Assembly (NCBI GenBank): GCA_937928045.1
Contig: CALFWO010000034.1
Coordinates: 1-64,000 of the forward strand
Length of the DNA stretch: 64,000 nt
Direction of reading: 5' to 3'
Origin: an uncultured Saprospiraceae bacterium
Lineage (GTDB): Bacteria > Bacteroidota > Bacteroidia > Chitinophagales > Saprospiraceae
Shown piece by piece: positions 1 to 64,000 of this stretch. Each line of letters opens with the position of its first letter. Positions within the stretch are counted from its first letter, which is position 1. Under the pieces are notes generated by a model. That model was not told the DNA's origin and did no database searches. It was given only the letters and a program-made list of their open reading frames with translations. A program made the translations under genes and the position numbers.

Positions 1-1196
1 ATGGATTTTGCCTTTTTGATATTCATTGATTTAGCAACGGTCATCAAATCTTCTTTTTTGAGATCTTTTCTTTTCCCATTGATGCTTAGTGCATGGTGAC
101 TGACCCAATAACTATTTGGTCGATAGGCATGGCATACATCATAAGCTGGTGCTAGTTTCCATTTGCTTCCTTTTTTAAGGAGAAAAGAAAAGTTTTTGGT
201 GTGATCATCGCAGTTGCGTGCAATGACATTGAAAGTCATTCTTCGAAACATCTCTTCTGCATCTTGATAATCTAATCGCAGTGCGCGCATGGTTTGAAAA
301 AGCTGTTCATAGCTAAAGCTGGTGATCTCATTAAAATCAAAATGATTAATGGCGCACCAAGTTTGAGCATGATGTTTGATATGTCCATCGGTTCGATCAT
401 ATCTTTTGGTCATAAAGTGAGCGCGCTTATTTTCTTCTAATAATTTGCACTCCATCATGTCCAACCCGCAATCCTTGGCCATGAGGTAATAGGCCATTTC
501 AACTCTGCCATATCCTTGGGTATCGCCCAATTGTGTATCGCTTACGCCATCCAATTTTATCAACCAATGTTCGTATCCTTTTGGCGCTTTTGATTGCCCT
601 GACCGAACTGCGCCAGTCTTTTGATTGTAGGCAATAACCGCTTTAGGGCGAGCTCCTCCAGCAGAGGTCCCAACGCGTAAAATATCTAACATCGCTTGTT
701 GCTGATCCTTACTTAAATCAGTAATAAAATCGGCTCTTTTCTCCAGCATTCTTCTAGAGATATCTACCAAACTATCTAATTCAATCGCATAACTATTCTT
801 TCTGCTTCTGGGCGTGGCTGGTTCGATTTCAAGTGCTCCCATTCCGCGCTTACCCATAAAACAAAGTTGCTCTACGGGATTCATAGAACCTGCCGGTCTT
901 CCTTGTTGGGCCAGCCAAATATTCATCAGTTGATTTCCGTATTTATCTGGTAACATATCTGCTAGTAACCCAGGAAGACCCTTGAAGGTATCATACTCAC
1001 TATCTCTTGCTGGCCGAAGCTCTGGAAAACTATAGATTTGAGGGCCATTGCTGATAGGCATTTTGATTGGGGCAAGATCCCAATTGTATTGTAAAAAATC
1101 GGGTTCATATTCGAAGCTGGCCAACTTGGCACTTTCGTCCCATGCTACGGCGCCGACTACCTTATCCCATATTTTTACAAATGCTGTAGTTATCAT
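1..1196 (-). CDS. hipA: HipA-family serine/threonine kinase toxin (3' end beyond window)
   Basis: HipA toxins are protein kinases that, in E. coli, phosphorylate GltX and induce dormancy; the cognate HipB neutralises them. I translated this strand from the ATG that overlaps the hipB stop codon (TAATG, one base shared). That gives 398 residues before the window edge; family members are about 410-440 residues, so only the C-terminal tail is missing. Visible landmarks are the N-terminal lobe with GLPGLLADMLPDKYGN at about 73-88, the Gly-rich P-loop-like TSAGGARPK at 177-185 that includes the usual autophosphorylation Ser region, MTKRYDR near 272, the catalytic NCDDHTKNFS at 328-337 and the metal-binding APAYD at 349-353. 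No catalytic residue looks missing, so the kinase is probably active. Family identity is clear; the cellular target is unknown. Confidence 0.93.
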   Translation of the reverse strand, partial: MITTAFVKIWDKVVGAVAWDESAKLASFEYEPDFLQYNWDLAPIKMPISNGPQIYSFPELRPARDSEYDTFKGLPGLLADMLPDKYGNQLMNIWLAQQGRPAGSMNPVEQLCFMGKRGMGALEIEPATPRSRKNSYAIELDSLVDISRRMLEKRADFITDLSKDQQQAMLDILRVGTSAGGARPKAVIAYNQKTGAVRSGQSKAPKGYEHWLIKLDGVSDTQLGDTQGYGRVEMAYYLMAKDCGLDMMECKLLEENKRAHFMTKRYDRTDGHIKHHAQTWCAINHFDFNEITSFSYEQLFQTMRALRLDYQDAEEMFRRMTFNVIARNCDDHTKNFSFLLKKGSKWKLAPAYDVCHAYRPNSYWVSHHALSINGKRKDLKKEDLMTVAKSMNIKKAKS

Positions 1197-1546
1197 TACC
1201 AATCTGTTTTTTCATGCTCAGTGTTGTTGCCCTTTTTCCTTATGCGTTGTTTGCTGGCTTTGGCTTGTTTTGCTAGGGCCAAAGGACTGATTGATTCTTT
1301 GATTTCAAATCCGCTTAGGACTTGAAGCTTTCCCAGAACTCTTAGTACTCTAATGAGTGTGGATAGATGTACTTTTTCACCTCGTTCCAAAAGACTTAGG
1401 GTAGATCTGCTCATGTCCGCTGCTTTCGCGACTTCTGTCTGGGTCTTGTTTTGTCGCTGTCGCTCAATTTTGATGAAGTTTCCGACTGAGGCTTCGATAG
1501 TAGAATCACTTAGTAGTTGCCAATTATTGTATGAAATGTCATTCAT
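1196..1546 (-). CDS. hipB: HipB-like XRE-family antitoxin / autorepressor
   Basis: A 116-residue protein with a helix-turn-helix of the Cro/C1 (XRE) type spanning roughly residues 22-78, including the segments TQTEVAKAADMSRSTLSLLE and VHLSTLIRVLRVLG. The C-terminal 30 residues are Lys/Arg/Ala-rich. It precedes hipA and shares one base with it, the normal antitoxin-first order with translational coupling. HipB-type proteins bind palindromes in their own promoter and sequester HipA. The upstream region holds a fitting palindrome and promoter, annotated separately. The start was taken as the first ATG after the upstream stop. Confidence 0.9.
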   Translation of the reverse strand: MNDISYNNWQLLSDSTIEASVGNFIKIERQRQNKTQTEVAKAADMSRSTLSLLERGEKVHLSTLIRVLRVLGKLQVLSGFEIKESISPLALAKQAKASKQRIRKKGNNTEHEKTDW

Positions 1547-1584
1547 TATTAGGTTAAATAACTGTTAGTGTATGATAAGTACTA

Positions 1585-1615
1585 CAAATATAGACAAATT
1601 GGTTGATGTAAGCAA
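1585..1615 (-). promoter_or_regulatory. Candidate hipBA promoter (TTG-N20-TATATTTG)
   Basis: On the reverse strand there is a TTG at 1615-1613, 20 bases, then TATATTTG at 1592-1585. This fits the Bacteroidota sigma-A pattern (-33 TTTG/TTG, about 19-21 bases, -7 TAnnTTTG). A transcript would start about 1578 and reach the hipB ATG at 1546. The placement between two operator-like sequences supports the call, but it is motif reading only. Confidence 0.5.
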
Positions 1616-1622
1616 TGGTATT

Positions 1623-1638
1623 GTATGATAGATCATAC
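1623..1638. promoter_or_regulatory. Palindromic operator candidate for HipB
   Basis: The sequence GTATGATAGATCATAC is a perfect 7-2-7 inverted repeat directly upstream of the -33 box of the hipBA promoter. The same half-site, GTATGAT, recurs at 1570-1576 between the predicted transcription start and hipB, and GTATGA at 1664-1669. Flanking operators of this kind are typical of autoregulated toxin-antitoxin promoters. Assignment to HipB is inferred from position. Confidence 0.55.
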
Positions 1639-1977
1639 GATAAGTCTATTTATTTGAGATAATGTATGAAATATGCTACAAATATGATTAAATATTATGA
1701 AATTTTCTCTAAGGTTTAGTAGGATCTTCGACGCTACATTAAGCGAATTAAAATTTATTGTAATTCAGAGATTCTTTCATTAAATGAATGTCAATTCAAG
1801 ACATTTGGAGTCTTATAAGCAACCAAAAGCCCAGCTACTACAGCAATACCCTTAGTGAAATTGCTGCCAAGAATTATAATCTCCTTGGCAAAAGTTATTA
1901 AGAGTTGAGAATGACTTTCTGAGATTAAATATTGATTAGACCAATATACTTTAGTAATTTTAGAAAAAATATCGGAT
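1639..1977. other. Intergenic stretch without recognised gene
   Basis: AT-rich sequence between the hip promoter region and the next lipoprotein gene. Apart from the GTATGA half-site at 1664-1669, no RNA gene, terminator hairpin or convincing reading frame is visible. A short reverse-strand frame crossing into the lipoprotein gene looks like chance. Confidence 0.4.
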
Positions 1978-2607
1978 TTGAAAAAACTACTTTTATTACT
2001 TCCATTAGTTGTTTTGTTGGCTTGTTCAGAAGAAGACACCGCACCCACTGAGTATGTAGAGACCGTACACTGGTCAGAGCAAGAAATTGTTACAGATCGA
2101 AGTGGAAAACAATATCCTTTTTTGGATCCAAACGTTCTATCATACTGTGGTCCAGGTCCTGGAAGAAAGTTTTGTCGATTTTTATATAAATATGAAGGGA
2201 CAATCTGGGCGGATGCAGATAATTATTATAGTGACTTTTCAGATATAAAATTTTTAAACTTTTCGAGCGGTGTCCATTTTATGGCCTTCTTTGATCTTAA
2301 TAATGATGTGTCCTATTGTGAAGGATGGAAACTAAATGAAACAACTTACAATGGAATAAGAAGGAACATAAAAATCAAAAAAGATGAAGACGATGTTTTT
2401 TGGTTTGATATTGAATATTATGGATCCGGTGAAGAGATTGAATATACTGTAAATTATAAGTACGAAGTGATTAATGATTTACTTCACTTTTCAACTACCG
2501 ATGGTCAAGCATTTGTTTTTAGTCCTTCTGAAAGAAATTATTCGCAAGATTCTGTTGGCACAAACGAAATAGTTGAATTGGAAGGATGTTTATTCTCGTT
2601 TGATTAA
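1978..2607 (+). CDS. Small lipoprotein of unknown function
   Basis: A 209-residue protein that begins with a textbook lipoprotein signal: Lys-Lys, a Leu/Val stretch and the lipobox LLAC with Cys16, followed by acidic residues. It is therefore likely exported and lipidated. The start is a TTG at 1978; no in-frame ATG would keep the signal peptide, so TTG is preferred. The mature part is rich in aromatic and acidic residues (for example WAEADNYYSD-like and FWFDIEYYGSGEE stretches) and contains five Cys after the lipobox. I recognise no family. It stands alone, with no operon partner. Confidence 0.7.
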   Translation: MKKLLLLLPLVVLLACSEEDTAPTEYVETVHWSEQEIVTDRSGKQYPFLDPNVLSYCGPGPGRKFCRFLYKYEGTIWADADNYYSDFSDIKFLNFSSGVHFMAFFDLNNDVSYCEGWKLNETTYNGIRRNIKIKKDEDDVFWFDIEYYGSGEEIEYTVNYKYEVINDLLHFSTTDGQAFVFSPSERNYSQDSVGTNEIVELEGCLFSFD

Positions 2608-2737
2608 CATTTGGTAATCTATTATTTGGCCGGAGTAGTTTTGCAACTTCCTCTTTTTAATACTGTTATTTTGAATAACGTTTAGCGAAGGTGCAGCATG
2701 TGAGATTGAAGGTATAGATAATCAATATGCCACGATG

Positions 2738-3499
2738 TTATAAGTACTCATAAGTTATTATTTCAATCTCATTATTTAAGTAGGTCGTAGTCGTTTCAAT
2801 TAGGTTTCCAAACGGATCATATTCATTTTGATTTGAATAGGACGTGTTCAAATTTATTTCACCATTTTCATCATAACGAGTATGTTCAATTATGTTTCCT
2901 TCATTTTCTCCTCTAAATAGTTGAACCAACTTGTACGCGGTGGTTCTCTCCGCATCTCTGGTAATATGCTCGGATGCTATTAATTCCCCTAAGCTATTGT
3001 AGAAATTTGTATTTGAGCTACAATTAGAGTCTGTATATTGGGTTTCATACCGATTAAGAATTGTACTGTCTGGGTTGTAAAAAACATTATTGGTAGCAGG
3101 ACAAGAATTGTTTTCAAAGTCATAGATAGCATAATTTTTTAATTCATTAACTTCATACCTGTCTACTCTAATTGATGAATTGTCGAATGGATAGGAATAC
3201 CTAATTTGAGTTGTATCATTAGTACTGTTAAAAGAAATTGTGATAATCGTATCTGCCGAGTATGAGAATTCTTGCTTAAGAAACAAAGATCCTGAATCAG
3301 AAAATGTTGATTGATTAATTAAAAGACTGTCTGCCGAGTAATTTCTTTCTCTTAATAAAAGACCGTTCTTGTATACTTTATGAAGTAGAAGTTTTGTAGA
3401 AGATTCGTTTACTTCATCTGGTGGAGTTTCGTCATTACTATCTAAATTACAACCAGCGCATAGCAATAGTAAAAGCATAAGGATATGCAAAGTTTTCAT
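2738..3499 (-). CDS. Lipoprotein with YD-like repeat strands, unknown function
   Basis: A 253-residue protein with signal MKTLHILMLLLLLCAGC, lipobox CAGC and lipidated Cys17. The mature protein is Asn/Ser/Thr/Tyr-rich and contains strands such as TRYDENGEINLNTSY and NEYDPFGNLIETTTTY. These resemble the RHS/YD type of beta-strand repeat seen in many Bacteroidota lipoproteins, but the protein is far too short to be an RHS toxin. It is convergent with the preceding lipoprotein gene and has no evident operon. Function unknown. Confidence 0.7.
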   Translation of the reverse strand: MKTLHILMLLLLLCAGCNLDSNDETPPDEVNESSTKLLLHKVYKNGLLLRERNYSADSLLINQSTFSDSGSLFLKQEFSYSADTIITISFNSTNDTTQIRYSYPFDNSSIRVDRYEVNELKNYAIYDFENNSCPATNNVFYNPDSTILNRYETQYTDSNCSSNTNFYNSLGELIASEHITRDAERTTAYKLVQLFRGENEGNIIEHTRYDENGEINLNTSYSNQNEYDPFGNLIETTTTYLNNEIEIITYEYL

Positions 3500-3621
3500 A
3501 AACGATAATCTATTTTAATAAGTATGGATTAAATCATAAAGATAGCCAATGGCCCGAGGAAAAAATAGTATCAATCAGACTTTATCATCTTCGACCTTAT
3601 CAATTCTGATACTTGTTCTCA

Positions 3622-4800
3622 TTAACTCCCGAAGGGGATATTATACAATCCATTTGGTCGGTAGTAAAGATAACCATATTGAAGATCAATATACAGGTTG
3701 AACCGTTTTAGAATGTCGCCTCCCATTACACTTAGGTGTTGACGCCCTAGAGCTCCTTCGAAAAAATTGATCGGAATATTCTTAAAGGAATCTTCACCCA
3801 GTTTGAACTGAGGTAAAATAGATCTTTTAGTCTTGATGACATTGTCATGCGAATCTTTTAATTCACTTTCGCTGATGGTCTCCAACAATTCTCCAAATTT
3901 ATTTTTCTCAACAAACTTATCGTCTAAAAGCAAGGTTCCACCATAACCAGAGTGAAGTAACACTGGATTCCTATAGGAATGATCATTGATAATATATTCC
4001 GTATTCAAGAACATCATATTTTGATTGAAAGTTATTTGTGCTTTCTGAAATGATTCATCAATTTCTGGAAGATAGGAGTGAATAATCATAAGATTTTTAT
4101 CAAAGTCCAACTCAATAACCTTGTCAGGGAAAAGATTTGGACCGAACTTTCCATCTGCCGTTGGGCCAGTATGTTTGTCAGACCAAATGGTCAGGTCGTT
4201 CCATTCAAAATTTTGAATTTTAAATTGATTTCCTTCACTATATTCTGTCGTGGCTTCGCCACCCCAAGTAATAGCCTTTTCAGATTTGTCAAAATTCTTA
4301 TTGCCTAGCTTAGTAATGGCTTCTTCTGTCAGACTAACTGATCCTTGTGCAGTATGAAACATCATTCTTAAGGAGTCTCCGTCATTTAGCGAGGATTGAA
4401 TGATAACATTGTTGGCTTTGGTAAGCGTAAATGGAATGGTATCATGGGTCAATGGCGTATCGGCCATTTTTACAAAGGAAATACCACTTTTGACTTGTGT
4501 CCAACAAGTATCTTTTTCATTTAAAACAATGGCAAATTTTTGTGTTTTCAAAGGATCGATTTCGAAAGAGAGGGAATCAGTATCAGAATAAAAAGTAATG
4601 ATTTTGGTTTGATTTAATTTATCCGCTACATAAACATCCAAAGGTAGCGAAGGATCAACTGTCCAATAATTTTGCTTTAAAACGTCCCCATCTTTTATAG
4701 AAAGTACCTCAGTTGTCGTTTGAAGAATAGGAAAAGTGGATTGAGCAATTGTAAAACCTTGATGGCCGAAAATGAATAAAAACATTAAGAACTTTGACAT
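3622..4800 (-). CDS. Exported bilobal retropepsin-like protein with both catalytic Asp changed to His
   Basis: A 392-residue protein with an N-terminal signal peptide (cleavage likely after Ala-Gln at about 20). Two lobes of the retropepsin-like (Asp_protease_2) fold can be recognised. In lobe one, MMFHTAQGSVSL (H149-T150-A151) occupies the usual F-D-T-G position and is followed by a DGKFGPNLF...IELDFDKNLMII segment. In lobe two, LLHSGYGGTLLL (H283-S284-G285) occupies the second D-S-G, followed by MGGDILKRFNLYIDL...LYYRPN. I checked the codons: both are CAT. Active aspartic peptidases need the Asp pair, so this is probably a pseudo-protease or a binding protein. It has no operon partner. Confidence 0.7.
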   Translation of the reverse strand: MSKFLMFLFIFGHQGFTIAQSTFPILQTTTEVLSIKDGDVLKQNYWTVDPSLPLDVYVADKLNQTKIITFYSDTDSLSFEIDPLKTQKFAIVLNEKDTCWTQVKSGISFVKMADTPLTHDTIPFTLTKANNVIIQSSLNDGDSLRMMFHTAQGSVSLTEEAITKLGNKNFDKSEKAITWGGEATTEYSEGNQFKIQNFEWNDLTIWSDKHTGPTADGKFGPNLFPDKVIELDFDKNLMIIHSYLPEIDESFQKAQITFNQNMMFLNTEYIINDHSYRNPVLLHSGYGGTLLLDDKFVEKNKFGELLETISESELKDSHDNVIKTKRSILPQFKLGEDSFKNIPINFFEGALGRQHLSVMGGDILKRFNLYIDLQYGYLYYRPNGLYNIPFGS

Positions 4801-5138
4801 AGCTTGATAGATTAAGTCGAATAAAAATCAAGCTAATCTTTATGAATAAAAAATTACAAACTTTAACACAAATAGCGGCTGTATTAACAAGCTATTAAGT
4901 ATTGATGTTGGATTCTAAGGGCTTTGTTAAGCCATTAACTACAACCTTGTTGAAACTTAGCTTATTAATCAAACTTGACTTGGTTAAAACCCAATAAAAA
5001 ATGGACTAATGCCAAATTGGTGATTAATATAAGTACCTTCGATCAACATTTGAATTTCGTCGGTTTCTACTAATACCCTAATAGTATAGGCTTGCATCTT
5101 GGAAAATGATCATTCATTAACAAAGAAAGCTTATAAGT
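4801..5138. other. Divergent intergenic region
   Basis: 338 bases between two divergently transcribed genes, so promoters for both should lie here. The only box-like sequence seen is TACCTTCG at 5034-5041 on the forward strand, a possible -7 element for the methyltransferase gene, with a TTG at 5017-5019 that is too close for the usual spacing. No RNA gene or small reading frame is evident. Confidence 0.3.
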
Positions 5139-6695
5139 ATGGGAGTCGATACATTTGAAATAGAATCAAAGAGACCATTTTCTGAAAGTTTAATTTGGCA
5201 ATTCAATCGTGATTTTTATCTGAACAATGGCATTGCTGCCTGGGGTAATGGCATAGTTCCACATAGTATGACGAGTAGTTCTAAAGTGGGAAAAACCTAT
5301 GCAGAACTCATTTTTGCATTGCTAAAGGATTTAGCTCATCAAGGGAACATTGATGAAGTGATTTACCTGTTAGAACTTGGCGCCGGTCATGGACGTTTGG
5401 CTTTTCATATTCTTCAACATCTAGAAAAGTTAATAGAATCGGTAGATCAAAAATTACCTCCTTATTGCTATGTTTTAAGTGATATCGTGGAAGAGAATTT
5501 GACTTTTTTTAGCCAACACCCGCAATTTGAAGTTTACATTGAAGAAGGCAAATTGGATGTCACTTATTTTGATGCCATCGAAAGTGACAAAATATATTTA
5601 AGAAATAAAAAGCAATCGATTCTTACTCAAGAATTGAATCAACCAATAATTACTATTGCTAATTACTTTTTTGATTCTATTCCTAATGAGTTACTGCATT
5701 TTGAAAACAGAATTGTTTCCTCTTGTTCAATTGCTATTAATTCTGAAGAGAATCCTAAAGATTTGGTTGGTGATGAATTGTTGAAAATCATGGATTTTTC
5801 TTATTTCGATATTGTTCAAAATGCGCCTTTTTACAAAGAATCCTTGTTAAATGAAATTGTAGAAGAGTATCGAAATTCGTTCGCCGATACTTATTTGTTT
5901 TTCCCAAAGAAAGGACTGGAATGTATTCAACATATTCAGAGCTTTTCGAAAGTTGGAATGGTTTTACTTTCAATGGATAAAGGCTTTCATGAATTGATGA
6001 GTTTGAGAGGAAAAAAAGAACCCGAAATTATTAAACATGGAAGTATCTCGCTTTGGGTAAATTATCACGCTCTCGGTGCTTATTGTTCTAAACAAGGAGG
6101 CTTGGCGTTATTCTCTACTAGTTCCAATTTTCATTTGGAAATTGGTTGTCTGATGTTCTTGAAGGATGCAGAACGTTATCGACATACTAATGCAGCATAT
6201 GAAGAATTTGTAAATAGCTTTGGACCAGATGATTTCAATAGTATGAAACAGCTGGCGTATACCAACGCAGCGAAATTGCAACTCAAAGAATTAATTGCAT
6301 TGTATCGATTGAGTAATTATGACTCAGGATTTTTTGTCAAGCTATTGCCGCGGTTAAAACAAGTCTCCAAAACCATTTCTTTTCAAGAAAGAAACCGTCT
6401 CGATCAAACAATGGCAGCAGTTTGGAAAATGTACTTCAATATTGACGAACAATTTGACCTGGCTTATGAAATCGGTGGATTGTATTACGACCTTGGATTC
6501 TATCCTGAAGCACTTAGATTCTTTGGTTTTTCAGTCGAAGCCTTTGGAGTAAAACCTGACATGTACTACAACAAAGCTTTGTGCTATTATCAATTGCATA
6601 AGGATGAACTTTTCTACGAGACTTTAAACGAAGCTAAACTTGCTTTTCCTGACTATGAGTTGTTTCAAAAGTTAGATAGCTTGGATATGAATTAG
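5139..6695 (+). CDS. SAM-dependent methyltransferase-like protein with C-terminal TPRs
   Basis: A 518-residue cytoplasmic protein. The N-terminal half carries a Rossmann methyltransferase motif I, LLELGAGHGRLAFHIL at about 78-93, and motif IIANYFFDSIPNELLHF at about 175-190. The latter resembles IANE(F/L)FDALP in the MidA/Methyltransf_28 family, which in mitochondria methylates an Arg of the complex I subunit NDUFS2. The C-terminal 100 residues form at least two TPR-like helical pairs (YDLGFYPEALRFFGFSVEAF, YNKALCYYQLHKDELFYETL). No signal peptide. The product is monocistronic. Methyltransferase fold is fairly sure; the substrate is unknown. Confidence 0.7.
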   Translation: MGVDTFEIESKRPFSESLIWQFNRDFYLNNGIAAWGNGIVPHSMTSSSKVGKTYAELIFALLKDLAHQGNIDEVIYLLELGAGHGRLAFHILQHLEKLIESVDQKLPPYCYVLSDIVEENLTFFSQHPQFEVYIEEGKLDVTYFDAIESDKIYLRNKKQSILTQELNQPIITIANYFFDSIPNELLHFENRIVSSCSIAINSEENPKDLVGDELLKIMDFSYFDIVQNAPFYKESLLNEIVEEYRNSFADTYLFFPKKGLECIQHIQSFSKVGMVLLSMDKGFHELMSLRGKKEPEIIKHGSISLWVNYHALGAYCSKQGGLALFSTSSNFHLEIGCLMFLKDAERYRHTNAAYEEFVNSFGPDDFNSMKQLAYTNAAKLQLKELIALYRLSNYDSGFFVKLLPRLKQVSKTISFQERNRLDQTMAAVWKMYFNIDEQFDLAYEIGGLYYDLGFYPEALRFFGFSVEAFGVKPDMYYNKALCYYQLHKDELFYETLNEAKLAFPDYELFQKLDSLDMN

Positions 6696-6713
6696 ATAAA
6701 ACGAAGTGAGTAT

Positions 6714-8081
6714 TTACTTTAGAAAATTACTCAATGTTTGTACAAGTTTGCTGGGTTGCTCAGGTTTTAACAGAAGCATAAATGGCTCCTGGCCTTGATG
6801 ATAATCATGGCTTGTCATCTTCCAATAGCTTAATCCCAAAAGCGGAAACTCCTTCTGCGCAACAACGCGACGCAAAGCATCAATGGCCATCGACCTTTCT
6901 TCCGGACGATCTTCCACATTTTTCCAAACCAACAAAGTGTCTATAGCTCCATTGGATAGAAGGCTAAAACCATCTCCTTGCCAAGGTTCAATTGTGCTGT
7001 TTGCTTTTGGAGTATAGCCGATTTCGGTAAAAAAAATGGGCATGGAATCAATCCCATTTTTAGACTTGAATGTTTCGATAGTATCTAAAATTCCTGACCA
7101 TCCCAATTGGAGAGTTGAATCTAATTCCCACGAATTATAGGCTTTATTTTCGAATTTCCTCAATGGGAAATATGCATTGATTCCAATACAATCCAAGTCG
7201 GACCAAAAATTAACTTCGCGGTAATTGTCAAAATTTGCAGCCAGGGTAATTTTTCCTGAATATTGATCTCTTGCTCGCGCAATCATTTGCTTCCAATAAT
7301 TGTTAATTTCCAACCGTTCTTGATTCATTAGTTTGAGCGGCTCTTGTTCCCCTACATGACAAATAACATCGGCCCAGTTTTTTTGCTCCGTTATTTTGTC
7401 CTCAATGTATTCTTCTTCTGAGCTGTAATTGTCAAACCCTCTAACCCATAAATTCTCTTCAGTTAGATTTGCTCGATGTTTGAATACGCGGGACAAATAG
7501 TCTTTTTGCTTTTTTTCATTACTGAAATATTCCAACAATGAAGGAATTTTATCGATCGACTCTGTAGCGGTTAAGGCGTTCATCTCGGAACCAATAGCAA
7601 AGATGTCCACGCCTTCGCGCTCGCATATTTTTGACCACATTTCAACGAAATAACTATAGCGGTAAAACCATTCTTTGCGTAAGGCTTCATCTTTTGGGAA
7701 AATCATTCCATGCCACTTGAATTTATTTTTTGGATGATTATGTTGCAATGCTACGCGCAAAACAAGCAGCACATGAACGCCTTGCGCCTTTATCGCACGA
7801 ATCTCATTGATAACATTTGTAGTGTCACTGTCTTCCCACCACAAGTGATCACTGTCCCAATCTCCTTGCTTAGCATAGGCCGTTACTTGAGCCAAATTCA
7901 TTCCACATGCTTTGATAGTTTTAGCCCAGTCGGTTTGATTGGCTTCATTGATTTGTATGCCGCCTACATATTTCGTTTGACTTTTGCCAACGGGAGTTTC
8001 TGTGATGGTTGAATTACAACCAATACAAAATGTAAAAATTGATATAATGAATGTAAATCTTAGGATAAGATAGCTCCGCAT
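6714..8081 (-). CDS. GH113-like glycoside hydrolase lipoprotein
   Basis: Starting at the ATG at 8081, the protein (455 residues) begins MRSYLILRFTFIISIFTFCIGC, a lipoprotein signal with lipobox CIGC. An upstream in-frame ATG at 8120 would add 13 residues ahead of the signal and is less likely. The rest reads as a TIM barrel of the GH113/endo-mannanase type: KYVGGIQINEAN at the barrel start, FAIGSEMNAL with the likely acid/base Glu, CIGINAYFPL, and IFFTEIGYTP with the likely nucleophile Glu near the C-terminus. The enzyme would sit in a membrane facing the periplasm or surface and act on beta-mannan or a related polymer; substrate is inference. Its start overlaps the 3' end of the agmatinase gene by 22 bases, so the two are probably co-transcribed. 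Confidence 0.75.
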   Translation of the reverse strand: MRSYLILRFTFIISIFTFCIGCNSTITETPVGKSQTKYVGGIQINEANQTDWAKTIKACGMNLAQVTAYAKQGDWDSDHLWWEDSDTTNVINEIRAIKAQGVHVLLVLRVALQHNHPKNKFKWHGMIFPKDEALRKEWFYRYSYFVEMWSKICEREGVDIFAIGSEMNALTATESIDKIPSLLEYFSNEKKQKDYLSRVFKHRANLTEENLWVRGFDNYSSEEEYIEDKITEQKNWADVICHVGEQEPLKLMNQERLEINNYWKQMIARARDQYSGKITLAANFDNYREVNFWSDLDCIGINAYFPLRKFENKAYNSWELDSTLQLGWSGILDTIETFKSKNGIDSMPIFFTEIGYTPKANSTIEPWQGDGFSLLSNGAIDTLLVWKNVEDRPEERSMAIDALRRVVAQKEFPLLGLSYWKMTSHDYHQGQEPFMLLLKPEQPSKLVQTLSNFLK

Positions 8082-9154
8082 AATTTGTATAGTATTCTTG
8101 CCCCGACATTGCCATCCCAATCATTTCCAAGACCAGCAACTTCACTCAGATCAAATCCAACAATTTCTTTTTTAGCAGCTACGATTTTTTTAATTAGATA
8201 GGTGGCTTCGTGGAAGTCTAATCCTCCAGGGACTGGAGTTCCGGTATTTGGACAAAAGTTTGGATCTAATCCATCGATGTCAAAACTGATGTAAACTTTC
8301 TGCGGCAAAGTGGCTATCATTTGATCGACATAAGCCCCCCAGTTGATGCCATCAAATTTTTTACCCCTAATCATCCCCATCGTATGTGTTTCGATTCTGG
8401 AGTCCTTTTGACTCAGTTCGAACTCTGCATCACAAAAATCCCGAATGCCAACTTGTACCAATTTGGTAATGGCCGGCAGCTGTAAGGCGTTGTAAAAAAT
8501 CGAAGCATGAGAATAGGTAAACCCTTCGTATGCTTCTCGCAAATCCATATGTGCATCTATTTGCAAAATGCCAAATGATTCATGCCGGTTCGCTAGCGTT
8601 TGGAGAAATCCTAAAGGTGTACTGTGGTCCCCACCGATCAATCCAACAATCTTTCCTTCATCTAATAATCTTGCGGTCTGTTTGGCGACTTGATCAACCA
8701 TTTCCTTGCAAGCCGCATTTATATCGGCAACTTCTTGAGCAAAATGATCATTTCTGTTCCGCTTTCCACTTTCCAAATAATCAATGTAAAGCTTTGCCCT
8801 TTTTCTCATTTTAGCACCGCCTTTTCCCAATTCTTCTGGATCAGTATTCAAATAAATTCCTCGCTTCCAGGCGCCCGGAAAATCTTCATCGAATAAATCC
8901 AGTTGTGGTGAAGCTTCTAAAATATTTTTAGCGCCGGTAGAAGTACCTTCCGCGAAAGAAACCGTCACATCCCATGGAACACCAAGCAAATAAAGATCAG
9001 CTTGTTCAGGGCCAAAAGGCAAGCCGATGAAATGGCCGTTTTGCAGGCCTATTCCGTTGGCATCGAACTGTTTAAGTAATTCTTCTTTTGATTCCACTTT
9101 CGTTGATTGATCTGGTTCGAAAGCAAATGTATCCTTGTTTGTTGATAAAGCCAA
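8060..9154 (-). CDS. speB: Agmatinase-family ureohydrolase
   Basis: A 364-residue member of the arginase/agmatinase/formimidoylglutamase superfamily. The binuclear Mn ligands are all present: H177 in GLIGGDHS, D200-A-H202-M-D204, and D292-I-D294 in YISFDIDGLDP. It is longer than a typical agmatinase (about 300), matching the Bacteroidota long form. The most likely reaction is agmatine to putrescine plus urea, because the divergent genes next door convert putrescine to spermidine; formimidoylglutamase or arginase activity cannot be excluded by sequence alone. It is followed closely by the GH113-like gene on the same strand. Confidence 0.85.
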   Translation of the reverse strand: MALSTNKDTFAFEPDQSTKVESKEELLKQFDANGIGLQNGHFIGLPFGPEQADLYLLGVPWDVTVSFAEGTSTGAKNILEASPQLDLFDEDFPGAWKRGIYLNTDPEELGKGGAKMRKRAKLYIDYLESGKRNRNDHFAQEVADINAACKEMVDQVAKQTARLLDEGKIVGLIGGDHSTPLGFLQTLANRHESFGILQIDAHMDLREAYEGFTYSHASIFYNALQLPAITKLVQVGIRDFCDAEFELSQKDSRIETHTMGMIRGKKFDGINWGAYVDQMIATLPQKVYISFDIDGLDPNFCPNTGTPVPGGLDFHEATYLIKKIVAAKKEIVGFDLSEVAGLGNDWDGNVGARILYKLCGAILS

Positions 9155-9291
9155 GTGGACTTTGAAACAATGAAATAATTTTAGTCAAAAAATCTCTTAA
9201 AAAGTGAAAATAATGATGAAACTTAAACCAGTTTTCTTGATTCAAATTATCTACATTTACGGATATTTTTCAACGAATAATTATTCTTGTC

Positions 9292-10497
9292 ATGTCTAAA
9301 ATAATGATAATCGGTGCTGGAGGAGTTGGCCGAGTTGTTTCAATGAAATGTGCTCAACATCCAGCAATTTTTTCAGAGATCATGTTGGCAAGTCGAACAG
9401 TTTCTAAATGTCATGAGATAAAAGAAGCTGTAGTTGCCGCAACTGGTCATCCAGCATTTTCCACTGCTAAAATTGATGCAGATTATGTTCCTGAACTGGT
9501 GGAGTTAATCAATTCATTTGAGCCCGTAATGATCATCAATGTTGCGCTGCCTTATCAGGATTTAACCATCATGGAAGCTTGTTTGCAAACGGGTGTTCAT
9601 TACTTAGATACAGCGAATTATGAGCCTAAAGATGAAGCCAAATTTGAATACTCTTGGCAATGGGCATTTCACGATAGATTTAAGGAAGCTGGCTTAACGG
9701 CCATTCTAGGTTGTGGATTTGATCCAGGGGTGACTTCTATTTTTACGGCCCGTGCCGCCAAACATCATTTTGATGAAATACACTATTTGGATATCGTTGA
9801 TTGTAATGGAGGAGATCATGGAAAAGCATTTGCGACCAACTTCAATCCTGAAATAAATATTAGAGAAATTACTCAAAACGGAAGGTATTGGGAAGATGGA
9901 AAATGGGTAGAAACCAAACCATTTGAAATTCATAAAAAGTTAAATTATCCGAATATTGGTGAACGAGATTCTTATGTCTTGTATCATGAAGAATTGGAGT
10001 CTTTGGTGAAAAATTTTCCGAGCATCAAGCGCGCCAGATTTTGGATGACTTTTGGCCAAGAGTATTTGACTCATCTTAGAGTTATTCAGAATATCGGTAT
10101 GGCGCGCATTGATCCAGTGAACTACAAAGGAAATGAAGTGATTCCACTGGAATTTTTAAAGTATGTTTTGCCTGACCCAGGAAGTCTAGGGGAGAATTAT
10201 TCTGGAGAGACTTCAATAGGTTGCAGAATTAAGGGAGTGAAGGACGGAAAGGAAAAAACCTATTACATCTGGAACAATTGTTCACATCAAGCAGCTTATG
10301 ATGAGACTGGAGCGCAAGGCGTTAGCTATACCACTGGTGTTCCTGCAATGACTGGAGCCATGATGTTTTTAACTGGCAAATGGAAAGGAGCAGGAGTGTT
10401 TAATGTTGAAGAATTCAATCCTGATCCATTTCTGGAAAAGATGACTGCTCATGGATTGTCTTGGCAGGAAAAAGTAAATATTGACTTAGAAGTATAA
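9292..10497 (+). CDS. Carboxyspermidine/carboxynorspermidine dehydrogenase
   Basis: A 401-residue saccharopine-dehydrogenase-like oxidoreductase with an N-terminal dinucleotide-binding motif IIGAGGVGRVV at residues 6-16, followed by LDTANYEPKDEA and GCGFDPGVTSIF, both typical of carboxynorspermidine synthase. It is expected to condense putrescine (or diaminopropane) with aspartate semialdehyde using NADPH to give carboxyspermidine. Six bases separate it from the decarboxylase gene that would take the next step. The agmatinase gene lies divergently upstream across 137 bases, a plausible shared regulatory region. Confidence 0.9.
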   Translation: MSKIMIIGAGGVGRVVSMKCAQHPAIFSEIMLASRTVSKCHEIKEAVVAATGHPAFSTAKIDADYVPELVELINSFEPVMIINVALPYQDLTIMEACLQTGVHYLDTANYEPKDEAKFEYSWQWAFHDRFKEAGLTAILGCGFDPGVTSIFTARAAKHHFDEIHYLDIVDCNGGDHGKAFATNFNPEINIREITQNGRYWEDGKWVETKPFEIHKKLNYPNIGERDSYVLYHEELESLVKNFPSIKRARFWMTFGQEYLTHLRVIQNIGMARIDPVNYKGNEVIPLEFLKYVLPDPGSLGENYSGETSIGCRIKGVKDGKEKTYYIWNNCSHQAAYDETGAQGVSYTTGVPAMTGAMMFLTGKWKGAGVFNVEEFNPDPFLEKMTAHGLSWQEKVNIDLEV

Positions 10498-10503
10498 GTA
10501 TCG

Positions 10504-11643
10504 ATGACTAGAAATCATACCAAATCTCCAGAGTATCCTTTGCCCTGTTATTTACTCGATGAAGAAAAATTAATTGCTAATCTTAAATTGATTAAATCAG
10601 TTAGGGAAGAGGCAGGGGTCGATATTATTCTTGCATTCAAGGCATTCGCATTGTGGCCAATTTTTCCTTTGATTAAAAAATATATGTCTGGGGCTACAGC
10701 CAGTTCTCTTTGGGAAGCGTTACTTTGTCAAGAAGAAATAGGACGCAAAGCGCACACCTATTCTCCCGCTTATCTACCAGAGGATATCAAAAAGCTGACT
10801 GAACTGTCTAGCCATTTGACTGTAAATTCATTGGAGGAATACCACCGTTACAAGCATATTTTTAAAAAAGAAAAGGTCAGTATTGGATTGCGAGTGAACC
10901 CAGAATATTCCACGGTGAAAATTGATTTATATAATCCGGCGGCCGTTGGTTCCCGATTAGGAGTTTCAGAAAGAAAGTTGCGAAAATATGGATTGCCGGC
11001 CGGAATCGAAGGTTTGCATTTTCATAGCTTGTGTGAATCATCTGCTCAGGATTTTAAAAATACGCTCAGTGTTTTTGAAAAGAAATTTAAGAAATACTTC
11101 AAGCAGCTGAAGTGGGTGAATTTCGGCGGTGGCCACTTAATGACGAGAAAAGGTTATGACTTAGATTTATTAATTTCAACGCTCAGTGCATTTAAGCGAA
11201 GACATGGTTTAAAGGTAATTCTGGAACCCGGATCTGCAGTAGCTTGGCAAACCGGTGATCTGCATGCGCGTGTCTTGGACATTGTCGAGAATGGAGAAGT
11301 AAAGACGGCGATTTTAGATGTTTCCTTTACAGCACACATGCCAGATACATTGGAGATGCCATATCGTCCGGAAATTGAAGATACAAGTCCTAATGGAAAG
11401 TATAAATACAAATTAGGAGGCGTTAGCTGTTTGGCTGGAGATGTTTTAGATTATTATAATTTCGAAGCTCCATTGCAAGTCGAGGATATGGTTATACTTA
11501 AAGACATGATGCATTATACCATGGTAAAGACCACAATGTTCAATGGAGTAAAACACCCTTCGATTGCAGTTAAGAAGAAAAATGATTCGATAGAAGTGCT
11601 GCGCAGGTTTACTTATGAAGATTTCAAAAGTAGACTCGGATGA
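10504..11643 (+). CDS. nspC: Carboxyspermidine/carboxynorspermidine decarboxylase
   Basis: A 379-residue fold-III PLP decarboxylase. The PLP lysine is K46 in DIILAFKAFALW. Other landmarks are GLRVNPEYSTV, GLHFHSLCES, WVNFGGGHLMTRKGYD, ILEPGSAV and SCLAGDVLDYY near the C-terminus, which carries the active-site Cys/Asp expected across the dimer interface. It decarboxylates carboxyspermidine to spermidine (or the nor- form). It lies in an operon with the dehydrogenase upstream and overlaps prmC by the ATGA arrangement downstream. Confidence 0.93.
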   Translation: MTRNHTKSPEYPLPCYLLDEEKLIANLKLIKSVREEAGVDIILAFKAFALWPIFPLIKKYMSGATASSLWEALLCQEEIGRKAHTYSPAYLPEDIKKLTELSSHLTVNSLEEYHRYKHIFKKEKVSIGLRVNPEYSTVKIDLYNPAAVGSRLGVSERKLRKYGLPAGIEGLHFHSLCESSAQDFKNTLSVFEKKFKKYFKQLKWVNFGGGHLMTRKGYDLDLLISTLSAFKRRHGLKVILEPGSAVAWQTGDLHARVLDIVENGEVKTAILDVSFTAHMPDTLEMPYRPEIEDTSPNGKYKYKLGGVSCLAGDVLDYYNFEAPLQVEDMVILKDMMHYTMVKTTMFNGVKHPSIAVKKKNDSIEVLRRFTYEDFKSRLG

Positions 11644-12479
11644 CTTGGAATGAAATCTTAGAAGTACAAATTGTCTCATTGGTAAAGCAATTCGGTGAAC
11701 GCGAAGCTGCCGCCATGGTTCGTATCATAAAGGAAGATTATATTTCTCAATTCGATAAAGGTCCTCAGGATTCCTTGGGATCTATGGAGGTGTTGAGCTT
11801 GGAAGGAGTTATTACCTCAATCCTCCGCGGGCATCCGATTCAATATGCAATTGGCATTGCGCTTTTTCATAACATGAAATTAAAGGTTACTCCTGCTGTT
11901 TTAATTCCGAGGCCGGAGACGGAAGAGTTATTGTATTGGGCTAAAGAGCTACTAAATGACCGTATCGATAATCATTATCTGGATATCGGTACTGGCTCGG
12001 GGTGCTTAGCTCTGGGTATCAAGAAATATCTATCTTCAGCTCAAGTTATTGCGCTGGATAAATCCGAAACAGCCTTAGAAATCGCCAAAGAGAATAGTCA
12101 ATCTACTGGCTTTCAACTGGAGTTTCGCCAACTGGATATTTTAGACAAAACTTCTTGGAGTACTTTGCCTAAGTTCAACGGTATCGTGAGTAATCCGCCT
12201 TATATCCCAGAGAATGAATTGAAAATCATGGGAGCTTCTGTTGTAAAACATGAACCAGAAATGGCATTGATGGTGTCCAATGAAGACCCACTTGTTTTCT
12301 ATCGAAATATTGGAGCATTCGCTCAAGCGCACTTGGTACCAAATGGCTGGCTATTATTTGAAATCAATGAATTCTATGGAAAAGAAACGATGGCCTTATT
12401 GACCAAGCAAGGCTTCAGGAATATAGAATTGAGAAAAGATATGCAAGGGAAAGATCGTATGATTGGATGCTGGAAGTGA
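11640..12479 (+). CDS. prmC: Release factor glutamine N5-methyltransferase
   Basis: A 279-residue PrmC/HemK protein. After a helical N-terminal domain come PIQYAIGIALFHNMKL and VLIPRPETEELL (release-factor binding region), SAM motif YLDIGTGSGCLALG at about 113-126 and the catalytic NPPY at 185-188. It methylates the Gln of the GGQ motif in RF1/RF2. The ATG overlaps the nspC stop (ATGA), so it is translationally coupled to the polyamine operon. The link is notable because both polyamines and PrmC affect translation. Confidence 0.95.
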   Translation: MTWNEILEVQIVSLVKQFGEREAAAMVRIIKEDYISQFDKGPQDSLGSMEVLSLEGVITSILRGHPIQYAIGIALFHNMKLKVTPAVLIPRPETEELLYWAKELLNDRIDNHYLDIGTGSGCLALGIKKYLSSAQVIALDKSETALEIAKENSQSTGFQLEFRQLDILDKTSWSTLPKFNGIVSNPPYIPENELKIMGASVVKHEPEMALMVSNEDPLVFYRNIGAFAQAHLVPNGWLLFEINEFYGKETMALLTKQGFRNIELRKDMQGKDRMIGCWK

Positions 12480-12509
12480 TAAGAAAGGCAATTGAATAAT
12501 CATTGTATA

Positions 12510-12860
12510 TCACCCTCCACTTTTTTTCACATCAACAAATCCTTCTTTCTTTAACCAAGCCATTGCCTTGTCTCGTTGGTCTCCTTGTAGAATAATTTCC
12601 CCATCTTTGACAGAACCTCCAACGCCACAATGAGATTTAAGTGACTTGCCTAAACCTTGAAGCTCGATATCATTACCTTCATAGCCTGTAATCAAGGTTA
12701 CTGCTTTTCCAGCTCTTCTTTTCTTATCCAGCAATATTCGAATCCTTTGATCACTATTGGCAACTTCGTCCAAATCACCATCCAAGTCAAGTTTGAATTC
12801 ATAGTCCGGATTGGTAGAGTAGACCACACCGTCTCGATTTTTTTTAGATTTTTTTCCCAT
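12510..12860 (-). CDS. SUI1/eIF1-like translation factor, YciH family
   Basis: A 116-residue protein with a short, Lys-rich N-terminus and a C-terminal SUI1 domain at about 38-112: RIRILLDKKRRAGKAVTLITG, then LGKSLKSHCGVGGSVKDGEI and QGDQRDKAMAWLKKEGF. Bacterial YciH proteins are eIF1 homologues thought to tune initiation fidelity. It is a single-gene unit convergent with prmC, only about 30 bases from its stop. Confidence 0.9.
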   Translation of the reverse strand: MGKKSKKNRDGVVYSTNPDYEFKLDLDGDLDEVANSDQRIRILLDKKRRAGKAVTLITGYEGNDIELQGLGKSLKSHCGVGGSVKDGEIILQGDQRDKAMAWLKKEGFVDVKKSGG

Positions 12861-12984
12861 ACTTATAATTAGATAAGCAAAATTAAAATATTTCGCAAGA
12901 GATGGAGTGATTTATTATAGCGAATTAATTTAAATTGGTTTGTTAAATATAGATTGTTGGACTTAATGCTTCATGCAATGACAA

Positions 12985-13527
12985 CTACTTTCTACGCCTA
13001 TAATGACTCTGCACCATTTGATCCAGAAATACCTCAGTTTTAATGTGGTCGAAATCAATAGGCTCAATCAATGATCCAAACAAAGAAAATCCTCCACCCA
13101 ATAAAACCGGCAAAGTGGTAATTCGCAATTCATCAATTAATTCTGCGACCAAAAATCGTTGTATGGTATTGCCACCATCGATGTATAAGCAGTTATGATT
13201 TTGTTCATGAATTTTGGCGACAATTTCTTTGGGCGATCCATTTAGCAATTGAATTTTTCCTTCGAGCGCAACTGGAATTTCCTTCAAAGAATTACTCAGT
13301 ACAAAGACGGGAATTTTGTAAGGCCATTCAATACTGAAACCAAGAACAGTTTCAAAAGTTTTTCTTCCCATGATCATCGCGTCCACCTCACTCATGAGCT
13401 CGGCATACCCATGATCTTTATTCTCTGGATTCGGGATGGCCTCTAACCATTCTAAGCCTCCGTTTTTGTCAGCAATGTAACCGTCTAAGCTTTGAGCAAT
13501 AAAAACAATGTTCTTTTTTTCTTTCAT
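12985..13527 (-). CDS. Dihydrofolate reductase/RibD-C-like reductase
   Basis: About 180 residues with the RibD C-terminal/DHFR fold: NIVFIAQSLDGYIADKNGGL at the N-terminus, DAMIMGRKTFETVL, and LYIDGGNTIQRFLVAELIDEL followed by TLPVLLGGG. These are NADPH-binding features of the YwjB/YyaP type of small reductase. The natural substrate is unknown. The ATG at 13527 starts the recognisable domain; an in-frame ATG at 13548 would add seven residues (MKRWQNI) and cannot be excluded. No operon partner. Confidence 0.85.
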   Translation of the reverse strand: MKEKKNIVFIAQSLDGYIADKNGGLEWLEAIPNPENKDHGYAELMSEVDAMIMGRKTFETVLGFSIEWPYKIPVFVLSNSLKEIPVALEGKIQLLNGSPKEIVAKIHEQNHNCLYIDGGNTIQRFLVAELIDELRITTLPVLLGGGFSLFGSLIEPIDFDHIKTEVFLDQMVQSHYRRRK

Positions 13528-13697
13528 GATATTTTGCCAGCGTTTCAAATGAATAATTGGGTCAAAATTAGTTAAAAGAATAAACTTGCGATCAGATAAT
13601 TATAGAATGAAAAAGATTGGATGATTTATAGTAAGTGATTTTATAAAATACCCAAACGCAATTATCAATACAATTGATTGGCTTAATTATTTCTCGA

Positions 13698-14789
13698 CTA
13701 TTTTTTGCCTAAAGGATGTTTCCATTCTTGATTCAGCATTTTTAGAATTAAAAAGCCAACCCCAGCATGGCTATCCAAACTATCTGATAGTACAACAACT
13801 GCCGTTTTGGTTTCAGGAACAAATCCAAGAAATGATCGATGTCCTTCGGAACTCCCCGATTGAATGATGACGTTGGAAAATTTCTTTAACTCATGAACAT
13901 ACCAACCGGTGGAAACTTTTGTTTTTTTCGTATTAGGCATTTTCCAATATTGAGAAAACGATTTTGATAACCAGGGTTCACGGTTTTTCCAAGTCTTGCA
14001 AGCAATCCGCAATAGATCTTCCGCGGAACTACTAAATCCTTCGGCAGCACCAAAGCTCGCATACTTTCTTCTTGTTGAAACCTTTCCTGCACGATCATAT
14101 CCTTTAATCAGATTTATGCTATCCGAAGCACTGATATAAGTATTGGTCAAATTGCATTTTTTAATAAACAGTTTCGCCAATGATTCAAACTGAAGATTTG
14201 TTTGTTGTTCAATATAAATTTCGATTAAAGCATATCCAAAGTGAGAATAAAAGAAGGATTGATCATCATCTATTTCATATTCATTTTGTAGGAAATGAGT
14301 AATCAATTCTGATTTGGAATAATTTGCATAAGGATTATTCAAATCTTCTTCCTGAGTTCCGAATTCTCGTGGACGCAGTGGAAGCCCAGATCGATGACTT
14401 AATAGTTGTTCAATACTCGCAGGAAAAATAATTGAAGTGTCTTTGGTTTCCGAATATATCTCTAGAGAATCGCTTAGATTGACAACTCCTTTCTCGGCCA
14501 ACAAGTAACAAATCATGCTGGTCATGGCCTTAGAAAGATCTCCAAGTTCGAACAAACTATTTTGATCTAATAAAACTTGTCTATCAGGATTAAAGGAATA
14601 GTTATAGTAAAAAGTTGAATCGCCATTTGCTATGCCGATAATCATGTTTGGGATTTTTTTCAAATCCAATTGAGCATCGAGCAGTACTATTTTATCAATC
14701 TCATTTTTTACTTCATCATAGCTTTGAGCAATTCCCTTAAATGGAATCCAAACAATTATTAAAAGAAAAATAAAATTTGCTTTTTTCAT
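13698..14789 (-). CDS. Serine-hydrolase-like (class C beta-lactamase fold) protein lacking catalytic motifs
   Basis: A 363-residue exported protein (signal peptide cleaved after Ala-Gln at about 22). The fold is that of serine hydrolases/penicillin-binding proteins: LFELGDLSKAMTSM, IEQLLSHRSGLPLRP, FFYSHFGYALIEIY, GFSSSAEDLLRIA, and IIQSGSSEGHRSFLGF near the end. All three active-site signatures are altered. The nucleophile position of S-x-x-K is D84 (DLSK), Y-x-N is Y181-S-H183, and H/K-x-G is Q310-S-G. It is therefore probably not a hydrolase but a binding or regulatory relative. It ends just downstream of the HscA-type gene on the same strand (31 bases), so it may be co-transcribed. Confidence 0.8.
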   Translation of the reverse strand: MKKANFIFLLIIVWIPFKGIAQSYDEVKNEIDKIVLLDAQLDLKKIPNMIIGIANGDSTFYYNYSFNPDRQVLLDQNSLFELGDLSKAMTSMICYLLAEKGVVNLSDSLEIYSETKDTSIIFPASIEQLLSHRSGLPLRPREFGTQEEDLNNPYANYSKSELITHFLQNEYEIDDDQSFFYSHFGYALIEIYIEQQTNLQFESLAKLFIKKCNLTNTYISASDSINLIKGYDRAGKVSTRRKYASFGAAEGFSSSAEDLLRIACKTWKNREPWLSKSFSQYWKMPNTKKTKVSTGWYVHELKKFSNVIIQSGSSEGHRSFLGFVPETKTAVVVLSDSLDSHAGVGFLILKMLNQEWKHPLGKK

Positions 14790-14820
14790 TTAGATCGAAA
14801 ATGAAGAAGTTGAATAGACA

Positions 14821-16671
14821 TTATAATTTTTCCCCCTTCATTGCTTCGGCAATAGTAATATCCATCGCGCGATGTGCTATAGGGGCAGTATATTCATTCA
14901 ACTGTTCCATGGCCAAATTAATTGCATCCTTGTCTTCTTCTCTTGCTGCCTTTTTCAAATCTTCCAGCAGTTTTGTTGTTTGAGTTTTCTCCTCATCACT
15001 TAGAATAGCATCATGCTGTTTCAAAAATTTATCAGAGGAAAGGATGATATTATTGGCCTCATTTCGTGCTTCTAATAATCCTCGAATTTTCATGTCTGCT
15101 TCAGCATTTTGTAAGGAGTCAATAAGCATCTTAGCCATTTCTTCCTCGCTCAGTCCATACTGTGATCTGATTTCAATTTCTTGAACAGTATTGGATCTCA
15201 GTTCTTTTGCACGTACAACAAGAATGCCATCGGCGTCCAATAAAAATGAAATCTCGATCTTCGGAATACCTGCTGGCATAGGGGGAATGTCCTTCAAAAT
15301 AAATTCTCCAAGCTTTCGATTATCCTTGACCAAATCTCTTTCACCTTGGAATACGGAGACCTTAAGATTTTTTTGTCCATCAACAGATGTTGTATATTCT
15401 CGTGCAACACGCGTAGGAACTTTCGAGTTCCGCGGAATAATGGCATCCATCAATCCACCCACAGTTTCAATTCCTAAAGAAAGTGGCGTGATGTCTAGCA
15501 GTAAGATGTCTTTTTGATTTCCAGCAAGGATATCTGCTTGAATACTTGCGCCTAAGGCGACCACTTCATCTGGATTTAATTCGTCATAGACTTTCTTACC
15601 AAAAAAGTCACCAACAGATTTTTTTACAAAAGGTATTCTCGTAGAGCCTCCTACGGTGACTACTCTTGAAATCGCAGTTTTATCGAGCCCAGAATCCGTC
15701 AGAGCTTTTTTGCAAGAATCGATAGTACGATTAACCAAATCTGCGGCAATGGTTTCGAAAGTATTTTTATCAATTGTTAAATCTATCTGGTCCAAACTGG
15801 TTTTAAAATCATCATTGCTAGAGAGGTGTTTTTTTGCTTCCTCCGCAGAGATTCTTAATCTAGATTGAAAGTTATCAGATTGGTTTGCAGTGATAGCAGG
15901 ATTTTTTTCTACCCAATATTTAATAATGGCCTGATCAAAATCATCCCCACCTAAAAAGGTGTCTCCATTAGTTGCAAGAACTTCAAAGATTCCATTTTGG
16001 ATTTGCAATATACTAATATCAAAAGTTCCTCCTCCCAAATCATAAACAGCTATGGTTTCTTCAGTTTCTGGATCTCTTCCGATTCCATATGCCAGGGCAG
16101 CGGCCGTTGGTTCATTAATGATTCTCAGTACTTCTAGTCCTGCAATTTTTCCAGCATCTCTAGTAGCTTGTCGTTGTGCATCGTTGAAATATGCTGGCAC
16201 GGTTATCACCGCCTTGCTGACTTTAGCCTCTAATTCGACTTCAATGCGATGTTTCAGTGCTTTTAATATTTCAGCGGACAACTGAATCGGAGAATAAAAT
16301 TTGTCATCGATTTTTACCTTTACCAAAGCCTCTTGGTCATCATCAATAATTTTGTAAGAAAAATATTGTTGCTTATCACTTACGTCTCCATAGTTTTTAC
16401 CCAAAAGTCGCTTAACAGAATAAATAGTCCGCTCTGGTTCCGTTGCTAATTTCTCTTTGGCATCATTTCCAACCAATATTCCACCACTAGGTTCAAAATG
16501 CAAAATTGAAGGAACCAATGCATGTGCACCATCTTTATCTCTAACTGCAGTCGCCTCGCCATCCTTAATATATGCGACGAGACTATTGGTAGTACCTAAG
16601 TCGATTCCGATAATTACATTAGAATCCTTTTGAACCTCTCCAGTACCTATATTTATTGATATTTTTGCCAT
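14821..16671 (-). CDS. hscA: Hsp70 chaperone, HscA-like
   Basis: A 616-residue Hsp70. The ATPase domain shows [17 protein letters not shown] at 19-35, the phosphate loop [16 protein letters not shown] and [16 protein letters not shown]; the substrate-binding domain begins with [19 protein letters not shown]. The extra approximately 18-residue N-terminus ([11 protein letters not shown]) and the absence of a DnaK-like acidic C-terminal tail fit the HscA type, which helps IscU release Fe-S clusters. The ferredoxin and IscX genes of the same pathway lie 11 kb away in the window, so the Isc set is scattered. A housekeeping DnaK cannot be strictly excluded. Confidence 0.78.
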
Positions 16672-16755
16672 TAAATTTTCTTATTTCATGCGGGATTGCT
16701 ACTTTTCAACCAATCCACCGTTCGTATTGTTTATCAATTTAGAATAAACCTTTAG

Positions 16756-16783
16756 CAAAGATAAATAGACAATGACTATCAAA
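16756..16783 (-). promoter_or_regulatory. Candidate promoter of the hscA-type gene
   Basis: On the reverse strand, TTTG at 16783-16780, 16 bases, then TATCTTTG at 16763-16756. The -7 box is a perfect TAnnTTTG; the spacer is slightly short for this phylum. The transcript would begin near 16750, giving a leader of about 80 bases. Confidence 0.4.
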
Positions 16784-16831
16784 CTCATTTTCCAGCAATT
16801 ATAAATATTCTAAGTACCGAAAAATCAAAAA

Positions 16832-17602
16832 ATGAAGTCAATTTTACGCGATAAAGCACTTAGGCTCTTTCTGATATTAGGTGCTTTCTTTATTACCAAT
16901 GCCTTGGTCGCAGAATTCATCGGAGTCAAAATATTTGCATTGGAAGCTAGTTTAGGACTTGCTTCTTGGGAGTTCAATTTGTTTGGTGAAACTGGAGGAC
17001 TGATGTTTACAGCGGGAGCAATATTATGGCCTATCGTTTTTATCCTAACGGATATCATCAATGAATATTTTGGAACTAAAGGAGTGAAAATGTTGTCCTA
17101 TATCACCATAGGATTAATCAGCTATGCCTTTTTAATGATTTTTGGAGCGATTCATTTGGTTCCTCCAGAATGGTGGGTGAAGGCAGGAGTAGAAAGTGGT
17201 GTTCCTGATATGCAAGCCGCCTTTACACAGATTTTTGGTCAATCGAATTGGATCATTGTTGGTTCTTTGATTGCTTTTGGGGTAGGGCAGATTGTAGATG
17301 CTTTGGTTTTTAAGCAGGTAAGGGTAAAATTTGGAGAGAAAAAAATCTGGTTGAGAGCGACGCTAAGTACTTTGGTCTCTCAATTCATTGATAGCTTTGT
17401 AGTCTTGTATATTGCCTTTGTTCTTGGACCTCAACAATGGCCCATGAGTCGGTTTTTTGCAGTTGGCACGGTGAACTATGGCTATAAAATATTAATGGCT
17501 ATTCTATTAATTCCTCTACTTTATTTTTTCCGTATGTTGATTAATAATTATTTGGGAGATAAGGAAGCGAACAAATTGCGAAAATTGGCCGTTCATGGTT
17601 GA
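16832..17602 (+). CDS. Queuosine-precursor transporter, YhhQ/VUT family
   Basis: A 256-residue integral membrane protein with six or so hydrophobic segments. Family landmarks are FFITNALVAEFIGVKIFAL, the segment LWPIVFILTDIINEYFG, and LRATLSTLVSQFIDSFVVLY. YhhQ-type proteins import the queuosine precursors preQ0/preQ1 for tRNA modification; the substrate here is family knowledge, not shown. It is followed after 18 bases by an acetyltransferase gene on the same strand. Confidence 0.88.
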   Translation: MKSILRDKALRLFLILGAFFITNALVAEFIGVKIFALEASLGLASWEFNLFGETGGLMFTAGAILWPIVFILTDIINEYFGTKGVKMLSYITIGLISYAFLMIFGAIHLVPPEWWVKAGVESGVPDMQAAFTQIFGQSNWIIVGSLIAFGVGQIVDALVFKQVRVKFGEKKIWLRATLSTLVSQFIDSFVVLYIAFVLGPQQWPMSRFFAVGTVNYGYKILMAILLIPLLYFFRMLINNYLGDKEANKLRKLAVHG

Positions 17603-17620
17603 TCATCAAATGATTGTTTT

Positions 17621-18424
17621 ATGCTTAGAAGATTAGTCAAATCTGATATTCCCGGATTAAACAGCATTTCTCCAGAAGACTGGGGAATGGATTATGAAGC
17701 TTTTCTTGATGAGTTTCTTTCTGAACAATATTTTGATGCATTTGTAATTACTGAAAACAATCAAATTGTAGCAACAGCAAATTCCTTTATTAAAGACGAA
17801 GTTGGCTGGATTGCTAATGTTATTGTAGATGCTACATGTCGCGGAAAGGGTTTTGGAACTCAAGTGACCAAACACATCATTGATTTTATATTTGATAAAG
17901 GTTGTAAAACTCAACTTCTTTTGGCGTCAGATTTGGGAGAGCCAGTATATCTGAAATTAGGGTTCCAGATAGTTTCTAATTATGTTTGTTTTAAATCTGA
18001 AAAAAGTTCGGACTATCAACCCAATAATCTTGTCAGAAAATTAAAACAAGAGGATTTGGAAAGTGTTTATCGACTAGATTTTGAAATTAATGGAGAAAAC
18101 CGTTTTCACTTAATTGACAAATATTATTCTTCAGGCTTTGGGTATTTCAATTCCAGTCATGAGCTTTTAGGGATTTATCTTCCGGGCTTTGGTCGTGGTC
18201 TTGTATTGGCTAAAGAAGAAGCAATCGGAATTGAATTGTTAAAATTAAAACATTCAGAAAAAGGTAAGACTTCATTTTTACCAGAAGAAAATACAGTAGG
18301 ATTGGAATTCCTTCATAGGTATACGGTCCGTCAAGGAACTAGTCTGAAAAGAATGATATTGGGAAAAGCTGTTAGTTGGAATCCTCAAATGATTTATTCC
18401 TATGCTAGCGGATATTGTGGCTAA
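17621..18424 (+). CDS. Two-domain GNAT acetyltransferase
   Basis: A 267-residue protein. The N-terminal GNAT domain (about 1-125) has the acetyl-CoA loop CRGKGFGTQ and the segment PVYLKLGFQIVSNYVCF. The C-terminal half looks like the partner domain common in such proteins (AIGIELLKLKHSEKGKTSFLPEE, ending KRMILGKAVSWNPQMIYSYA...GYCG). The substrate is unknown. It lies 18 bases behind the YhhQ transporter gene. Confidence 0.8.
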   Translation: MLRRLVKSDIPGLNSISPEDWGMDYEAFLDEFLSEQYFDAFVITENNQIVATANSFIKDEVGWIANVIVDATCRGKGFGTQVTKHIIDFIFDKGCKTQLLLASDLGEPVYLKLGFQIVSNYVCFKSEKSSDYQPNNLVRKLKQEDLESVYRLDFEINGENRFHLIDKYYSSGFGYFNSSHELLGIYLPGFGRGLVLAKEEAIGIELLKLKHSEKGKTSFLPEENTVGLEFLHRYTVRQGTSLKRMILGKAVSWNPQMIYSYASGYCG

Positions 18425-18511
18425 GAAATCATTCATTTTTTTAACAAATACAATCCTTTCTTTTGTAAGTGTATTAAGTTCAGAAAACATTTTGAACAGC
18501 ATTAAAATTAT

Positions 18512-19051
18512 ATGAAAGTTATTATTGAAACCAAGCGATTAATCCTTCGGGAGTTTAATATGATGGATGCTGAGGCCATGTTCGCCTTTGGTTCAAATTT
18601 GGAAGTTTCAAAATACACTGGAGAAGCACCTTTAAAATCGTTGGAAGAAGCAAATCATATAATCGCCAATGTCAGTATGAGAGACTACGTAAAGTATGGT
18701 TTCGGAAGGTGGGCAGTAATTTATAAGCCGGATGATATCTTAATTGGTTTTGCTGGATTGAAGTTTTTGCCAGAATTCAATGAGACAGATATTGGATATA
18801 GATTTTTGCCAGAATATTGGGGAAAGGGTATTGCGACTGAATGCTCACTTGAAATCATTAAGTACGGATTCAATAATCTTGGACTAAATAAGATAATCGG
18901 AATTGCTTCTCCAGAAAATATTGGTTCTTGGAAAGTATTGGAGAAAATCGGATTAAAATTTTATAAACGGGACAAATACGATGAAGAAGGTGAAATTTGC
19001 AATTGGTATAAAGTAGAGAAAAAAGAGTGGCTGGATAAAAATAAATTTTAA
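18512..19051 (+). CDS. RimJ/RimL-type GNAT acetyltransferase
   Basis: A 179-residue GNAT of the Acetyltransf_3 type: begins TKRLILREFNMMDAEAMF, has DIGYRFLPEYWGKGIATECS (the acetyl-CoA binding loop with GKGIAT), and SPENIGSWKVLEKIGLKFYK near the end. Such enzymes N-acetylate ribosomal proteins, antibiotics or metabolites; the substrate cannot be inferred here. Last gene of a run of three forward genes. Confidence 0.85.
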   Translation: MKVIIETKRLILREFNMMDAEAMFAFGSNLEVSKYTGEAPLKSLEEANHIIANVSMRDYVKYGFGRWAVIYKPDDILIGFAGLKFLPEFNETDIGYRFLPEYWGKGIATECSLEIIKYGFNNLGLNKIIGIASPENIGSWKVLEKIGLKFYKRDKYDEEGEICNWYKVEKKEWLDKNKF

Positions 19052-19339
19052 ACTTATGGATTTACATTGTTGGAATTCAAATTTTCATTTCTGATAAGGA
19101 GTAATCCCTAATGCTTCGTTAGCGTTTAAGACGCTTTAGAATAGATAGCTTCTCCTAGCGCTGGCCATTGTCGCAAAAATTAAAAAGTACTAAGATTTCT
19201 TAAAATATTTTTAAGGTTTTCGTGTAAAGCGCCTATCTACTTAAACTTCTGTTAAATAGAAAAATAGATAAGTGGTAATCTTCTATATTTCACTCATCAA
19301 AGAGGCTATACTGCCAAATCAGCTCAAAACTACCAACAA

Positions 19340-19987
19340 ATGAAAAAGCTCTTTTTTTTATCCTTAGTCCTTCTTTTTACTTCTATACGTTCCATTGCGC
19401 AAGAAAGCAAATCTGCGATGCTTCTCAGTTTGAGTCCTAACCAAAATCACAGCTACTTCAATAAATCAACTCATGCTTACAGTTTTGATTTCAATGAAGA
19501 AATGGATTATACTGAATATGGTGGAAAACTTGGGATAGGCATTTCTATCCTCGATGGTTTCGGTATTCCTGTTCGCTATTACATTTCGCCAAAAATGGTT
19601 GCGGAGGCTGGATTATATTCTCGAACTATTTTATTAGCCAATACGGATTTTAGTGGAGATCCAGATTTCACAAGTGAAACAAGTGCGCAAATAGGTGTTG
19701 GATTTACATATTTTGGTGATCGTTTTTTAAAAGAAAAAAGAAAACGTAACAAAGTCCGTGCGCATGGTATTGCTACGCGCCTTGGGCATAAATTTGGCAA
19801 TTATCAATATACTACAGGTTCTATTGGCTGGGCAATGGAAAATTTTAGAGAGAACCGCACAAATAAATCATTTATTTTTGAATTAGGTTTGCAAGGAGGA
19901 TTCGCTGACTATGTATATAACGGTATAGAATATGGTAGTAACATCGGTGTTTATCTTCGTTGTCACTGGAATTTTTTCATAGACTAA
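19340..19987 (+). CDS. Exported outer-membrane-type protein, unknown function
   Basis: A 215-residue protein with a signal peptide MKKLFFLSLVLLFTSIRSIAQ cleaved after Gln21. The mature sequence alternates polar and hydrophobic residues with aromatic girdles and many Gly (GKLGIGISILDGFGIPVRYYI, AEAGLYSRTIL, IGVGFTYFGDRF, NIGVYLRCHWNFF), which suggests a small beta-barrel. No family assigned. A strong terminator follows directly. Confidence 0.65.
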   Translation: MKKLFFLSLVLLFTSIRSIAQESKSAMLLSLSPNQNHSYFNKSTHAYSFDFNEEMDYTEYGGKLGIGISILDGFGIPVRYYISPKMVAEAGLYSRTILLANTDFSGDPDFTSETSAQIGVGFTYFGDRFLKEKRKRNKVRAHGIATRLGHKFGNYQYTTGSIGWAMENFRENRTNKSFIFELGLQGGFADYVYNGIEYGSNIGVYLRCHWNFFID

Positions 19988-20010
19988 TTGATCTATTACA
20001 TCAGAAACGC

Positions 20011-20043
20011 AAAGACTGAAGCGGAACAACCGCCTCAGTCTTT
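20011..20043 (+). terminator. Intrinsic terminator after the outer-membrane protein gene
   Basis: Inverted repeat with a 14-base arm at 20011-20024, a five-base loop and the pairing arm at 20030-20043 (one A/C mismatch), followed by a T tract. It starts 24 bases after the stop codon. Confidence 0.85.
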
Positions 20044-20335
20044 TTATTTTTATCCTTTATTTGAAGCAAAAATAACTCTTAGCTAAACAAATGTGATGAT
20101 TGAGATGTGCAGACATTTTGAAATTCATTAAATGGAATTGGTAATATCGAAGCTTTTGAATTTAGGTAATCAAGCCAAGTAGATACTTTAAATAAGTAAA
20201 TCGAACTAGATAACTCTTTTCTTGCCATCAAATTATTATCATTAACTTTTATAATGATTAAAATCCAATAGAATTAGTGGTTGTAAGAACCCTTTTCGAC
20301 TACTGAACATTTTTTAATTTTTCTTACAATTTTTC

Positions 20336-20625
20336 TTATTTATCTTTTTTGTATTGAAATTTAGCATCTAAGGTTTCCAAAAATCCTTTTTCTTGTATTG
20401 ATGTCAGAGATGTTTTCTTCATTCTTTCTCTACTCATCACGGAAGCTTTTTGATATTGCGCTGTAAGGTCAGCTAAAGCTCGCGTGCATTTTAATCTCGT
20501 TTCTTTTTATGAAAAATAATATTTGAATGAAATCAGTCACGACTTGGTTTTGATCGAAAATTGCTATTGCATTGCTTGTATAAAGCTCTTGAATTATTTT
20601 GGCCGACACCAACTTTTCATTCTGT
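20336..20625 (-). pseudogene. Probable decayed small gene in a long intergenic region
   Basis: Two open stretches abut on the reverse strand in different frames. The upstream one (about 20625 to 20480) reads ...VSAKIIQELYTSNAIAIF and DFIQILFFIKRNE. The downstream one (about 20505 to 20336) reads RALADLTAQYQKASVMSRER and ends FLETLDAKFQYKKDK before a stop. The amino-acid composition is protein-like and helical, and a one-base frameshift near 20490 would join them into about 100 residues. No good start codon is present. I do not recognise the family, and chance cannot be excluded. The rest of the region from 20044 to 20749 shows nothing else. Confidence 0.35.
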
Positions 20626-20749
20626 TAGTTTAATTAAAAAAGAATCTAACGGTAACGTTTTTTTAAAATGCTTCACTTAGTAGTATAACCTCGGTTTTAC
20701 TTAACAAGTAAACTAGCATTTATTAAATTCTATTTAAAACCACTCCGGA

Positions 20750-22651
20750 ATGAAAAAGGATACCCTTCTTTTTACTAACGACATTAAGGCCGCAATAAAG
20801 GAAATTCAAAACATAGGCGGGCGCATAAGTCAAGAGTTCACTAACCATGTTTTTGTTGCCAATTTACCAGACTCAATTGATATAAAATCGTTAAGATTTT
20901 CCAGTACTAAACCTAAAAGTAAGTTGGATAGTAAGTCCGAACTTTTGTCAAAATCCTGGAACAATTTAGTTGATAAATCCAAAAATCGATCAATATCGAG
21001 GTCAATTTCGCAAACAGAAGGGCTTAAATGGGATGCAGAAGGATATTCAACACCTAATCATCCTGAAACATTGGATGATGCAGAACTAACTGATCATCAT
21101 CATAAATCTGCTGCTCCTCAAAGGTCTACAGGTACTCCAAGTAGTCTTTATATGACTGGATCTATTGCAGTGGGAATTGTAATTGTTTCGGGTAATACGG
21201 ATGCCTTACGCATAACAGAAGATGAACAAACCAAACTAATTCAAGAGATTCAAATGGGATTAGATTTTCTTGCAAACGCAGAGCCTAGAGCTAATATTAC
21301 ATTTAAGTATGATGTAAACATAATCGACATTGATGCGATACCAGGTTCTGTTTCTACTTTTGAATCTGCAGAAGCTCCTTGGAGAAACGCAGCATTAGGG
21401 CAGATGAGTTACGATGAATCGAGACAGGGATCAATAGATTATGTAAATGATCTTAAAGATTCTAAAAAAACGAATTGGGCTTATGTTGCTTATTTTACCA
21501 AATATCCATTGCATCATTTTGCCTACGCTGAATATGAAAAAACGACAATGTCTTTTTTTAATGATGGTTGGGGAGTAGATAATATCCATAAAATATTTGC
21601 CCACGAAACTTGTCATGTTTTTGGTGCAGCAGACGAATATGGTGATTGTAGTTGTAACTCTAGGCATGGATATTTAGCAATTCCAAATAGTAATTGTACC
21701 AGTTGTTCAGGACCTCAGGAAGTTTGTTTAATGAGTAGCAATAGCTTGAAGCTTTGCGAATGGACTAGAGGGCAATTGGGTTGGGATGAAAGCCTTTTTC
21801 CTCAAAAAGAACAGAAAATTGGAAACGGAATATTTACTATACAACAGAAAAGCACTCAAAGATATCTTGATGCTTTTGAATCAAAGAATAAAGATTTTGC
21901 TGTCGTCACGAGAAGAAAACAGAATAATGCTACTCAAAAATGGAACTTGAATTTGGTAGGCAAAGTATTCACGATCCAGCAAAAAAGCAGTGGAAGATTC
22001 TTAGATGCGTATTCTAGTGCAAATAGAGATTATAGTTGTGTTACAAGAACTGCTCAAAATAATGATACCCAAAGGTGGGTAATATTGCCATCATCAAATC
22101 ATTTAGGAACATATACTATTCAACAACTTTCTAACAATCGTTTTTTGGATGCTTATGAGACTTCATCTAATAGTTATTCTGCAAATACAAAAATAAACCA
22201 ACAAAACGATTCTCAAAAATGGAGATTATATCCAGTTGGAGTCAATACGTACAAGCTTGAACATTTAGTCAATGGTAGATTTCTGTCTGCTTATCAAAAT
22301 TCTTTAAATGACTATTCTACAATTACTCAAATTTCAGAAAATGATGATGCTCAACATTGGATATTAACGCCAATTGGTGGAGTTTATAATATCCAACAAA
22401 TGAGTAGTGGAAGATTATTAGATGCTTATGAAACTAGTGATCATGATTTCTCTGCAGTAACCAGGCAGTCCGAATTTTTGGATAATCAAAAATTTGTAAT
22501 CCTTCCTTCTGAAACTGGTGATTATTCAATTCAACAAATGAGTACTTCCAGGTTCTTGGATGCTTACACTACAACTGCTCGAGATCATGCAGTTAATACG
22601 AGTACGAGACAAAACGATAATACACAACGGTGGATATTAAAACGAATTTGA
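20750..22651 (+). CDS. Zinc metallopeptidase with six QxW beta-trefoil repeats
   Basis: A 633-residue protein. Residues 1-60 resemble a subtilisin-type propeptide/I9 fold (AIKEIQNIGGRISQEFTNHV). The peptidase domain (about 135-350) has HETCHVFGAADEYGD with H285, E286 and H289; D295 is the likely third zinc ligand, as in HExxHxxGxxD peptidases. It is followed by a Cys-rich stretch (CSCNSRHG, CTSCSGPQEVC, LCEW). Residues 360-633 are six repeats of about 45 residues with [FY]xIQQ.S..R[FLY]LDAY and a terminal QKW/QRW, the ricin-B-lectin QxW signature (repeat five has QKF), enough for two trefoils. There is no classical signal peptide, which is odd for such a protein. First gene of a four-gene forward run. 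Confidence 0.78.
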   Translation: MKKDTLLFTNDIKAAIKEIQNIGGRISQEFTNHVFVANLPDSIDIKSLRFSSTKPKSKLDSKSELLSKSWNNLVDKSKNRSISRSISQTEGLKWDAEGYSTPNHPETLDDAELTDHHHKSAAPQRSTGTPSSLYMTGSIAVGIVIVSGNTDALRITEDEQTKLIQEIQMGLDFLANAEPRANITFKYDVNIIDIDAIPGSVSTFESAEAPWRNAALGQMSYDESRQGSIDYVNDLKDSKKTNWAYVAYFTKYPLHHFAYAEYEKTTMSFFNDGWGVDNIHKIFAHETCHVFGAADEYGDCSCNSRHGYLAIPNSNCTSCSGPQEVCLMSSNSLKLCEWTRGQLGWDESLFPQKEQKIGNGIFTIQQKSTQRYLDAFESKNKDFAVVTRRKQNNATQKWNLNLVGKVFTIQQKSSGRFLDAYSSANRDYSCVTRTAQNNDTQRWVILPSSNHLGTYTIQQLSNNRFLDAYETSSNSYSANTKINQQNDSQKWRLYPVGVNTYKLEHLVNGRFLSAYQNSLNDYSTITQISENDDAQHWILTPIGGVYNIQQMSSGRLLDAYETSDHDFSAVTRQSEFLDNQKFVILPSETGDYSIQQMSTSRFLDAYTTTARDHAVNTSTRQNDNTQRWILKRI

Positions 22652-22724
22652 CGAGGATCAAATCTACACAAGGTGTTATCAGAGAACAACATGTATTTTT
22701 TAATCTTTTAAAATGTAAATTGAT

Positions 22725-23516
22725 ATGGCCAAAGTAAAAGCAAAAACAGCTTCGGCAAAAAAGGCTGCCCCAAAAATGGCAGCAACAAAGAAACCAAAAG
22801 CTGGGAGAAAAGCTGCAACTCGAACTAGAAAAAGAGGGCGACCTACCGCTAGTAAAGCTATCGCTCAGAATACGAATGCTGTTGATAATGTAAAAGTTCA
22901 AATGGCAATGAAAGCAGTTGATGCGGCATCGGCTGCATTGAAAAATCTAAAATCATCTGGTGTTTCAAAGGCGCCTTCAAAAGCACCAGATTTTGCCGCT
23001 GAAATAGGAGCCATTGATTTCAATAAGATGATAAGTGGGCCACTACAAGCAGCTGTTGATGCTCAAGTGGCATCCTCTTTAGCTTCAATTGAATTCATCA
23101 ATGCGGTCGGCTTTAAAGGAGAAGGTGATGATCGTGAATTGGTAATGGTCGATTTCTCGCATAAAAAGGTAGATGTCAATGATGATGGGGAAGCTGTTCC
23201 TTCCGAGATTTTTATAAAAGTTCCTTTACTGGCTATGGTTCAAGTACCTAGTTTAAGAATTGAACATGTAGTTATCGATTTTAATGTCAAGCTTAATTCT
23301 GTAGAAACTGCGAATACTTCTCAATCACTAGGAGTTGATGCTTCTGTGCAAGGCGGATGGGGACCTGTTAAATTTAAAGTTTCTGCAGCCTACAAAAGAT
23401 CATCCTCCAGAGGTATTAAGGTTGAACGAGAGTATGCGCTCAATGTAAATGTCAAAGCTGTTCAGGATGAAATGGCTCCAGGATTGGAGCGAATTTTAAA
23501 TATTCTTGCTGGATAG
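22725..23516 (+). CDS. DUF2589-like protein with histone/AT-hook-like N-terminus
   Basis: A 263-residue protein. Residues 1-50 are dominated by Lys and Ala and contain RTRKRGRPTASK, which carries the AT-hook core RGRP. From about 95 on it matches the pattern I associate with DUF2589: ISGPLQAAVDAQVASSLASI, INAVGFKG, VPLLAMVQVPSLRIEHVVID and FNVKLNSVET, ending in a beta-rich region and the short helix APGLERILNILAG. DUF2589 has no known function. It lies 73 bases after the metallopeptidase gene and 44 before the next. The basic tail suggests nucleic-acid or polyanion binding; this is inference. Confidence 0.7.
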   Translation: MAKVKAKTASAKKAAPKMAATKKPKAGRKAATRTRKRGRPTASKAIAQNTNAVDNVKVQMAMKAVDAASAALKNLKSSGVSKAPSKAPDFAAEIGAIDFNKMISGPLQAAVDAQVASSLASIEFINAVGFKGEGDDRELVMVDFSHKKVDVNDDGEAVPSEIFIKVPLLAMVQVPSLRIEHVVIDFNVKLNSVETANTSQSLGVDASVQGGWGPVKFKVSAAYKRSSSRGIKVEREYALNVNVKAVQDEMAPGLERILNILAG

Positions 23517-23560
23517 TCCGCATTAAATAATTTAATTGTAAACTTCTCAATTGTCAAATT

Positions 23561-24361
23561 ATGAATACCATTACTTTATCCGACTATCTAGGATATATTT
23601 TTAGCGAAATAGTTGAAGCCAGAGCAATAGCTGATAATCATTCAAAGGAGATAGCTGAGAAGTACTCTAAAGACGAGGTACTGAAAAGCTTTTCGGTACC
23701 TCGTTTCAAAATTCCAGAAATGAATCTGAATATTCCTGTTTTGGTTACCGGCGCAAAGTTAGAAAACACATTTAGATTTAAAATGACTGAGGACGCTTTC
23801 AAGAATATGATTACTGCTCAGCTTAACTATATAGTAAATTCTTTACGAAAGAAAAAATCTGATTTCACTAAAATATTAGATATTAAACCCATACCAATAA
23901 AGATTAGACCGGGCGTGGTCGTCCCAGTAAGTCCTAGAAAGGCTAAAGCAAATTCTAAAATTCAGAAAAGTGCAAGCATCATTAGTTCATTCTATAATCA
24001 GTTGAAAGCAAGTAGTGATGAGCAAACTATTGTTCAGATTTGTGAAATTCGTTTTGCTGAATTATTAAAGAAAACATTAGTAAATGAAAAGTTGGAACCT
24101 ATTTATAAAGCCAAATATCCGAACAGTGAACTTTATTTCTCTTCAGTAATAAAGATTATTGAAATTGTTGAGAATAACTATGTAATTGAAAAAGTAAAAG
24201 TAGATAATCTGCTGGTCAGTCCATTGACGAATATTGTGAAATCAGAAGGCGATGAAAATTCAATTTTTACCATAAATGCTAAAATCGTTGAGGATGGTGT
24301 ATTTATTAAAACAGTACAAGACGAGCAAGGCAATGAAAAAAAGGTAGTAGACTTTGAATAA
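23561..24361 (+). CDS. Unrecognised protein in the DUF2589 gene run
   Basis: A 266-residue protein without signal peptide or membrane segment. The N-terminal helix ITLSDYLGYIFSEIVEARAIAD is followed by a beta-rich stretch VPRFKIPEMNLNIPVLVTGAKLEN, reminiscent of the VPLLxxVxxPSL strand pattern in the DUF2589 neighbour, so the two may be distant relatives or partners. Pro/Ile-rich IKPIPIKIRPGVVVPVSPRK sits mid-protein, then a helical region and a beta-rich C-terminus. No family name can be given. The stop is six bases before the next start, indicating an operon. Confidence 0.6.
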   Translation: MNTITLSDYLGYIFSEIVEARAIADNHSKEIAEKYSKDEVLKSFSVPRFKIPEMNLNIPVLVTGAKLENTFRFKMTEDAFKNMITAQLNYIVNSLRKKKSDFTKILDIKPIPIKIRPGVVVPVSPRKAKANSKIQKSASIISSFYNQLKASSDEQTIVQICEIRFAELLKKTLVNEKLEPIYKAKYPNSELYFSSVIKIIEIVENNYVIEKVKVDNLLVSPLTNIVKSEGDENSIFTINAKIVEDGVFIKTVQDEQGNEKKVVDFE

Positions 24362-24367
24362 AATATT

Positions 24368-24955
24368 ATGTGGAAATTATATCATCATCAAATTCAGCAA
24401 ATTTCAGAATTGCAAAACTTGTTAATTGAAAGTTTATCGGCTTATCATCGAAAAGACTTTCATTACGTAAGTAAATTTGAAATATTAATTACAAAATTGA
24501 TTGACTGGACTAAATCTTCGAATCGCTCCGAGATCTTATCGAGAATTTTAATTATATCTAGTGAGTTTACCCATGCAATTCGTGGTCTAGATCCCCAGAA
24601 ATTGATTAAAATTACAACTGGAAGAAATGACTTCAAACGCATTTATTTTTTGAAGTCCGTTACTAGCGTAGAAGAAATACTTGCTAATGAAAAAAGTAAA
24701 ATACAATCAGCAATAGAAGAAGCTAAAAAGGATATCTCCACTTTGGTACTTTCGGCTATTCAATCTGGTAGTCTTGATATCACAACGCTAGCAAACAAGG
24801 ATCAAGGAGATGTACTTGCATTCTGGAAATCATTAAATGGAAGTGGTGATGTGATAGCGATTAAATCCAGAATATCGACTCGGGTAGGTCTAACCGATAT
24901 TCAATTAATAATTCTTGAGCTTTTTGCTAAAATTAGTGAAGGCCTGGCTGTTTAA
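24368..24955 (+). CDS. Unrecognised helical protein, last gene of the DUF2589 run
   Basis: A 195-residue cytoplasmic-looking protein, mostly helical (QISELQNLLIESLSAYH, EEILANEKSKIQSAIEEAKK), with a central basic patch and no known motif. It begins six bases after the previous gene and closes the unit; the next gene is convergent. Because the four genes 20750-24955 are so closely spaced in one direction, they probably act together, but no function can be assigned. Confidence 0.6.
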   Translation: MWKLYHHQIQQISELQNLLIESLSAYHRKDFHYVSKFEILITKLIDWTKSSNRSEILSRILIISSEFTHAIRGLDPQKLIKITTGRNDFKRIYFLKSVTSVEEILANEKSKIQSAIEEAKKDISTLVLSAIQSGSLDITTLANKDQGDVLAFWKSLNGSGDVIAIKSRISTRVGLTDIQLIILELFAKISEGLAV

Positions 24956-25039
24956 AATCGAGTTAATTTGACGCTTTGAATTCGATTGTTAAAAAAAAAT
25001 ATGGCGGTACGTAAATAGAGTTGATTCAAGATTATTGTT

Positions 25040-25981
25040 TTACGACATCTCCTTGATCAATGTCAATTTCTCCTTTTCCTTCTCCGCGGTCTTATGTGTA
25101 TTGATCGTTTTCTTGTGATCCAATGTATTCAAAAGTCGAACTACTTCGTCCATCATGGCTTCCATTAGATGAATCGTACTCGACAATTTTTTTCTTACTA
25201 TCCAATCATTGATCAAATGATTATTATAAGCTTTTATGAATAAATCAAATTTGATCGTATTCGTCGCTGTTTGAAGTCTTTTCGACTCATGAACATCTTC
25301 TAACTCTTCTTCAAATTTAATTAATTGAACTTTTAAGGATTGGAATTTAGCAACAGCGACGTCTACAACGCTTTTTTCTGTATGGTAATTAGGAACGTTT
25401 TCTTCATCTTGCCCCCAGTCTCTCATTTCTGCAGCTTTTTTTAAAAGCGCCGTAATTTCAGCAAGATTACGTTTACATTTTAATCCAATATCTTTGGCCT
25501 CAAACAGTTCTCGGTTAAATTTTACTAATTCATCAATTTCTTTATACACAATCAATAATTCAGCATTCTTTTGAGGACCATCTTTTTTTAAAGTTCTTTC
25601 TCGAAGTCGCAACAAACGCTCTAGGTTTTCTTCCTGGAGATCTCGGCCTGAGATTTTTTGATTCAAAATGTCTTTTTCGAAATTCAATGGAGTCAAAGAT
25701 TCTCTCGCATCTTTAAGCATCAAAACAGCGTGCAAATATTCTTGTTTTTCTATTTCTAATTGCTCCGCGTCATAGCCTAAGATGCTTTTGAAAAGTACTT
25801 TCCTTGACTTAGCTTCTAACACCAGAATGTCATTGTATTCAGACGCCACTTGTGCTTCGAATTTTCTAATAATTTCCTCTTGCTCTAAAATATTTCGGTG
25901 TATTGATATCAAATATTTCTCCGCTAAGATTATGGATTGCATTTCGTTAATAGCAGCAGTAATTTGATCATCTAATATCAT
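25040..25981 (-). CDS. Coiled-coil protein of unknown function
   Basis: A 313-residue protein, almost entirely charged helix with heptad-like spacing (IHRNILEQEEIIRKFEAQVA, LQEENLERLLRLRERTLKK, LKVQLIKFEEELEDVHESKR). No signal peptide, membrane segment or enzymatic motif. It is the last gene of a reverse operon, 15 bases behind maf, and convergent with the DUF2589 run. A structural or scaffolding role is likely. Confidence 0.65.
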   Translation of the reverse strand: MILDDQITAAINEMQSIILAEKYLISIHRNILEQEEIIRKFEAQVASEYNDILVLEAKSRKVLFKSILGYDAEQLEIEKQEYLHAVLMLKDARESLTPLNFEKDILNQKISGRDLQEENLERLLRLRERTLKKDGPQKNAELLIVYKEIDELVKFNRELFEAKDIGLKCKRNLAEITALLKKAAEMRDWGQDEENVPNYHTEKSVVDVAVAKFQSLKVQLIKFEEELEDVHESKRLQTATNTIKFDLFIKAYNNHLINDWIVRKKLSSTIHLMEAMMDEVVRLLNTLDHKKTINTHKTAEKEKEKLTLIKEMS

Positions 25982-25996
25982 GAACTTATATTTATA

Positions 25997-26563
25997 CTAC
26001 AATTTACTCATTTCTTCATACACCCGGTAGACTGGTAATCCCATTATGTTTGTATAGCTCCCTTCCATCTTTAGAATCTTACAATGGCCGATCCATTCTT
26101 GGATCCCATATGCTCCAGCCTTATCATATGGTTTACAAGTCTCCAAATAGTATTCTATTTCTGTATCCGACAGTTCAGCAAAGGTAACTTTGGAATGGTC
26201 AGAAAAAGATTTTTGAATATCCTTAGTTTGAATCGTTACACCAGTTATTACGGTATGTGTTTGTCCAGACAAAGTTTTTAATATCCGAATGGCATCTGTT
26301 TTGTCCACCGGCTTTTCATAAACTTTATTGTTAAAAACAACAATCGTATCAGCCGTTAAAACACAGTTTTTATCAGTCAAAAATTCGGATCCAGCCGCTG
26401 CTTTTTTTTGAGATATATACTCCGCAATTTTATTCGTCTCCAATTCTAGCGGATAAGATTCATCAATATCTTTCGTCCTAACTTCAAAGTTAAAACCGGC
26501 CTCTCGAAGTAACTGACTTCTCCTAGGGGACTTTGATAACAAAATTATTTTTCTTCTAATCAT
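25997..26563 (-). CDS. maf: Maf-family nucleoside triphosphate pyrophosphatase
   Basis: A 188-residue Maf protein: IILLSKSPRRSQLLREAGFNFEV at the start (the SxSPRR substrate loop), VLTADTIVVFNNKVYEKP with the metal-binding region, and KAGAYGIQEWIG near the end. Maf proteins hydrolyse non-canonical or pyrimidine NTPs (dTTP/UTP) to monophosphates and can influence septation. Its ATG overlaps the stop of the UbiA gene by four bases. Confidence 0.93.
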   Translation of the reverse strand: MIRRKIILLSKSPRRSQLLREAGFNFEVRTKDIDESYPLELETNKIAEYISQKKAAAGSEFLTDKNCVLTADTIVVFNNKVYEKPVDKTDAIRILKTLSGQTHTVITGVTIQTKDIQKSFSDHSKVTFAELSDTEIEYYLETCKPYDKAGAYGIQEWIGHCKILKMEGSYTNIMGLPVYRVYEEMSKL

Positions 26564-27486
26564 AAAACTTCAAATCTAAATATAACGATCAAAACCAATC
26601 CCGCTAACATGATGAATTTCATCCAATTACTTAACCAAGAAAAATCTTTGGATAACTTGGCACTTGCCAGTTTAAATAAAAAAATACCTATAGGAATTAT
26701 TATTGCTAAAACAGCCCATAAAAATGAAAACTTCCAGCCACGTGCTCCTATGCTAGCACTAAAGTAACCCAAGCTTCCAAGCAGCATTATGGAAAAAAGT
26801 AGGATCACTGCTTTGCTTCGGTTCAATCCCCAAATTATGGGCAAGGTTCTGCAGCCCTGATTTTTATCACCTTCAATGTCTTCAATATCTTTTACAATCT
26901 CCCGAATGATGGTGGTTAAAAATGCGAATAAAATGTATATCAACAAAAGGATGATGCCAAAAGTACCTGTTGATTCATTACTTAATTGTTGGATAGCTGG
27001 CCATTCCGCAACGAGTAAAACGCCCGGAACAAATGCGCAAAACAAAGCGACAATGACATTTCCAAATAAGGGAGCTCGCTTAAAGCTATGTGAATAAGTC
27101 CACAGCAAAATCCATGCAATTGGATATAATAATAACAAAGTAAAGTTTCCAATGGACCAACTGAGATATGCTGATAAGACTAAGCCAACTATACCAAGTA
27201 GACTGTACAATTTTCGGCCAGCTTTCGAAGAAATCCCATTGCCAATAATGACCTTCCCAGGCTTATTGATGACATCAATTTTTTCGTCAAAAATGTCATT
27301 TATAATATAACCCCCCGCACCAATAAGCATAGTCGTTAAAACTAGCAAACCGAATTGAAAAAGATTTAGTCTGACAGTTATTTCGGCCGATGATAAAATA
27401 GGATAGAGTAATAGTAGTCCAATTAGGCACTGTGTGCAACCAACTATGAGCAAGTTCTTCCAACGAATAAGCTGAAAAAATTTCAT
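26560..27486 (-). CDS. UbiA-family prenyltransferase
   Basis: A membrane protein of about 308 residues with eight or nine hydrophobic helices. The first Asp-rich motif is IINDIFDEKIDVINKPGK, the second KDIEDIEGDKNQGCRTLP; both chelate Mg-prenyl diphosphate. Family members transfer prenyl groups to quinone, haem or glycerol-phosphate acceptors; the KIDVINKPG form resembles geranylgeranylglycerol-phosphate synthases, but the acceptor is uncertain. The start at 27486 is chosen because it forms an ATGA overlap with the upstream HAD gene; an earlier in-frame ATG at 27531 would run far into that gene. Confidence 0.87.
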   Translation of the reverse strand: MKFFQLIRWKNLLIVGCTQCLIGLLLLYPILSSAEITVRLNLFQFGLLVLTTMLIGAGGYIINDIFDEKIDVINKPGKVIIGNGISSKAGRKLYSLLGIVGLVLSAYLSWSIGNFTLLLLYPIAWILLWTYSHSFKRAPLFGNVIVALFCAFVPGVLLVAEWPAIQQLSNESTGTFGIILLLIYILFAFLTTIIREIVKDIEDIEGDKNQGCRTLPIIWGLNRSKAVILLFSIMLLGSLGYFSASIGARGWKFSFLWAVLAIIIPIGIFLFKLASAKLSKDFSWLSNWMKFIMLAGLVLIVIFRFEVL

Positions 27487-28016
27487 GTAGTTGGACTGTT
27501 CGATAGGGAGGCATTTTGACCTGGCCAACAACCAGCAATTTTTAGTGTTTTTTCAATCACATCCCGAACGCATCCCTCTCCGCCATTGACTGGCGAAATA
27601 TATCTAGAAATTTCCCGAATCTCAGGACAAGCGTTTTGTGGACATACAGGAACTCCTACCATTCGCATTGGTATCAAATCAGGAATATCATCTCCCATAT
27701 AGGCGATAGACGCGAGATCCAAGTCATATAGATCTACGACTTCCTTCAAAACAACTTTTTTATCCTTGACACCATAATAGACGGCATTGATTCCCAAGTT
27801 CTGCAATCGCTTGACGACTCCTTCCGATTTTCCACCAGTTATAATGCCCACGAAATAGCCTTTTTCAACTGCAACTTTAAGGGCATAACCGTCGCGAACA
27901 TTCATATTTCGCAGCATACTACCATCCTCTTGAACTAATACTTGGGCATTGGTAAGTACGCCATCCACATCAAAGAGGAATCCTTTAATTTCATTAAATG
28001 CCGCTAAGTAATTCAT
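27483..28016 (-). CDS. KdsC-like HAD phosphatase
   Basis: A 177-residue C0-type HAD phosphatase. Motif I FLFDVDGVLTNAQV (nucleophile Asp), motif II VGIITGGKS, and motif III AYMGDDIPDLIPM are all present. KdsC proteins convert KDO-8-phosphate to KDO for lipopolysaccharide synthesis; here KDO genes are not adjacent, so that substrate is by family resemblance. It sits two bases behind iscX and overlaps the UbiA gene by four bases. Confidence 0.88.
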   Translation of the reverse strand: MNYLAAFNEIKGFLFDVDGVLTNAQVLVQEDGSMLRNMNVRDGYALKVAVEKGYFVGIITGGKSEGVVKRLQNLGINAVYYGVKDKKVVLKEVVDLYDLDLASIAYMGDDIPDLIPMRMVGVPVCPQNACPEIREISRYISPVNGGEGCVRDVIEKTLKIAGCWPGQNASLSNSPTT

Positions 28017-28018
28017 GC

Positions 28019-28264
28019 TTATTGGTTATCTCTCCATTCGTAAACCCACTTGGCTTGAATTTGCTCAAGGTGATTTTCGTTACAATCTTCTCGCTTCCCT
28101 TCAAAATGAGGAATTTCTAATACCCATTCTATCAATTCTGTAAATCGAATGCGATAAATCTTGCCTTCTGGATAATCATCTCCAAAACGGTCGTACAATG
28201 CTATTGCGATATCTTCATGATCGATCCAACTGATTGGCAAATCATCTATGTCTTGAAACCCCAT
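28019..28264 (-). CDS. iscX: Fe-S assembly protein IscX
   Basis: An 81-residue acidic protein matching IscX/YfhJ: ISWIDHEDIAIALYDRFGDD, then IRFTELIEWVLEIPHFEGK, and ends KWVYEWRDNQ. IscX binds IscS and iron and tunes Fe-S assembly. It follows the ferredoxin gene after nine bases, the same neighbour as in the isc operon of proteobacteria. Confidence 0.92.
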   Translation of the reverse strand: MGFQDIDDLPISWIDHEDIAIALYDRFGDDYPEGKIYRIRFTELIEWVLEIPHFEGKREDCNENHLEQIQAKWVYEWRDNQ

Positions 28265-28273
28265 ATTTATTCT

Positions 28274-28615
28274 TTAGTGCTCGTGTCCAATAATTTGATG
28301 CTGATCTGGAATGGTTACTTCGATTACTGCTTTGTCATCTAAAATAACGGATTGACATCCCAATCGACTCTCTAATCTGGGATTAATTGCCCGATCAATA
28401 AAGTCTTCTTCCTTGTCTGAAATTTCTTCAATAAACGCTTCTCCAGATTCAATGTAAACGTGACATGTACTACAGGCGCAAACACCTCCACAATTGTGGC
28501 TAAGGTGAACACCGTTGTCTTCTGCTGCTTCCAAGATGGAAAATCCTTCCTCCACATTTTCAACCGTCACTGGCTTAAGATCGGTATCCTCGAATTTAAA
28601 ATGTACTGTTGCCAT
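28274..28615 (-). CDS. fdx: 2Fe-2S ferredoxin of the Isc type
   Basis: A 113-residue adrenodoxin-like ferredoxin. Cluster ligands are in CGGVCACSTCHVYI (C-x5-C-x2-C pattern) plus a fourth Cys in ESRLGCQSVI. It provides electrons for Fe-S cluster assembly or cytochrome-type partners. It is the first gene of the tight reverse operon fdx-iscX-HAD-UbiA-maf-coiled coil. The upstream intergenic 28616-28878 is shared with the divergent AAA+ gene. Confidence 0.93.
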   Translation of the reverse strand: MATVHFKFEDTDLKPVTVENVEEGFSILEAAEDNGVHLSHNCGGVCACSTCHVYIESGEAFIEEISDKEEDFIDRAINPRLESRLGCQSVILDDKAVIEVTIPDQHQIIGHEH

Positions 28616-28878
28616 ATATAATGCCTAGATTTTGTGCAAATGTATTGATTTAAACAGCTAAACAAAACTTCCTAGAGATAGTTCCGGTAGCAATTTTTCT
28701 TTTTTTACCGAATATTGAAATCTTATTAAGAAAATTAGTGTTTTAACCATAGTGTAGGGGCCTTTTTTCATTGAAAAAAGTAACTTAGACTTTTAAAATC
28801 GGTTTAATTAAATACAGCTTTTATGAATTTTTTCCTAGAAAATTTATTTAAGTTGTGCTCTAGAAGCTAACACAATTC

Positions 28879-31533
28879 ATGTCCGAATCATATAAATATC
28901 CAGAAGAAAAAAAGTTCAAGTTCAGAGAGCTTAAAGTCTATGCCTCCACAGAATGGCTTGCGGATAACAAAAAGAAGTATCGTCAAGTATTCGATCGCTT
29001 TGAATCCACCTATATTTATTCAGAATTATCTTTTTATAACAAACAGTTTGATAAGGAAGATTGGGAGGTAGACGTAGAGCTAAAATGCTACCGTTTAAAA
29101 AAAGGAAGAGAGGAAATCTGCAGTTTATCATTTGAATCTCGGAAAATTTCAAAGTATGACAACCTAGTTTACATCAGAGAAGGCTGGGGAAATAAAAGCG
29201 AAGGACAATTCTGGAAAAAAGGCACCTATTACTGGGAAGCGTGGATTGAAGGAGAAAAGGTGGCTACCAAGTATTTCTATGTGGAAGATGCTGGCAAAAG
29301 TATCGCCGCAGGCGAAAATAGCTATCTGGAAGTAAAGTCATTGAAGCTGTATGAAGGCCCTTATGATGATGTTAATGAAGACGATCGGAACTATTTTAAG
29401 AAATTTTCAAGTGAAGAAACACGATATATTTATGTAGAGATTCTGTTGAAAAACAAGTACCCTGCAAAGAGTTGGCAATGTGAATTGTTCACCAAGTTTT
29501 ATAACGATGCACGGGAACTGAAAGGTCAAGTGGTAAGACTTCATCGTGTTGAGAAAAAAGATGAATACATCAAGATCACCGCTGGTTGGGGATCCAATGT
29601 GAAAGGTTCATGGCGCAAGGACAGATACACCGCCGAACTTGTATTTATGGACAAATTATTGGCTGTAATTCCGTTTGAAGTTGGTGAAGCCTTTGAGGAA
29701 GGGATAGCTGGAGTCCTGTTGCCGGACAGACATTCTCCTATTGTATTGAGTCCTGAGGAAGATATGAATCAGACTTTTGAAGAGGTGATGGAAAAAATGG
29801 ATGACCTCATTGGACTTACATACATTAAGCAAAAAGTAAGAGATCATGCCAATTATATTAAGTTTTTACAGCTTAGGAAGGATAAAGGATTTGAAGAAAA
29901 AGAAAAGATAAATGTTCATTCAGTTTTCATTGGAAATCCGGGCACAGGAAAGACAACTGTAGCGGGAATGATGGGACGTTTGTACCACAAAATGGGCTTG
30001 CTTTCTAAAGGGCATGTTCACGAGGTAGATCGGGTGGATCTAGTTGGAGAATATATTGGACAAACAGCTCCAAAAGTTAAGGAAGCAATTGAAAAGGCAA
30101 GGGGAGGAGTCCTCTTTATTGACGAAGCCTATGCGCTGGCAAGGTCTAATGACGATTCGAAAGACTTTGGCCGAGAAGTCATTGAGATCTTAATGAAAGA
30201 AATGTCCAATGGACCTGGTGACATGGCGGTGATTGTCTGTGGTTATCCAAAGGAAATGAAGCATTTCTTGGATTCAAACCCTGGGTTGAAATCTAGATTT
30301 AAATTAAAATTCGAGTTTGATGATTACTTGCCTCAAGAATTGTCAAAGATTGCAAGATATTCTGCATTCTTGAAAGGTGTCAAGTTCACAAATGAAGGCT
30401 GGAAAAAAATTGATGATCTTATTATCGATGCTTTCAGGACTAGAGATCGAACTTTCGGTAATGCAAGGTTTGTATTTGATATTATCGAGCAAGCTAAAAT
30501 TCAATTAGGACTTCGCGTCATGCAGTCAGAAGATCCTCAATCACTAGAAAAAGAGGAAATCGAAATTATCCAAATGCCAGATGTGGATAAAATCAAACTT
30601 TCTACCAAACGTCCTTTGCCTCAAATCCCAGTGGATGAGGCTTTACTTTCAGAGTCCTTATCAGAATTAGAAACCTTGATTGGAATGGACAATATCAAGG
30701 TGCAAATCAGAGAATTGGTGGAATTGGTGCGGTACTATCGACTCATAGGAAAGGATGTACTCAACAACTTTTTTCTCCATACGGTCTTCTTCGGAAATCC
30801 GGGTACTGGAAAAACTACCGTGGCAAGAATCTTAACTAAAATATATAAAGCCTTGGGGGTTTTGGAACGAGGGCACATGATTGAGACCGATCGTCAAGGA
30901 CTCGTCGCTGGTTATGTTGGGCAAACTGCGATTAAGACGGCAGAAAAAATTGATGAAGCCACTGGTGGCGTATTGTTCATTGATGAAGCTTATGCTTTGA
31001 CTCAAACGGGTCGCCCAGGAGCCCATGGTGATTTCGGAAATGAAGCGATTCAAACTTTGCTTAAAAGAATGGAAGATGATCGTGGTCAATTCTTCGTATT
31101 CGTGGCAGGATACACTGACAACATGGAAACATTCCTAAAGGCAAATCCAGGCTTAAGTTCTAGATTCGATAAACTACTAAAGTTTGAAGACTACAAACCA
31201 TCTGAAATGATGGAAATTGCTGAACTAATGTTTTCAAATCAATCTTTCCATTTAACTCAAGAAGCAAGTGCTCATCTAGAACAATACTTTGAATTCATTT
31301 ATGAATATCGCGACAAATATTTTGGCAACGCCAGAACGGTTCGAACAATTGTTAATGATACAATCAAGGTTCAAAACTTAAGATTGGCTGCTTTATCTAT
31401 AGAGGCAAGAGAATCAGAAACGCTTAGTGAGATAACTTTAGAAGATGTTCAAAAATTCAAATTGAATAAGGAAGGAGATGCGTTCTTATTCAATAAAAAG
31501 ACTATTGGATTTAGGAATAGTTCAGGAGCTTAA
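28879..31533 (+). CDS. Tandem AAA+ ATPase of the CbbX/EccA/SpoVK class with duplicated N-domain
   Basis: An 884-residue protein. Residues about 10-140 and 150-275 are two related beta-rich domains sharing the patterns YIYxE, aromatic W-E/Q strands, a GWG followed by Trp, and YxxExxIxxEKVA-like ends. Then come two AAA+ modules with Walker A GNPGTGKTTVA at residues 352 and 639, sensor region DRVDLVGEYIGQTA / DRQGLVAGYVGQTA, and Walker B GGVLFIDEAYAL in both. Each has a FGNAR segment near its end. The AAA type is that of CbbX, EccA and SpoVK; no rubisco genes are present. Substrate unknown. Confidence 0.85.
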   Translation: MSESYKYPEEKKFKFRELKVYASTEWLADNKKKYRQVFDRFESTYIYSELSFYNKQFDKEDWEVDVELKCYRLKKGREEICSLSFESRKISKYDNLVYIREGWGNKSEGQFWKKGTYYWEAWIEGEKVATKYFYVEDAGKSIAAGENSYLEVKSLKLYEGPYDDVNEDDRNYFKKFSSEETRYIYVEILLKNKYPAKSWQCELFTKFYNDARELKGQVVRLHRVEKKDEYIKITAGWGSNVKGSWRKDRYTAELVFMDKLLAVIPFEVGEAFEEGIAGVLLPDRHSPIVLSPEEDMNQTFEEVMEKMDDLIGLTYIKQKVRDHANYIKFLQLRKDKGFEEKEKINVHSVFIGNPGTGKTTVAGMMGRLYHKMGLLSKGHVHEVDRVDLVGEYIGQTAPKVKEAIEKARGGVLFIDEAYALARSNDDSKDFGREVIEILMKEMSNGPGDMAVIVCGYPKEMKHFLDSNPGLKSRFKLKFEFDDYLPQELSKIARYSAFLKGVKFTNEGWKKIDDLIIDAFRTRDRTFGNARFVFDIIEQAKIQLGLRVMQSEDPQSLEKEEIEIIQMPDVDKIKLSTKRPLPQIPVDEALLSESLSELETLIGMDNIKVQIRELVELVRYYRLIGKDVLNNFFLHTVFFGNPGTGKTTVARILTKIYKALGVLERGHMIETDRQGLVAGYVGQTAIKTAEKIDEATGGVLFIDEAYALTQTGRPGAHGDFGNEAIQTLLKRMEDDRGQFFVFVAGYTDNMETFLKANPGLSSRFDKLLKFEDYKPSEMMEIAELMFSNQSFHLTQEASAHLEQYFEFIYEYRDKYFGNARTVRTIVNDTIKVQNLRLAALSIEARESETLSEITLEDVQKFKLNKEGDAFLFNKKTIGFRNSSGA

Positions 31534-31878
31534 TTCACTTGCCAATAGATTTGACAGGAATTTTGAGCAATTTTCAGTCATATTGGGCAAATTTTTGATT
31601 CAAAATCTTCGTCACAGTACCAAATCACATCATATTTTACTACCATACATGAGTTGTTGTTGGTGAGCCTTTTGTAGAGGACCAAAAAATAATTACCACT
31701 AAATAAGAAGAAATAAAGAAAAAAGGCAAGGTCACAAAATGCACCTATTCCGACTTGGACCTATTGTTATTTAATTGAATCACTGCGATATTAGAAGAAG
31801 AGTTAACATCCCTCCACAAATTATAATCTTAAGCATCTTGGCGATGCAAGCCTTTGATTTTGGTAATCAAAGGCTTTT
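31534..31878. other. Intergenic region between convergent genes
   Basis: Nothing gene-like is visible in 31534-31847, which is AT-rich. The last 30 bases form a terminator annotated separately. Confidence 0.5.
31848..31876. terminator. Bidirectional intrinsic terminator
   Basis: A 12-base perfect inverted repeat (31848-31859 with 31865-31876) around a five-base loop, followed by T on the forward strand and preceded by A-rich sequence. It borders the 3' end of the reverse methyltransferase gene. Confidence 0.8.
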
Positions 31879-32691
31879 TTATTTCCAAAATCCCATTCGC
31901 CAAGGTTTCCACTTTTTTTCAATGATGGTAAAGTGCTCAGCTGTTAGATCTTTCTTTTTCCATTGAATGATACCTTTGTAAAACAAATCGACCGACAAAT
32001 AAACACCTTCGTCTTTTTTGATTGCTTCCCAAGCTGCTTCCATACCATGTGACCAATGAATATCATCAAAAATGACCAAGGCTCCAGATGATAATCTCGG
32101 TTTTACTTTTTCCCAATAATCTAAGGTCGGTTGTTCGGCATGATGGCCATCAATAAATACCATATCTAATTCTCCAAGGGCTTCGATACTTTCCTCTAAT
32201 GTATTTGCAAATTCACCTACTCGAATTTCAACTTGATTCTCCAACTCAAGGTATTCAAGATTGTGTTTGGCTGCTGCGGCAATGTTCGGACAACCTTCTA
32301 GGGTTATCAGTCTAGATGCTTTATATCCCTTGGCTAAATAAGCCGCAGAAAGTCCCAATGAAGTCCCCAATTCTAAGATTGTTCTCGGTTTACTCCACAA
32401 TGTCAAACGAAATAAAAACTCAGAAAGCCGTTTGCCAGTAAGTGAGGTCTTGGCGATATCACTTATTTTTCTTTGATTTGACTTTAATTTGCGAGATCCA
32501 GCACCGAAGTCAGTGACTGATATTACTTGATCATTTTTCTTAAGCTGATCTCTCAAGTAATCTAAGTGATCAAAGGCGTAATAATGGCGATCATCCTCTA
32601 AAACCTCTTCAATCAAACTAAACACAAACGGACTATGTGTTCCGTACTTAGTTTCAGATTTGAAGTAGTATTTGATAAAAGGAATAATCAT
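31879..32691 (-). CDS. SAM-dependent O-methyltransferase-like protein
   Basis: A 270-residue class I methyltransferase. The N-terminus has YGTHSPFVFSLIEEVL, then SAM motif I TILELGTSLGLSAAYLA at about 115-131, an acidic post-I LITLEGCPNIAA, and DMVFIDGHHAEQPTLDYWEK plus LVIFDDIHWSHGMEAAW, typical of the Methyltransf_24/COMT-like group. Substrate unknown. No operon partner. Confidence 0.8.
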   Translation of the reverse strand: MIIPFIKYYFKSETKYGTHSPFVFSLIEEVLEDDRHYYAFDHLDYLRDQLKKNDQVISVTDFGAGSRKLKSNQRKISDIAKTSLTGKRLSEFLFRLTLWSKPRTILELGTSLGLSAAYLAKGYKASRLITLEGCPNIAAAAKHNLEYLELENQVEIRVGEFANTLEESIEALGELDMVFIDGHHAEQPTLDYWEKVKPRLSSGALVIFDDIHWSHGMEAAWEAIKKDEGVYLSVDLFYKGIIQWKKKDLTAEHFTIIEKKWKPWRMGFWK

Positions 32692-32780
32692 AATTGCCTA
32701 AAAAATGCTAAAGAAAACTAAAATTTCGTCTATTTAAGAAAATTGTTGCACAAGCAAGAAATTTGATACGTTATTTGACT

Positions 32781-33320
32781 ATGAAAAAATTATTCCTGGC
32801 TTCATTATTTGCAATAAGTTTTACCACTGCCTTCAGCCAAGCTTATACTACTGCAGTAGGAGCAAGATTTGGAAAAGGTTTGGGACTTACCGTTAGCCAA
32901 GTCTTCGCTCCAGGATGGACTTTGGAAGGTATTTTAAGCCACAGAAGAGGGGAGAATGCTACTCATTATGCCTTATTAGCCGAGCATCATCGAAAATTAT
33001 TGGGTCGCCGTTTGAATTTCTATTTTGGAGCTGGCATTCAAGGTGCTTCTTTAGACCAATTAGAACCCAATAGTCCAGATAATCCATTCGGAATAGCAGC
33101 AGTTGTTGGATTGGATTTTACTATTCGAAGATTGAATATTTCATTTGACTTTCAACCCCACTACAATCTCAAAGGAGGATTTCGAGATTTTACCAGTGAT
33201 TCAGCTTTAAGTTTGAGATATGTTTTGATTAAAAGAATCAAGAAAAAGAAAAACAAAGTGAATTGGAAATTTTGGGAAAACAAAGACAAAAAGAAAGGCA
33301 AAAGGAATAAAAAAAGCTAG
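32781..33320 (+). CDS. Small exported beta-barrel-like protein with basic tail
   Basis: The start at 32781 gives MKKLFLASLFAISFTTAFSQ, a clean signal peptide; an ATG at 32763 would add six residues before it. The mature protein (about 158 residues) has Gly- and aromatic-rich strands (GARFGKGLGLTVSQVFAPG, NFYFGAGIQGASL, AAVVGLDFTIRRLNISFDF) and a strongly basic C-terminal 35 residues rich in Lys. Outer-membrane location is likely; the basic tail is unusual. Confidence 0.65.
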   Translation: MKKLFLASLFAISFTTAFSQAYTTAVGARFGKGLGLTVSQVFAPGWTLEGILSHRRGENATHYALLAEHHRKLLGRRLNFYFGAGIQGASLDQLEPNSPDNPFGIAAVVGLDFTIRRLNISFDFQPHYNLKGGFRDFTSDSALSLRYVLIKRIKKKKNKVNWKFWENKDKKKGKRNKKS

Positions 33321-33460
33321 GGTTTCTAGCCTAAAAACTGCTGCGGAATCAATTTCCATTATACTTGACATAACTTTTTGGCTTGAACCAGACAAAAGTC
33401 AAGTCGTTAACACAAAATAAGCGCAGCTTTGTGTATTTTTCAAAAAAAATCACACGAAAC

Positions 33461-36259
33461 ATGCGAAAAATTTTATTTCTCCTCCCCCTAATGTTTTCAA
33501 TGACCTTAAATGCGCAGGTCAGTTTTACAAATGCCAACAGTCAATTTATTGATAGCGATATACACTCTGGTGTTGGAATCGCTGTAGCAGATATGAATAA
33601 TGACAGATTAGATGATGTTGTTCGTCTGGATGATGGAAGAGTTATAACGATTGATTATCAAACCCTTTCTGGAAATTTTGAGCGATCCGTTTTTAATACC
33701 GTAAGTGGTCAAAGCCAATGGACCCTAGCTGTTGGAGATCTGGATAACAATGGATATAAGGACATTATGTGTGGTGGCAGCTACGATGATATGAAAATCT
33801 ATTTTGCGAATGATGATGGTACGGCATATGAAGAACTAATTTTACCTGGAGCTACGATGTTTGCCCAAGGATCAAACTTCGCAGATATCAATAATGATGG
33901 ATTCTTAGATGCTTTCGTATGTCATGATGATGCCGAATCAAGAATATGGGAAAACATGAAGGACAAATCCTTCAATATGGCTGATGTAATGATTGATATG
34001 GCTACCAATCCCGTTTCGGATAATTCAGGAAACTATGGTTCCATTTGGACTGATTTTGACCACGATGGTGATACGGATTTATATATCGCAAAGTGTCGCC
34101 AGGGAGTTGGATCTTCTTCGGATCCTCGAAGAATTAACGCACTTTTTGTAAATGATGGTCAAGGCAATTACACGGAAATGGCTGAAGAATATGGATTAAA
34201 GATTGGTGAACAATCGTGGACAGCTGATTTCGAAGATATTGATAATGACGGTGATTTCGACTGTTTTCTAACCAGTCATAGTGGTGACGCTCAACTCTTG
34301 GAAAATGATGGAACTGGGCACTTTTCAGATATTTCCGCAAATGCTGGAATTGGAAACTTGAACTTTTCTATTCAAGCTAAGTTGGCAGATATGGATAATG
34401 ACGGTTTTGTGGATCTAGTTACTTGCGGAGGTGAAAATGGTTTTTTCAAAAATAACGGAGATAAAACTTTTACTAGACAAACAGACTGGTTGGACAATGT
34501 ACAAATGTTGACATTTTCTCTGGGAGATTTAAACCAAGATGGTTTCATGGATATCAACGCTGGGTATGGAAGTATCTACACCAATCCCACTAGTGTTGAC
34601 GATGTTGTTTGGATGAATGATGGCAATGACAATAATTGGATTGCCTTTAATCTTGAGGGAACAGATTCGAACAGAGATGCCGTTGGGGCAATCGTGAAAA
34701 TCACCGGACCTTGGGGAGTTCAAATTAGAGAAATTCGCTCCGGAGAAAGTTATGGAATTTCAAATAGCCATGCGGTAAGATTTGGAATTGGTACGGCTAC
34801 TGAAGTTGCTGAGGTTGAGATCGAATGGCCTTCTGGAAATACGCAAACCATCAACGACTTGACTTCGAATCAATATGTATATGTTCAAGAAGAAGGATGT
34901 GTTTCAGGTGGAGTAACTTTAGAAGCTAGTGGAGCACTTACTTTTTGTACAGGCGAATCGGTAACACTATCTGCGCCTGCAGGCTTTGATGGCTATACTT
35001 GGTCGAATGGAATGATGGGTAATGAGATTACGGTTTCAGAAACAGGTGGATATCAAGTAGAAGTGGCAAATGGAGATTGTAACGCAACTTCAAACATTAT
35101 TCAAGTGGTTGTAAATCCTGATGAGACTCCAGTCATAATGGAAGGAACGGATGCAATTATTTGTCCAGGCGAATTGTTTACATTAACCTCGACGGAGGTA
35201 AACTCGGGGGTTTACACTTGGTCAAATAACCAAACCGGTCAATCTATTCAAGTAAATGAGCCTGGGACTTATTCGGTTTCTGTTGAAGGACTTTGCGCAG
35301 ATTTTAATTCTGAAATTTTTGTTTTGGAAAATTATGTGGTTGACTTAGAAACAGAAAATGATACCGTAATGATTGGTGAAACCGCAATGCTTCAATCATC
35401 AGGTTTAGATCCTCAATGGTTTGATGCACCAACAGGAGGAACTCTATTAGGCACAGGAAATGAATTTATAACTGGACCTATAAATGCAACTACAGATTAT
35501 TTTGTTCAATCTCAGTTGGAACTTGGGGCACCTGAAGAGAATGTTGGAATAGAAAGTAATGCGAACCTTGGTGGAACTTATAACAACGATTTCTTTGCAG
35601 GTTTAAGAATGGATATTACTAAACCTGTAAAGCTTTTGGAATTTACAGTTTATGCAAACTCCGCTGGAATAAGAACAATTTCTTTCTTTAATCAATCCAC
35701 CAATGAGTTCCTTGGGGAATTTGATGTAGATCTGGATATGGGAGAAAATGTTGTTTCATCGGACTTCGAATTGGAGCCAGGACAAGATGTTACCATGTAT
35801 GTTTATACTGATGCAAATCTTTTCTCAGTTACTAATCAAGACGATATTGATTTTCCTTACGTGAGTGATGAGGGTTCAGTTACCATTACTTCAGGCACAC
35901 AATTTCAACAATACGATTTCTTTTTCAATTTGAAATTTAAAGCCGCGGACGGAGCTATTTGCGAATCTGAAAGAGAGTTGGTTCAAGCAGTGCTAGACAC
36001 CGATGTTTCTACAAATAATTTTGTTGAAGCATTTTCACTAGAATTACATCCTAATCCATCTTCAGGAATGGTTTATATTCAAACTGAAGTAGAGAATTTA
36101 GATAAAATGAAAGTTGAAATTTATGATGGTATCGGATCCATTGTAAAAAGCCAAATGTTTGATCAAAGCTTAGATCTTAATGCTTTGTCCAAAGGAGTTT
36201 ATTTCATCAACTTCACAAATGACAAAGGAACAGTAACAAGAAAAGTTGTGTTACAATAG
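33461..36259 (+). CDS. Secreted FG-GAP/VCBS protein with ASPIC domain and T9SS sorting tail
   Basis: The start at 33461 gives signal peptide MRKILFLLPLMFSMTLNAQ; an upstream in-frame ATG at 33383 is unlikely. Residues about 25-400 hold repeated calcium-binding D-x-D/N-x-D-G motifs (DMNNDRLDDV, DLDNNGYKDI, DINNDGFLDA, DFDHDGDTDL, DIDNDGDFDC, DMDNDGFVDL, DLNQDGFMDI), typical of FG-GAP/VCBS propellers. An ASPIC/UnbV domain follows (EIRSGESYGISNSHAVRFGI, VEIEWPSG). Then come two Ig/PKD-like domains and a C-terminal T9SS type A sorting domain ending in LHPNPSSGMVYI...KVVLQ. It is probably anchored on or released from the cell surface. Confidence 0.88.
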   Translation: MRKILFLLPLMFSMTLNAQVSFTNANSQFIDSDIHSGVGIAVADMNNDRLDDVVRLDDGRVITIDYQTLSGNFERSVFNTVSGQSQWTLAVGDLDNNGYKDIMCGGSYDDMKIYFANDDGTAYEELILPGATMFAQGSNFADINNDGFLDAFVCHDDAESRIWENMKDKSFNMADVMIDMATNPVSDNSGNYGSIWTDFDHDGDTDLYIAKCRQGVGSSSDPRRINALFVNDGQGNYTEMAEEYGLKIGEQSWTADFEDIDNDGDFDCFLTSHSGDAQLLENDGTGHFSDISANAGIGNLNFSIQAKLADMDNDGFVDLVTCGGENGFFKNNGDKTFTRQTDWLDNVQMLTFSLGDLNQDGFMDINAGYGSIYTNPTSVDDVVWMNDGNDNNWIAFNLEGTDSNRDAVGAIVKITGPWGVQIREIRSGESYGISNSHAVRFGIGTATEVAEVEIEWPSGNTQTINDLTSNQYVYVQEEGCVSGGVTLEASGALTFCTGESVTLSAPAGFDGYTWSNGMMGNEITVSETGGYQVEVANGDCNATSNIIQVVVNPDETPVIMEGTDAIICPGELFTLTSTEVNSGVYTWSNNQTGQSIQVNEPGTYSVSVEGLCADFNSEIFVLENYVVDLETENDTVMIGETAMLQSSGLDPQWFDAPTGGTLLGTGNEFITGPINATTDYFVQSQLELGAPEENVGIESNANLGGTYNNDFFAGLRMDITKPVKLLEFTVYANSAGIRTISFFNQSTNEFLGEFDVDLDMGENVVSSDFELEPGQDVTMYVYTDANLFSVTNQDDIDFPYVSDEGSVTITSGTQFQQYDFFFNLKFKAADGAICESERELVQAVLDTDVSTNNFVEAFSLELHPNPSSGMVYIQTEVENLDKMKVEIYDGIGSIVKSQMFDQSLDLNALSKGVYFINFTNDKGTVTRKVVLQ

Positions 36260-36276
36260 AATAGCCAAATGAAAAG

Positions 36277-36307
36277 AAAAGGCTGCAGTTTCAAACTGCA
36301 GCCTTTT
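36277..36307. terminator. Strong bidirectional intrinsic terminator
   Basis: A 15-base perfect inverted repeat, 36277-36291 with 36293-36307, flanked by A and T tracts, placed between the convergent FG-GAP gene and the next reverse gene. Confidence 0.88.
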
Positions 36308-36322
36308 TTGAAGTTATAAATT

Positions 36323-36898
36323 CTAATTTGTTAATGCTCCAATTGATTCTAAGTAATCTCTGCTTTGGGCTGCTTCCTTACAGTTTTCATTGCTAATTTT
36401 GCATTGAGCATCAAATACTTTGAATATTCCTATTCTTGCTTCGATACCATAATTGAAGATTTTTAGAGCACTTGAAAATTCTGCTTGAGCTGCTTCTAAC
36501 GATCCAGAATCCAAATAACTGTTTCCTGTGGCTAACAGAACATCGTAGGTGATCATCAGCTCTTTGGTTTCTTTTTGAGACTTTAGTGTTTTCTTTTCTT
36601 TTCTATACACCTTCATTAATGAAAATAGATCATTGGTATTTCTGCCAATGGCGTAGGTTAACAAGAAGAAAAACATTAGCATAATCGTAAGTGAGAAAAA
36701 CCGAATTACTTTTCTTAAATATGAATTTTCATACCTTTCAGCTATGGATTCCTCAACTAAAGTTGATTTAGAACCAGCCAAAATACCTTTGTTTAATTTT
36801 GTTCTCTGCTTATAAAATTCCTTAGATTTTCCAAAAGCCTTTCTATGGCCCTGTTGGGTACCGGAATGTCTCGGAATATAAAAACTTGAATATCCCAT
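36323..36898 (-). CDS. Membrane protein with TPR-like helical domain, unknown function
   Basis: A 191-residue protein with a basic N-terminus, one transmembrane segment (FFSLTIMLMFFFLLTYAIG at about 68-86) and a C-terminal helical region with a TPR-like hairpin (ATGNSYLDSGSLEAAQAEFSSALKIF). The C-terminal domain may face the periplasm. No family recognised. The opposing gene ends at the shared terminator. Confidence 0.6.
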   Translation of the reverse strand: MGYSSFYIPRHSGTQQGHRKAFGKSKEFYKQRTKLNKGILAGSKSTLVEESIAERYENSYLRKVIRFFSLTIMLMFFFLLTYAIGRNTNDLFSLMKVYRKEKKTLKSQKETKELMITYDVLLATGNSYLDSGSLEAAQAEFSSALKIFNYGIEARIGIFKVFDAQCKISNENCKEAAQSRDYLESIGALTN

Positions 36899-37112
36899 AT
36901 TAAGTAGGTTTGTCTATTAATGTTACATGAAAGAATGCAACGAAAAGAAATTTTAAGATTAGAAGAATGAAATCCTCGACGAATATTCATTTAGAATTTC
37001 GTGAAGCAATCTAATCCCATCACATTGTTTATCAATGAAAATTGACTTAATGGTTATTTAATTTTTATCTTGAAAAAGTGTAAAATTTTGCTGAATATCA
37101 GATCTAATTAAA

Positions 37113-37661
37113 ATGAGTTTTGAAGATAAGTTAGTGGCTTTAAAGTCCGGAAAAATAGTTACCATTCGAGCTTGTTGTGTTGAAGATGCTAGAGATTTAT
37201 TGAAATTAAAATTAGACTATCTTCGTAATACAACTACAATACCCTTAGAGAATAATGAATATGTCGAAGATGTAACGCTAGAGTTTGAATTAATAAAAGA
37301 ATACATAAATAGCCCTAATAGTATTTTATTAGTCGCAGAATATGAAAATAGTCTTATTGGAAATATTGATCTTACAGGAAGCAAAAGGAAAAAGATGTTT
37401 CATACTGGAATGATCGGAATGGGTATAAAAGATGATTGGCGAAACCAAGGTCTTGGTAAAATCTTGATTGAAGCTGTAATTAACTGGGCTAAGAATGATT
37501 CTCCGATTACTTTAATTTGGTTGGATGTATATTCCTCGAATGAGCTTGGCGTAAATTTGTATAAAAATACTGGATTCAAAATAAGCGGTACAATGAAGAA
37601 TTTCTTCAAAGAAGCCTCTGGCTATAAAGACAAGATTCAAATGTATCAGGAAATAAAATAA
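37113..37661 (+). CDS. GNAT-family N-acetyltransferase
   Basis: A 182-residue protein with VTIRACCVEDARDLLKLK, then MGIKDDWRNQGLGKILIEAV, the acetyl-CoA loop R-N-Q-G-L-G-K, and LDVYSSNELGVNLYKNTGFKISG. Substrate unknown. No operon partner. Confidence 0.82.
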   Translation: MSFEDKLVALKSGKIVTIRACCVEDARDLLKLKLDYLRNTTTIPLENNEYVEDVTLEFELIKEYINSPNSILLVAEYENSLIGNIDLTGSKRKKMFHTGMIGMGIKDDWRNQGLGKILIEAVINWAKNDSPITLIWLDVYSSNELGVNLYKNTGFKISGTMKNFFKEASGYKDKIQMYQEIK

Positions 37662-37693
37662 ATACTAGAAATAAGTATTTGATTAATTTAAAA

Positions 37694-39625
37694 CTATTGT
37701 ACAATTAAAGTCTCAATGATTGAAGATCCATCTTTCAATTGAACTCTAGCATAATACAATCCGGGAGCTGCATTAATGGTAAATTGTTTTTCGTCCAAAT
37801 TATCCAAACTGACTTCTATTCCGAGCTGATTAAAAATCCTAATATTGGCAATCTGAGAAACTTCTCCAGTAATATTAACCATACCGGAAGTTGGATTTGG
37901 AAAAAACTGTAGATTTTCTAGCCCTTGATCGATCGTAGATGTTGTTCCTACAAATACACCCAATAAACTGTCCGATCCGACAAGCACTGGCTTGGGATCA
38001 CGATCGTCATACATACCTTTGAAAAAATCAATTTCTGGAGTTGACTCTTCAAACATTTCTTGCATCCAATGAGGAGGCAAAGATTGATAATGCACTTTAG
38101 AAATTACAGTTACCGTCCCGGAATAATTATTCAACCCAATCTTATAAATCAATTCATCTCCGCCAGACCCTTCAACACCATCTCTAATATTAAAGTTTGG
38201 ATCTTCATTCGCCGCTCCAACAATCAAAGTTGTATCATAAACCATATGCGACTTAGAAAATCCTTGAGGCACCAATCGATTGTCTTTTAACCCAGAATAA
38301 GCCCTTTCTAATACAGTAGAAAAATCGCCATTGACATCACCAGTAACCAATTCATAAATTTGAACTTGATCATCGGCCGTAATTTCATCGTAATGTGGTT
38401 CAAATGGATCGTCTTGATTCATTACAGCATAATCACTATCCAGTTTTCCGGAATGAAAAATGGTGTCATCGTTTTGATCAATAACCTGAAATTCAACAAA
38501 TGCTCTTCTGCTTGGGTATCCTGAAGGAAATTTATGTCCCGCCAAGTTTTGAATAGAAACTTTGAAATAAGCGGTATCGTCTATTGTACTCAAATATTCC
38601 AATTCACTTTCGATGGATTGCTGTTGCAATATTTTATAAGTGGCCGCAATGGTAGAATCATAATTTTCTGCTGTAGCCGTAATACCCAATGTATCGCGAT
38701 GTTCTTTCATCAATTCCAACATAAAGGTATTTGCGCCAACTAGTTCGTGCACGCCATAAGGTTTTCTTCCGGATAAGTTTGGTGCATTCGCAGCAATAAT
38801 TACGGATTCTTCTAATACCGGCATATGGCAAGCTTGACAAGAAACGTCTTCAGTGTTATACCTTGAATTCAACCACTCATGGTAGGTAGCCTGTTCAACA
38901 AATGATTTCCCAGTTGGATTTCCATCCAAATCGACGGACTCCGTTACAAGTGTATGGCAAGAAGCGCACATCCCGGCATCCAACACATGCGGACTATATC
39001 TCGGTAAAAATCCTACAAAGTTCAGCATGGACTGTTCAAAAGGAAATAAGTGAGGGCCGTATGCAATTCTGCTCGTATCATAGGTAATTTCTCCTGAAAA
39101 TTGATCGCCTAAATTTTCATCGTCTATGTGATGACATGCACCACAGGAAACACCATCCAAACCAAAGGTGTCATTCACCATTTCCGAGATACTATAATGT
39201 TCTGCTCCTAGCAATTTTGCTTTGTAATGGCCAAGAGGCGCATGGCAAGAAGTACATTTTGTTTCCAACTCCTCGGCATGTGTTGGATTGACCAGTGTTT
39301 CATGACTGACCTTAGCTCTCCAAAATGGATCTTTCGCTGAGTTAGCCATCATCGTCGCCTGCCACTTTGTGTACATACTTACATCATTACCATTGGCATC
39401 AAGCATTGCAATACCGTTCTGATCGGTGGAGTGGCAATTTTCACAAAGTCCAGAGGTAGCAAAAAAGTTGGTTGTATCGGCTTGATGAGCAGAGATCATG
39501 TCTGCCAAGAACTGCATTTCATCTTCTTGGTTATGATAAGCTTCAACACCATTGTACATCGGTAGGAAAGAAAATCCTATTACACTAACTACAATAGCCA
39601 AACTTACTCCCGTGAACTTTAACAT
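37694..39625 (-). CDS. Exported pentahaem c-type cytochrome with T9SS sorting tail
   Basis: A 643-residue protein with a hydrophobic N-terminus (VSLAIVVSVIGFSFLPM) acting as signal or anchor. Five CxxCH haem motifs are visible at residues 61 (CENCH), 124 (CTSCH), 161 (CGACH), 220 (CASCH) and 263 (CQACH), with many further His as possible axial ligands. The C-terminal 85 residues are a T9SS type A sorting domain (ENLQFFPNPTSGMVNI...IETLIVQ). The architecture implies a haem protein moved across both membranes. It may relate to extracellular electron transfer or oxidation, but no partner genes are near. Confidence 0.87.
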   Translation of the reverse strand: MLKFTGVSLAIVVSVIGFSFLPMYNGVEAYHNQEDEMQFLADMISAHQADTTNFFATSGLCENCHSTDQNGIAMLDANGNDVSMYTKWQATMMANSAKDPFWRAKVSHETLVNPTHAEELETKCTSCHAPLGHYKAKLLGAEHYSISEMVNDTFGLDGVSCGACHHIDDENLGDQFSGEITYDTSRIAYGPHLFPFEQSMLNFVGFLPRYSPHVLDAGMCASCHTLVTESVDLDGNPTGKSFVEQATYHEWLNSRYNTEDVSCQACHMPVLEESVIIAANAPNLSGRKPYGVHELVGANTFMLELMKEHRDTLGITATAENYDSTIAATYKILQQQSIESELEYLSTIDDTAYFKVSIQNLAGHKFPSGYPSRRAFVEFQVIDQNDDTIFHSGKLDSDYAVMNQDDPFEPHYDEITADDQVQIYELVTGDVNGDFSTVLERAYSGLKDNRLVPQGFSKSHMVYDTTLIVGAANEDPNFNIRDGVEGSGGDELIYKIGLNNYSGTVTVISKVHYQSLPPHWMQEMFEESTPEIDFFKGMYDDRDPKPVLVGSDSLLGVFVGTTSTIDQGLENLQFFPNPTSGMVNITGEVSQIANIRIFNQLGIEVSLDNLDEKQFTINAAPGLYYARVQLKDGSSIIETLIVQ

Positions 39626-39833
39626 CTATCCGCTTTTGGCTTTAAAGTAAGGGAAAAAATTGTTTGTGGAAACCAATTCTCGTTAGAAATCTATGAACTT
39701 GACCAATGGCAGCCAAAAAATGGACATTTTGTAACATGAGTGAAAGGAAACCTGAAAAGTGTGCGACCCAAAGAAGAGCAATTGGAAGGGGAAATGGCAA
39801 AAAAATAGCCTTCCTGATGGAAAGCAAAATTAG

Positions 39834-39908
39834 GGTGGATAATCGGGTTCGAACCGACGACCTCCGGTACCACAAACCGGCGCTCTAACCAACTGAGCTA
39901 TACCCACC
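39834..39908 (-). tRNA. tRNA-His (GUG)
   Basis: Reading the reverse strand gives a full cloverleaf: acceptor GTGGGTA with TATCCAC, an extra 5' G opposite C73 typical of tRNA-His, D-arm AGCTCAGTTGGTTAGAGC, anticodon loop TTGTGGT with anticodon GTG, and T-loop TTCGAAC. CCA is not encoded. It lies 10 bases downstream of tRNA-Ser. Confidence 0.95.
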
Positions 39909-39918
39909 ATAAAAGTTG

Positions 39919-40006
39919 CGGAGGAGGAGGGATTCGAACCCCCGGTACCCGTAAAGGTACGCTAGTTTTCAAGACTAGTGCATTAAACCAGCTCTGCCAC
40001 TCCTCC
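39919..40006 (-). tRNA. tRNA-Ser (UGA)
   Basis: A reverse-strand class II tRNA of 88 bases: acceptor GGAGGAG with CTCCTCC, anticodon loop CTTGAAA (anticodon TGA), a long variable arm with a five-base stem, and T-loop TTCGAAT. The discriminator is G; CCA is not encoded. Confidence 0.95.
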
Positions 40007-40158
40007 GGTTGTTTTGCTCGTTGAGCGGTGCAAAAGTAATCTAGTTTCATCAAAAAAGAAACACCTCGAGGAAAAAAATCAACTATTTTTTTCAAGATGA
40101 TTAAAACCAGCTCTTTTTTTCCATTACCTTCGACCTTAACATAATCAAACTCAATCAT

Positions 40159-40977
40159 ATGAGAACCTCAATTTTAATTTTATCTCTTTTTGCACTTTGC
40201 TTTTTTTCTTGCCAACAAGCTGACAATGCGGCCGCCAAAGCTGCGGATGTTGCAGAAAAAACCAAAGAAGCTGCCATGGATGCAGTCTCGAGTACTGAAA
40301 AATACAAACTTACTCCATTTGATTCATCGACAGAGTTTGAAGGCGCCAAGATCACAAGTATGACTTACAATGGTGGCGAGTTCAAATTTAAATATGAAGG
40401 AGGCAAATACAAGCTAGGGGCTCAAACCCCAGATGCTGCTCAAAAAAATTGTGCTAACTCCGGAAAAGGACAACACATTCACCTAATTGTTGATGACAAA
40501 CCTTATGCTGCTAAGTATGTTGCCGACTTTGAACATGACGTTGAAGATGGAAGCCACTATTTATTAGCTTTCCTTTCGAGATCATATCATGAAAGCATTA
40601 AGTCGCCAGGCGCAGCCGTAGTAAAGAATGTGTCGGTAAAAAATAAAACTATTGTGAAAGAGACTGATGTGTCAGATCCGATGTTGTTTTACTCAAGACC
40701 AAAGGGGACATACACTGGAAAGGCGAATACCGAAAAAGTTATGCTTGATTTCTTCTTAGCAAATATAAATCTGGAAAATGGCACAAGGGTAAAGGTTAGC
40801 ATTAATGGCGAAGATCACCTGTTAGATACCTGGCAACCATACTATATTGAAGGATTGCCGATGGGAGAAAACACCGTTGAATTATCCTTGCTGGATGCCT
40901 CAGGAAAATTGATGAATATTCCTTTAAATCCCGTGAAAAGAACATTCACGCTTAAAGCTGATCCGCTTGAGAATTAA
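40159..40977 (+). CDS. Lipoprotein of unknown function
   Basis: A 272-residue protein with signal MRTSILILSLFALCFFSC, lipobox FFSC and Cys18. An Ala/Lys-rich helical stretch (AKAADVAEKTKEAAMDAVSS) follows the Cys and may span from the membrane to the folded domain. The rest is beta-rich with GQHIHLIVDDKPYAAKY and several His (HIH, HYLL, YHES), which could suggest metal binding, but no family is recognised. It ends before a strong terminator. Confidence 0.65.
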   Translation: MRTSILILSLFALCFFSCQQADNAAAKAADVAEKTKEAAMDAVSSTEKYKLTPFDSSTEFEGAKITSMTYNGGEFKFKYEGGKYKLGAQTPDAAQKNCANSGKGQHIHLIVDDKPYAAKYVADFEHDVEDGSHYLLAFLSRSYHESIKSPGAAVVKNVSVKNKTIVKETDVSDPMLFYSRPKGTYTGKANTEKVMLDFFLANINLENGTRVKVSINGEDHLLDTWQPYYIEGLPMGENTVELSLLDASGKLMNIPLNPVKRTFTLKADPLEN

Positions 40978-41000
40978 TTACTACAAGAAGAACAATACTA

Positions 41001-41036
41001 AAAAAGGGAATCACATAATATTGTGATTCCCTTTTT
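41001..41036. terminator. Bidirectional intrinsic terminator
   Basis: Perfect 15-base arms, 41001-41015 and 41022-41036, around a six-base loop, with A and T tracts built into the stem. It separates the lipoprotein gene from the convergent reverse gene. Confidence 0.88.
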
Positions 41037-41052
41037 TGTTGAAAACAATTTG

Positions 41053-41805
41053 CTATCCTATCACCAGTTTCTTTTTCGCAACCCAGCGATAAAAGTCTGT
41101 GGTAATAAATTGACAAAACCCAACCTCATGATATTGTTCTGGCAAAATTTCAAGACAGACTTCCTTTAGAGATTCTTCTTTGCTGATCAAGGTAAATAAG
41201 GTTTGACTGACTTTGTAAAACCGATCATAGTCATTCAAATGAGGCAAATCTTTCACGCCAACATTTCCCATAAATTGTATGAACAAATCACTGTAGAAAA
41301 CTGGGTATTTCATTGGTTGTTCCAGACTTAAGTAAAGGGTAGTCATGTGATTGTTCAGATGGTAATGATCCGTTTCTATGGATTTTTTATTCACCTTTCG
41401 GTATTCGTCCATCAGCACTTGGCAGCCAAATTGAAAATGTGAAATTCGATAAGACAATTCTTTTTCATGATCCATCAACCCTTTGAATATTCTCCTGACA
41501 AATTCAGCATCTAGGGAGATAAACTCTAAAATTCGTTTCTTGGCATCACCCGATTTGAATTTCCAAAGTCGTCTACTAATGTTAGACTGTACTGACTTAT
41601 CAAACATTTCTGTGAAATCTGGAGCATCTAAATCCCAATTGCTTTCGAAATGTTTTTGGACGTCCCATAGTACTTCGTTGTACAAGGTCTGATTTTCTTT
41701 TAAGTAGTCTTCATAAGCCTTGAAATAGGCTTTTAATAAGTTCAATTGCACAAATCTATATTTTCCGCTAAGTACTGAAAAATAAAGCATTGATAGGAGA
41801 TTCAA
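41053..41805 (-). CDS. Unrecognised cytoplasmic helical protein
   Basis: A 250-residue protein, helical throughout and rich in aromatics (YFKAYEDYLKENQTLYNEVL, LDAEFVRRIFKGLMDHEKEL, YRISHFQFGCQVLMDEYRKV), no signal peptide, no motif I can name. The start could be the ATG at 41805 or the one five codons later. It is divergent from the ECF sigma gene with 190 bases between, so the two may share a control region. Confidence 0.55.
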   Translation of the reverse strand: MNLLSMLYFSVLSGKYRFVQLNLLKAYFKAYEDYLKENQTLYNEVLWDVQKHFESNWDLDAPDFTEMFDKSVQSNISRRLWKFKSGDAKKRILEFISLDAEFVRRIFKGLMDHEKELSYRISHFQFGCQVLMDEYRKVNKKSIETDHYHLNNHMTTLYLSLEQPMKYPVFYSDLFIQFMGNVGVKDLPHLNDYDRFYKVSQTLFTLISKEESLKEVCLEILPEQYHEVGFCQFITTDFYRWVAKKKLVIG

Positions 41806-41972
41806 AGCGAAATTTTAATCTAAACTTTACGTTTAATTAGCAGTATACCCAACCCTTGAGATCAATATCAAGGTCTATAGTAGTGTGGGACTATTGACGC
41901 TCAGTAGACTACCTATTGTTAATTAAAACTCATGCTTTTGTAGAACGGTTACTTTTTACTATTTTTCGATTA

Positions 41973-41988
41973 ATATCGAAGCCGATAT
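41973..41988. promoter_or_regulatory. Palindrome ahead of the ECF sigma gene
   Basis: ATATCGAAGCCGATAT is a 6-4-6 perfect inverted repeat ending seven bases before the sigma ATG. It could be an operator or a hairpin limiting translation. A second inverted repeat (CCTTGA at 41854-41859 with TCAAGG at 41868-41873) lies farther upstream. Confidence 0.4.
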
Positions 41989-41995
41989 CTACCAT

Positions 41996-42559
41996 ATGCC
42001 TGAGCTTCAAAATACAGAAAGAGCGTTAATTGCTGGTTGTATTGACAATGACCGGCGTTCACAAGAGCAACTATTCAAAATCCATTTCGGGACAATGATG
42101 AGTATGTGCATGCGCTATACTCAGGACAAGGCAGAAGCCAGATCAATTGTAAATCAAGGCTTCCTGAAAGTTTTCCAAAAGATTCACACATTTAGACATG
42201 CAGGATCATTGGAAGGTTGGATTAGAAAGTTGGTTTTTCATGCACTTTCTGATCACTTCAAACAAAAGTCCAAACTCCTAGAACTGGTTCCAATAGAGGA
42301 TCATCAAGAGATCGGCCAAAGAGCCAAAGTACTTGACGATTTTTATTTGCAGGATGTCTTGGTTATCGTTGATAATTTACCTCCGGCAACAAAAGAAGTT
42401 TTTCGTCTTTATGCACTAGAAGGATTTACACATCCTGAAATTGCAGATCAAGTGAAAATTTCTGTAGGAACTTCCAAATGGCATTTAGCGAATGCAAGAA
42501 AATTGCTGAAAGGATTTTTAACTAAAAAACAAAGCCAATTAGATTTTTATGCCGGCTGA
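41996..42559 (+). CDS. ECF sigma-70 family RNA polymerase sigma factor
   Basis: A 187-residue ECF sigma factor. Region 2 reads EQLFKIHFGTMMSMCMRYTQ, ARSIVNQGFLKVFQKIHTF and LEGWIRKLVFHALSDHFKQK. Region 4 reads LPPATKEVFRLYALEGFTHPEIADQ and ISVGTSKWHLANARKLLKGF. The final codons overlap the next gene by 11 bases, so the two are translationally coupled. The partner gene encodes a membrane-anchored protein that is the likely regulator or output. Confidence 0.9.
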   Translation: MPELQNTERALIAGCIDNDRRSQEQLFKIHFGTMMSMCMRYTQDKAEARSIVNQGFLKVFQKIHTFRHAGSLEGWIRKLVFHALSDHFKQKSKLLELVPIEDHQEIGQRAKVLDDFYLQDVLVIVDNLPPATKEVFRLYALEGFTHPEIADQVKISVGTSKWHLANARKLLKGFLTKKQSQLDFYAG

Positions 42560-43790
42560 CCAACATATACATAGTGAAGAGGAGTTCTTGAATGAATCTT
42601 GGGATCAAATGAGTGCATTGCTTGATAAGGAAATGCCTATCAATCAAAGACCCAAACCTCCAGGAAAATCTTGGTTAACGGCAATTTTAGTTTTACTATT
42701 TGCTTGGACCACATATTTATACTGGCCTGTTCAAAATACTTCCAGCCCAATAGAAACCGATTCCAACCAAGCGATTCAAAAAGAAGAACCAGTTGAACCT
42801 GTAGCTCATAAAGGAATCATTGAATCCAAAACTACTCGTTCTAATTTGATCTCAAAAAATGAAGTTAAAAAGAGCGCTGATCAAGCTCAGTTTGCCACTG
42901 CAATTGCTCAGACTAGAAAGAAACTTTCAAATAATTATACCACCAATCCTATTGCCGTAACAAAGCCGCAAGCTTCAGAAATCAATATTGGAGTTATCGA
43001 TTACGGGAATCAGAATTCAACAAATACCATCTTAATCAAGGAGAACGAAAAATTAACGCAGCAGAATTTTGAAAAGCTAAATGCCTTTGATCAACTTCCC
43101 GCAAAGGACCTAGAATCCTTAGAGATTGATTTAATTGAAAGCACAATGACTTTGGCAAAATTTGAAGACAATTTGCCTAAGTGGACCATTGGTGTCAATT
43201 ACGAAATGATTTTTGATAGACGACTTCGATCTGGAAGATATGTCGGAATGCATGTTAAAAGAAAACTTTCGGATCAATTCAGTGTGCAAGCTGGTCTAGG
43301 GCTAACAGAATATCAGAAATTAAATCCAGCAGAAAATTCTTTTGAAGCATCATCTGGAATGCCAGTGAGATACGACTATTATGACGATCAGAAAGTTTCT
43401 ATTATCGGAATTAATTCGCTTACTTATTTATCAGTTCCTTTGGAGTTGGTATTTCAAATAAGAAAAAAGTGGAGTGTAATCGCAGGCCTTGGATTTTCTT
43501 ATATGCTTGATGCTGAATTTACAAAAGGACAAAATGATGAAACTTGGCAAAGTCACGCAGATGGAACCATCATTAATTCTGAAAACGCACTGCTAGGTAG
43601 CGCATTACAGCGATTCGACGTAGCTCCATCCATTGGATTCACATTTAGACCCACTAAAAGAATTGGAATGGATCTGAAATTTAGAAATGGAATATTAGAT
43701 ATCTCTAAAGACAAGTTTTTAGGTTTCAATGAGTTTCACTCCAACAGATATCTGCACCTTGGAGTTTCCTACGATCTAGCAAAATTCTAA
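42549..43790 (+). CDS. Membrane-anchored protein with C-terminal beta-barrel-like domain, sigma partner
   Basis: A 413-residue protein. A short cytoplasmic N-terminus (about 42 residues, with EEEFLNESWDQMSALLDKEM) precedes one transmembrane segment (SWLTAILVLLFAWTTYLYW). A long Ser/Lys/Gln-rich linker follows, and the last 200 residues have Gly-aromatic strands resembling a small outer-membrane barrel (YVGMHVKRKLSDQFSVQAGLGL, WSVIAGLGFSYML, IGMDLKFRNGILDI, HLGVSYDLAKF). It overlaps the ECF sigma gene. An anti-sigma role is inferred from position and topology; no canonical anti-sigma motif is visible. Confidence 0.7.
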   Translation: MPADQHIHSEEEFLNESWDQMSALLDKEMPINQRPKPPGKSWLTAILVLLFAWTTYLYWPVQNTSSPIETDSNQAIQKEEPVEPVAHKGIIESKTTRSNLISKNEVKKSADQAQFATAIAQTRKKLSNNYTTNPIAVTKPQASEINIGVIDYGNQNSTNTILIKENEKLTQQNFEKLNAFDQLPAKDLESLEIDLIESTMTLAKFEDNLPKWTIGVNYEMIFDRRLRSGRYVGMHVKRKLSDQFSVQAGLGLTEYQKLNPAENSFEASSGMPVRYDYYDDQKVSIIGINSLTYLSVPLELVFQIRKKWSVIAGLGFSYMLDAEFTKGQNDETWQSHADGTIINSENALLGSALQRFDVAPSIGFTFRPTKRIGMDLKFRNGILDISKDKFLGFNEFHSNRYLHLGVSYDLAKF

Positions 43791-43816
43791 AGAATATTTT
43801 TAGTCTAATTATGACT

Positions 43817-44039
43817 TGATTAAATCCCGAGTCAAAGGCCTCCCGACCTCTTGACATACTATCTGATTAAATCCCGGGTCAAAGGTCTCCTGACCTCTTG
43901 AAATACGATCTGATTAAATCACGAGTCAAAGGTCTCCCGACCTCTTGACAAACTATCTTATTAAATCCTTAGTCAAAGGTCTCCCGACCTCTTGACAAAC
44001 TATCTTATTAAATCCTTAGTCAAAGGTCTCCCGACCTCT
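43817..44039. repeat. Tandem array of a 47-bp hairpin unit, 4.7 copies
   Basis: Units begin at 43817, 43864, 43911, 43958 and 44005 (last partial). Each has a start resembling TGATTAAATC/TTATTAAATC, then a hairpin with arms GTCAAAGGTC and GACCTCTTGAC around a TCCC loop (a single bulged base), then a tail like ATACTATC. Copies 4 and 5 are nearly identical. The array fills the gap between the sigma-partner gene and the ferredoxin gene. There are no unique spacers, so it is not CRISPR. Confidence 0.9.
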
Positions 44040-44045
44040 GACTAC

Positions 44046-44393
44046 TTACAAGTGTAACCTACTTTTTCTATCCAATAACTGCTCTTGCGTTTCTTCTCTG
44101 TCTGGATCAGGTACACAGCAATCAACTGGACAAACAGCAGCGCACTGAGGCTCTTCATGAAAACCAACACATTCGGTGCACTTGTCTGGTACAATGTAAT
44201 AGAACTCATCAGATACGGGTCCGTTGGGATCACTTACGGCTACTTCTTTGCCGTCTTCTAATTTGTAGGTGCCTTCAACACCAGTCCCATCGGACATCGC
44301 CCATTCCACTCCTCCTTCATAAATTGCATTATTTGGGCACTCTGGTTCGCAGGCTCCACAATTAATACATTCGTCAGTGATCATTATTGCCAT
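44046..44393 (-). CDS. 2x[4Fe-4S] ferredoxin
   Basis: A 115-residue ferredoxin. Cluster ligands are in [16 protein letters not shown] (classical CxxCxxCxxxCP) and [22 protein letters not shown], where the second set has the insertion between ligands two and three seen in many Bacteroidota ferredoxins. It mediates low-potential electron transfer; partner unknown. The 47-bp array lies immediately downstream. Confidence 0.92.
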
Positions 44394-44541
44394 GTAATCA
44401 AATCTTTTTCAGTATAACGTGTAACGTAGTTTAAGGTTGTCACGTAAAAAATACAAAAATAGGCCATTCTGTTAGATAATACAATGGAACTGTTTTTTTC
44501 TTGATATCCAAAAGCCACTATAATCGCTATAAAAGGAAGGA

Positions 44542-44757
44542 ATGAATGTATTAACATGGGTAAGACCTATTGCGAACTTAGTTGCTATTTTGGGATTTTT
44601 AGCAATCCTTGTCGGGGTCTTAGCTTGCCAAAATTATCCCATTTTCAACAGTCTTGCTGAGATCAATTGTGAATTAGGCTACTATGGACTGTTTATGGTG
44701 CTTTTCGGATTTGTTTGCGCCGAATGGTCCACGAAGAAATTAGATGGTGTTTCCTAG
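44542..44757 (+). CDS. Small two-helix membrane protein
   Basis: A 71-residue protein with two hydrophobic segments (LVAILGFLAILVGVLACQ and GYYGLFMVLFGFVCAEW). The sequence AAGGAAGG lies just before the ATG, an unusually good ribosome-binding site for this phylum. Its stop codon overlaps the convergent symporter gene by four bases. Unknown function; coding status is likely but not certain. Confidence 0.55.
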   Translation: MNVLTWVRPIANLVAILGFLAILVGVLACQNYPIFNSLAEINCELGYYGLFMVLFGFVCAEWSTKKLDGVS

Positions 44758-46574
44758 TTAAAATCCTTGTAATTCGAAACTACATCGCCATCATCCAAGG
44801 CTTTGGGAGTTATTTTAATTAAACCCCAAGTAGCCAAAGCTCCAATCGCTAGAATTATTAGACCTCTACTCGTATAGCCATAAAGTAGGCTACCAATTCC
44901 AAATAATAAACTATATACCAAAATACAGCCGATCAACATGGCTACAATTTGTATTGGCAGATTTCCTCTGGCAATCTCTGATTCTTTAATCGTTCCATCG
45001 GCCAATCCTTGGTCAATTACTTTTTTCCAGCCTCTAGATGCTGGTTTGACCTTCAAATAAAAGCGAACTAGTGCAGATTGACTTTCTGCTGGAGTTAACA
45101 AAGTCACCAATAACCAACTCAAAGTTGTCAAACCAACTCCTACCAGTATTTCGTAGTAGCCATGGGCAAACTCTAGTCCTAATGCCGGCATACCTTTTTT
45201 CAAAAATACCGCAATTACAAATGACATAATCATTGCAGTAACTTCCGCTAAAGCATTGATTCTCCACCAAAACCATCGTAGAATATAAAGTAATCCAGTA
45301 CCAGCACCAATTAGTATGATTAAATCAAAAGCATCTTTTGCAGATTTCAAGTATAGAGCTACATAGGCAGAAAGCGCCATTAAAATAACCGTTGATATTC
45401 TTCCTACAGCAACTAACTCTTTTTCACTGGCATTAGGTTTTACAAACCGTTTATAAAAATCATGTGTGATATAAGAAGAGCCCCAATTTAAATGTGTAGA
45501 AATCGTCGACATAAAAGCTGCAGCCAAGGAAGCAATCACCAATCCCAGTAAGCCGGAAGGTAAAAAAGTCAACATAGCAGAATAGCCAAGATCTTCTCCC
45601 ATTAAAGATTCGGGTATTCCTGGAAACGAATTTTTGATATCTGCCAAAGTTGGAAACATTATTAGTGAAGCCAAGGCGATAATGATCCAAGGCCAAGGTC
45701 TCAATGCATAATGAGTAATATTGAAAAGCAACGTGGCAATCACTGCGTTCTTTTCATCCTTGGAAGCCAACATTCGTTGAGCAATGTAACCTCCACCGCC
45801 TGGTTCAGCTCCAGGGTAATAACTTGACCACCACTGAACAGCTAATGGAATAATTAACAAGGTTAAAAAGGTTTCTGAATTAAAATCAGGAATCATATTT
45901 AATTTTGGAGCAACATCTGGATGGGCAAACAAATTCGACAAACCATTGATTTGAGGCAAATCAACTATATAAATCGCAGCCCAAATCGTTCCAATCATTG
46001 CCATGAAAAATTGGAAAAAGTCAGTGTATAATATTCCTTTTAGTCCACCAATGGTACTATAGATTACAATAACGATCGATGATATAAGTAGAATTTTCAC
46101 AGGCGAAACCCCCAATAATATTGCACCGATTTTCATAGCAGCAAGACAAACTGTTGCCATAACCAAAACATTAAATAACACCCCTAGATATAGCGCACGG
46201 AATCCCCGCAAGAATTTTGCAATTGGACCAGAATATCTCAGCTCATAAAATTCTAAATCGGTCATTACACTAGACCTTTTCCAAAGTTTGGCAAAGACAA
46301 AAACCGTTAGCATTCCGGTAAGCAAAAATGCCCACCATGCCCAGTTACCTGCAACACCATTTTTTCTCACAATATCAGTAACAAGATTTGGTGTATCTGC
46401 TGAGAAAGTTGTAGCAACCATTGATATTCCTAAAAGCCACCAAGGCATATTGCCACCGGACAGAAAAAATTCTTTGCTACTTTTCCCTGAAGATTTACTG
46501 GCCCATATTCCCAAGCCAAGTGTAATAGTCATAAATACAACTATTATACTCCAATCTAAATTGGTTAGAATCAT
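44754..46574 (-). CDS. Sodium:solute symporter (SSS family)
   Basis: A 606-residue protein with about 14 to 15 hydrophobic helices. Family markers: LSGGNMPWWLLGISMVATTF near the start, SIVIVIYSTIGGLKGILYTD (the STIGGLKG signature), and IASLAAAFMSTISTHLNWGSSY. It imports a solute using a sodium gradient; substrate unknown. The next gene on the other strand is a sugar nucleotidyltransferase. Confidence 0.92.
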   Translation of the reverse strand: MILTNLDWSIIVVFMTITLGLGIWASKSSGKSSKEFFLSGGNMPWWLLGISMVATTFSADTPNLVTDIVRKNGVAGNWAWWAFLLTGMLTVFVFAKLWKRSSVMTDLEFYELRYSGPIAKFLRGFRALYLGVLFNVLVMATVCLAAMKIGAILLGVSPVKILLISSIVIVIYSTIGGLKGILYTDFFQFFMAMIGTIWAAIYIVDLPQINGLSNLFAHPDVAPKLNMIPDFNSETFLTLLIIPLAVQWWSSYYPGAEPGGGGYIAQRMLASKDEKNAVIATLLFNITHYALRPWPWIIIALASLIMFPTLADIKNSFPGIPESLMGEDLGYSAMLTFLPSGLLGLVIASLAAAFMSTISTHLNWGSSYITHDFYKRFVKPNASEKELVAVGRISTVILMALSAYVALYLKSAKDAFDLIILIGAGTGLLYILRWFWWRINALAEVTAMIMSFVIAVFLKKGMPALGLEFAHGYYEILVGVGLTTLSWLLVTLLTPAESQSALVRFYLKVKPASRGWKKVIDQGLADGTIKESEIARGNLPIQIVAMLIGCILVYSLLFGIGSLLYGYTSRGLIILAIGALATWGLIKITPKALDDGDVVSNYKDFN

Positions 46575-46676
46575 ATTGGTTTGTATGTTTGTTCAAATTG
46601 AAAGCATTGGATTTCTGAGCCTTCAAATATTCTCCCTAAAGTTAATTTTAATTTCTCGCTCTCCAACATTTAAAAT

Positions 46677-47579
46677 ATGAAACCTACTTTGATTGTGTTA
46701 GCTGCAGGCATGGGTAGTAGATATGGTTCTTTGAAACAGTTGGATGGCGTTGGACCTCATGGAGAAACCATTATTGACTATGCGGTATATGATGCAATCA
46801 AAGCAGGCTATGGAAAAGTAGTCTTTGTAATTCGGGAAATTTTTGCAGAAGAATTTAAAGCGAAAATCACTTCTAAATTTGATGATCGAATAAATATAGT
46901 ATTCGCATTTCAGGCAATAGATTCTCCAATAAATGGCATCGATAAATTTCCAGAGCGAAGTAAACCTTGGGGTACTGCTCACGCAGTTTTGGTCGCTAAG
47001 GATTTAGTAACTGAACCTTTCGCCGTTGTAAATGCAGATGACTTTTATGGTAGAGATGCCTTAAAAATACTTGCCGAATTTTTAACGAATCAAGTCAGTG
47101 AAAATCATTTTGCAATGGTGGGATATCAATTAACTAAAACACTTTCGCATAATGGTTCTGTATCTCGTGGTATTTGTGAGATGGATTCGGAAGGTAAGTT
47201 AACCACTGTTGTTGAAAGAACTCAGATTGAAAGAATAGACAACAAGATTTATTTTACAGAGACTGACAATCAAGTAGAATTGGCTGAAGACAATTTGGTT
47301 TCAATGAATCTTTGGGGATTTCATCCTTCGATTTTTGAAACGATGGAAGTTCAATTTGTAGAGTTTGTAAAAAACATTGATGGTGATCATCCAAAGGTTG
47401 AATTTTTTATCCCACTCGTAGTCAATGACCTAATCAATAATTTTAAAGCTTCCGTCCAAGTGTTACCAACTAAATCACAATGGTATGGAGTTACTTATAA
47501 GGAAGATAAACCAATGGTGCAAAAAGCAATGCATGAGCTAACTTTAAAAGGGAGCTATCCAAATGGACTTTGGAAATAA
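46677..47579 (+). CDS. Sugar-1-phosphate nucleotidyltransferase-like protein
   Basis: A 300-residue protein with the nucleotidyltransferase start TLIVLAAGMGSRYGSLKQLD, the sugar-nucleotide region KPWGTAHAVLVAKDL, and FAVVNADDFYGRDAL (the Asp pair that binds Mg). It would activate a sugar phosphate to NDP-sugar; the base and sugar are unknown. Monocistronic and followed by a terminator. Confidence 0.85.
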   Translation: MKPTLIVLAAGMGSRYGSLKQLDGVGPHGETIIDYAVYDAIKAGYGKVVFVIREIFAEEFKAKITSKFDDRINIVFAFQAIDSPINGIDKFPERSKPWGTAHAVLVAKDLVTEPFAVVNADDFYGRDALKILAEFLTNQVSENHFAMVGYQLTKTLSHNGSVSRGICEMDSEGKLTTVVERTQIERIDNKIYFTETDNQVELAEDNLVSMNLWGFHPSIFETMEVQFVEFVKNIDGDHPKVEFFIPLVVNDLINNFKASVQVLPTKSQWYGVTYKEDKPMVQKAMHELTLKGSYPNGLWK

Positions 47580-47601
47580 TTTTTACACAAATATCGAAAA
47601 G

Positions 47602-47635
47602 AAAGCCCCGCAAGAAATTAATCTTGCAGGGCTTT
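47602..47635. terminator. Intrinsic terminator between convergent genes
   Basis: Arms 47602-47615 and 47622-47635 pair with one mismatch around a six-base loop, followed by a T tract. It lies 22 bases after the nucleotidyltransferase stop and close to the 3' end of the giant gene. Confidence 0.85.
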
Positions 47636-47653
47636 TTTATAGAACTAAATCTT

Positions 47654-50600
47654 TTATCGCATTAATGTAACATCGCCTGAATAGTCTTTAGTACTACCGT
47701 CAATGAAGGTAACTTTAGCATAGTAAACAAAGACTGCTGGATTTAAGAATTTATCTCCTAAAGTTCCATCCCAACCTCCAGAAGGATTTGCATCGTCGAA
47801 TAAATCTTGTCTGTATACAACTTCTCCCCAACGATCGACAACGATAAAGTTTTCAATTTTCTCAACTTTAGATATGTCGAAGAATGGTCTGAAGAAATCA
47901 TTAAAGCCATCTCCTCCAGGACTAAAGGCATTTGGAAAATATACTCCGAAGTCTTTTTCAACCTTCAATTCCAAAACATCCTCGGCTTGACAGCCGTCAG
48001 TAGTTATTACTGTAACTCCGATTCTTGTAGAAACTTCACCTATTAATTTCACTTCAGTACAAGGAGTATTTAAACATTCAACGGCATTTGCTGGTGACCA
48101 AATTACCTCTTGAATTTCTGAAGGATCAATATTGATAAATGTAGCTTGAATATTCGTAGAATCTCCCCATTCTAAAGTTACTTCATCATCTACAATAACT
48201 TCAGTTACTGGAGGATTCTCTATTTCTATGGTTTCAGTAAGCTCACATCCTAAGTCATCTATTGCGACCAATTCATAAGTACCTGGAGCCAATCCTGTTA
48301 CAACAGGAGCATTGCTATAAGCAATATCATTCAAGGTGTACTCAAAAGGCTGAGTTCCACCAGTCACAGACAAAACATTTATAAATCCATTTGCTTCATC
48401 TGCACATCTTGGATCTTCACTAACCAAGTCAAATGACACCGGTAAATTATCTGGCTCAAATACTGTAACAGTGAGTTGATCTTGACAAGAATTAAAGTTG
48501 TCTGTTATCACCACATCATATGTACCAGCGACATCAGTCATGATTGTTGATCCAGTTCCAAGTGATACACCGTTAGCATCGAACCACTCATAATCTAGGT
48601 CAGTTCCACCACTAGTACTTGAAGCGGTTAGCTCTAATGCTTGGTAAGAACAATCTAAATAGCCATCGTCTGCCGCAGCCTGAGGGAAAGCGGAATTGTC
48701 TGTTACAAGGACAGTATCCATACTTTCACATCCACTGCTTGATTCAATAGCCGTTAATATGTATTCCCCTTGTCCGCCAACTGTGATTGTCGCTTGATTT
48801 GAACTTCCGATAATATTTGGTCCTGTCCAGTTATAGCTTACGGTAGAACCAGTATCGATTGAAGTTCCGAATAATTGAATTTCTTCAAATTCACAATCTA
48901 TAAATCCATCATCACCGGCCAATGCACCAGGGAAAATATATTCATCAATAAGTTGAATGGTATCTCTGTCTTCACATCCAGTAACCGAATTTGTAACAAC
49001 AAGAATTACTTCACCAGTGAGGTCTGTGTTTTGGTTAGCTTCAAATGTTACTGTACATCCATCACCTACGTAAGTACCATCTAAAAACCATTCGGCCAAT
49101 TCATCTCCTGGTACGCATCCAGTGTAGGTTAAAACTGCTGTACTGACTACACAATTTAATGTCAATGCATTATCAGGACTGATTGAAGCCACTGGTAAAG
49201 ATGCTTCAGTTACAGATTGTACAGCAAGATTACTTGCACATCCATTTGAAAGATCATTGATCTCTAAAGTATAATCCCCAGGTACAGTTACAATTGGATT
49301 TTCCATATTCATATTGCCTGGCGTTATACCTGGACCTGACCACGTATATATAAGTGTTGTACTTGTAGATGTTGTGCTTCCTGTTAACTGAACCGCAAAA
49401 TTATTATTACAATCTAGTTCATCATTGGCTCCGACTATAGCATCTGGAGAATCTAAATCTGGAGTTATGATAACTTGGTCAGTAGCAAAGCAACCTGTCA
49501 AGGTATTGGTGACTAGCAATTCGTAAGTACCCGCCGCATCAACTGATGGCATTAACGTGGTGCCATTAACTATATTTCCAGGACCAGACCATGAATATTC
49601 TATTCCAAGACCAGTATCCGAACCGGCACCGTTAAGATCAATTGAAGTATCTAAACAAGCAAATTCATCGGTGGCTCCAGCTTCAGCAATTGGGTCTGCG
49701 GTAAGATCGATAACATTCACAGTTGTTCCATTATCACAGCCATTGTCAATATTTGTTATTAAAACACTATACGCACCAGGCTGATCCACCATTGGACTTT
49801 GCATGTTCATATTTCCAGCGTTTATCCCTGGTCCTGACCATTCAAAACTTGGATTCGAGGCATCAGTTGTTGCTGTAATTTGAACATTAGTAGTAAGACA
49901 AGTGAAATCTACATCCATTCCTGCAACTGCCGTCGGTGCATTTAAATCAGGATCAATGATAACATCATCAGAAACAGAACAGCCAGTAACGGTATTATTT
50001 ACTGTTAAGGTGAATGTACCTGAAGTATAAACAGTTGGAGTTAGGGTATTGAAATCATCAATCGTTCCTGGACCTGTCCAAATGTAAATCAAGTCCATTC
50101 CGGTGCTAGTACCAATTGTACCGTCTAATTGAATATTAGTATCTGAACAAGATAAAGTGGCAGATACTCCCGCTTCAGCTGTTATAGGAGCAGGTTCTGA
50201 TACATCAACTTGATCTCCTGAAGAAGTACAACCGTTGTCAGTATTTGTAACCACTAGGAAGTAAGCGCCAGGTTCAGTTACCGTTGGATTTTGAAGGGTA
50301 GCGTTAGCTGGAGTAATTCCAGGGCCAGTCCATTCATAGCTAAAGTTAGTTCCGTTAGCACCAGACCCATTCAAGGTTACTGCAGTTGTAATACAAGTCA
50401 AATCTTGATCAGATCCTGCGTCTGCTGTCGGGGATCCGGCATCTGGATCAATAGTCACAGTACTTGTCGCGAAACATCCAGTAGTTGTTTCAGTTACAGT
50501 CAAAGTAAAATCACCAGCCACATTAATAGTTGGAGTCAATGTATTTCCATCGACAATTGTTCCAGGGCCAGTCCATAAATACGCTAGAGTGGAGCTTACT

Positions 50601-53600
50601 GTAGTAGTACTACCCGAAAGTTGTAAACTTGGATTCGCACAAGTCAATACATTTGTTGTTCCCGCATCTGCAGTTGGATCTTGTGCTTGAGTTACTACAA
50701 CTTCAACTCCAGCTGAACTACAACCATTGGTATCATCTGTTACAATCAAAAAGTAACTTCCAGTTTCAGAAACAACAGGGTTTGGATCATTAGAAACAAA
50801 GCTATTAGGTCCTGTCCAAGAGAAAGTACTTACTGGAGCAGTACTTGAACCAGAAAGCGCCATCATAGGGTTGTCACATGTTAACAATACGTCTGGTCCA
50901 ACCATAGCCGTTGGCGCATTTGAATCAGAATTAATGATAACATCGTCAGATGAAGAACATCCTGTCGCAGTATTGGTGACTAAAATAGTGTATGTTCCAG
51001 CAGCATCCACAGTTGGATTCAGCGTTGTTTCGTCAGTTATGTTACCCGGTCCAGTCCATAGATAAGATATTGTAAGACCCGTTTCGGATCCAGTTCCATC
51101 TAATGTTAGCCCGTTCGTCGAACAAGCATAGGTTCCAGTATTTCCAGCTTCTGAAACTGGGTCTAAAGAATCAAAGACATCTACTGAAACTGGAGAGGAT
51201 TCACAGCCATTACCTTGATTCGTTACTATTAAGGTATAAGTTCCAGGCAATGAAACCATTGGATTTATCTCATTAATATTTGTTGGAGTAATACCAGGGC
51301 CGGCCCATTCATATAGTAGGTTAGTACCATTCATTGCACTTCCTGATAGCGTAACTATTGGGTCGTTACAAGTTATGGTTTGATCACTACCGGCATTTGC
51401 TGTTGGTGCTCCACTATCTGGATTTACATCCACAGTGCTCGTAGCACTACAAGTAGTGACCGTATTTGTTACTGTCAAAGTATAAGTTCCTAATGCATCA
51501 ACTGTTGGAGTTAATGTGTTCCCATCGATAATTGTTGAACCTATTGGACCAGACCATGAATAATCAAACATTCCTCCGGAACTACTATTTCCGGCATCAA
51601 GCTGAACGGAAGTAGCAATACAACTAAGTAATGCATCAGCACCAGCATTAGCTGTTGGGAAATCGTTGACCTCAATATTAATAGTTCCACTTTGTGGACA
51701 ACTATTCGCATCAGTATAAGCATAAGTAAGAATTACTGGGCCAACTCCAGCAATTGCCGGGTCAAATAGGCCAGTTGCAGAAATTCCACTTCCACTCCAA
51801 GTTCCTCCTGATGGTAAAGCAGTAAATTGCTCAGTACCAGAATCCAAACAGAATTGTGACCCGTCTCCTTGTATTGAAGGAGGATTATTCACACAGTCAT
51901 TAGCAGAACATATTCCAGATCCCGGAGCAGAGTCTCCACAAAGATTTCCATTGGAAAGTGCTATGATAAATATCTCAACTTCATCATTCGGACTCAATCC
52001 TGTAATTACAGGTGGCATCACATTGGATGGTCCTTGAATGGCACCACTGTTAATGGTCCAAGTATAAGAAAAGTCAGTTGCAGAAGGATGAGAAATGGTA
52101 AACCCAACTTGATCCAATCCTGTATTATTTAAATCGCACTGTACTGTAGGCGCTTCTAAAGATTGATCTGCTGTAACATTGAAACAGGCCTCGGCTCCAT
52201 TTCCACAATCATTGTAAGCCAATACACAAACTTGACCACCTAAGACCCCATTCCAGTTTACAGTAATCGATGTGGTATTTTGGCCTGCGTCAATAGTAGC
52301 TCCAGCTGGAACTGTCCAAGTATATCCAGTTGAATTTGTAACAGGATTTATTGAATAATTTGCTGCAGTTTCTGTTTCACAAATCTGATCATCGATGTTA
52401 TCTATTGTCGGCACACCAGGAACATCTTCAATGGTCAAATCAAAGCACATTTGAGGGCCATCTCCACATGCATTAGAAGGAGTTACACAAACTGGATAGA
52501 CTCCAGTTGTTAAAGAACCGGCATTAAATCCTACTGTTGATGAATTCAATCCAGTTACCATTGTAACGCCCGCCGGTAAATCCCATGTGTAACCTGTTGC
52601 TCCGTTCGCAGTCGCTGAATAACTTAGTCCTGTTGCTCCGGCACATTCTTCAGCATTGTTGAGCTGAGTAGGCATTAATGGAACTAATAAAGGCTCTATT
52701 GTAAAACACTCTTGGCCCGCATTACCACAATCATTAAAAGGAGTTACACAAATATCTCCTATAGAAAAAATACCAAGGTCTACAGTTATTTCATTTGTTC
52801 CATCTCCAGAAACTATAGTAACATTAGCAGGTACCGTCCATGTGTAACCAGTGGCTCCGTTTGGAACACCAATACTGTAAGTCACTCCATTTGTGTTTTG
52901 ACAAAGTACATCGGTTCCTGAGATAGGACCCGGATTAGCTGGTACTTGGTTTAATACAACTGGTAGACATGCCGGTGCACTAGATCCACAATCATTATCT
53001 GCAGTCACACAAACATCTCCATTTGTTGTACCCCAGCTAACTGTAATTGAAGTAGTTCCTTGACCGTCAGTTATTGTACCATTTGGAACACTCCAAGTAT
53101 AACCAGTAGCACCCGTAACATCCGCAATGGTATACACGACTCCAGTTTCGTTTTGACAAGCATCGGGACCTGAAGGTAAGGCTGGCGCATTAGGTGGAGT
53201 AGCAAAGGTAATAGTAAGACAAGCTGGTAAGCTGGTTCCGCAATCGGATGTTGCAGTTACGCAAATTTCGCCTCCTGTTCCTGTTCCCCAATCAACTGTT
53301 ACCGAAGTTCCAGATCCTGTTACTGTTCCATTAGTCGCTGTCCAGTTATAACTTGTAGCTCCACTAACCGGATCAATACTGTATCCAACTCCAACCGCAT
53401 TTTGACATGGAGTCAAAAGTCCAGCTAGACCTGCTGGTGGAGAAGAAGGACCATCAACTGCAACGGCCTGACAAATTTGAGGACCATCTCCACAATTATT
53501 TGAAGCCGAAACACAAACATCTCCTGCCATGGCTCCGTTCCAATCAACAGTAACACAGGTCGTTCCATCTCCAGCTGTAATAATTACTCCTGTTGGAAAA

Positions 53601-56600
53601 GTCCAATTATATGTATCCGCCGAGGCAACATCATCTACGCAATAAATAACACCAGTACTATTTTCACAAACATCTGGATCGAAAGTACTAAATGTTGGAG
53701 CTGCTGGAACTGGGTTAACAATGATATCCATACATTCTTGAGCAGCACATCCGGCATCTGAAACAAAGTCATAACAAACATTGAATGTTCCCGCTGCAGA
53801 AGGTGTAAAGACCCCGTCGATTGTAACATTATTTCCAGACCATTCTCCTGGATCTCCAGGTTGATCTTGTATCGCTGTGAGTACAACTTCCGGTTCTCCT
53901 TGACAAAGAGGACCTACCGGGAATAATACGATATTCGCAGGTGGGTGTACAATAACATCCAGTGATGATTCTCCTGTACATCCGTTAGCATCTTGTAAAG
54001 TCACATAATAAGTACCGGTCATAGTTGCCTGTACAAAAGGAATAGACGGAGATGCTCCAGAAGGTAATTCCCAGTTATATATCCAGCCAGGACCACCAAT
54101 ATCTGCAAATGCAGTTAAAACAATTGGAAACTGAGGATCACTTTCACAAATTTCTGTGATGTCAGGATTAGCAACTACGGTAACCACAAGGTTTGGGTTG
54201 GCTTCGACTAAAATTTCTGTTTCGCCGGTACAGTTATTTCCATCAGTAACTGTTAATTGATAAGCCGTTGTAAATGTTGGCATTATGGTAGTAGAGATAC
54301 CAACATCACCAGTACTCCATTCAAAAGTATATGGCGGAATACCACCAGTTGCAGAACCAAACAAAGTTGATTCAGCTCCAGAACAAACTGCTCCAGTTGG
54401 ATTATTTATTTCGGGCACTACGCTAGGTAAAACAGTAATTACTAAATCGGAAGGAAATCCAAGGCATCCTCCTATGGTTCGGGGTATTATGGTGTATGTA
54501 ACCTGCTGAGGTGAATTTGTAGTGTTTTCAAGAATAGTAGATAAAACATTTCCACATCCACCACTACATGGCGATGCTCCATTTACACCAGCAGGTGCAG
54601 ATACAGTCCATGTGTATGATATATCTCCAGGATTTGGTGCTGGTTGAATGAAGTCATCCAAAAATATATCCAATTGTTGATCTGAACATGCCGTCAAGGG
54701 TAATGGAAGCATAGTTGGAGGTTCACAACAGTTTAAGGAATAGTTCGCAAACCATGGAACGTCCAATTGACATCCTGTTTGAACCCATCCTCCAGTTTCT
54801 CCGTCTCCGAAAGTTCTTATTTGGATCCCACAATTAATATTGTCAGGAGAGTCATCGCATTCGGGGTACATCTTGGTTGTAAGTGTTACACAAAATGTAA
54901 AAGGCTGTTGATTTCCACATCCCATTGGAACTCCCCAAGAACAATTTGGATCTATGTTTTGATCCCCTGGTGCGCACCAAGCCGGTACTGGGTTAGGAGC
55001 TACTCCAGTGACAAACCAACCGGCTCCTACTGGATCACCAAAGCCAAACGGTCCTCCAGCAACATCGTTATAAGTAACAACTCCATCGTCGTACCAATTC
55101 CAGGTTGCTCCACCAGGAAGAGTAACGTTAACAGGGGAACCATCAGGATTGAAAGATATATCATCCCAACAATCTCCAAATTCTGGAACCAAACCATGTA
55201 ACCATTGACAATTGTTACTCGCGGAAGAATAATTTACTGTTATACAAATTTCAACCTCTTCACCTGCTTGGAATGGTCCGGAAGGAGGAGAGCCCATACT
55301 CGTATTTACAACATCAAATGAAGTAGCGGCATTACAGTTTGTTCCACCAGTTGGAACTGAAGTAAGACATAAGTTAAAATCTCCATCTTGTCCTCCTACA
55401 GATCCTACAGCTATATAGTAGGTGAGCGCAGCACTTACATCAACTTGAATTAAGTTTGCAGAACCACCTGTACCTTGAGTACAATCAATTGGCGCAAATC
55501 CACCGGCGCAATCCCCTTGGAATACAGCTATTTGTGGTAAATCAAATTGAGGACTATTTAAATCAATATTTACAAAATCGGTATTTCCATCAGGCGTAAA
55601 AGTGTACCAGACAGTAGGTACAGCACTGAAATCAAAACAACCAGCACCGCCAGTTGCATCTGGAGCAGTTCCTGTGTTACATCCGGTCAAACAATTATTC
55701 TGACCAGCAGGAGCAGAAATATCTGCTGCATTTGGACAATCATCAATAGCAGCACATGCTGGTGGAGGACCTGTTTCTGTCAAACATAAATCAAAAATCC
55801 CAGCGTCCGCGTCAGCAGTACTGACTACAACAAAATAGGTTGCGCCAGGAGTTAATCCACTAGCTGTAAACATTCCACCAGGACCACAGTATTGATCAGC
55901 AATTGTAAATCCACTCGTACAATCTGTGGCAAATGAACCTACCATCACACTCATATCTCCAGTAACTGTCTGACCACCAATCACTACATCTAAGGCATTA
56001 CTGCCTGGACCAATAGTAGCTGAATACCAAACTGAAACTTCCCCTTGACCTGGGCAATTAGGATTTGACCAATCTCCAGTCGCATTTATGGTTGTACCTG
56101 TGGCACACGAACCATCTACAGGTGCGGTTTCAGGAGAACAAGGATCATCATTTGGCGGTGCTGGCGGATCAACGGGATTATCTAAACAAATATTAAATGG
56201 ACCTTCAACTCCTAAAGATGAGGTGACAATAATATAATATGTGGCCCCAACCATTAATACGTTGTTTCCAGTAATCGCTATGTTTCCACAGTCAATTTGC
56301 TGAGCGGATGCGAAATCACAAGGTGCGCCTACAAACTGAGCGAGTGTAATTTCACCCGAGCCACCTAATCCGGTCATAGAAATATCATAATCTGAGCCTT
56401 GCGCTTCAAAACTGTACCAAACGTTTGGTGCAGCGTTTCCCCCAGCGACGCAATTACCATTACCTACATCTGATGTGGTAAGTGGATCGATAAAGCCATC
56501 AACACACCCATCTACAGGTATAGTGGCGGCATTATTACAGTCGTCGTTAGCAGGTTGTGCAAAAATAGGTGTTGTAGAAAATAGACCTAAGAAAAAAAGT

Positions 56601-56632
56601 ATCGCAAACACGCGAAACTTTGGGAAAGACAT
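47654..56632 (-). CDS. Giant repeat-rich cell-surface protein with gliding-motility-type (T9SS type B) C-terminus
   Basis: About 2992 residues from the start at 56632 (MSFPKFRVFAILFFLGLFSTTPIFAQ signal peptide); an in-frame ATG at 56662 adds ten residues. Three N-terminal modules resembling pre-peptidase C-terminal domains (beginning ANDDCNNAATIPVDG) come first, then a unique domain. Six PKD-like modules of about 85 residues with C-x-N and D-C-G follow (about 53725-52165). Ten Ig/PKD modules then alternate in two types (51660-49190), followed by several more degenerate ones. The C-terminus (FPNAFSPGGDGFNDFFRPF, VVDRWGEVVYR, VYYAKVTFIDGS) is the CHU-type gliding-associated sorting domain. It is likely exported by T9SS and displayed as an adhesin or matrix protein. 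Confidence 0.9.
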   Translation of the reverse strand: MSFPKFRVFAILFFLGLFSTTPIFAQPANDDCNNAATIPVDGCVDGFIDPLTTSDVGNGNCVAGGNAAPNVWYSFEAQGSDYDISMTGLGGSGEITLAQFVGAPCDFASAQQIDCGNIAITGNNVLMVGATYYIIVTSSLGVEGPFNICLDNPVDPPAPPNDDPCSPETAPVDGSCATGTTINATGDWSNPNCPGQGEVSVWYSATIGPGSNALDVVIGGQTVTGDMSVMVGSFATDCTSGFTIADQYCGPGGMFTASGLTPGATYFVVVSTADADAGIFDLCLTETGPPPACAAIDDCPNAADISAPAGQNNCLTGCNTGTAPDATGGAGCFDFSAVPTVWYTFTPDGNTDFVNIDLNSPQFDLPQIAVFQGDCAGGFAPIDCTQGTGGSANLIQVDVSAALTYYIAVGSVGGQDGDFNLCLTSVPTGGTNCNAATSFDVVNTSMGSPPSGPFQAGEEVEICITVNYSSASNNCQWLHGLVPEFGDCWDDISFNPDGSPVNVTLPGGATWNWYDDGVVTYNDVAGGPFGFGDPVGAGWFVTGVAPNPVPAWCAPGDQNIDPNCSWGVPMGCGNQQPFTFCVTLTTKMYPECDDSPDNINCGIQIRTFGDGETGGWVQTGCQLDVPWFANYSLNCCEPPTMLPLPLTACSDQQLDIFLDDFIQPAPNPGDISYTWTVSAPAGVNGASPCSGGCGNVLSTILENTTNSPQQVTYTIIPRTIGGCLGFPSDLVITVLPSVVPEINNPTGAVCSGAESTLFGSATGGIPPYTFEWSTGDVGISTTIMPTFTTAYQLTVTDGNNCTGETEILVEANPNLVVTVVANPDITEICESDPQFPIVLTAFADIGGPGWIYNWELPSGASPSIPFVQATMTGTYYVTLQDANGCTGESSLDVIVHPPANIVLFPVGPLCQGEPEVVLTAIQDQPGDPGEWSGNNVTIDGVFTPSAAGTFNVCYDFVSDAGCAAQECMDIIVNPVPAAPTFSTFDPDVCENSTGVIYCVDDVASADTYNWTFPTGVIITAGDGTTCVTVDWNGAMAGDVCVSASNNCGDGPQICQAVAVDGPSSPPAGLAGLLTPCQNAVGVGYSIDPVSGATSYNWTATNGTVTGSGTSVTVDWGTGTGGEICVTATSDCGTSLPACLTITFATPPNAPALPSGPDACQNETGVVYTIADVTGATGYTWSVPNGTITDGQGTTSITVSWGTTNGDVCVTADNDCGSSAPACLPVVLNQVPANPGPISGTDVLCQNTNGVTYSIGVPNGATGYTWTVPANVTIVSGDGTNEITVDLGIFSIGDICVTPFNDCGNAGQECFTIEPLLVPLMPTQLNNAEECAGATGLSYSATANGATGYTWDLPAGVTMVTGLNSSTVGFNAGSLTTGVYPVCVTPSNACGDGPQMCFDLTIEDVPGVPTIDNIDDQICETETAANYSINPVTNSTGYTWTVPAGATIDAGQNTTSITVNWNGVLGGQVCVLAYNDCGNGAEACFNVTADQSLEAPTVQCDLNNTGLDQVGFTISHPSATDFSYTWTINSGAIQGPSNVMPPVITGLSPNDEVEIFIIALSNGNLCGDSAPGSGICSANDCVNNPPSIQGDGSQFCLDSGTEQFTALPSGGTWSGSGISATGLFDPAIAGVGPVILTYAYTDANSCPQSGTINIEVNDFPTANAGADALLSCIATSVQLDAGNSSSGGMFDYSWSGPIGSTIIDGNTLTPTVDALGTYTLTVTNTVTTCSATSTVDVNPDSGAPTANAGSDQTITCNDPIVTLSGSAMNGTNLLYEWAGPGITPTNINEINPMVSLPGTYTLIVTNQGNGCESSPVSVDVFDSLDPVSEAGNTGTYACSTNGLTLDGTGSETGLTISYLWTGPGNITDETTLNPTVDAAGTYTILVTNTATGCSSSDDVIINSDSNAPTAMVGPDVLLTCDNPMMALSGSSTAPVSTFSWTGPNSFVSNDPNPVVSETGSYFLIVTDDTNGCSSAGVEVVVTQAQDPTADAGTTNVLTCANPSLQLSGSTTTVSSTLAYLWTGPGTIVDGNTLTPTINVAGDFTLTVTETTTGCFATSTVTIDPDAGSPTADAGSDQDLTCITTAVTLNGSGANGTNFSYEWTGPGITPANATLQNPTVTEPGAYFLVVTNTDNGCTSSGDQVDVSEPAPITAEAGVSATLSCSDTNIQLDGTIGTSTGMDLIYIWTGPGTIDDFNTLTPTVYTSGTFTLTVNNTVTGCSVSDDVIIDPDLNAPTAVAGMDVDFTCLTTNVQITATTDASNPSFEWSGPGINAGNMNMQSPMVDQPGAYSVLITNIDNGCDNGTTVNVIDLTADPIAEAGATDEFACLDTSIDLNGAGSDTGLGIEYSWSGPGNIVNGTTLMPSVDAAGTYELLVTNTLTGCFATDQVIITPDLDSPDAIVGANDELDCNNNFAVQLTGSTTSTSTTLIYTWSGPGITPGNMNMENPIVTVPGDYTLEINDLSNGCASNLAVQSVTEASLPVASISPDNALTLNCVVSTAVLTYTGCVPGDELAEWFLDGTYVGDGCTVTFEANQNTDLTGEVILVVTNSVTGCEDRDTIQLIDEYIFPGALAGDDGFIDCEFEEIQLFGTSIDTGSTVSYNWTGPNIIGSSNQATITVGGQGEYILTAIESSSGCESMDTVLVTDNSAFPQAAADDGYLDCSYQALELTASSTSGGTDLDYEWFDANGVSLGTGSTIMTDVAGTYDVVITDNFNSCQDQLTVTVFEPDNLPVSFDLVSEDPRCADEANGFINVLSVTGGTQPFEYTLNDIAYSNAPVVTGLAPGTYELVAIDDLGCELTETIEIENPPVTEVIVDDEVTLEWGDSTNIQATFINIDPSEIQEVIWSPANAVECLNTPCTEVKLIGEVSTRIGVTVITTDGCQAEDVLELKVEKDFGVYFPNAFSPGGDGFNDFFRPFFDISKVEKIENFIVVDRWGEVVYRQDLFDDANPSGGWDGTLGDKFLNPAVFVYYAKVTFIDGSTKDYSGDVTLMR
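49190..51660 (-). repeat. Five tandem pairs of alternating Ig/PKD modules inside the giant protein
   Basis: About 247 bases per module. Type B carries a Gly-Thr/Asn-Ile-x-Asp-x3-Leu-x-Pro-Thr-Val pattern and ends in DVII-x-PD; type A carries EWxGPGI and NPxV and ends in a V-D/V-V strand. The order B-A repeats five times, so the duplicated unit is a pair of about 490 bases. Confidence 0.75.
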
Positions 56633-56757
56633 AGGTCTTTCCAGAGTAATCCTTTCTCTCATTTTGTTCGTAGCGTTTAGTTCTATAAATTCAGTTAAGA
56701 CACTATGAATGTGGTGAGCTTCATTCAGTTATGCCTGGTTAGTGTAATGTCCTGAGT

Positions 56758-56765
56758 CAAATATA
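56758..56765 (-). promoter_or_regulatory. Candidate -7 box for the giant surface protein gene
   Basis: TATATTTG on the reverse strand, a perfect TAnnTTTG match, placed about 125 bases upstream of the chosen start. No -33 box at the usual distance was found, so confidence is low. Confidence 0.3.
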
Positions 56766-56899
56766 AGGGTTTTTACTGGCAATTGTCTGAAATTCAAAAT
56801 GATAATTTGATTACGCCTAAATAAGTCATATTACAATTGGCATTATACATCTAAACCAATTTTTTATAAATTCACCATTAAGATAAAACACACATCACG

Positions 56900-58330
56900 A
56901 TGAAAGTTTTGGTACAAAATATTTTTATGCTACTGGTAGCCAGCATGTTGATTCAATGTTCTGCCAACCCCGTTACTGGGAAGAAAGATTTCATGTTAAT
57001 GTCAGAAAAGCGCGAAGTAGCTATTGGAAAACAATCTGATCCGGGCATTTTGCAAGCATATGGGCTTTATAATGACGCAAAATTGCAGCAGTTTATAAAC
57101 CAAAAAGGTGAGCAAATGGCTAAAATTAGCCATCGTCCAGGATTGGAATATGAATTTAAAGTTGTGGATTCACCTGTAGTGAATGCTTTCGCAGTTCCAG
57201 GAGGTTTTGTCTACTTCACGCGTGGGATTATGGCTCATTTCAACAATGAAGCTGAATTTGCAGGTGTTTTGGGGCATGAGATAGGCCACATCACTGCAAG
57301 ACATAGTGCAAAACAGTACAGTAAATCCGTAGTTGCACAAGTAGGTTTGGTCCTAGGAATGGTGTTCTCAAGTGAATTTAGAAAATATTCTGATCTAGCT
57401 CAACAAGGAGTGAGCCTTCTGTTTTTAAAATTTGGAAGAGATGCGGAGAGTCAATCAGATAAGCTCGGGGTAAGTTATTCAACTAAGATCGGCTATGATG
57501 CTCATGAAATGGGTGGCTTTTTTAAAACTATTAAGAGATTGAGGTCAAAGTCAGGAGCTGAAATTCCTACATTTTTATCAACTCATCCAGATCCTGTTGA
57601 TAGATTCAATAAAGTAAATGCCATGGCTGATCAAGCGCAGTCTGGACAGTCACCGGCTAAGTTTAAAGTCAATCGCGACTCTTATCTGAACATGATTGAT
57701 GGATTATTATATGGAGATGATCCAAAGCAGGGATATGTCGAGAATGATATTTTTTATCATCCGGTTTTGAAATTTTCTTTTGATCTTCCTAGGGGATGGA
57801 ATACCACTAATTCCCCAGCCCAATTCCAAGCGGTTGAGCAATCGCAAAGAGCCATGCTTGTCCTTACACTTTCTGGTCAACAAACCTTAGATGCAGCAAG
57901 ACAAGAAGTTACTGAGAAATTCCAAATTCAAATTACGAACAGTCAAAGAGTTCAAGTGAACGGCCTTCCTGCAATGGCACTTTTAGGTCAAAGTGAACAA
58001 GTACGAACTGAGATTTATTTGATTCAATATGGAGGTAATATTTATGTTTTAACGGGAGTTTCCAAGATTGAAGATTTTAATACTTTTAGATATACTTTTT
58101 CCAGCTCTATGAAAAGTTTTAAGAGACTTACTGATAGTAATAAGCTGAATAAAAAACCTGAGGTCTTGAAAATTGTTACAGCTACCAAACAAGGATCGTT
58201 TGTAAATACTATGAAGCAATTTAAAGTAGCTTCAAATCGTATGGAAGAACATGCCATTTTAAATGGAATGGAAATGAATCAAACAGTTAAAAAAGGAATG
58301 AAATTAAAGACAGTAGTATTGTCAAAATAA
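56900..58330 (+). CDS. M48-family metallopeptidase lipoprotein
   Basis: A 476-residue protein. An N-terminal lipoprotein signal ends in LIQC, followed by SANPVTGKKDFMLMSE, the usual opening of this family. The zinc site is in LGHEIGHITARHSAKQ (HExxH) with the downstream Glu in RDAESQSDKLGVSY. The second half (about 300-476) is an extra beta-rich domain without catalytic residues. BepA/YggG-like peptidases do quality control of outer-membrane proteins in the periplasm. A terminator follows. Confidence 0.9.
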   Translation: MKVLVQNIFMLLVASMLIQCSANPVTGKKDFMLMSEKREVAIGKQSDPGILQAYGLYNDAKLQQFINQKGEQMAKISHRPGLEYEFKVVDSPVVNAFAVPGGFVYFTRGIMAHFNNEAEFAGVLGHEIGHITARHSAKQYSKSVVAQVGLVLGMVFSSEFRKYSDLAQQGVSLLFLKFGRDAESQSDKLGVSYSTKIGYDAHEMGGFFKTIKRLRSKSGAEIPTFLSTHPDPVDRFNKVNAMADQAQSGQSPAKFKVNRDSYLNMIDGLLYGDDPKQGYVENDIFYHPVLKFSFDLPRGWNTTNSPAQFQAVEQSQRAMLVLTLSGQQTLDAARQEVTEKFQIQITNSQRVQVNGLPAMALLGQSEQVRTEIYLIQYGGNIYVLTGVSKIEDFNTFRYTFSSSMKSFKRLTDSNKLNKKPEVLKIVTATKQGSFVNTMKQFKVASNRMEEHAILNGMEMNQTVKKGMKLKTVVLSK

Positions 58331-58348
58331 TTCCCTTAGAACGTATAA

Positions 58349-58387
58349 AAAAGAAGGCTTAAGGTTAAACCTAAAGCCCTCTTTTTT
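58349..58387. terminator. Intrinsic terminator between convergent genes
   Basis: A stem with two internal mismatches spanning 58349-58387, a three-base loop, and A/T tracts at both ends. It serves the M48 gene and the reverse symporter gene. Confidence 0.75.
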
Positions 58388-58388
58388 A

Positions 58389-59942
58389 TTAGGAAAAAAT
58401 GATATGAATAATTATTAAACTAAGCAGTAATAGTCTTCCGAAAATAGTCATTTTACCGCCACTAGAAACGAATGATTGTATTGGGTTCTTAACATCTTTT
58501 TTAAATGATGCAGTAATAACAATTGCAAAAAATATTGAAGCAATGACAAGCCCAGCCCGAACGAAATAATTTATATCTGGAAATGAAAATTTAATGGCAA
58601 GGTTTAACGGTATAGAAAGTAAACATCCTAGTAGTATCATTCGCTCATTTCTTACAATAATAAATGCCGCAGATAGAATTATTATAACAATTCCACAATT
58701 AATAAAATAGCGCAGCTCGTTTAAAGTATGCGTGAATGAGGAATACGGGTTATTAAATTTTAAGTACAATAAAATAATACCCATTCCAATTCCGGTAAAC
58801 AATGAAAATAAAATCGTCTTTTTTCCAACGGCTACAACTTCTTGATCAGAAGCAGAAGGTTTTAGGTATGTCTTATAAATGTCAATTGAAAAAAGGGTTG
58901 CGAGTGAATTAAAAGTTGAGTCTACTGTAGACATTAAGGAGGCAAACAAAGCACAAAGGATAATACCTCTTAGCCCCACAGGAATATAGTTTGTAACAAT
59001 ATATGGGAAGGATTGATCAGGATCTGAAAGCCCATTGCTGCCTAGCAATCCCGCTAATGCAATCCCCGGGATGATAATCAAGATTGCCATGAAGTATTTG
59101 ATTACTCCTCCAGCTAACAATCCTTTCTGAGCTTCTCTTAAACTTTTTGCGGCTAAAGATCGCTGTATTACCGTTTGATTTGCACACCAATAGTTTATAT
59201 TTAAGAAAAACAATCCAAACAACATTGTCCACGGCAATTTTTCATGGGTACTTGGCAGATGAAGATGCATAAGCTCAGGAGTTTTTTCATAGAGCGCGCT
59301 CCAACCTCCATTTTTTACCATAACAATCCAAAGGACTGCACAGGCACCAAACATTAATATTGAGAATTGAATGACGTCTGTTTTTACCACTGCATTTAAT
59401 CCTCCTAAATAGGTGTAAATCGCCGAAAAAATTCCCAGAAAAATTATGATTATAGAAACTCGCGTGAACGCATCATCAGAAATGAATAGTAGGTAATCTT
59501 TAAATACCAAATCAGCGGCATAAGCACCCCAGAATAAGGCCGCTCCCAGTCCAATTGTAGCGAATAAAATAAGATTCGCAGAGGAGTAAATAAGCGCGAC
59601 TTTGGGACCAATTTTATTAGATATAAATTGAGTAATTGTGATGACTTTATCCTTTAAATACATAGGTACAAAAACAAATGCTGCAAGCAATAATCCTTGT
59701 ACGGCATTGATTTCTAAATTCGCCTGGGCCAAACCATACAAATAGGCTGATCCCATCATGCCTAGTAACTGATATCCTTGAATATTTGTCGCAATGGTAG
59801 ACACCGCTATTGAGTACCAACTTAGGTTTCGAGAACTCAAGTAATATTCTTCAACTGTAGCATCTTTTCCTACTCTGGCTTGAATGGCCATTGTAAAAAT
59901 TATAACAAAGTAAAAAACTACGATTAAAGCATCAACTCCCAT
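58389..59942 (-). CDS. Sodium:solute symporter (SSS family)
   Basis: A 517-residue protein with about 13 to 14 hydrophobic helices. Markers: YYLSSRNLSWYSIAVSTIATNIQG, IFSAIYTYLGGLNAVVKTDVIQF (family signature) and CALFASLMSTVDSTFNSLATLF. It is less than 50 bases behind the flavin monooxygenase gene on the same strand, so the two may be co-expressed; the pair with the esterase across the divergent gap suggests sugar or sialic acid uptake, but that is inference. Confidence 0.92.
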   Translation of the reverse strand: MGVDALIVVFYFVIIFTMAIQARVGKDATVEEYYLSSRNLSWYSIAVSTIATNIQGYQLLGMMGSAYLYGLAQANLEINAVQGLLLAAFVFVPMYLKDKVITITQFISNKIGPKVALIYSSANLILFATIGLGAALFWGAYAADLVFKDYLLFISDDAFTRVSIIIIFLGIFSAIYTYLGGLNAVVKTDVIQFSILMFGACAVLWIVMVKNGGWSALYEKTPELMHLHLPSTHEKLPWTMLFGLFFLNINYWCANQTVIQRSLAAKSLREAQKGLLAGGVIKYFMAILIIIPGIALAGLLGSNGLSDPDQSFPYIVTNYIPVGLRGIILCALFASLMSTVDSTFNSLATLFSIDIYKTYLKPSASDQEVVAVGKKTILFSLFTGIGMGIILLYLKFNNPYSSFTHTLNELRYFINCGIVIIILSAAFIIVRNERMILLGCLLSIPLNLAIKFSFPDINYFVRAGLVIASIFFAIVITASFKKDVKNPIQSFVSSGGKMTIFGRLLLLSLIIIHIIFS

Positions 59943-59989
59943 GGATAGCTGTATTTAGAATTTGTCTGCGAAAAATTTATTCTTCAATT

Positions 59990-61156
59990 TTATTTTCTTT
60001 TTCCACCTCCTAAAGGAGTATTTGGAATTCCTTTGGGTTGTCGTCCAAGCTCGTAGGGCAATGAACAAGTTGATATATAAGGCAATACATATTTGGCAAA
60101 ATATTCGCATTCTTCTTTATGCGGATAACCTGAAAAAATAAAAGAACGAATCCCAATGTCCATATACCTTCGAATCTTAGTCAATACTTGTTCTGGATTT
60201 CCGACAATTGCCGCACCACAGCCAGAGCGTGCTGCTCCAATTCCTGTCCACAGTTGATCTTCAATAAAACCGTCCTTGTCCGATTTTTCTCTCATTTCAG
60301 TTTGTCTAGAAACACCATAAGACTTTGCATCCTGCGCACGATTTCGAATATCTGCTCCTAAATTAAAGTCCAATTTACTCATCAACTTTCTGGAGGCTTC
60401 AATTGCTTCGGCTTCAGTTTCTCTGACAATCACATGAACCCTGAGTCCAAAGTCAACTGTTCGATGATGTTTTGCAGCTTGATTACTCATGTTTTGCATC
60501 AATTCTGCAATTTTTTCTTCCGTTTCAGGCCACATTAAATAAACGTCACAATGTTCTGCACACAAAGCCACTCCGGCGGGAGAATAACCGCCAAAATATA
60601 GTAGCGGGCCACCATTTTGTTGATAAGGTTTTACGGGTTGGGTATCTAGATCGAAATTGTAAAATTCTCCTTGGAAATTAATGCGATCTTGATTCCATGC
60701 TTGCTTTAAAATCTGAATGACTTCTCTTGACCTTTGGTACCTTGCTTCAGAAGAAAGTTTTTCGCCTGGAAGATCTGAACTAATTATGTTAACGGTAAGC
60801 TTTCCCTTCAAAATGTGATCAATAGTAGCCAGCGTTCTGGCCAGCATTGGAGGATGAACTTCGCCGCATCGCACAGCTGCTAACAGATTTATATTTTTTA
60901 CTAATGGAGAAAGTGCAGCTACAAATGGTAAAGTATCTTGGCCGACTTGATAACTTGAAGGGCATAATACATTTCGATAACCTAATTGATCGGCTTTCAA
61001 AACAATATTTGAAGCATTTTCCCAACTACTTTTGAATCTATCCTCCATATGACCGAGGTATTCAAAATCACCATTGCAAATTGGTGCAAACCATGAGATT
61101 TCAGCCGCGTTTAAAGCTCGAGACTTTACATTAATATTTTCGTACTTATTCTTCAT
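59990..61156 (-). CDS. LLM-class flavin-dependent monooxygenase (SsuD-like)
   Basis: A 388-residue luciferase-like TIM barrel similar to alkanesulfonate monooxygenase: EISWFAPICNGDFEYLG at the start, PFVAALSPLVKNINLLAAVRCGEVHPPMLARTLATID in motif order, TVNIISSDLPGEKLSSEARY and PLLYFGGYSPAGVALCAEH. It uses FMNH2 and oxygen. The natural substrate is unknown; no flavin reductase gene is next to it. Divergent from the esterase gene with only 39 bases between the starts. Confidence 0.85.
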   Translation of the reverse strand: MKNKYENINVKSRALNAAEISWFAPICNGDFEYLGHMEDRFKSSWENASNIVLKADQLGYRNVLCPSSYQVGQDTLPFVAALSPLVKNINLLAAVRCGEVHPPMLARTLATIDHILKGKLTVNIISSDLPGEKLSSEARYQRSREVIQILKQAWNQDRINFQGEFYNFDLDTQPVKPYQQNGGPLLYFGGYSPAGVALCAEHCDVYLMWPETEEKIAELMQNMSNQAAKHHRTVDFGLRVHVIVRETEAEAIEASRKLMSKLDFNLGADIRNRAQDAKSYGVSRQTEMREKSDKDGFIEDQLWTGIGAARSGCGAAIVGNPEQVLTKIRRYMDIGIRSFIFSGYPHKEECEYFAKYVLPYISTCSLPYELGRQPKGIPNTPLGGGKRK

Positions 61157-61195
61157 TTATCTAAAGCTTGGTATATTCGCTCAAATTGAAATTAT

Positions 61196-63127
61196 ATGTA
61201 CAAGAATATACTTTTCGTCGCAGTCCTCCTAATATCTTCCGTGAATTGTAGACCTTCAATTGCTCAACTTACAGTTGGGAAAATATTTGGGGAGCATATG
61301 ATTTTGCAAAGAGAAGTTCCGTTGAGAATTTGGGGAACAAGTTCTCCAAATGATATTGTGATTTTCGAACTCAATAAAAAATCGAAAACTACAAAAACGG
61401 ATGGTGATGGTAATTGGATAATTGAAATCGATCCACAGCCCGCGGGGGGGCCTCATGAACTGACCCTTTCTAGCGCAAGAAATAAAATTGGCTGGAAAGA
61501 TATTTACTTTGGTGATGTTTACTTGTGTTCCGGGCAATCGAATATGGAATGGCCATTAGAGCTTACCGAAAACGCTGAACAAGAAATATCACAAGTGAAT
61601 AATCCATTAATTAGGGAATGTAAAATACCGAGAACATCTTCTGATGTATTGGCTAAAGATTTGGAATCAGCGAGTTGGATAAAAGCTGGCCCCAAAACAG
61701 TTGGAAAGTTTACTGCTGTTGGCTATTACTTTGCGAAGGAGATCTCGAAAAGTGAAGGTGTTCCAATCGGTTTGATTAATAGTTCTTGGGGAGGTTCGAG
61801 AATTGAACCTTGGATGAGCGCCACTTCATTAGGAGCAATAAACTCTGAAGCAATTTTGACAGAGATTAGAGAAAAAGAGGCGCAAGATAAAATGGCTTTA
61901 AAACGTGATCTTTTGACAAAATTTGGAGCCTTTAAATCTGTAGACAAGCCATTAACAGAAAAATCAGTGAATTGGGAAAAGGAAAATATTGAATTAGCAA
62001 ATTGGCAGCCGATTAAGATCAATTCAAATTGGGAATCTGAAGGCTACGAAAAACTGGATGGCGTTGTCTGGTATCGCAATACCTTTTTGCTAACTAAAAA
62101 ACAAGTAAAAGAAAATTTTGAACTTTCATTGGGTGCTATTGATGATTCCGATGAAACCTTCATAAATGGTGTACGCGTTGGAGGAATGAAAAATTCCTAC
62201 AATGTCAAAAGGAAATATCAAGTTGAAAAATCAATTCTAAAAGTTGGTAGAAATGTTATCGCTGTTCGCGTTGAGGATACAGGAGGAGGAGGTGGTATAA
62301 ACGAAGTAGGCGTAGATTTAGGTTTGAAATCTTCTTCTCATTTTATTCCCTTAAAAGAAAATTGGTTGATAAAATTAGAGGCGCACTATGCATTTGGAAA
62401 TTATAATGAAAATCAAGTACCAACCGTTTTGTACAATAAAATGATTTATCCAATTAGGAATTATGCGATGAAAGGAGTGCTATGGTACCAAGGTGAATCT
62501 AATGCAGATCAAGATAGAGCAACTTATGGGAATTTATTCAAAGGATTGATTAACGATTGGCGAACGCTTTGGAAAAATGACTCGTTGCCTTTTTTATATG
62601 TGCAATTAGCCGCATTTCTGGAAGCCCCGGCTGAGCCAGAATACAGCTCTTGGCCAGCCATCCGAATGGCTCAAACTGATGCTTTGGAACTCGAGAATAC
62701 AGGAATGGCAACAGCATTGGATATTGGTGATGCAATGGATATTCATCCGCGAAATAAGAAGACTGTTGGAGAAAGATTAGCGTTACTAGCTCAGCACAAA
62801 ATTTACAAAAAGGATGTGATTTCTAGAGGACCTAATCCCATTCGAATTCGAAATGTTGCTAACGAATTAATTATTGAATATAAAGATAGTGAAGGATTGT
62901 ACTTCAAAGACAATAATTTAAGCGAGCGTCAATTTTCTGTGGCTGGATCAAATGGAAAATTTTACTGGGCAACTCCAAGATTATCAAAAGGTCATGTTGT
63001 TTTGACTTGTTCCGAAGTGAGCAATCCTGTCGAAGTGCGATATGCTTGGGCAAATAATCCTGATCAAGCGAGCTTATACAACGCTGCCGGATTGCCCGCA
63101 GAATCATTTACAATGCATGTGAAATAA
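61196..63127 (+). CDS. Sialate O-acetylesterase-like protein
   Basis: A 643-residue exported protein (signal peptide ending near Ile-Ala-Gln at 24). The SASA/SGNH esterase core has GQSNMEWPL with catalytic Ser115, SWGGSRIEPWMS, KGVLWYQGESNADQ and the D-x-H of MDIHPRNKKTVGERLA near the end. Between the two halves (about 255-390) is an inserted galactose-binding-like beta domain (VVWYRNTFLLTKKQVKENFELSLGAIDDSDETFINGV). It removes O-acetyl groups from sialic acids or plant/algal polysaccharides in the periplasm; the exact substrate is unknown. Confidence 0.88.
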   Translation: MYKNILFVAVLLISSVNCRPSIAQLTVGKIFGEHMILQREVPLRIWGTSSPNDIVIFELNKKSKTTKTDGDGNWIIEIDPQPAGGPHELTLSSARNKIGWKDIYFGDVYLCSGQSNMEWPLELTENAEQEISQVNNPLIRECKIPRTSSDVLAKDLESASWIKAGPKTVGKFTAVGYYFAKEISKSEGVPIGLINSSWGGSRIEPWMSATSLGAINSEAILTEIREKEAQDKMALKRDLLTKFGAFKSVDKPLTEKSVNWEKENIELANWQPIKINSNWESEGYEKLDGVVWYRNTFLLTKKQVKENFELSLGAIDDSDETFINGVRVGGMKNSYNVKRKYQVEKSILKVGRNVIAVRVEDTGGGGGINEVGVDLGLKSSSHFIPLKENWLIKLEAHYAFGNYNENQVPTVLYNKMIYPIRNYAMKGVLWYQGESNADQDRATYGNLFKGLINDWRTLWKNDSLPFLYVQLAAFLEAPAEPEYSSWPAIRMAQTDALELENTGMATALDIGDAMDIHPRNKKTVGERLALLAQHKIYKKDVISRGPNPIRIRNVANELIIEYKDSEGLYFKDNNLSERQFSVAGSNGKFYWATPRLSKGHVVLTCSEVSNPVEVRYAWANNPDQASLYNAAGLPAESFTMHVK

Positions 63128-64000
63128 TGAAATTTACAAAGATCTTTTTTGGCTTACTGTTGCTGCCGATAATAGTTTATATTTTGGGACCTAAGGCAAA
63201 GTTTGATCCTGTTAACGGATATATTCCTAAGTTGTCAATATCCTTAGAAGAGGTAAAGGACTATTTAGATGGAAAGGAAAGCTTGATCAAAGATTTAAGA
63301 CCAGGAAACGGTTATCAGTTAGATTTTTTTGATGGCATAGAAAAAACGGAGTATGTCTTACTATACCTGCATGGTTTTTCTGCTAGCCCAGTTGAAGGAG
63401 CTCCCTTGCATAATGATTTTGCCAAGCGCTATGGAATGAATTTCTACGCTCCGTTATTGGCCGATCATGGTCGAAATACCAAGGAATCTTTTTTTGATTT
63501 AGAACCCCAAGATTTGGTAGCCGACGCAGCTGAAGCATTGGCTATTGCAAAATTGCTTGGAGAAAAAATAATTGTAATGAGCTGCTCAACAGGTAGTACT
63601 TTAAGTACTTATCTAGAAGCCAAAAACGAAGGATTTATTGATGCTCAAATTATGTATTCGCCGAACTTCGAAATAGCAGATAGTCGTTCCAAGCTGTTAA
63701 CCAAACCTTGGGGATTACAAATAGCTAGAATGGTCATGGGATCTGATTATAGAAGCTTTGAGCTCAATGAAAAGGCAATGCCGTATTGGACTACGGAATA
63801 TAGAATCGAAGGAGCTATCACTTTGAGATCTTTGATAGATCAAACCATGACGCCGGACATTTGGGCAAAAGTAAAAGCTCCTTATTTGCTAGCTTATTAC
63901 TTTGAAAATGAAGAACTGCATGATGAAGTAATTTCAATAGATGCGATAAAGGAATTTAATGATTTGACGAATACTTCTGATGAATTAAAATTGGTAAAAC
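63127..64000 (+). CDS. Alpha/beta hydrolase (3' end beyond window)
   Basis: Translated directly from the ATG that overlaps the esterase stop by one base; 291 residues are visible. A single N-terminal hydrophobic segment (IFFGLLLLPIIVYILG) is a membrane anchor or signal. Then come the oxyanion segment YLHGFSASPVEGAPL, FYAPLLADHGRNTKE, and the nucleophile elbow VMSCSTGSTLS (S-C-S-T-G in place of G-x-S-x-G). The coupling with the esterase gene suggests related substrate processing. The catalytic His lies beyond the window. Confidence 0.82.
   Translation, partial: MKFTKIFFGLLLLPIIVYILGPKAKFDPVNGYIPKLSISLEEVKDYLDGKESLIKDLRPGNGYQLDFFDGIEKTEYVLLYLHGFSASPVEGAPLHNDFAKRYGMNFYAPLLADHGRNTKESFFDLEPQDLVADAAEALAIAKLLGEKIIVMSCSTGSTLSTYLEAKNEGFIDAQIMYSPNFEIADSRSKLLTKPWGLQIARMVMGSDYRSFELNEKAMPYWTTEYRIEGAITLRSLIDQTMTPDIWAKVKAPYLLAYYFENEELHDEVISIDAIKEFNDLTNTSDELKLVK

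Follow-up and report, generated by a model that had tools for sequence, protein, structure and literature searches.

Do the four adjacent, same-strand genes of this locus, which encode a metallopeptidase with lectin repeats, a DUF2589-type protein and two proteins outside known families (Table 1), constitute a single undescribed system, or is the unit smaller than the gene row suggests? The genes lie on contig CALFWO010000034.1 of an uncultured Saprospiraceae bacterium (GCA_937928045.1), whose positions 1-64,000 were analyzed and are referred to below as the window.

The locus and its three-gene core

An earlier note on this DNA had read all four genes as one multi-part system and had given their coordinates, strand and intergenic gaps (73, 44 and 6 bases) correctly. 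The flanks that it described were also confirmed: 762 bases upstream of ORF1 (19988-20749; 760 in the note) are free of long open reading frames, and a convergent gene (25040-25981, minus strand) lies downstream of ORF4. The product of this downstream gene has homologues in a genome of the same genus, G001 (48% and 27% identity), and it is the only gene that the G001 contig has in common with the window locus. Promoter and terminator evidence around the ORF1-ORF2 gap spoke neither for nor against co-transcription. Elsewhere in the window, 28879-31533 (plus strand) encodes a protein of 884 residues that combines two AAA domains with AAA_lid_6 (CbbX/SpoVK type), and 47654-56662 (minus strand) encodes a 3002-residue protein, judged from its sequence to be secreted, to contain repeats and to have a C-terminus of the gliding-motility type.

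Table 1. Genes and sub-features of the locus (window positions)
Feature	Position	Strand	Description
ORF1	20750..22651	+	633 aa; no signal; metallopeptidase plus C-terminal beta-trefoil lectin repeats
ORF1, N-terminal module, pro-domain-like	20750..20950	+	about residues 1-67; found by itself in proteins of 92-161 aa in L104-L107
ORF1, metallopeptidase domain	21149..21790	+	about residues 134-347; weak M6-type profile match only
ORF1, zinc motif HETCHVFGAADE	21602-21637	+	residue 285
ORF1, six ricin-B/QxW repeats	21818..22648	+	two trefoils by count
ORF2	22725..23516	+	263 aa; DUF2589 protein (PF11655); core subunit 1
ORF2, N-terminal extension	22725..22985	+	residues 1-87; Lys/Ala-rich, contains KRGRP; proposed protease-sensitive segment
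ORF2, DUF2589 domain	23019..23510	+	long helix plus four strands
ORF3	23561..24361	+	266 aa; core subunit 2; outside known families
ORF4	24368..24955	+	195 aa; core subunit 3; outside known families

Sequence searches bore out the earlier assignments of the last three genes. ORF2 belongs to the DUF2589 family, matching PF11655 with 97 bits (E 1.6e-27) against a cut-off of 23, and neither ORF3 nor ORF4 has a credible match in Pfam or NCBIfam. No match to the module proteins was found among PDB sequences. In the AlphaFold2 model of ORF2, which is of low confidence (pLDDT 67, pTM 0.40), a long helix leads into four strands and a short helix, and a basic tail is unstructured; that of ORF3 (pLDDT 81.5) has a long helix, a long strand, a helical insert and four further strands. 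At E <= 0.001 neither model matched a PDB fold, and the ORF3 model matched no viral model. Profile comparison places the helix and strand motifs of ORF3 and DUF2589 in register with a probability of 13%; the match is not significant, and ORF3 is possibly a distant DUF2589 relative, though a paralogy is not claimed.

The window ORF3 used alone as a query over the genome collection found no match, and a profile, built from the first four ORF3 sequences, was required. With this profile, the DUF2589-ORF3-ORF4 core was detected in 16 of 396 Bacteroidota genomes; in named genomes it occurs at 46 loci, mostly in Chryseobacterium, the other taxa being Kaistella, Petrimonas/Proteiniphilum, Bacteroidales, Saprospiraceae and Flavilitoribacter. 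In almost every complete locus the three genes keep this order on a single strand; at L098 they are rearranged. Two ORF3 relatives were found among 80 relatives of the window genome, each between a DUF2589 gene and an ORF4 relative; within the Saprospiraceae the module is rare, any DUF2589 match at all being present in 14 of 398 genomes. In Chryseobacterium, the unit occupies one fixed site with the same housekeeping genes on either side (some 35-39 loci), and purifying selection acts on all four of its genes (median dN/dS 0.07-0.11). Because their homologues keep gene order in many genomes and are constrained in this way in Chryseobacterium, ORF2, ORF3 and ORF4 are real coding genes.

Core loci fall into two clades, one with a protease and one without. 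Flanking genes vary between Chryseobacterium, Petrimonas/Bacteroidales and Saprospiraceae, and the linkage of core and protease therefore reflects more than shared location. These results answer the first part of the question. ORF2-ORF3-ORF4 is a real, conserved and undescribed module, a conclusion that is well supported, and the earlier view that the locus holds an undescribed system is upheld for genes 2-4. As a unit of four genes it is not: the last three are routinely found apart from the metallopeptidase, the very outcome that the note had named as refuting it. Novelty is claimed for the module, and its function may yet prove to be of a known sort.

Protease partners and the DUF2589 extension

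In one scan, a subtilisin (PF00082) directly followed ORF4 in 43 of 43 complete protease-clade loci, and two further Saprospiraceae (G580 and G791) carry the core together with a subtilisin. In these loci ORF3 and ORF4 overlap by one base (median), and ORF4 is separated from the subtilisin gene by a median of 11 bases. Each of the 40 protease rows tested has intact catalytic motifs, and in the 12 rows inspected the N-terminal 35 residues are not hydrophobic. The catalytic domain matches PDB subtilisins, intracellular ones among them, and the approximately 130 residues N-terminal to it have no PDB match. The proposal that a protease belongs to the unit thus holds in one respect, as a protease without a secretion signal is present throughout the clade, and fails in another: the conserved partner is not a metallopeptidase-trefoil protein, since the relatives carry a subtilisin. 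In some units, genes of 70-80 residues without a known family lie directly 3' of the subtilisin (L040:11566-11808, L078:11547-11759); they possibly encode stand-alone pro-region or inhibitor proteins, and comparison did not support kinship with the N-terminal domain of ORF1.

ORF1 is a protein of different ancestry. It contains one HExxHxxGxxDE motif, which agrees with the HExxHxxGxxD pattern of M6/M64-type peptidases, and its match to the M6 metalloprotease domain TIGR03296 (E 1e-4, 22.2 bits) falls below the cut-off of 110.8. The C-terminal part is a ricin-type lectin by its match to RicinB_lectin_2 (PF14200; E 8.9e-29, 100.5 bits against a cut-off of 25.6). Six trefoil repeats are present, as had been noted, but the QxW signature attributed to all six occurs in five (residues 396, 441, 489, 535 and 626), the fifth repeat having QKF at 580. 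Hydrophobic N-termini and membrane segments are absent from all four window proteins, and ORF1 accordingly lacks a signal peptide, as stated earlier. Two homologues of ORF1 were found: one at L104, 36% identical over residues 10-362, and one in G562, split across two contig ends (L197/L198). Neither has lectin repeats, and no core genes lie beside either of them in the DNA examined. The suggested recognition of glycans or a surface has its sole basis in the lectin repeats, which are missing from both of these relatives and from all core relatives. The concern with an unknown delivery route may not apply; nothing points to export, and a protease acting on its substrate in the cytoplasm fits at least equally.

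ORF1 and the subtilisin are alike in having an N-terminal region ahead of the catalytic domain. Comparison gave no support for a single family of such regions; at best they could be called analogues. Copies of the ORF1 N-terminal domain also occur alone. At L104 (G392) an ORF1-family metallopeptidase gene (3796-5292) is followed by one for a 161-residue copy of its N-terminal region with no protease (5337-5822), a candidate dedicated inhibitor. Free-standing copies of 92-109 residues (L105:7659-7988, L106:7466-7744, L107:7953-8231) each lie close to genes for a conserved small protein, a TPR-containing protein and a response regulator.

Among protease-linked cores, the window stands apart. In a tree of concatenated core proteins it falls on the side of all subtilisin-linked cores with branch support of 100/100, where it is the deepest and longest row and its exact position is unsure; its ORF4 has the R-G-x-(D/N)-P motif of that clade. 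Nevertheless, no S8 protease directly follows ORF4 in the window, and no subtilisin of the clade type was found in the locus or the genome, the best matches having about 30% identity in the catalytic part only. The DUF2589 protein differs as well. Its N-terminal extension measures 86 aa in the window, against 100-128 aa in the subtilisin-linked cores and at most 5 aa in cores without a protease. A profile of the extensions of subtilisin-linked cores recovers the held-out G580 and G791 sequences at 1e-25 and 1e-29, while the score of the window extension lies among those of its shuffled versions; window and relatives align again from (D)FAAE onward. At the level of sequence, the window extension is unrelated to the conserved extension of about 105 residues whose place it has taken. 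The sole core with a different protease thus has a different extension as well. Protease and extension were exchanged together in the window, which is the pattern expected of a protease-substrate pair; on the tree this amounts to one gain and one replacement, which is not statistical proof. ORF1 would be the exchanged protease partner of the window core, a pairing seen in one genome, the window's, among those sampled.

A proposed protease-gated assembly

The data presented above have led us to propose, tentatively, a model of a protease-gated three-subunit assembly in which the DUF2589 extension is the switch and ORF1 the protease of the window. The products of ORF2-ORF4 would form a cytoplasmic assembly with DUF2589-type proteins as its basis, which in the window's clade would be controlled by a dedicated protease, itself probably an inactive precursor without an export signal. 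This protease would be the subtilisin encoded 3' of ORF4 in the relatives and the metalloprotease-lectin encoded 5' of the core in the window. An N-terminal extension on the DUF2589 subunit would keep the assembly inactive until the protease, by cutting off this extension or docking on it, turned the assembly on. Precedents exist in the bacterial gasdermins for protease-gated pairs (PMC9079055) and in nuclease-protease pairs for a partner protease that unmasks a proenzyme (PMC12799240). The low confidence of the DUF2589 model leaves the activation step without structural support, and it counts against ORF1 as a substitute for the subtilisin that its gene lies 5' of the core, across a 73-base gap, and not 3' of it.

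The same gap is consistent with ORF1 being an unrelated upstream gene and with a window core from which the subtilisin has simply disappeared and which now functions, or is decaying, as three genes. ORF1 homologues without a core nearby (L104 and L197/L198), together with the single occurrence of ORF1 beside a core, point in this direction as well. We consider this explanation unlikely. ORF1 is adjacent to the core on the same strand, has the general make-up of the subtilisin (an N-terminal domain, a protease and no signal peptide), and comes with a replaced DUF2589 extension in the one genome in which the protease is also replaced; the reading frames of ORF2, ORF3 and ORF4 are all intact.

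The wider DUF2589 family bears on the assembly itself. Members of the family are also present in Vibrio, Burkholderia, Streptomyces, a deltaproteobacterium and Archaeoglobus. DUF2589-type genes nearly always come in adjacent sets of 2-4, which points to hetero-oligomeric products. Among the sets are DUF-ORF3-ORF4, DUF-ORF3-DUF, and DUF-DUF with a third gene, whose product is a divergent DUF2589 protein (profile probability 98%). On Vibrio and deltaproteobacterial plasmids, the DUF-DUF pair is accompanied by a protein of 91-94 residues. In the Vibrio plasmids pFP31 and pVDT1 (L108 and L182), where this partner has 91 residues, genes annotated as TcdA/TcdB-like are found several kilobases away; at L084 (2622-6818), a protease-less core is followed by a gene for a large SpvB/TcB-like protein (Tc toxin complex type), as judged by eye. 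The superfamily might constitute a widespread, unrecognized hetero-oligomeric assembly of bacteria and archaea with exchangeable enzyme partners, which in one Bacteroidota clade became protease-switched through removal of an extension. This generalization is more doubtful than the model for the clade itself, and what has been observed is a joint swap of protease and extension at least once, in the window.

The neighbors of protease-less cores and DUF2589 sets, which are often other enzymes, raise a different explanation, namely that the core serves to load, transport or release hydrolases lacking a signal, the protease being one kind of cargo. Such neighbors include a CHAP amidase near L088/L090, a patatin phospholipase and M15 peptidase near L089/L092 (domain matches for L089), peptidoglycan-binding proteins at L094 and on the deltaproteobacterial plasmid (L109), a peptidoglycan-binding, muramidase-like protein at L110 and the SpvB/TcB-like protein at L084. 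These neighbors are a lead for a carrier role, with distances that vary: between them and the core or set lie 10 to 700 bases, or several genes, and they are inconstant within the clade, and the cores L087, L091 and L140 have no enzyme neighbor. Furthermore, the core has no membrane part, and a contractile delivery machine is not required, since no sheath gene was found in G000 (the window genome), G791 or G357 by a search with the phage sheath family PF04984. As a general account of the module, a carrier function seems to us rather improbable.

Under the protease-gated model, the paired exchange predicts the target of the protease and the position of the cut, and its confirmation would give DUF2589 a first function. 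Irrespective of the model, a domain without a role and two nameless families can now be treated as one delimited multi-gene unit that lends itself to testing and has a known enzyme alongside, and the unit is present in culturable species of Chryseobacterium.

Relation to known systems

Comparison with defense systems was largely negative. PADLOC run on the four window proteins returned a single weak match, of ORF4 to Csn2 (E 0.0035, 15 bits), and a reading of the locus as a defense island was set aside on this result. An origin in phages or contractile injection systems was likewise rejected. No PHROGs family matched at a meaningful score, the window genome gave no match to the phage sheath family PF04984, and among viral contigs the ORF3 protein of L110 found nothing and the DUF2589 protein of L110 a single contig, on which an integrase-like gene is present as well. 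A gasdermin-type cell-death or anti-phage system, in which the protease would be the trigger and the DUF2589 assembly would do the killing, is very improbable: the pairing of a protease with a partner bearing a removable-looking extension recalls gasdermin operons and nuclease-protease pairs (PMC9079055, PMC12799240), and patatin-like enzymes lie near some cores, but PADLOC offers at most the Csn2-like match, the ORF2 and ORF3 models have no pore-former fold in the PDB, and the fixed site in Chryseobacterium is unlike a mobile defense island.

Some likenesses to described systems remain. DUF2589 genes form a neighboring set in Archaeoglobus fulgidus (AF0414-AF0417, PF11655), where these "DUF2589 related" genes are reported to be upregulated with lactate (PMC3949148); for that set neither ORF3 or ORF4 nor a protease partner is described. 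In our literature search DUF2589 was mentioned in a single paper, and PF11655 was named nowhere. With the bacterial gasdermin-protease operons the module shares one or more small cytoplasmic partners encoded alongside a dedicated protease and the proposed gating through a removable segment. It differs from them in having no gasdermin-related sequence or fold (Pfam and PADLOC gave no match, nor did the ORF2 and ORF3 models), in the N-terminal position of the segment, in its two further conserved subunits and in its fixed chromosomal site in Chryseobacterium. With the nuclease-protease pairs (PMC12799240) it shares the proposed unmasking of an inactive partner by a protease, and there too one partner is served by proteases from different families (trypsin-like, caspase); unlike these pairs, the module has no nuclease, has a subtilisin or a metalloprotease, and has no recognized defense genes. 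In outline the layout of the module resembles that of these operons and pairs, but the defining proteins are absent and it is not filed with them. For the protease itself, the nearest comparison is with the intracellular subtilisins (PDB 7y6m and 2x8j), which are likewise cytoplasmic and without a signal peptide and whose catalytic domain aligns with that of the module's subtilisin (profile positions 117-414 with 7y6m); the latter is set apart by its different N-terminal 130 residues and by being encoded together with a DUF2589 core.
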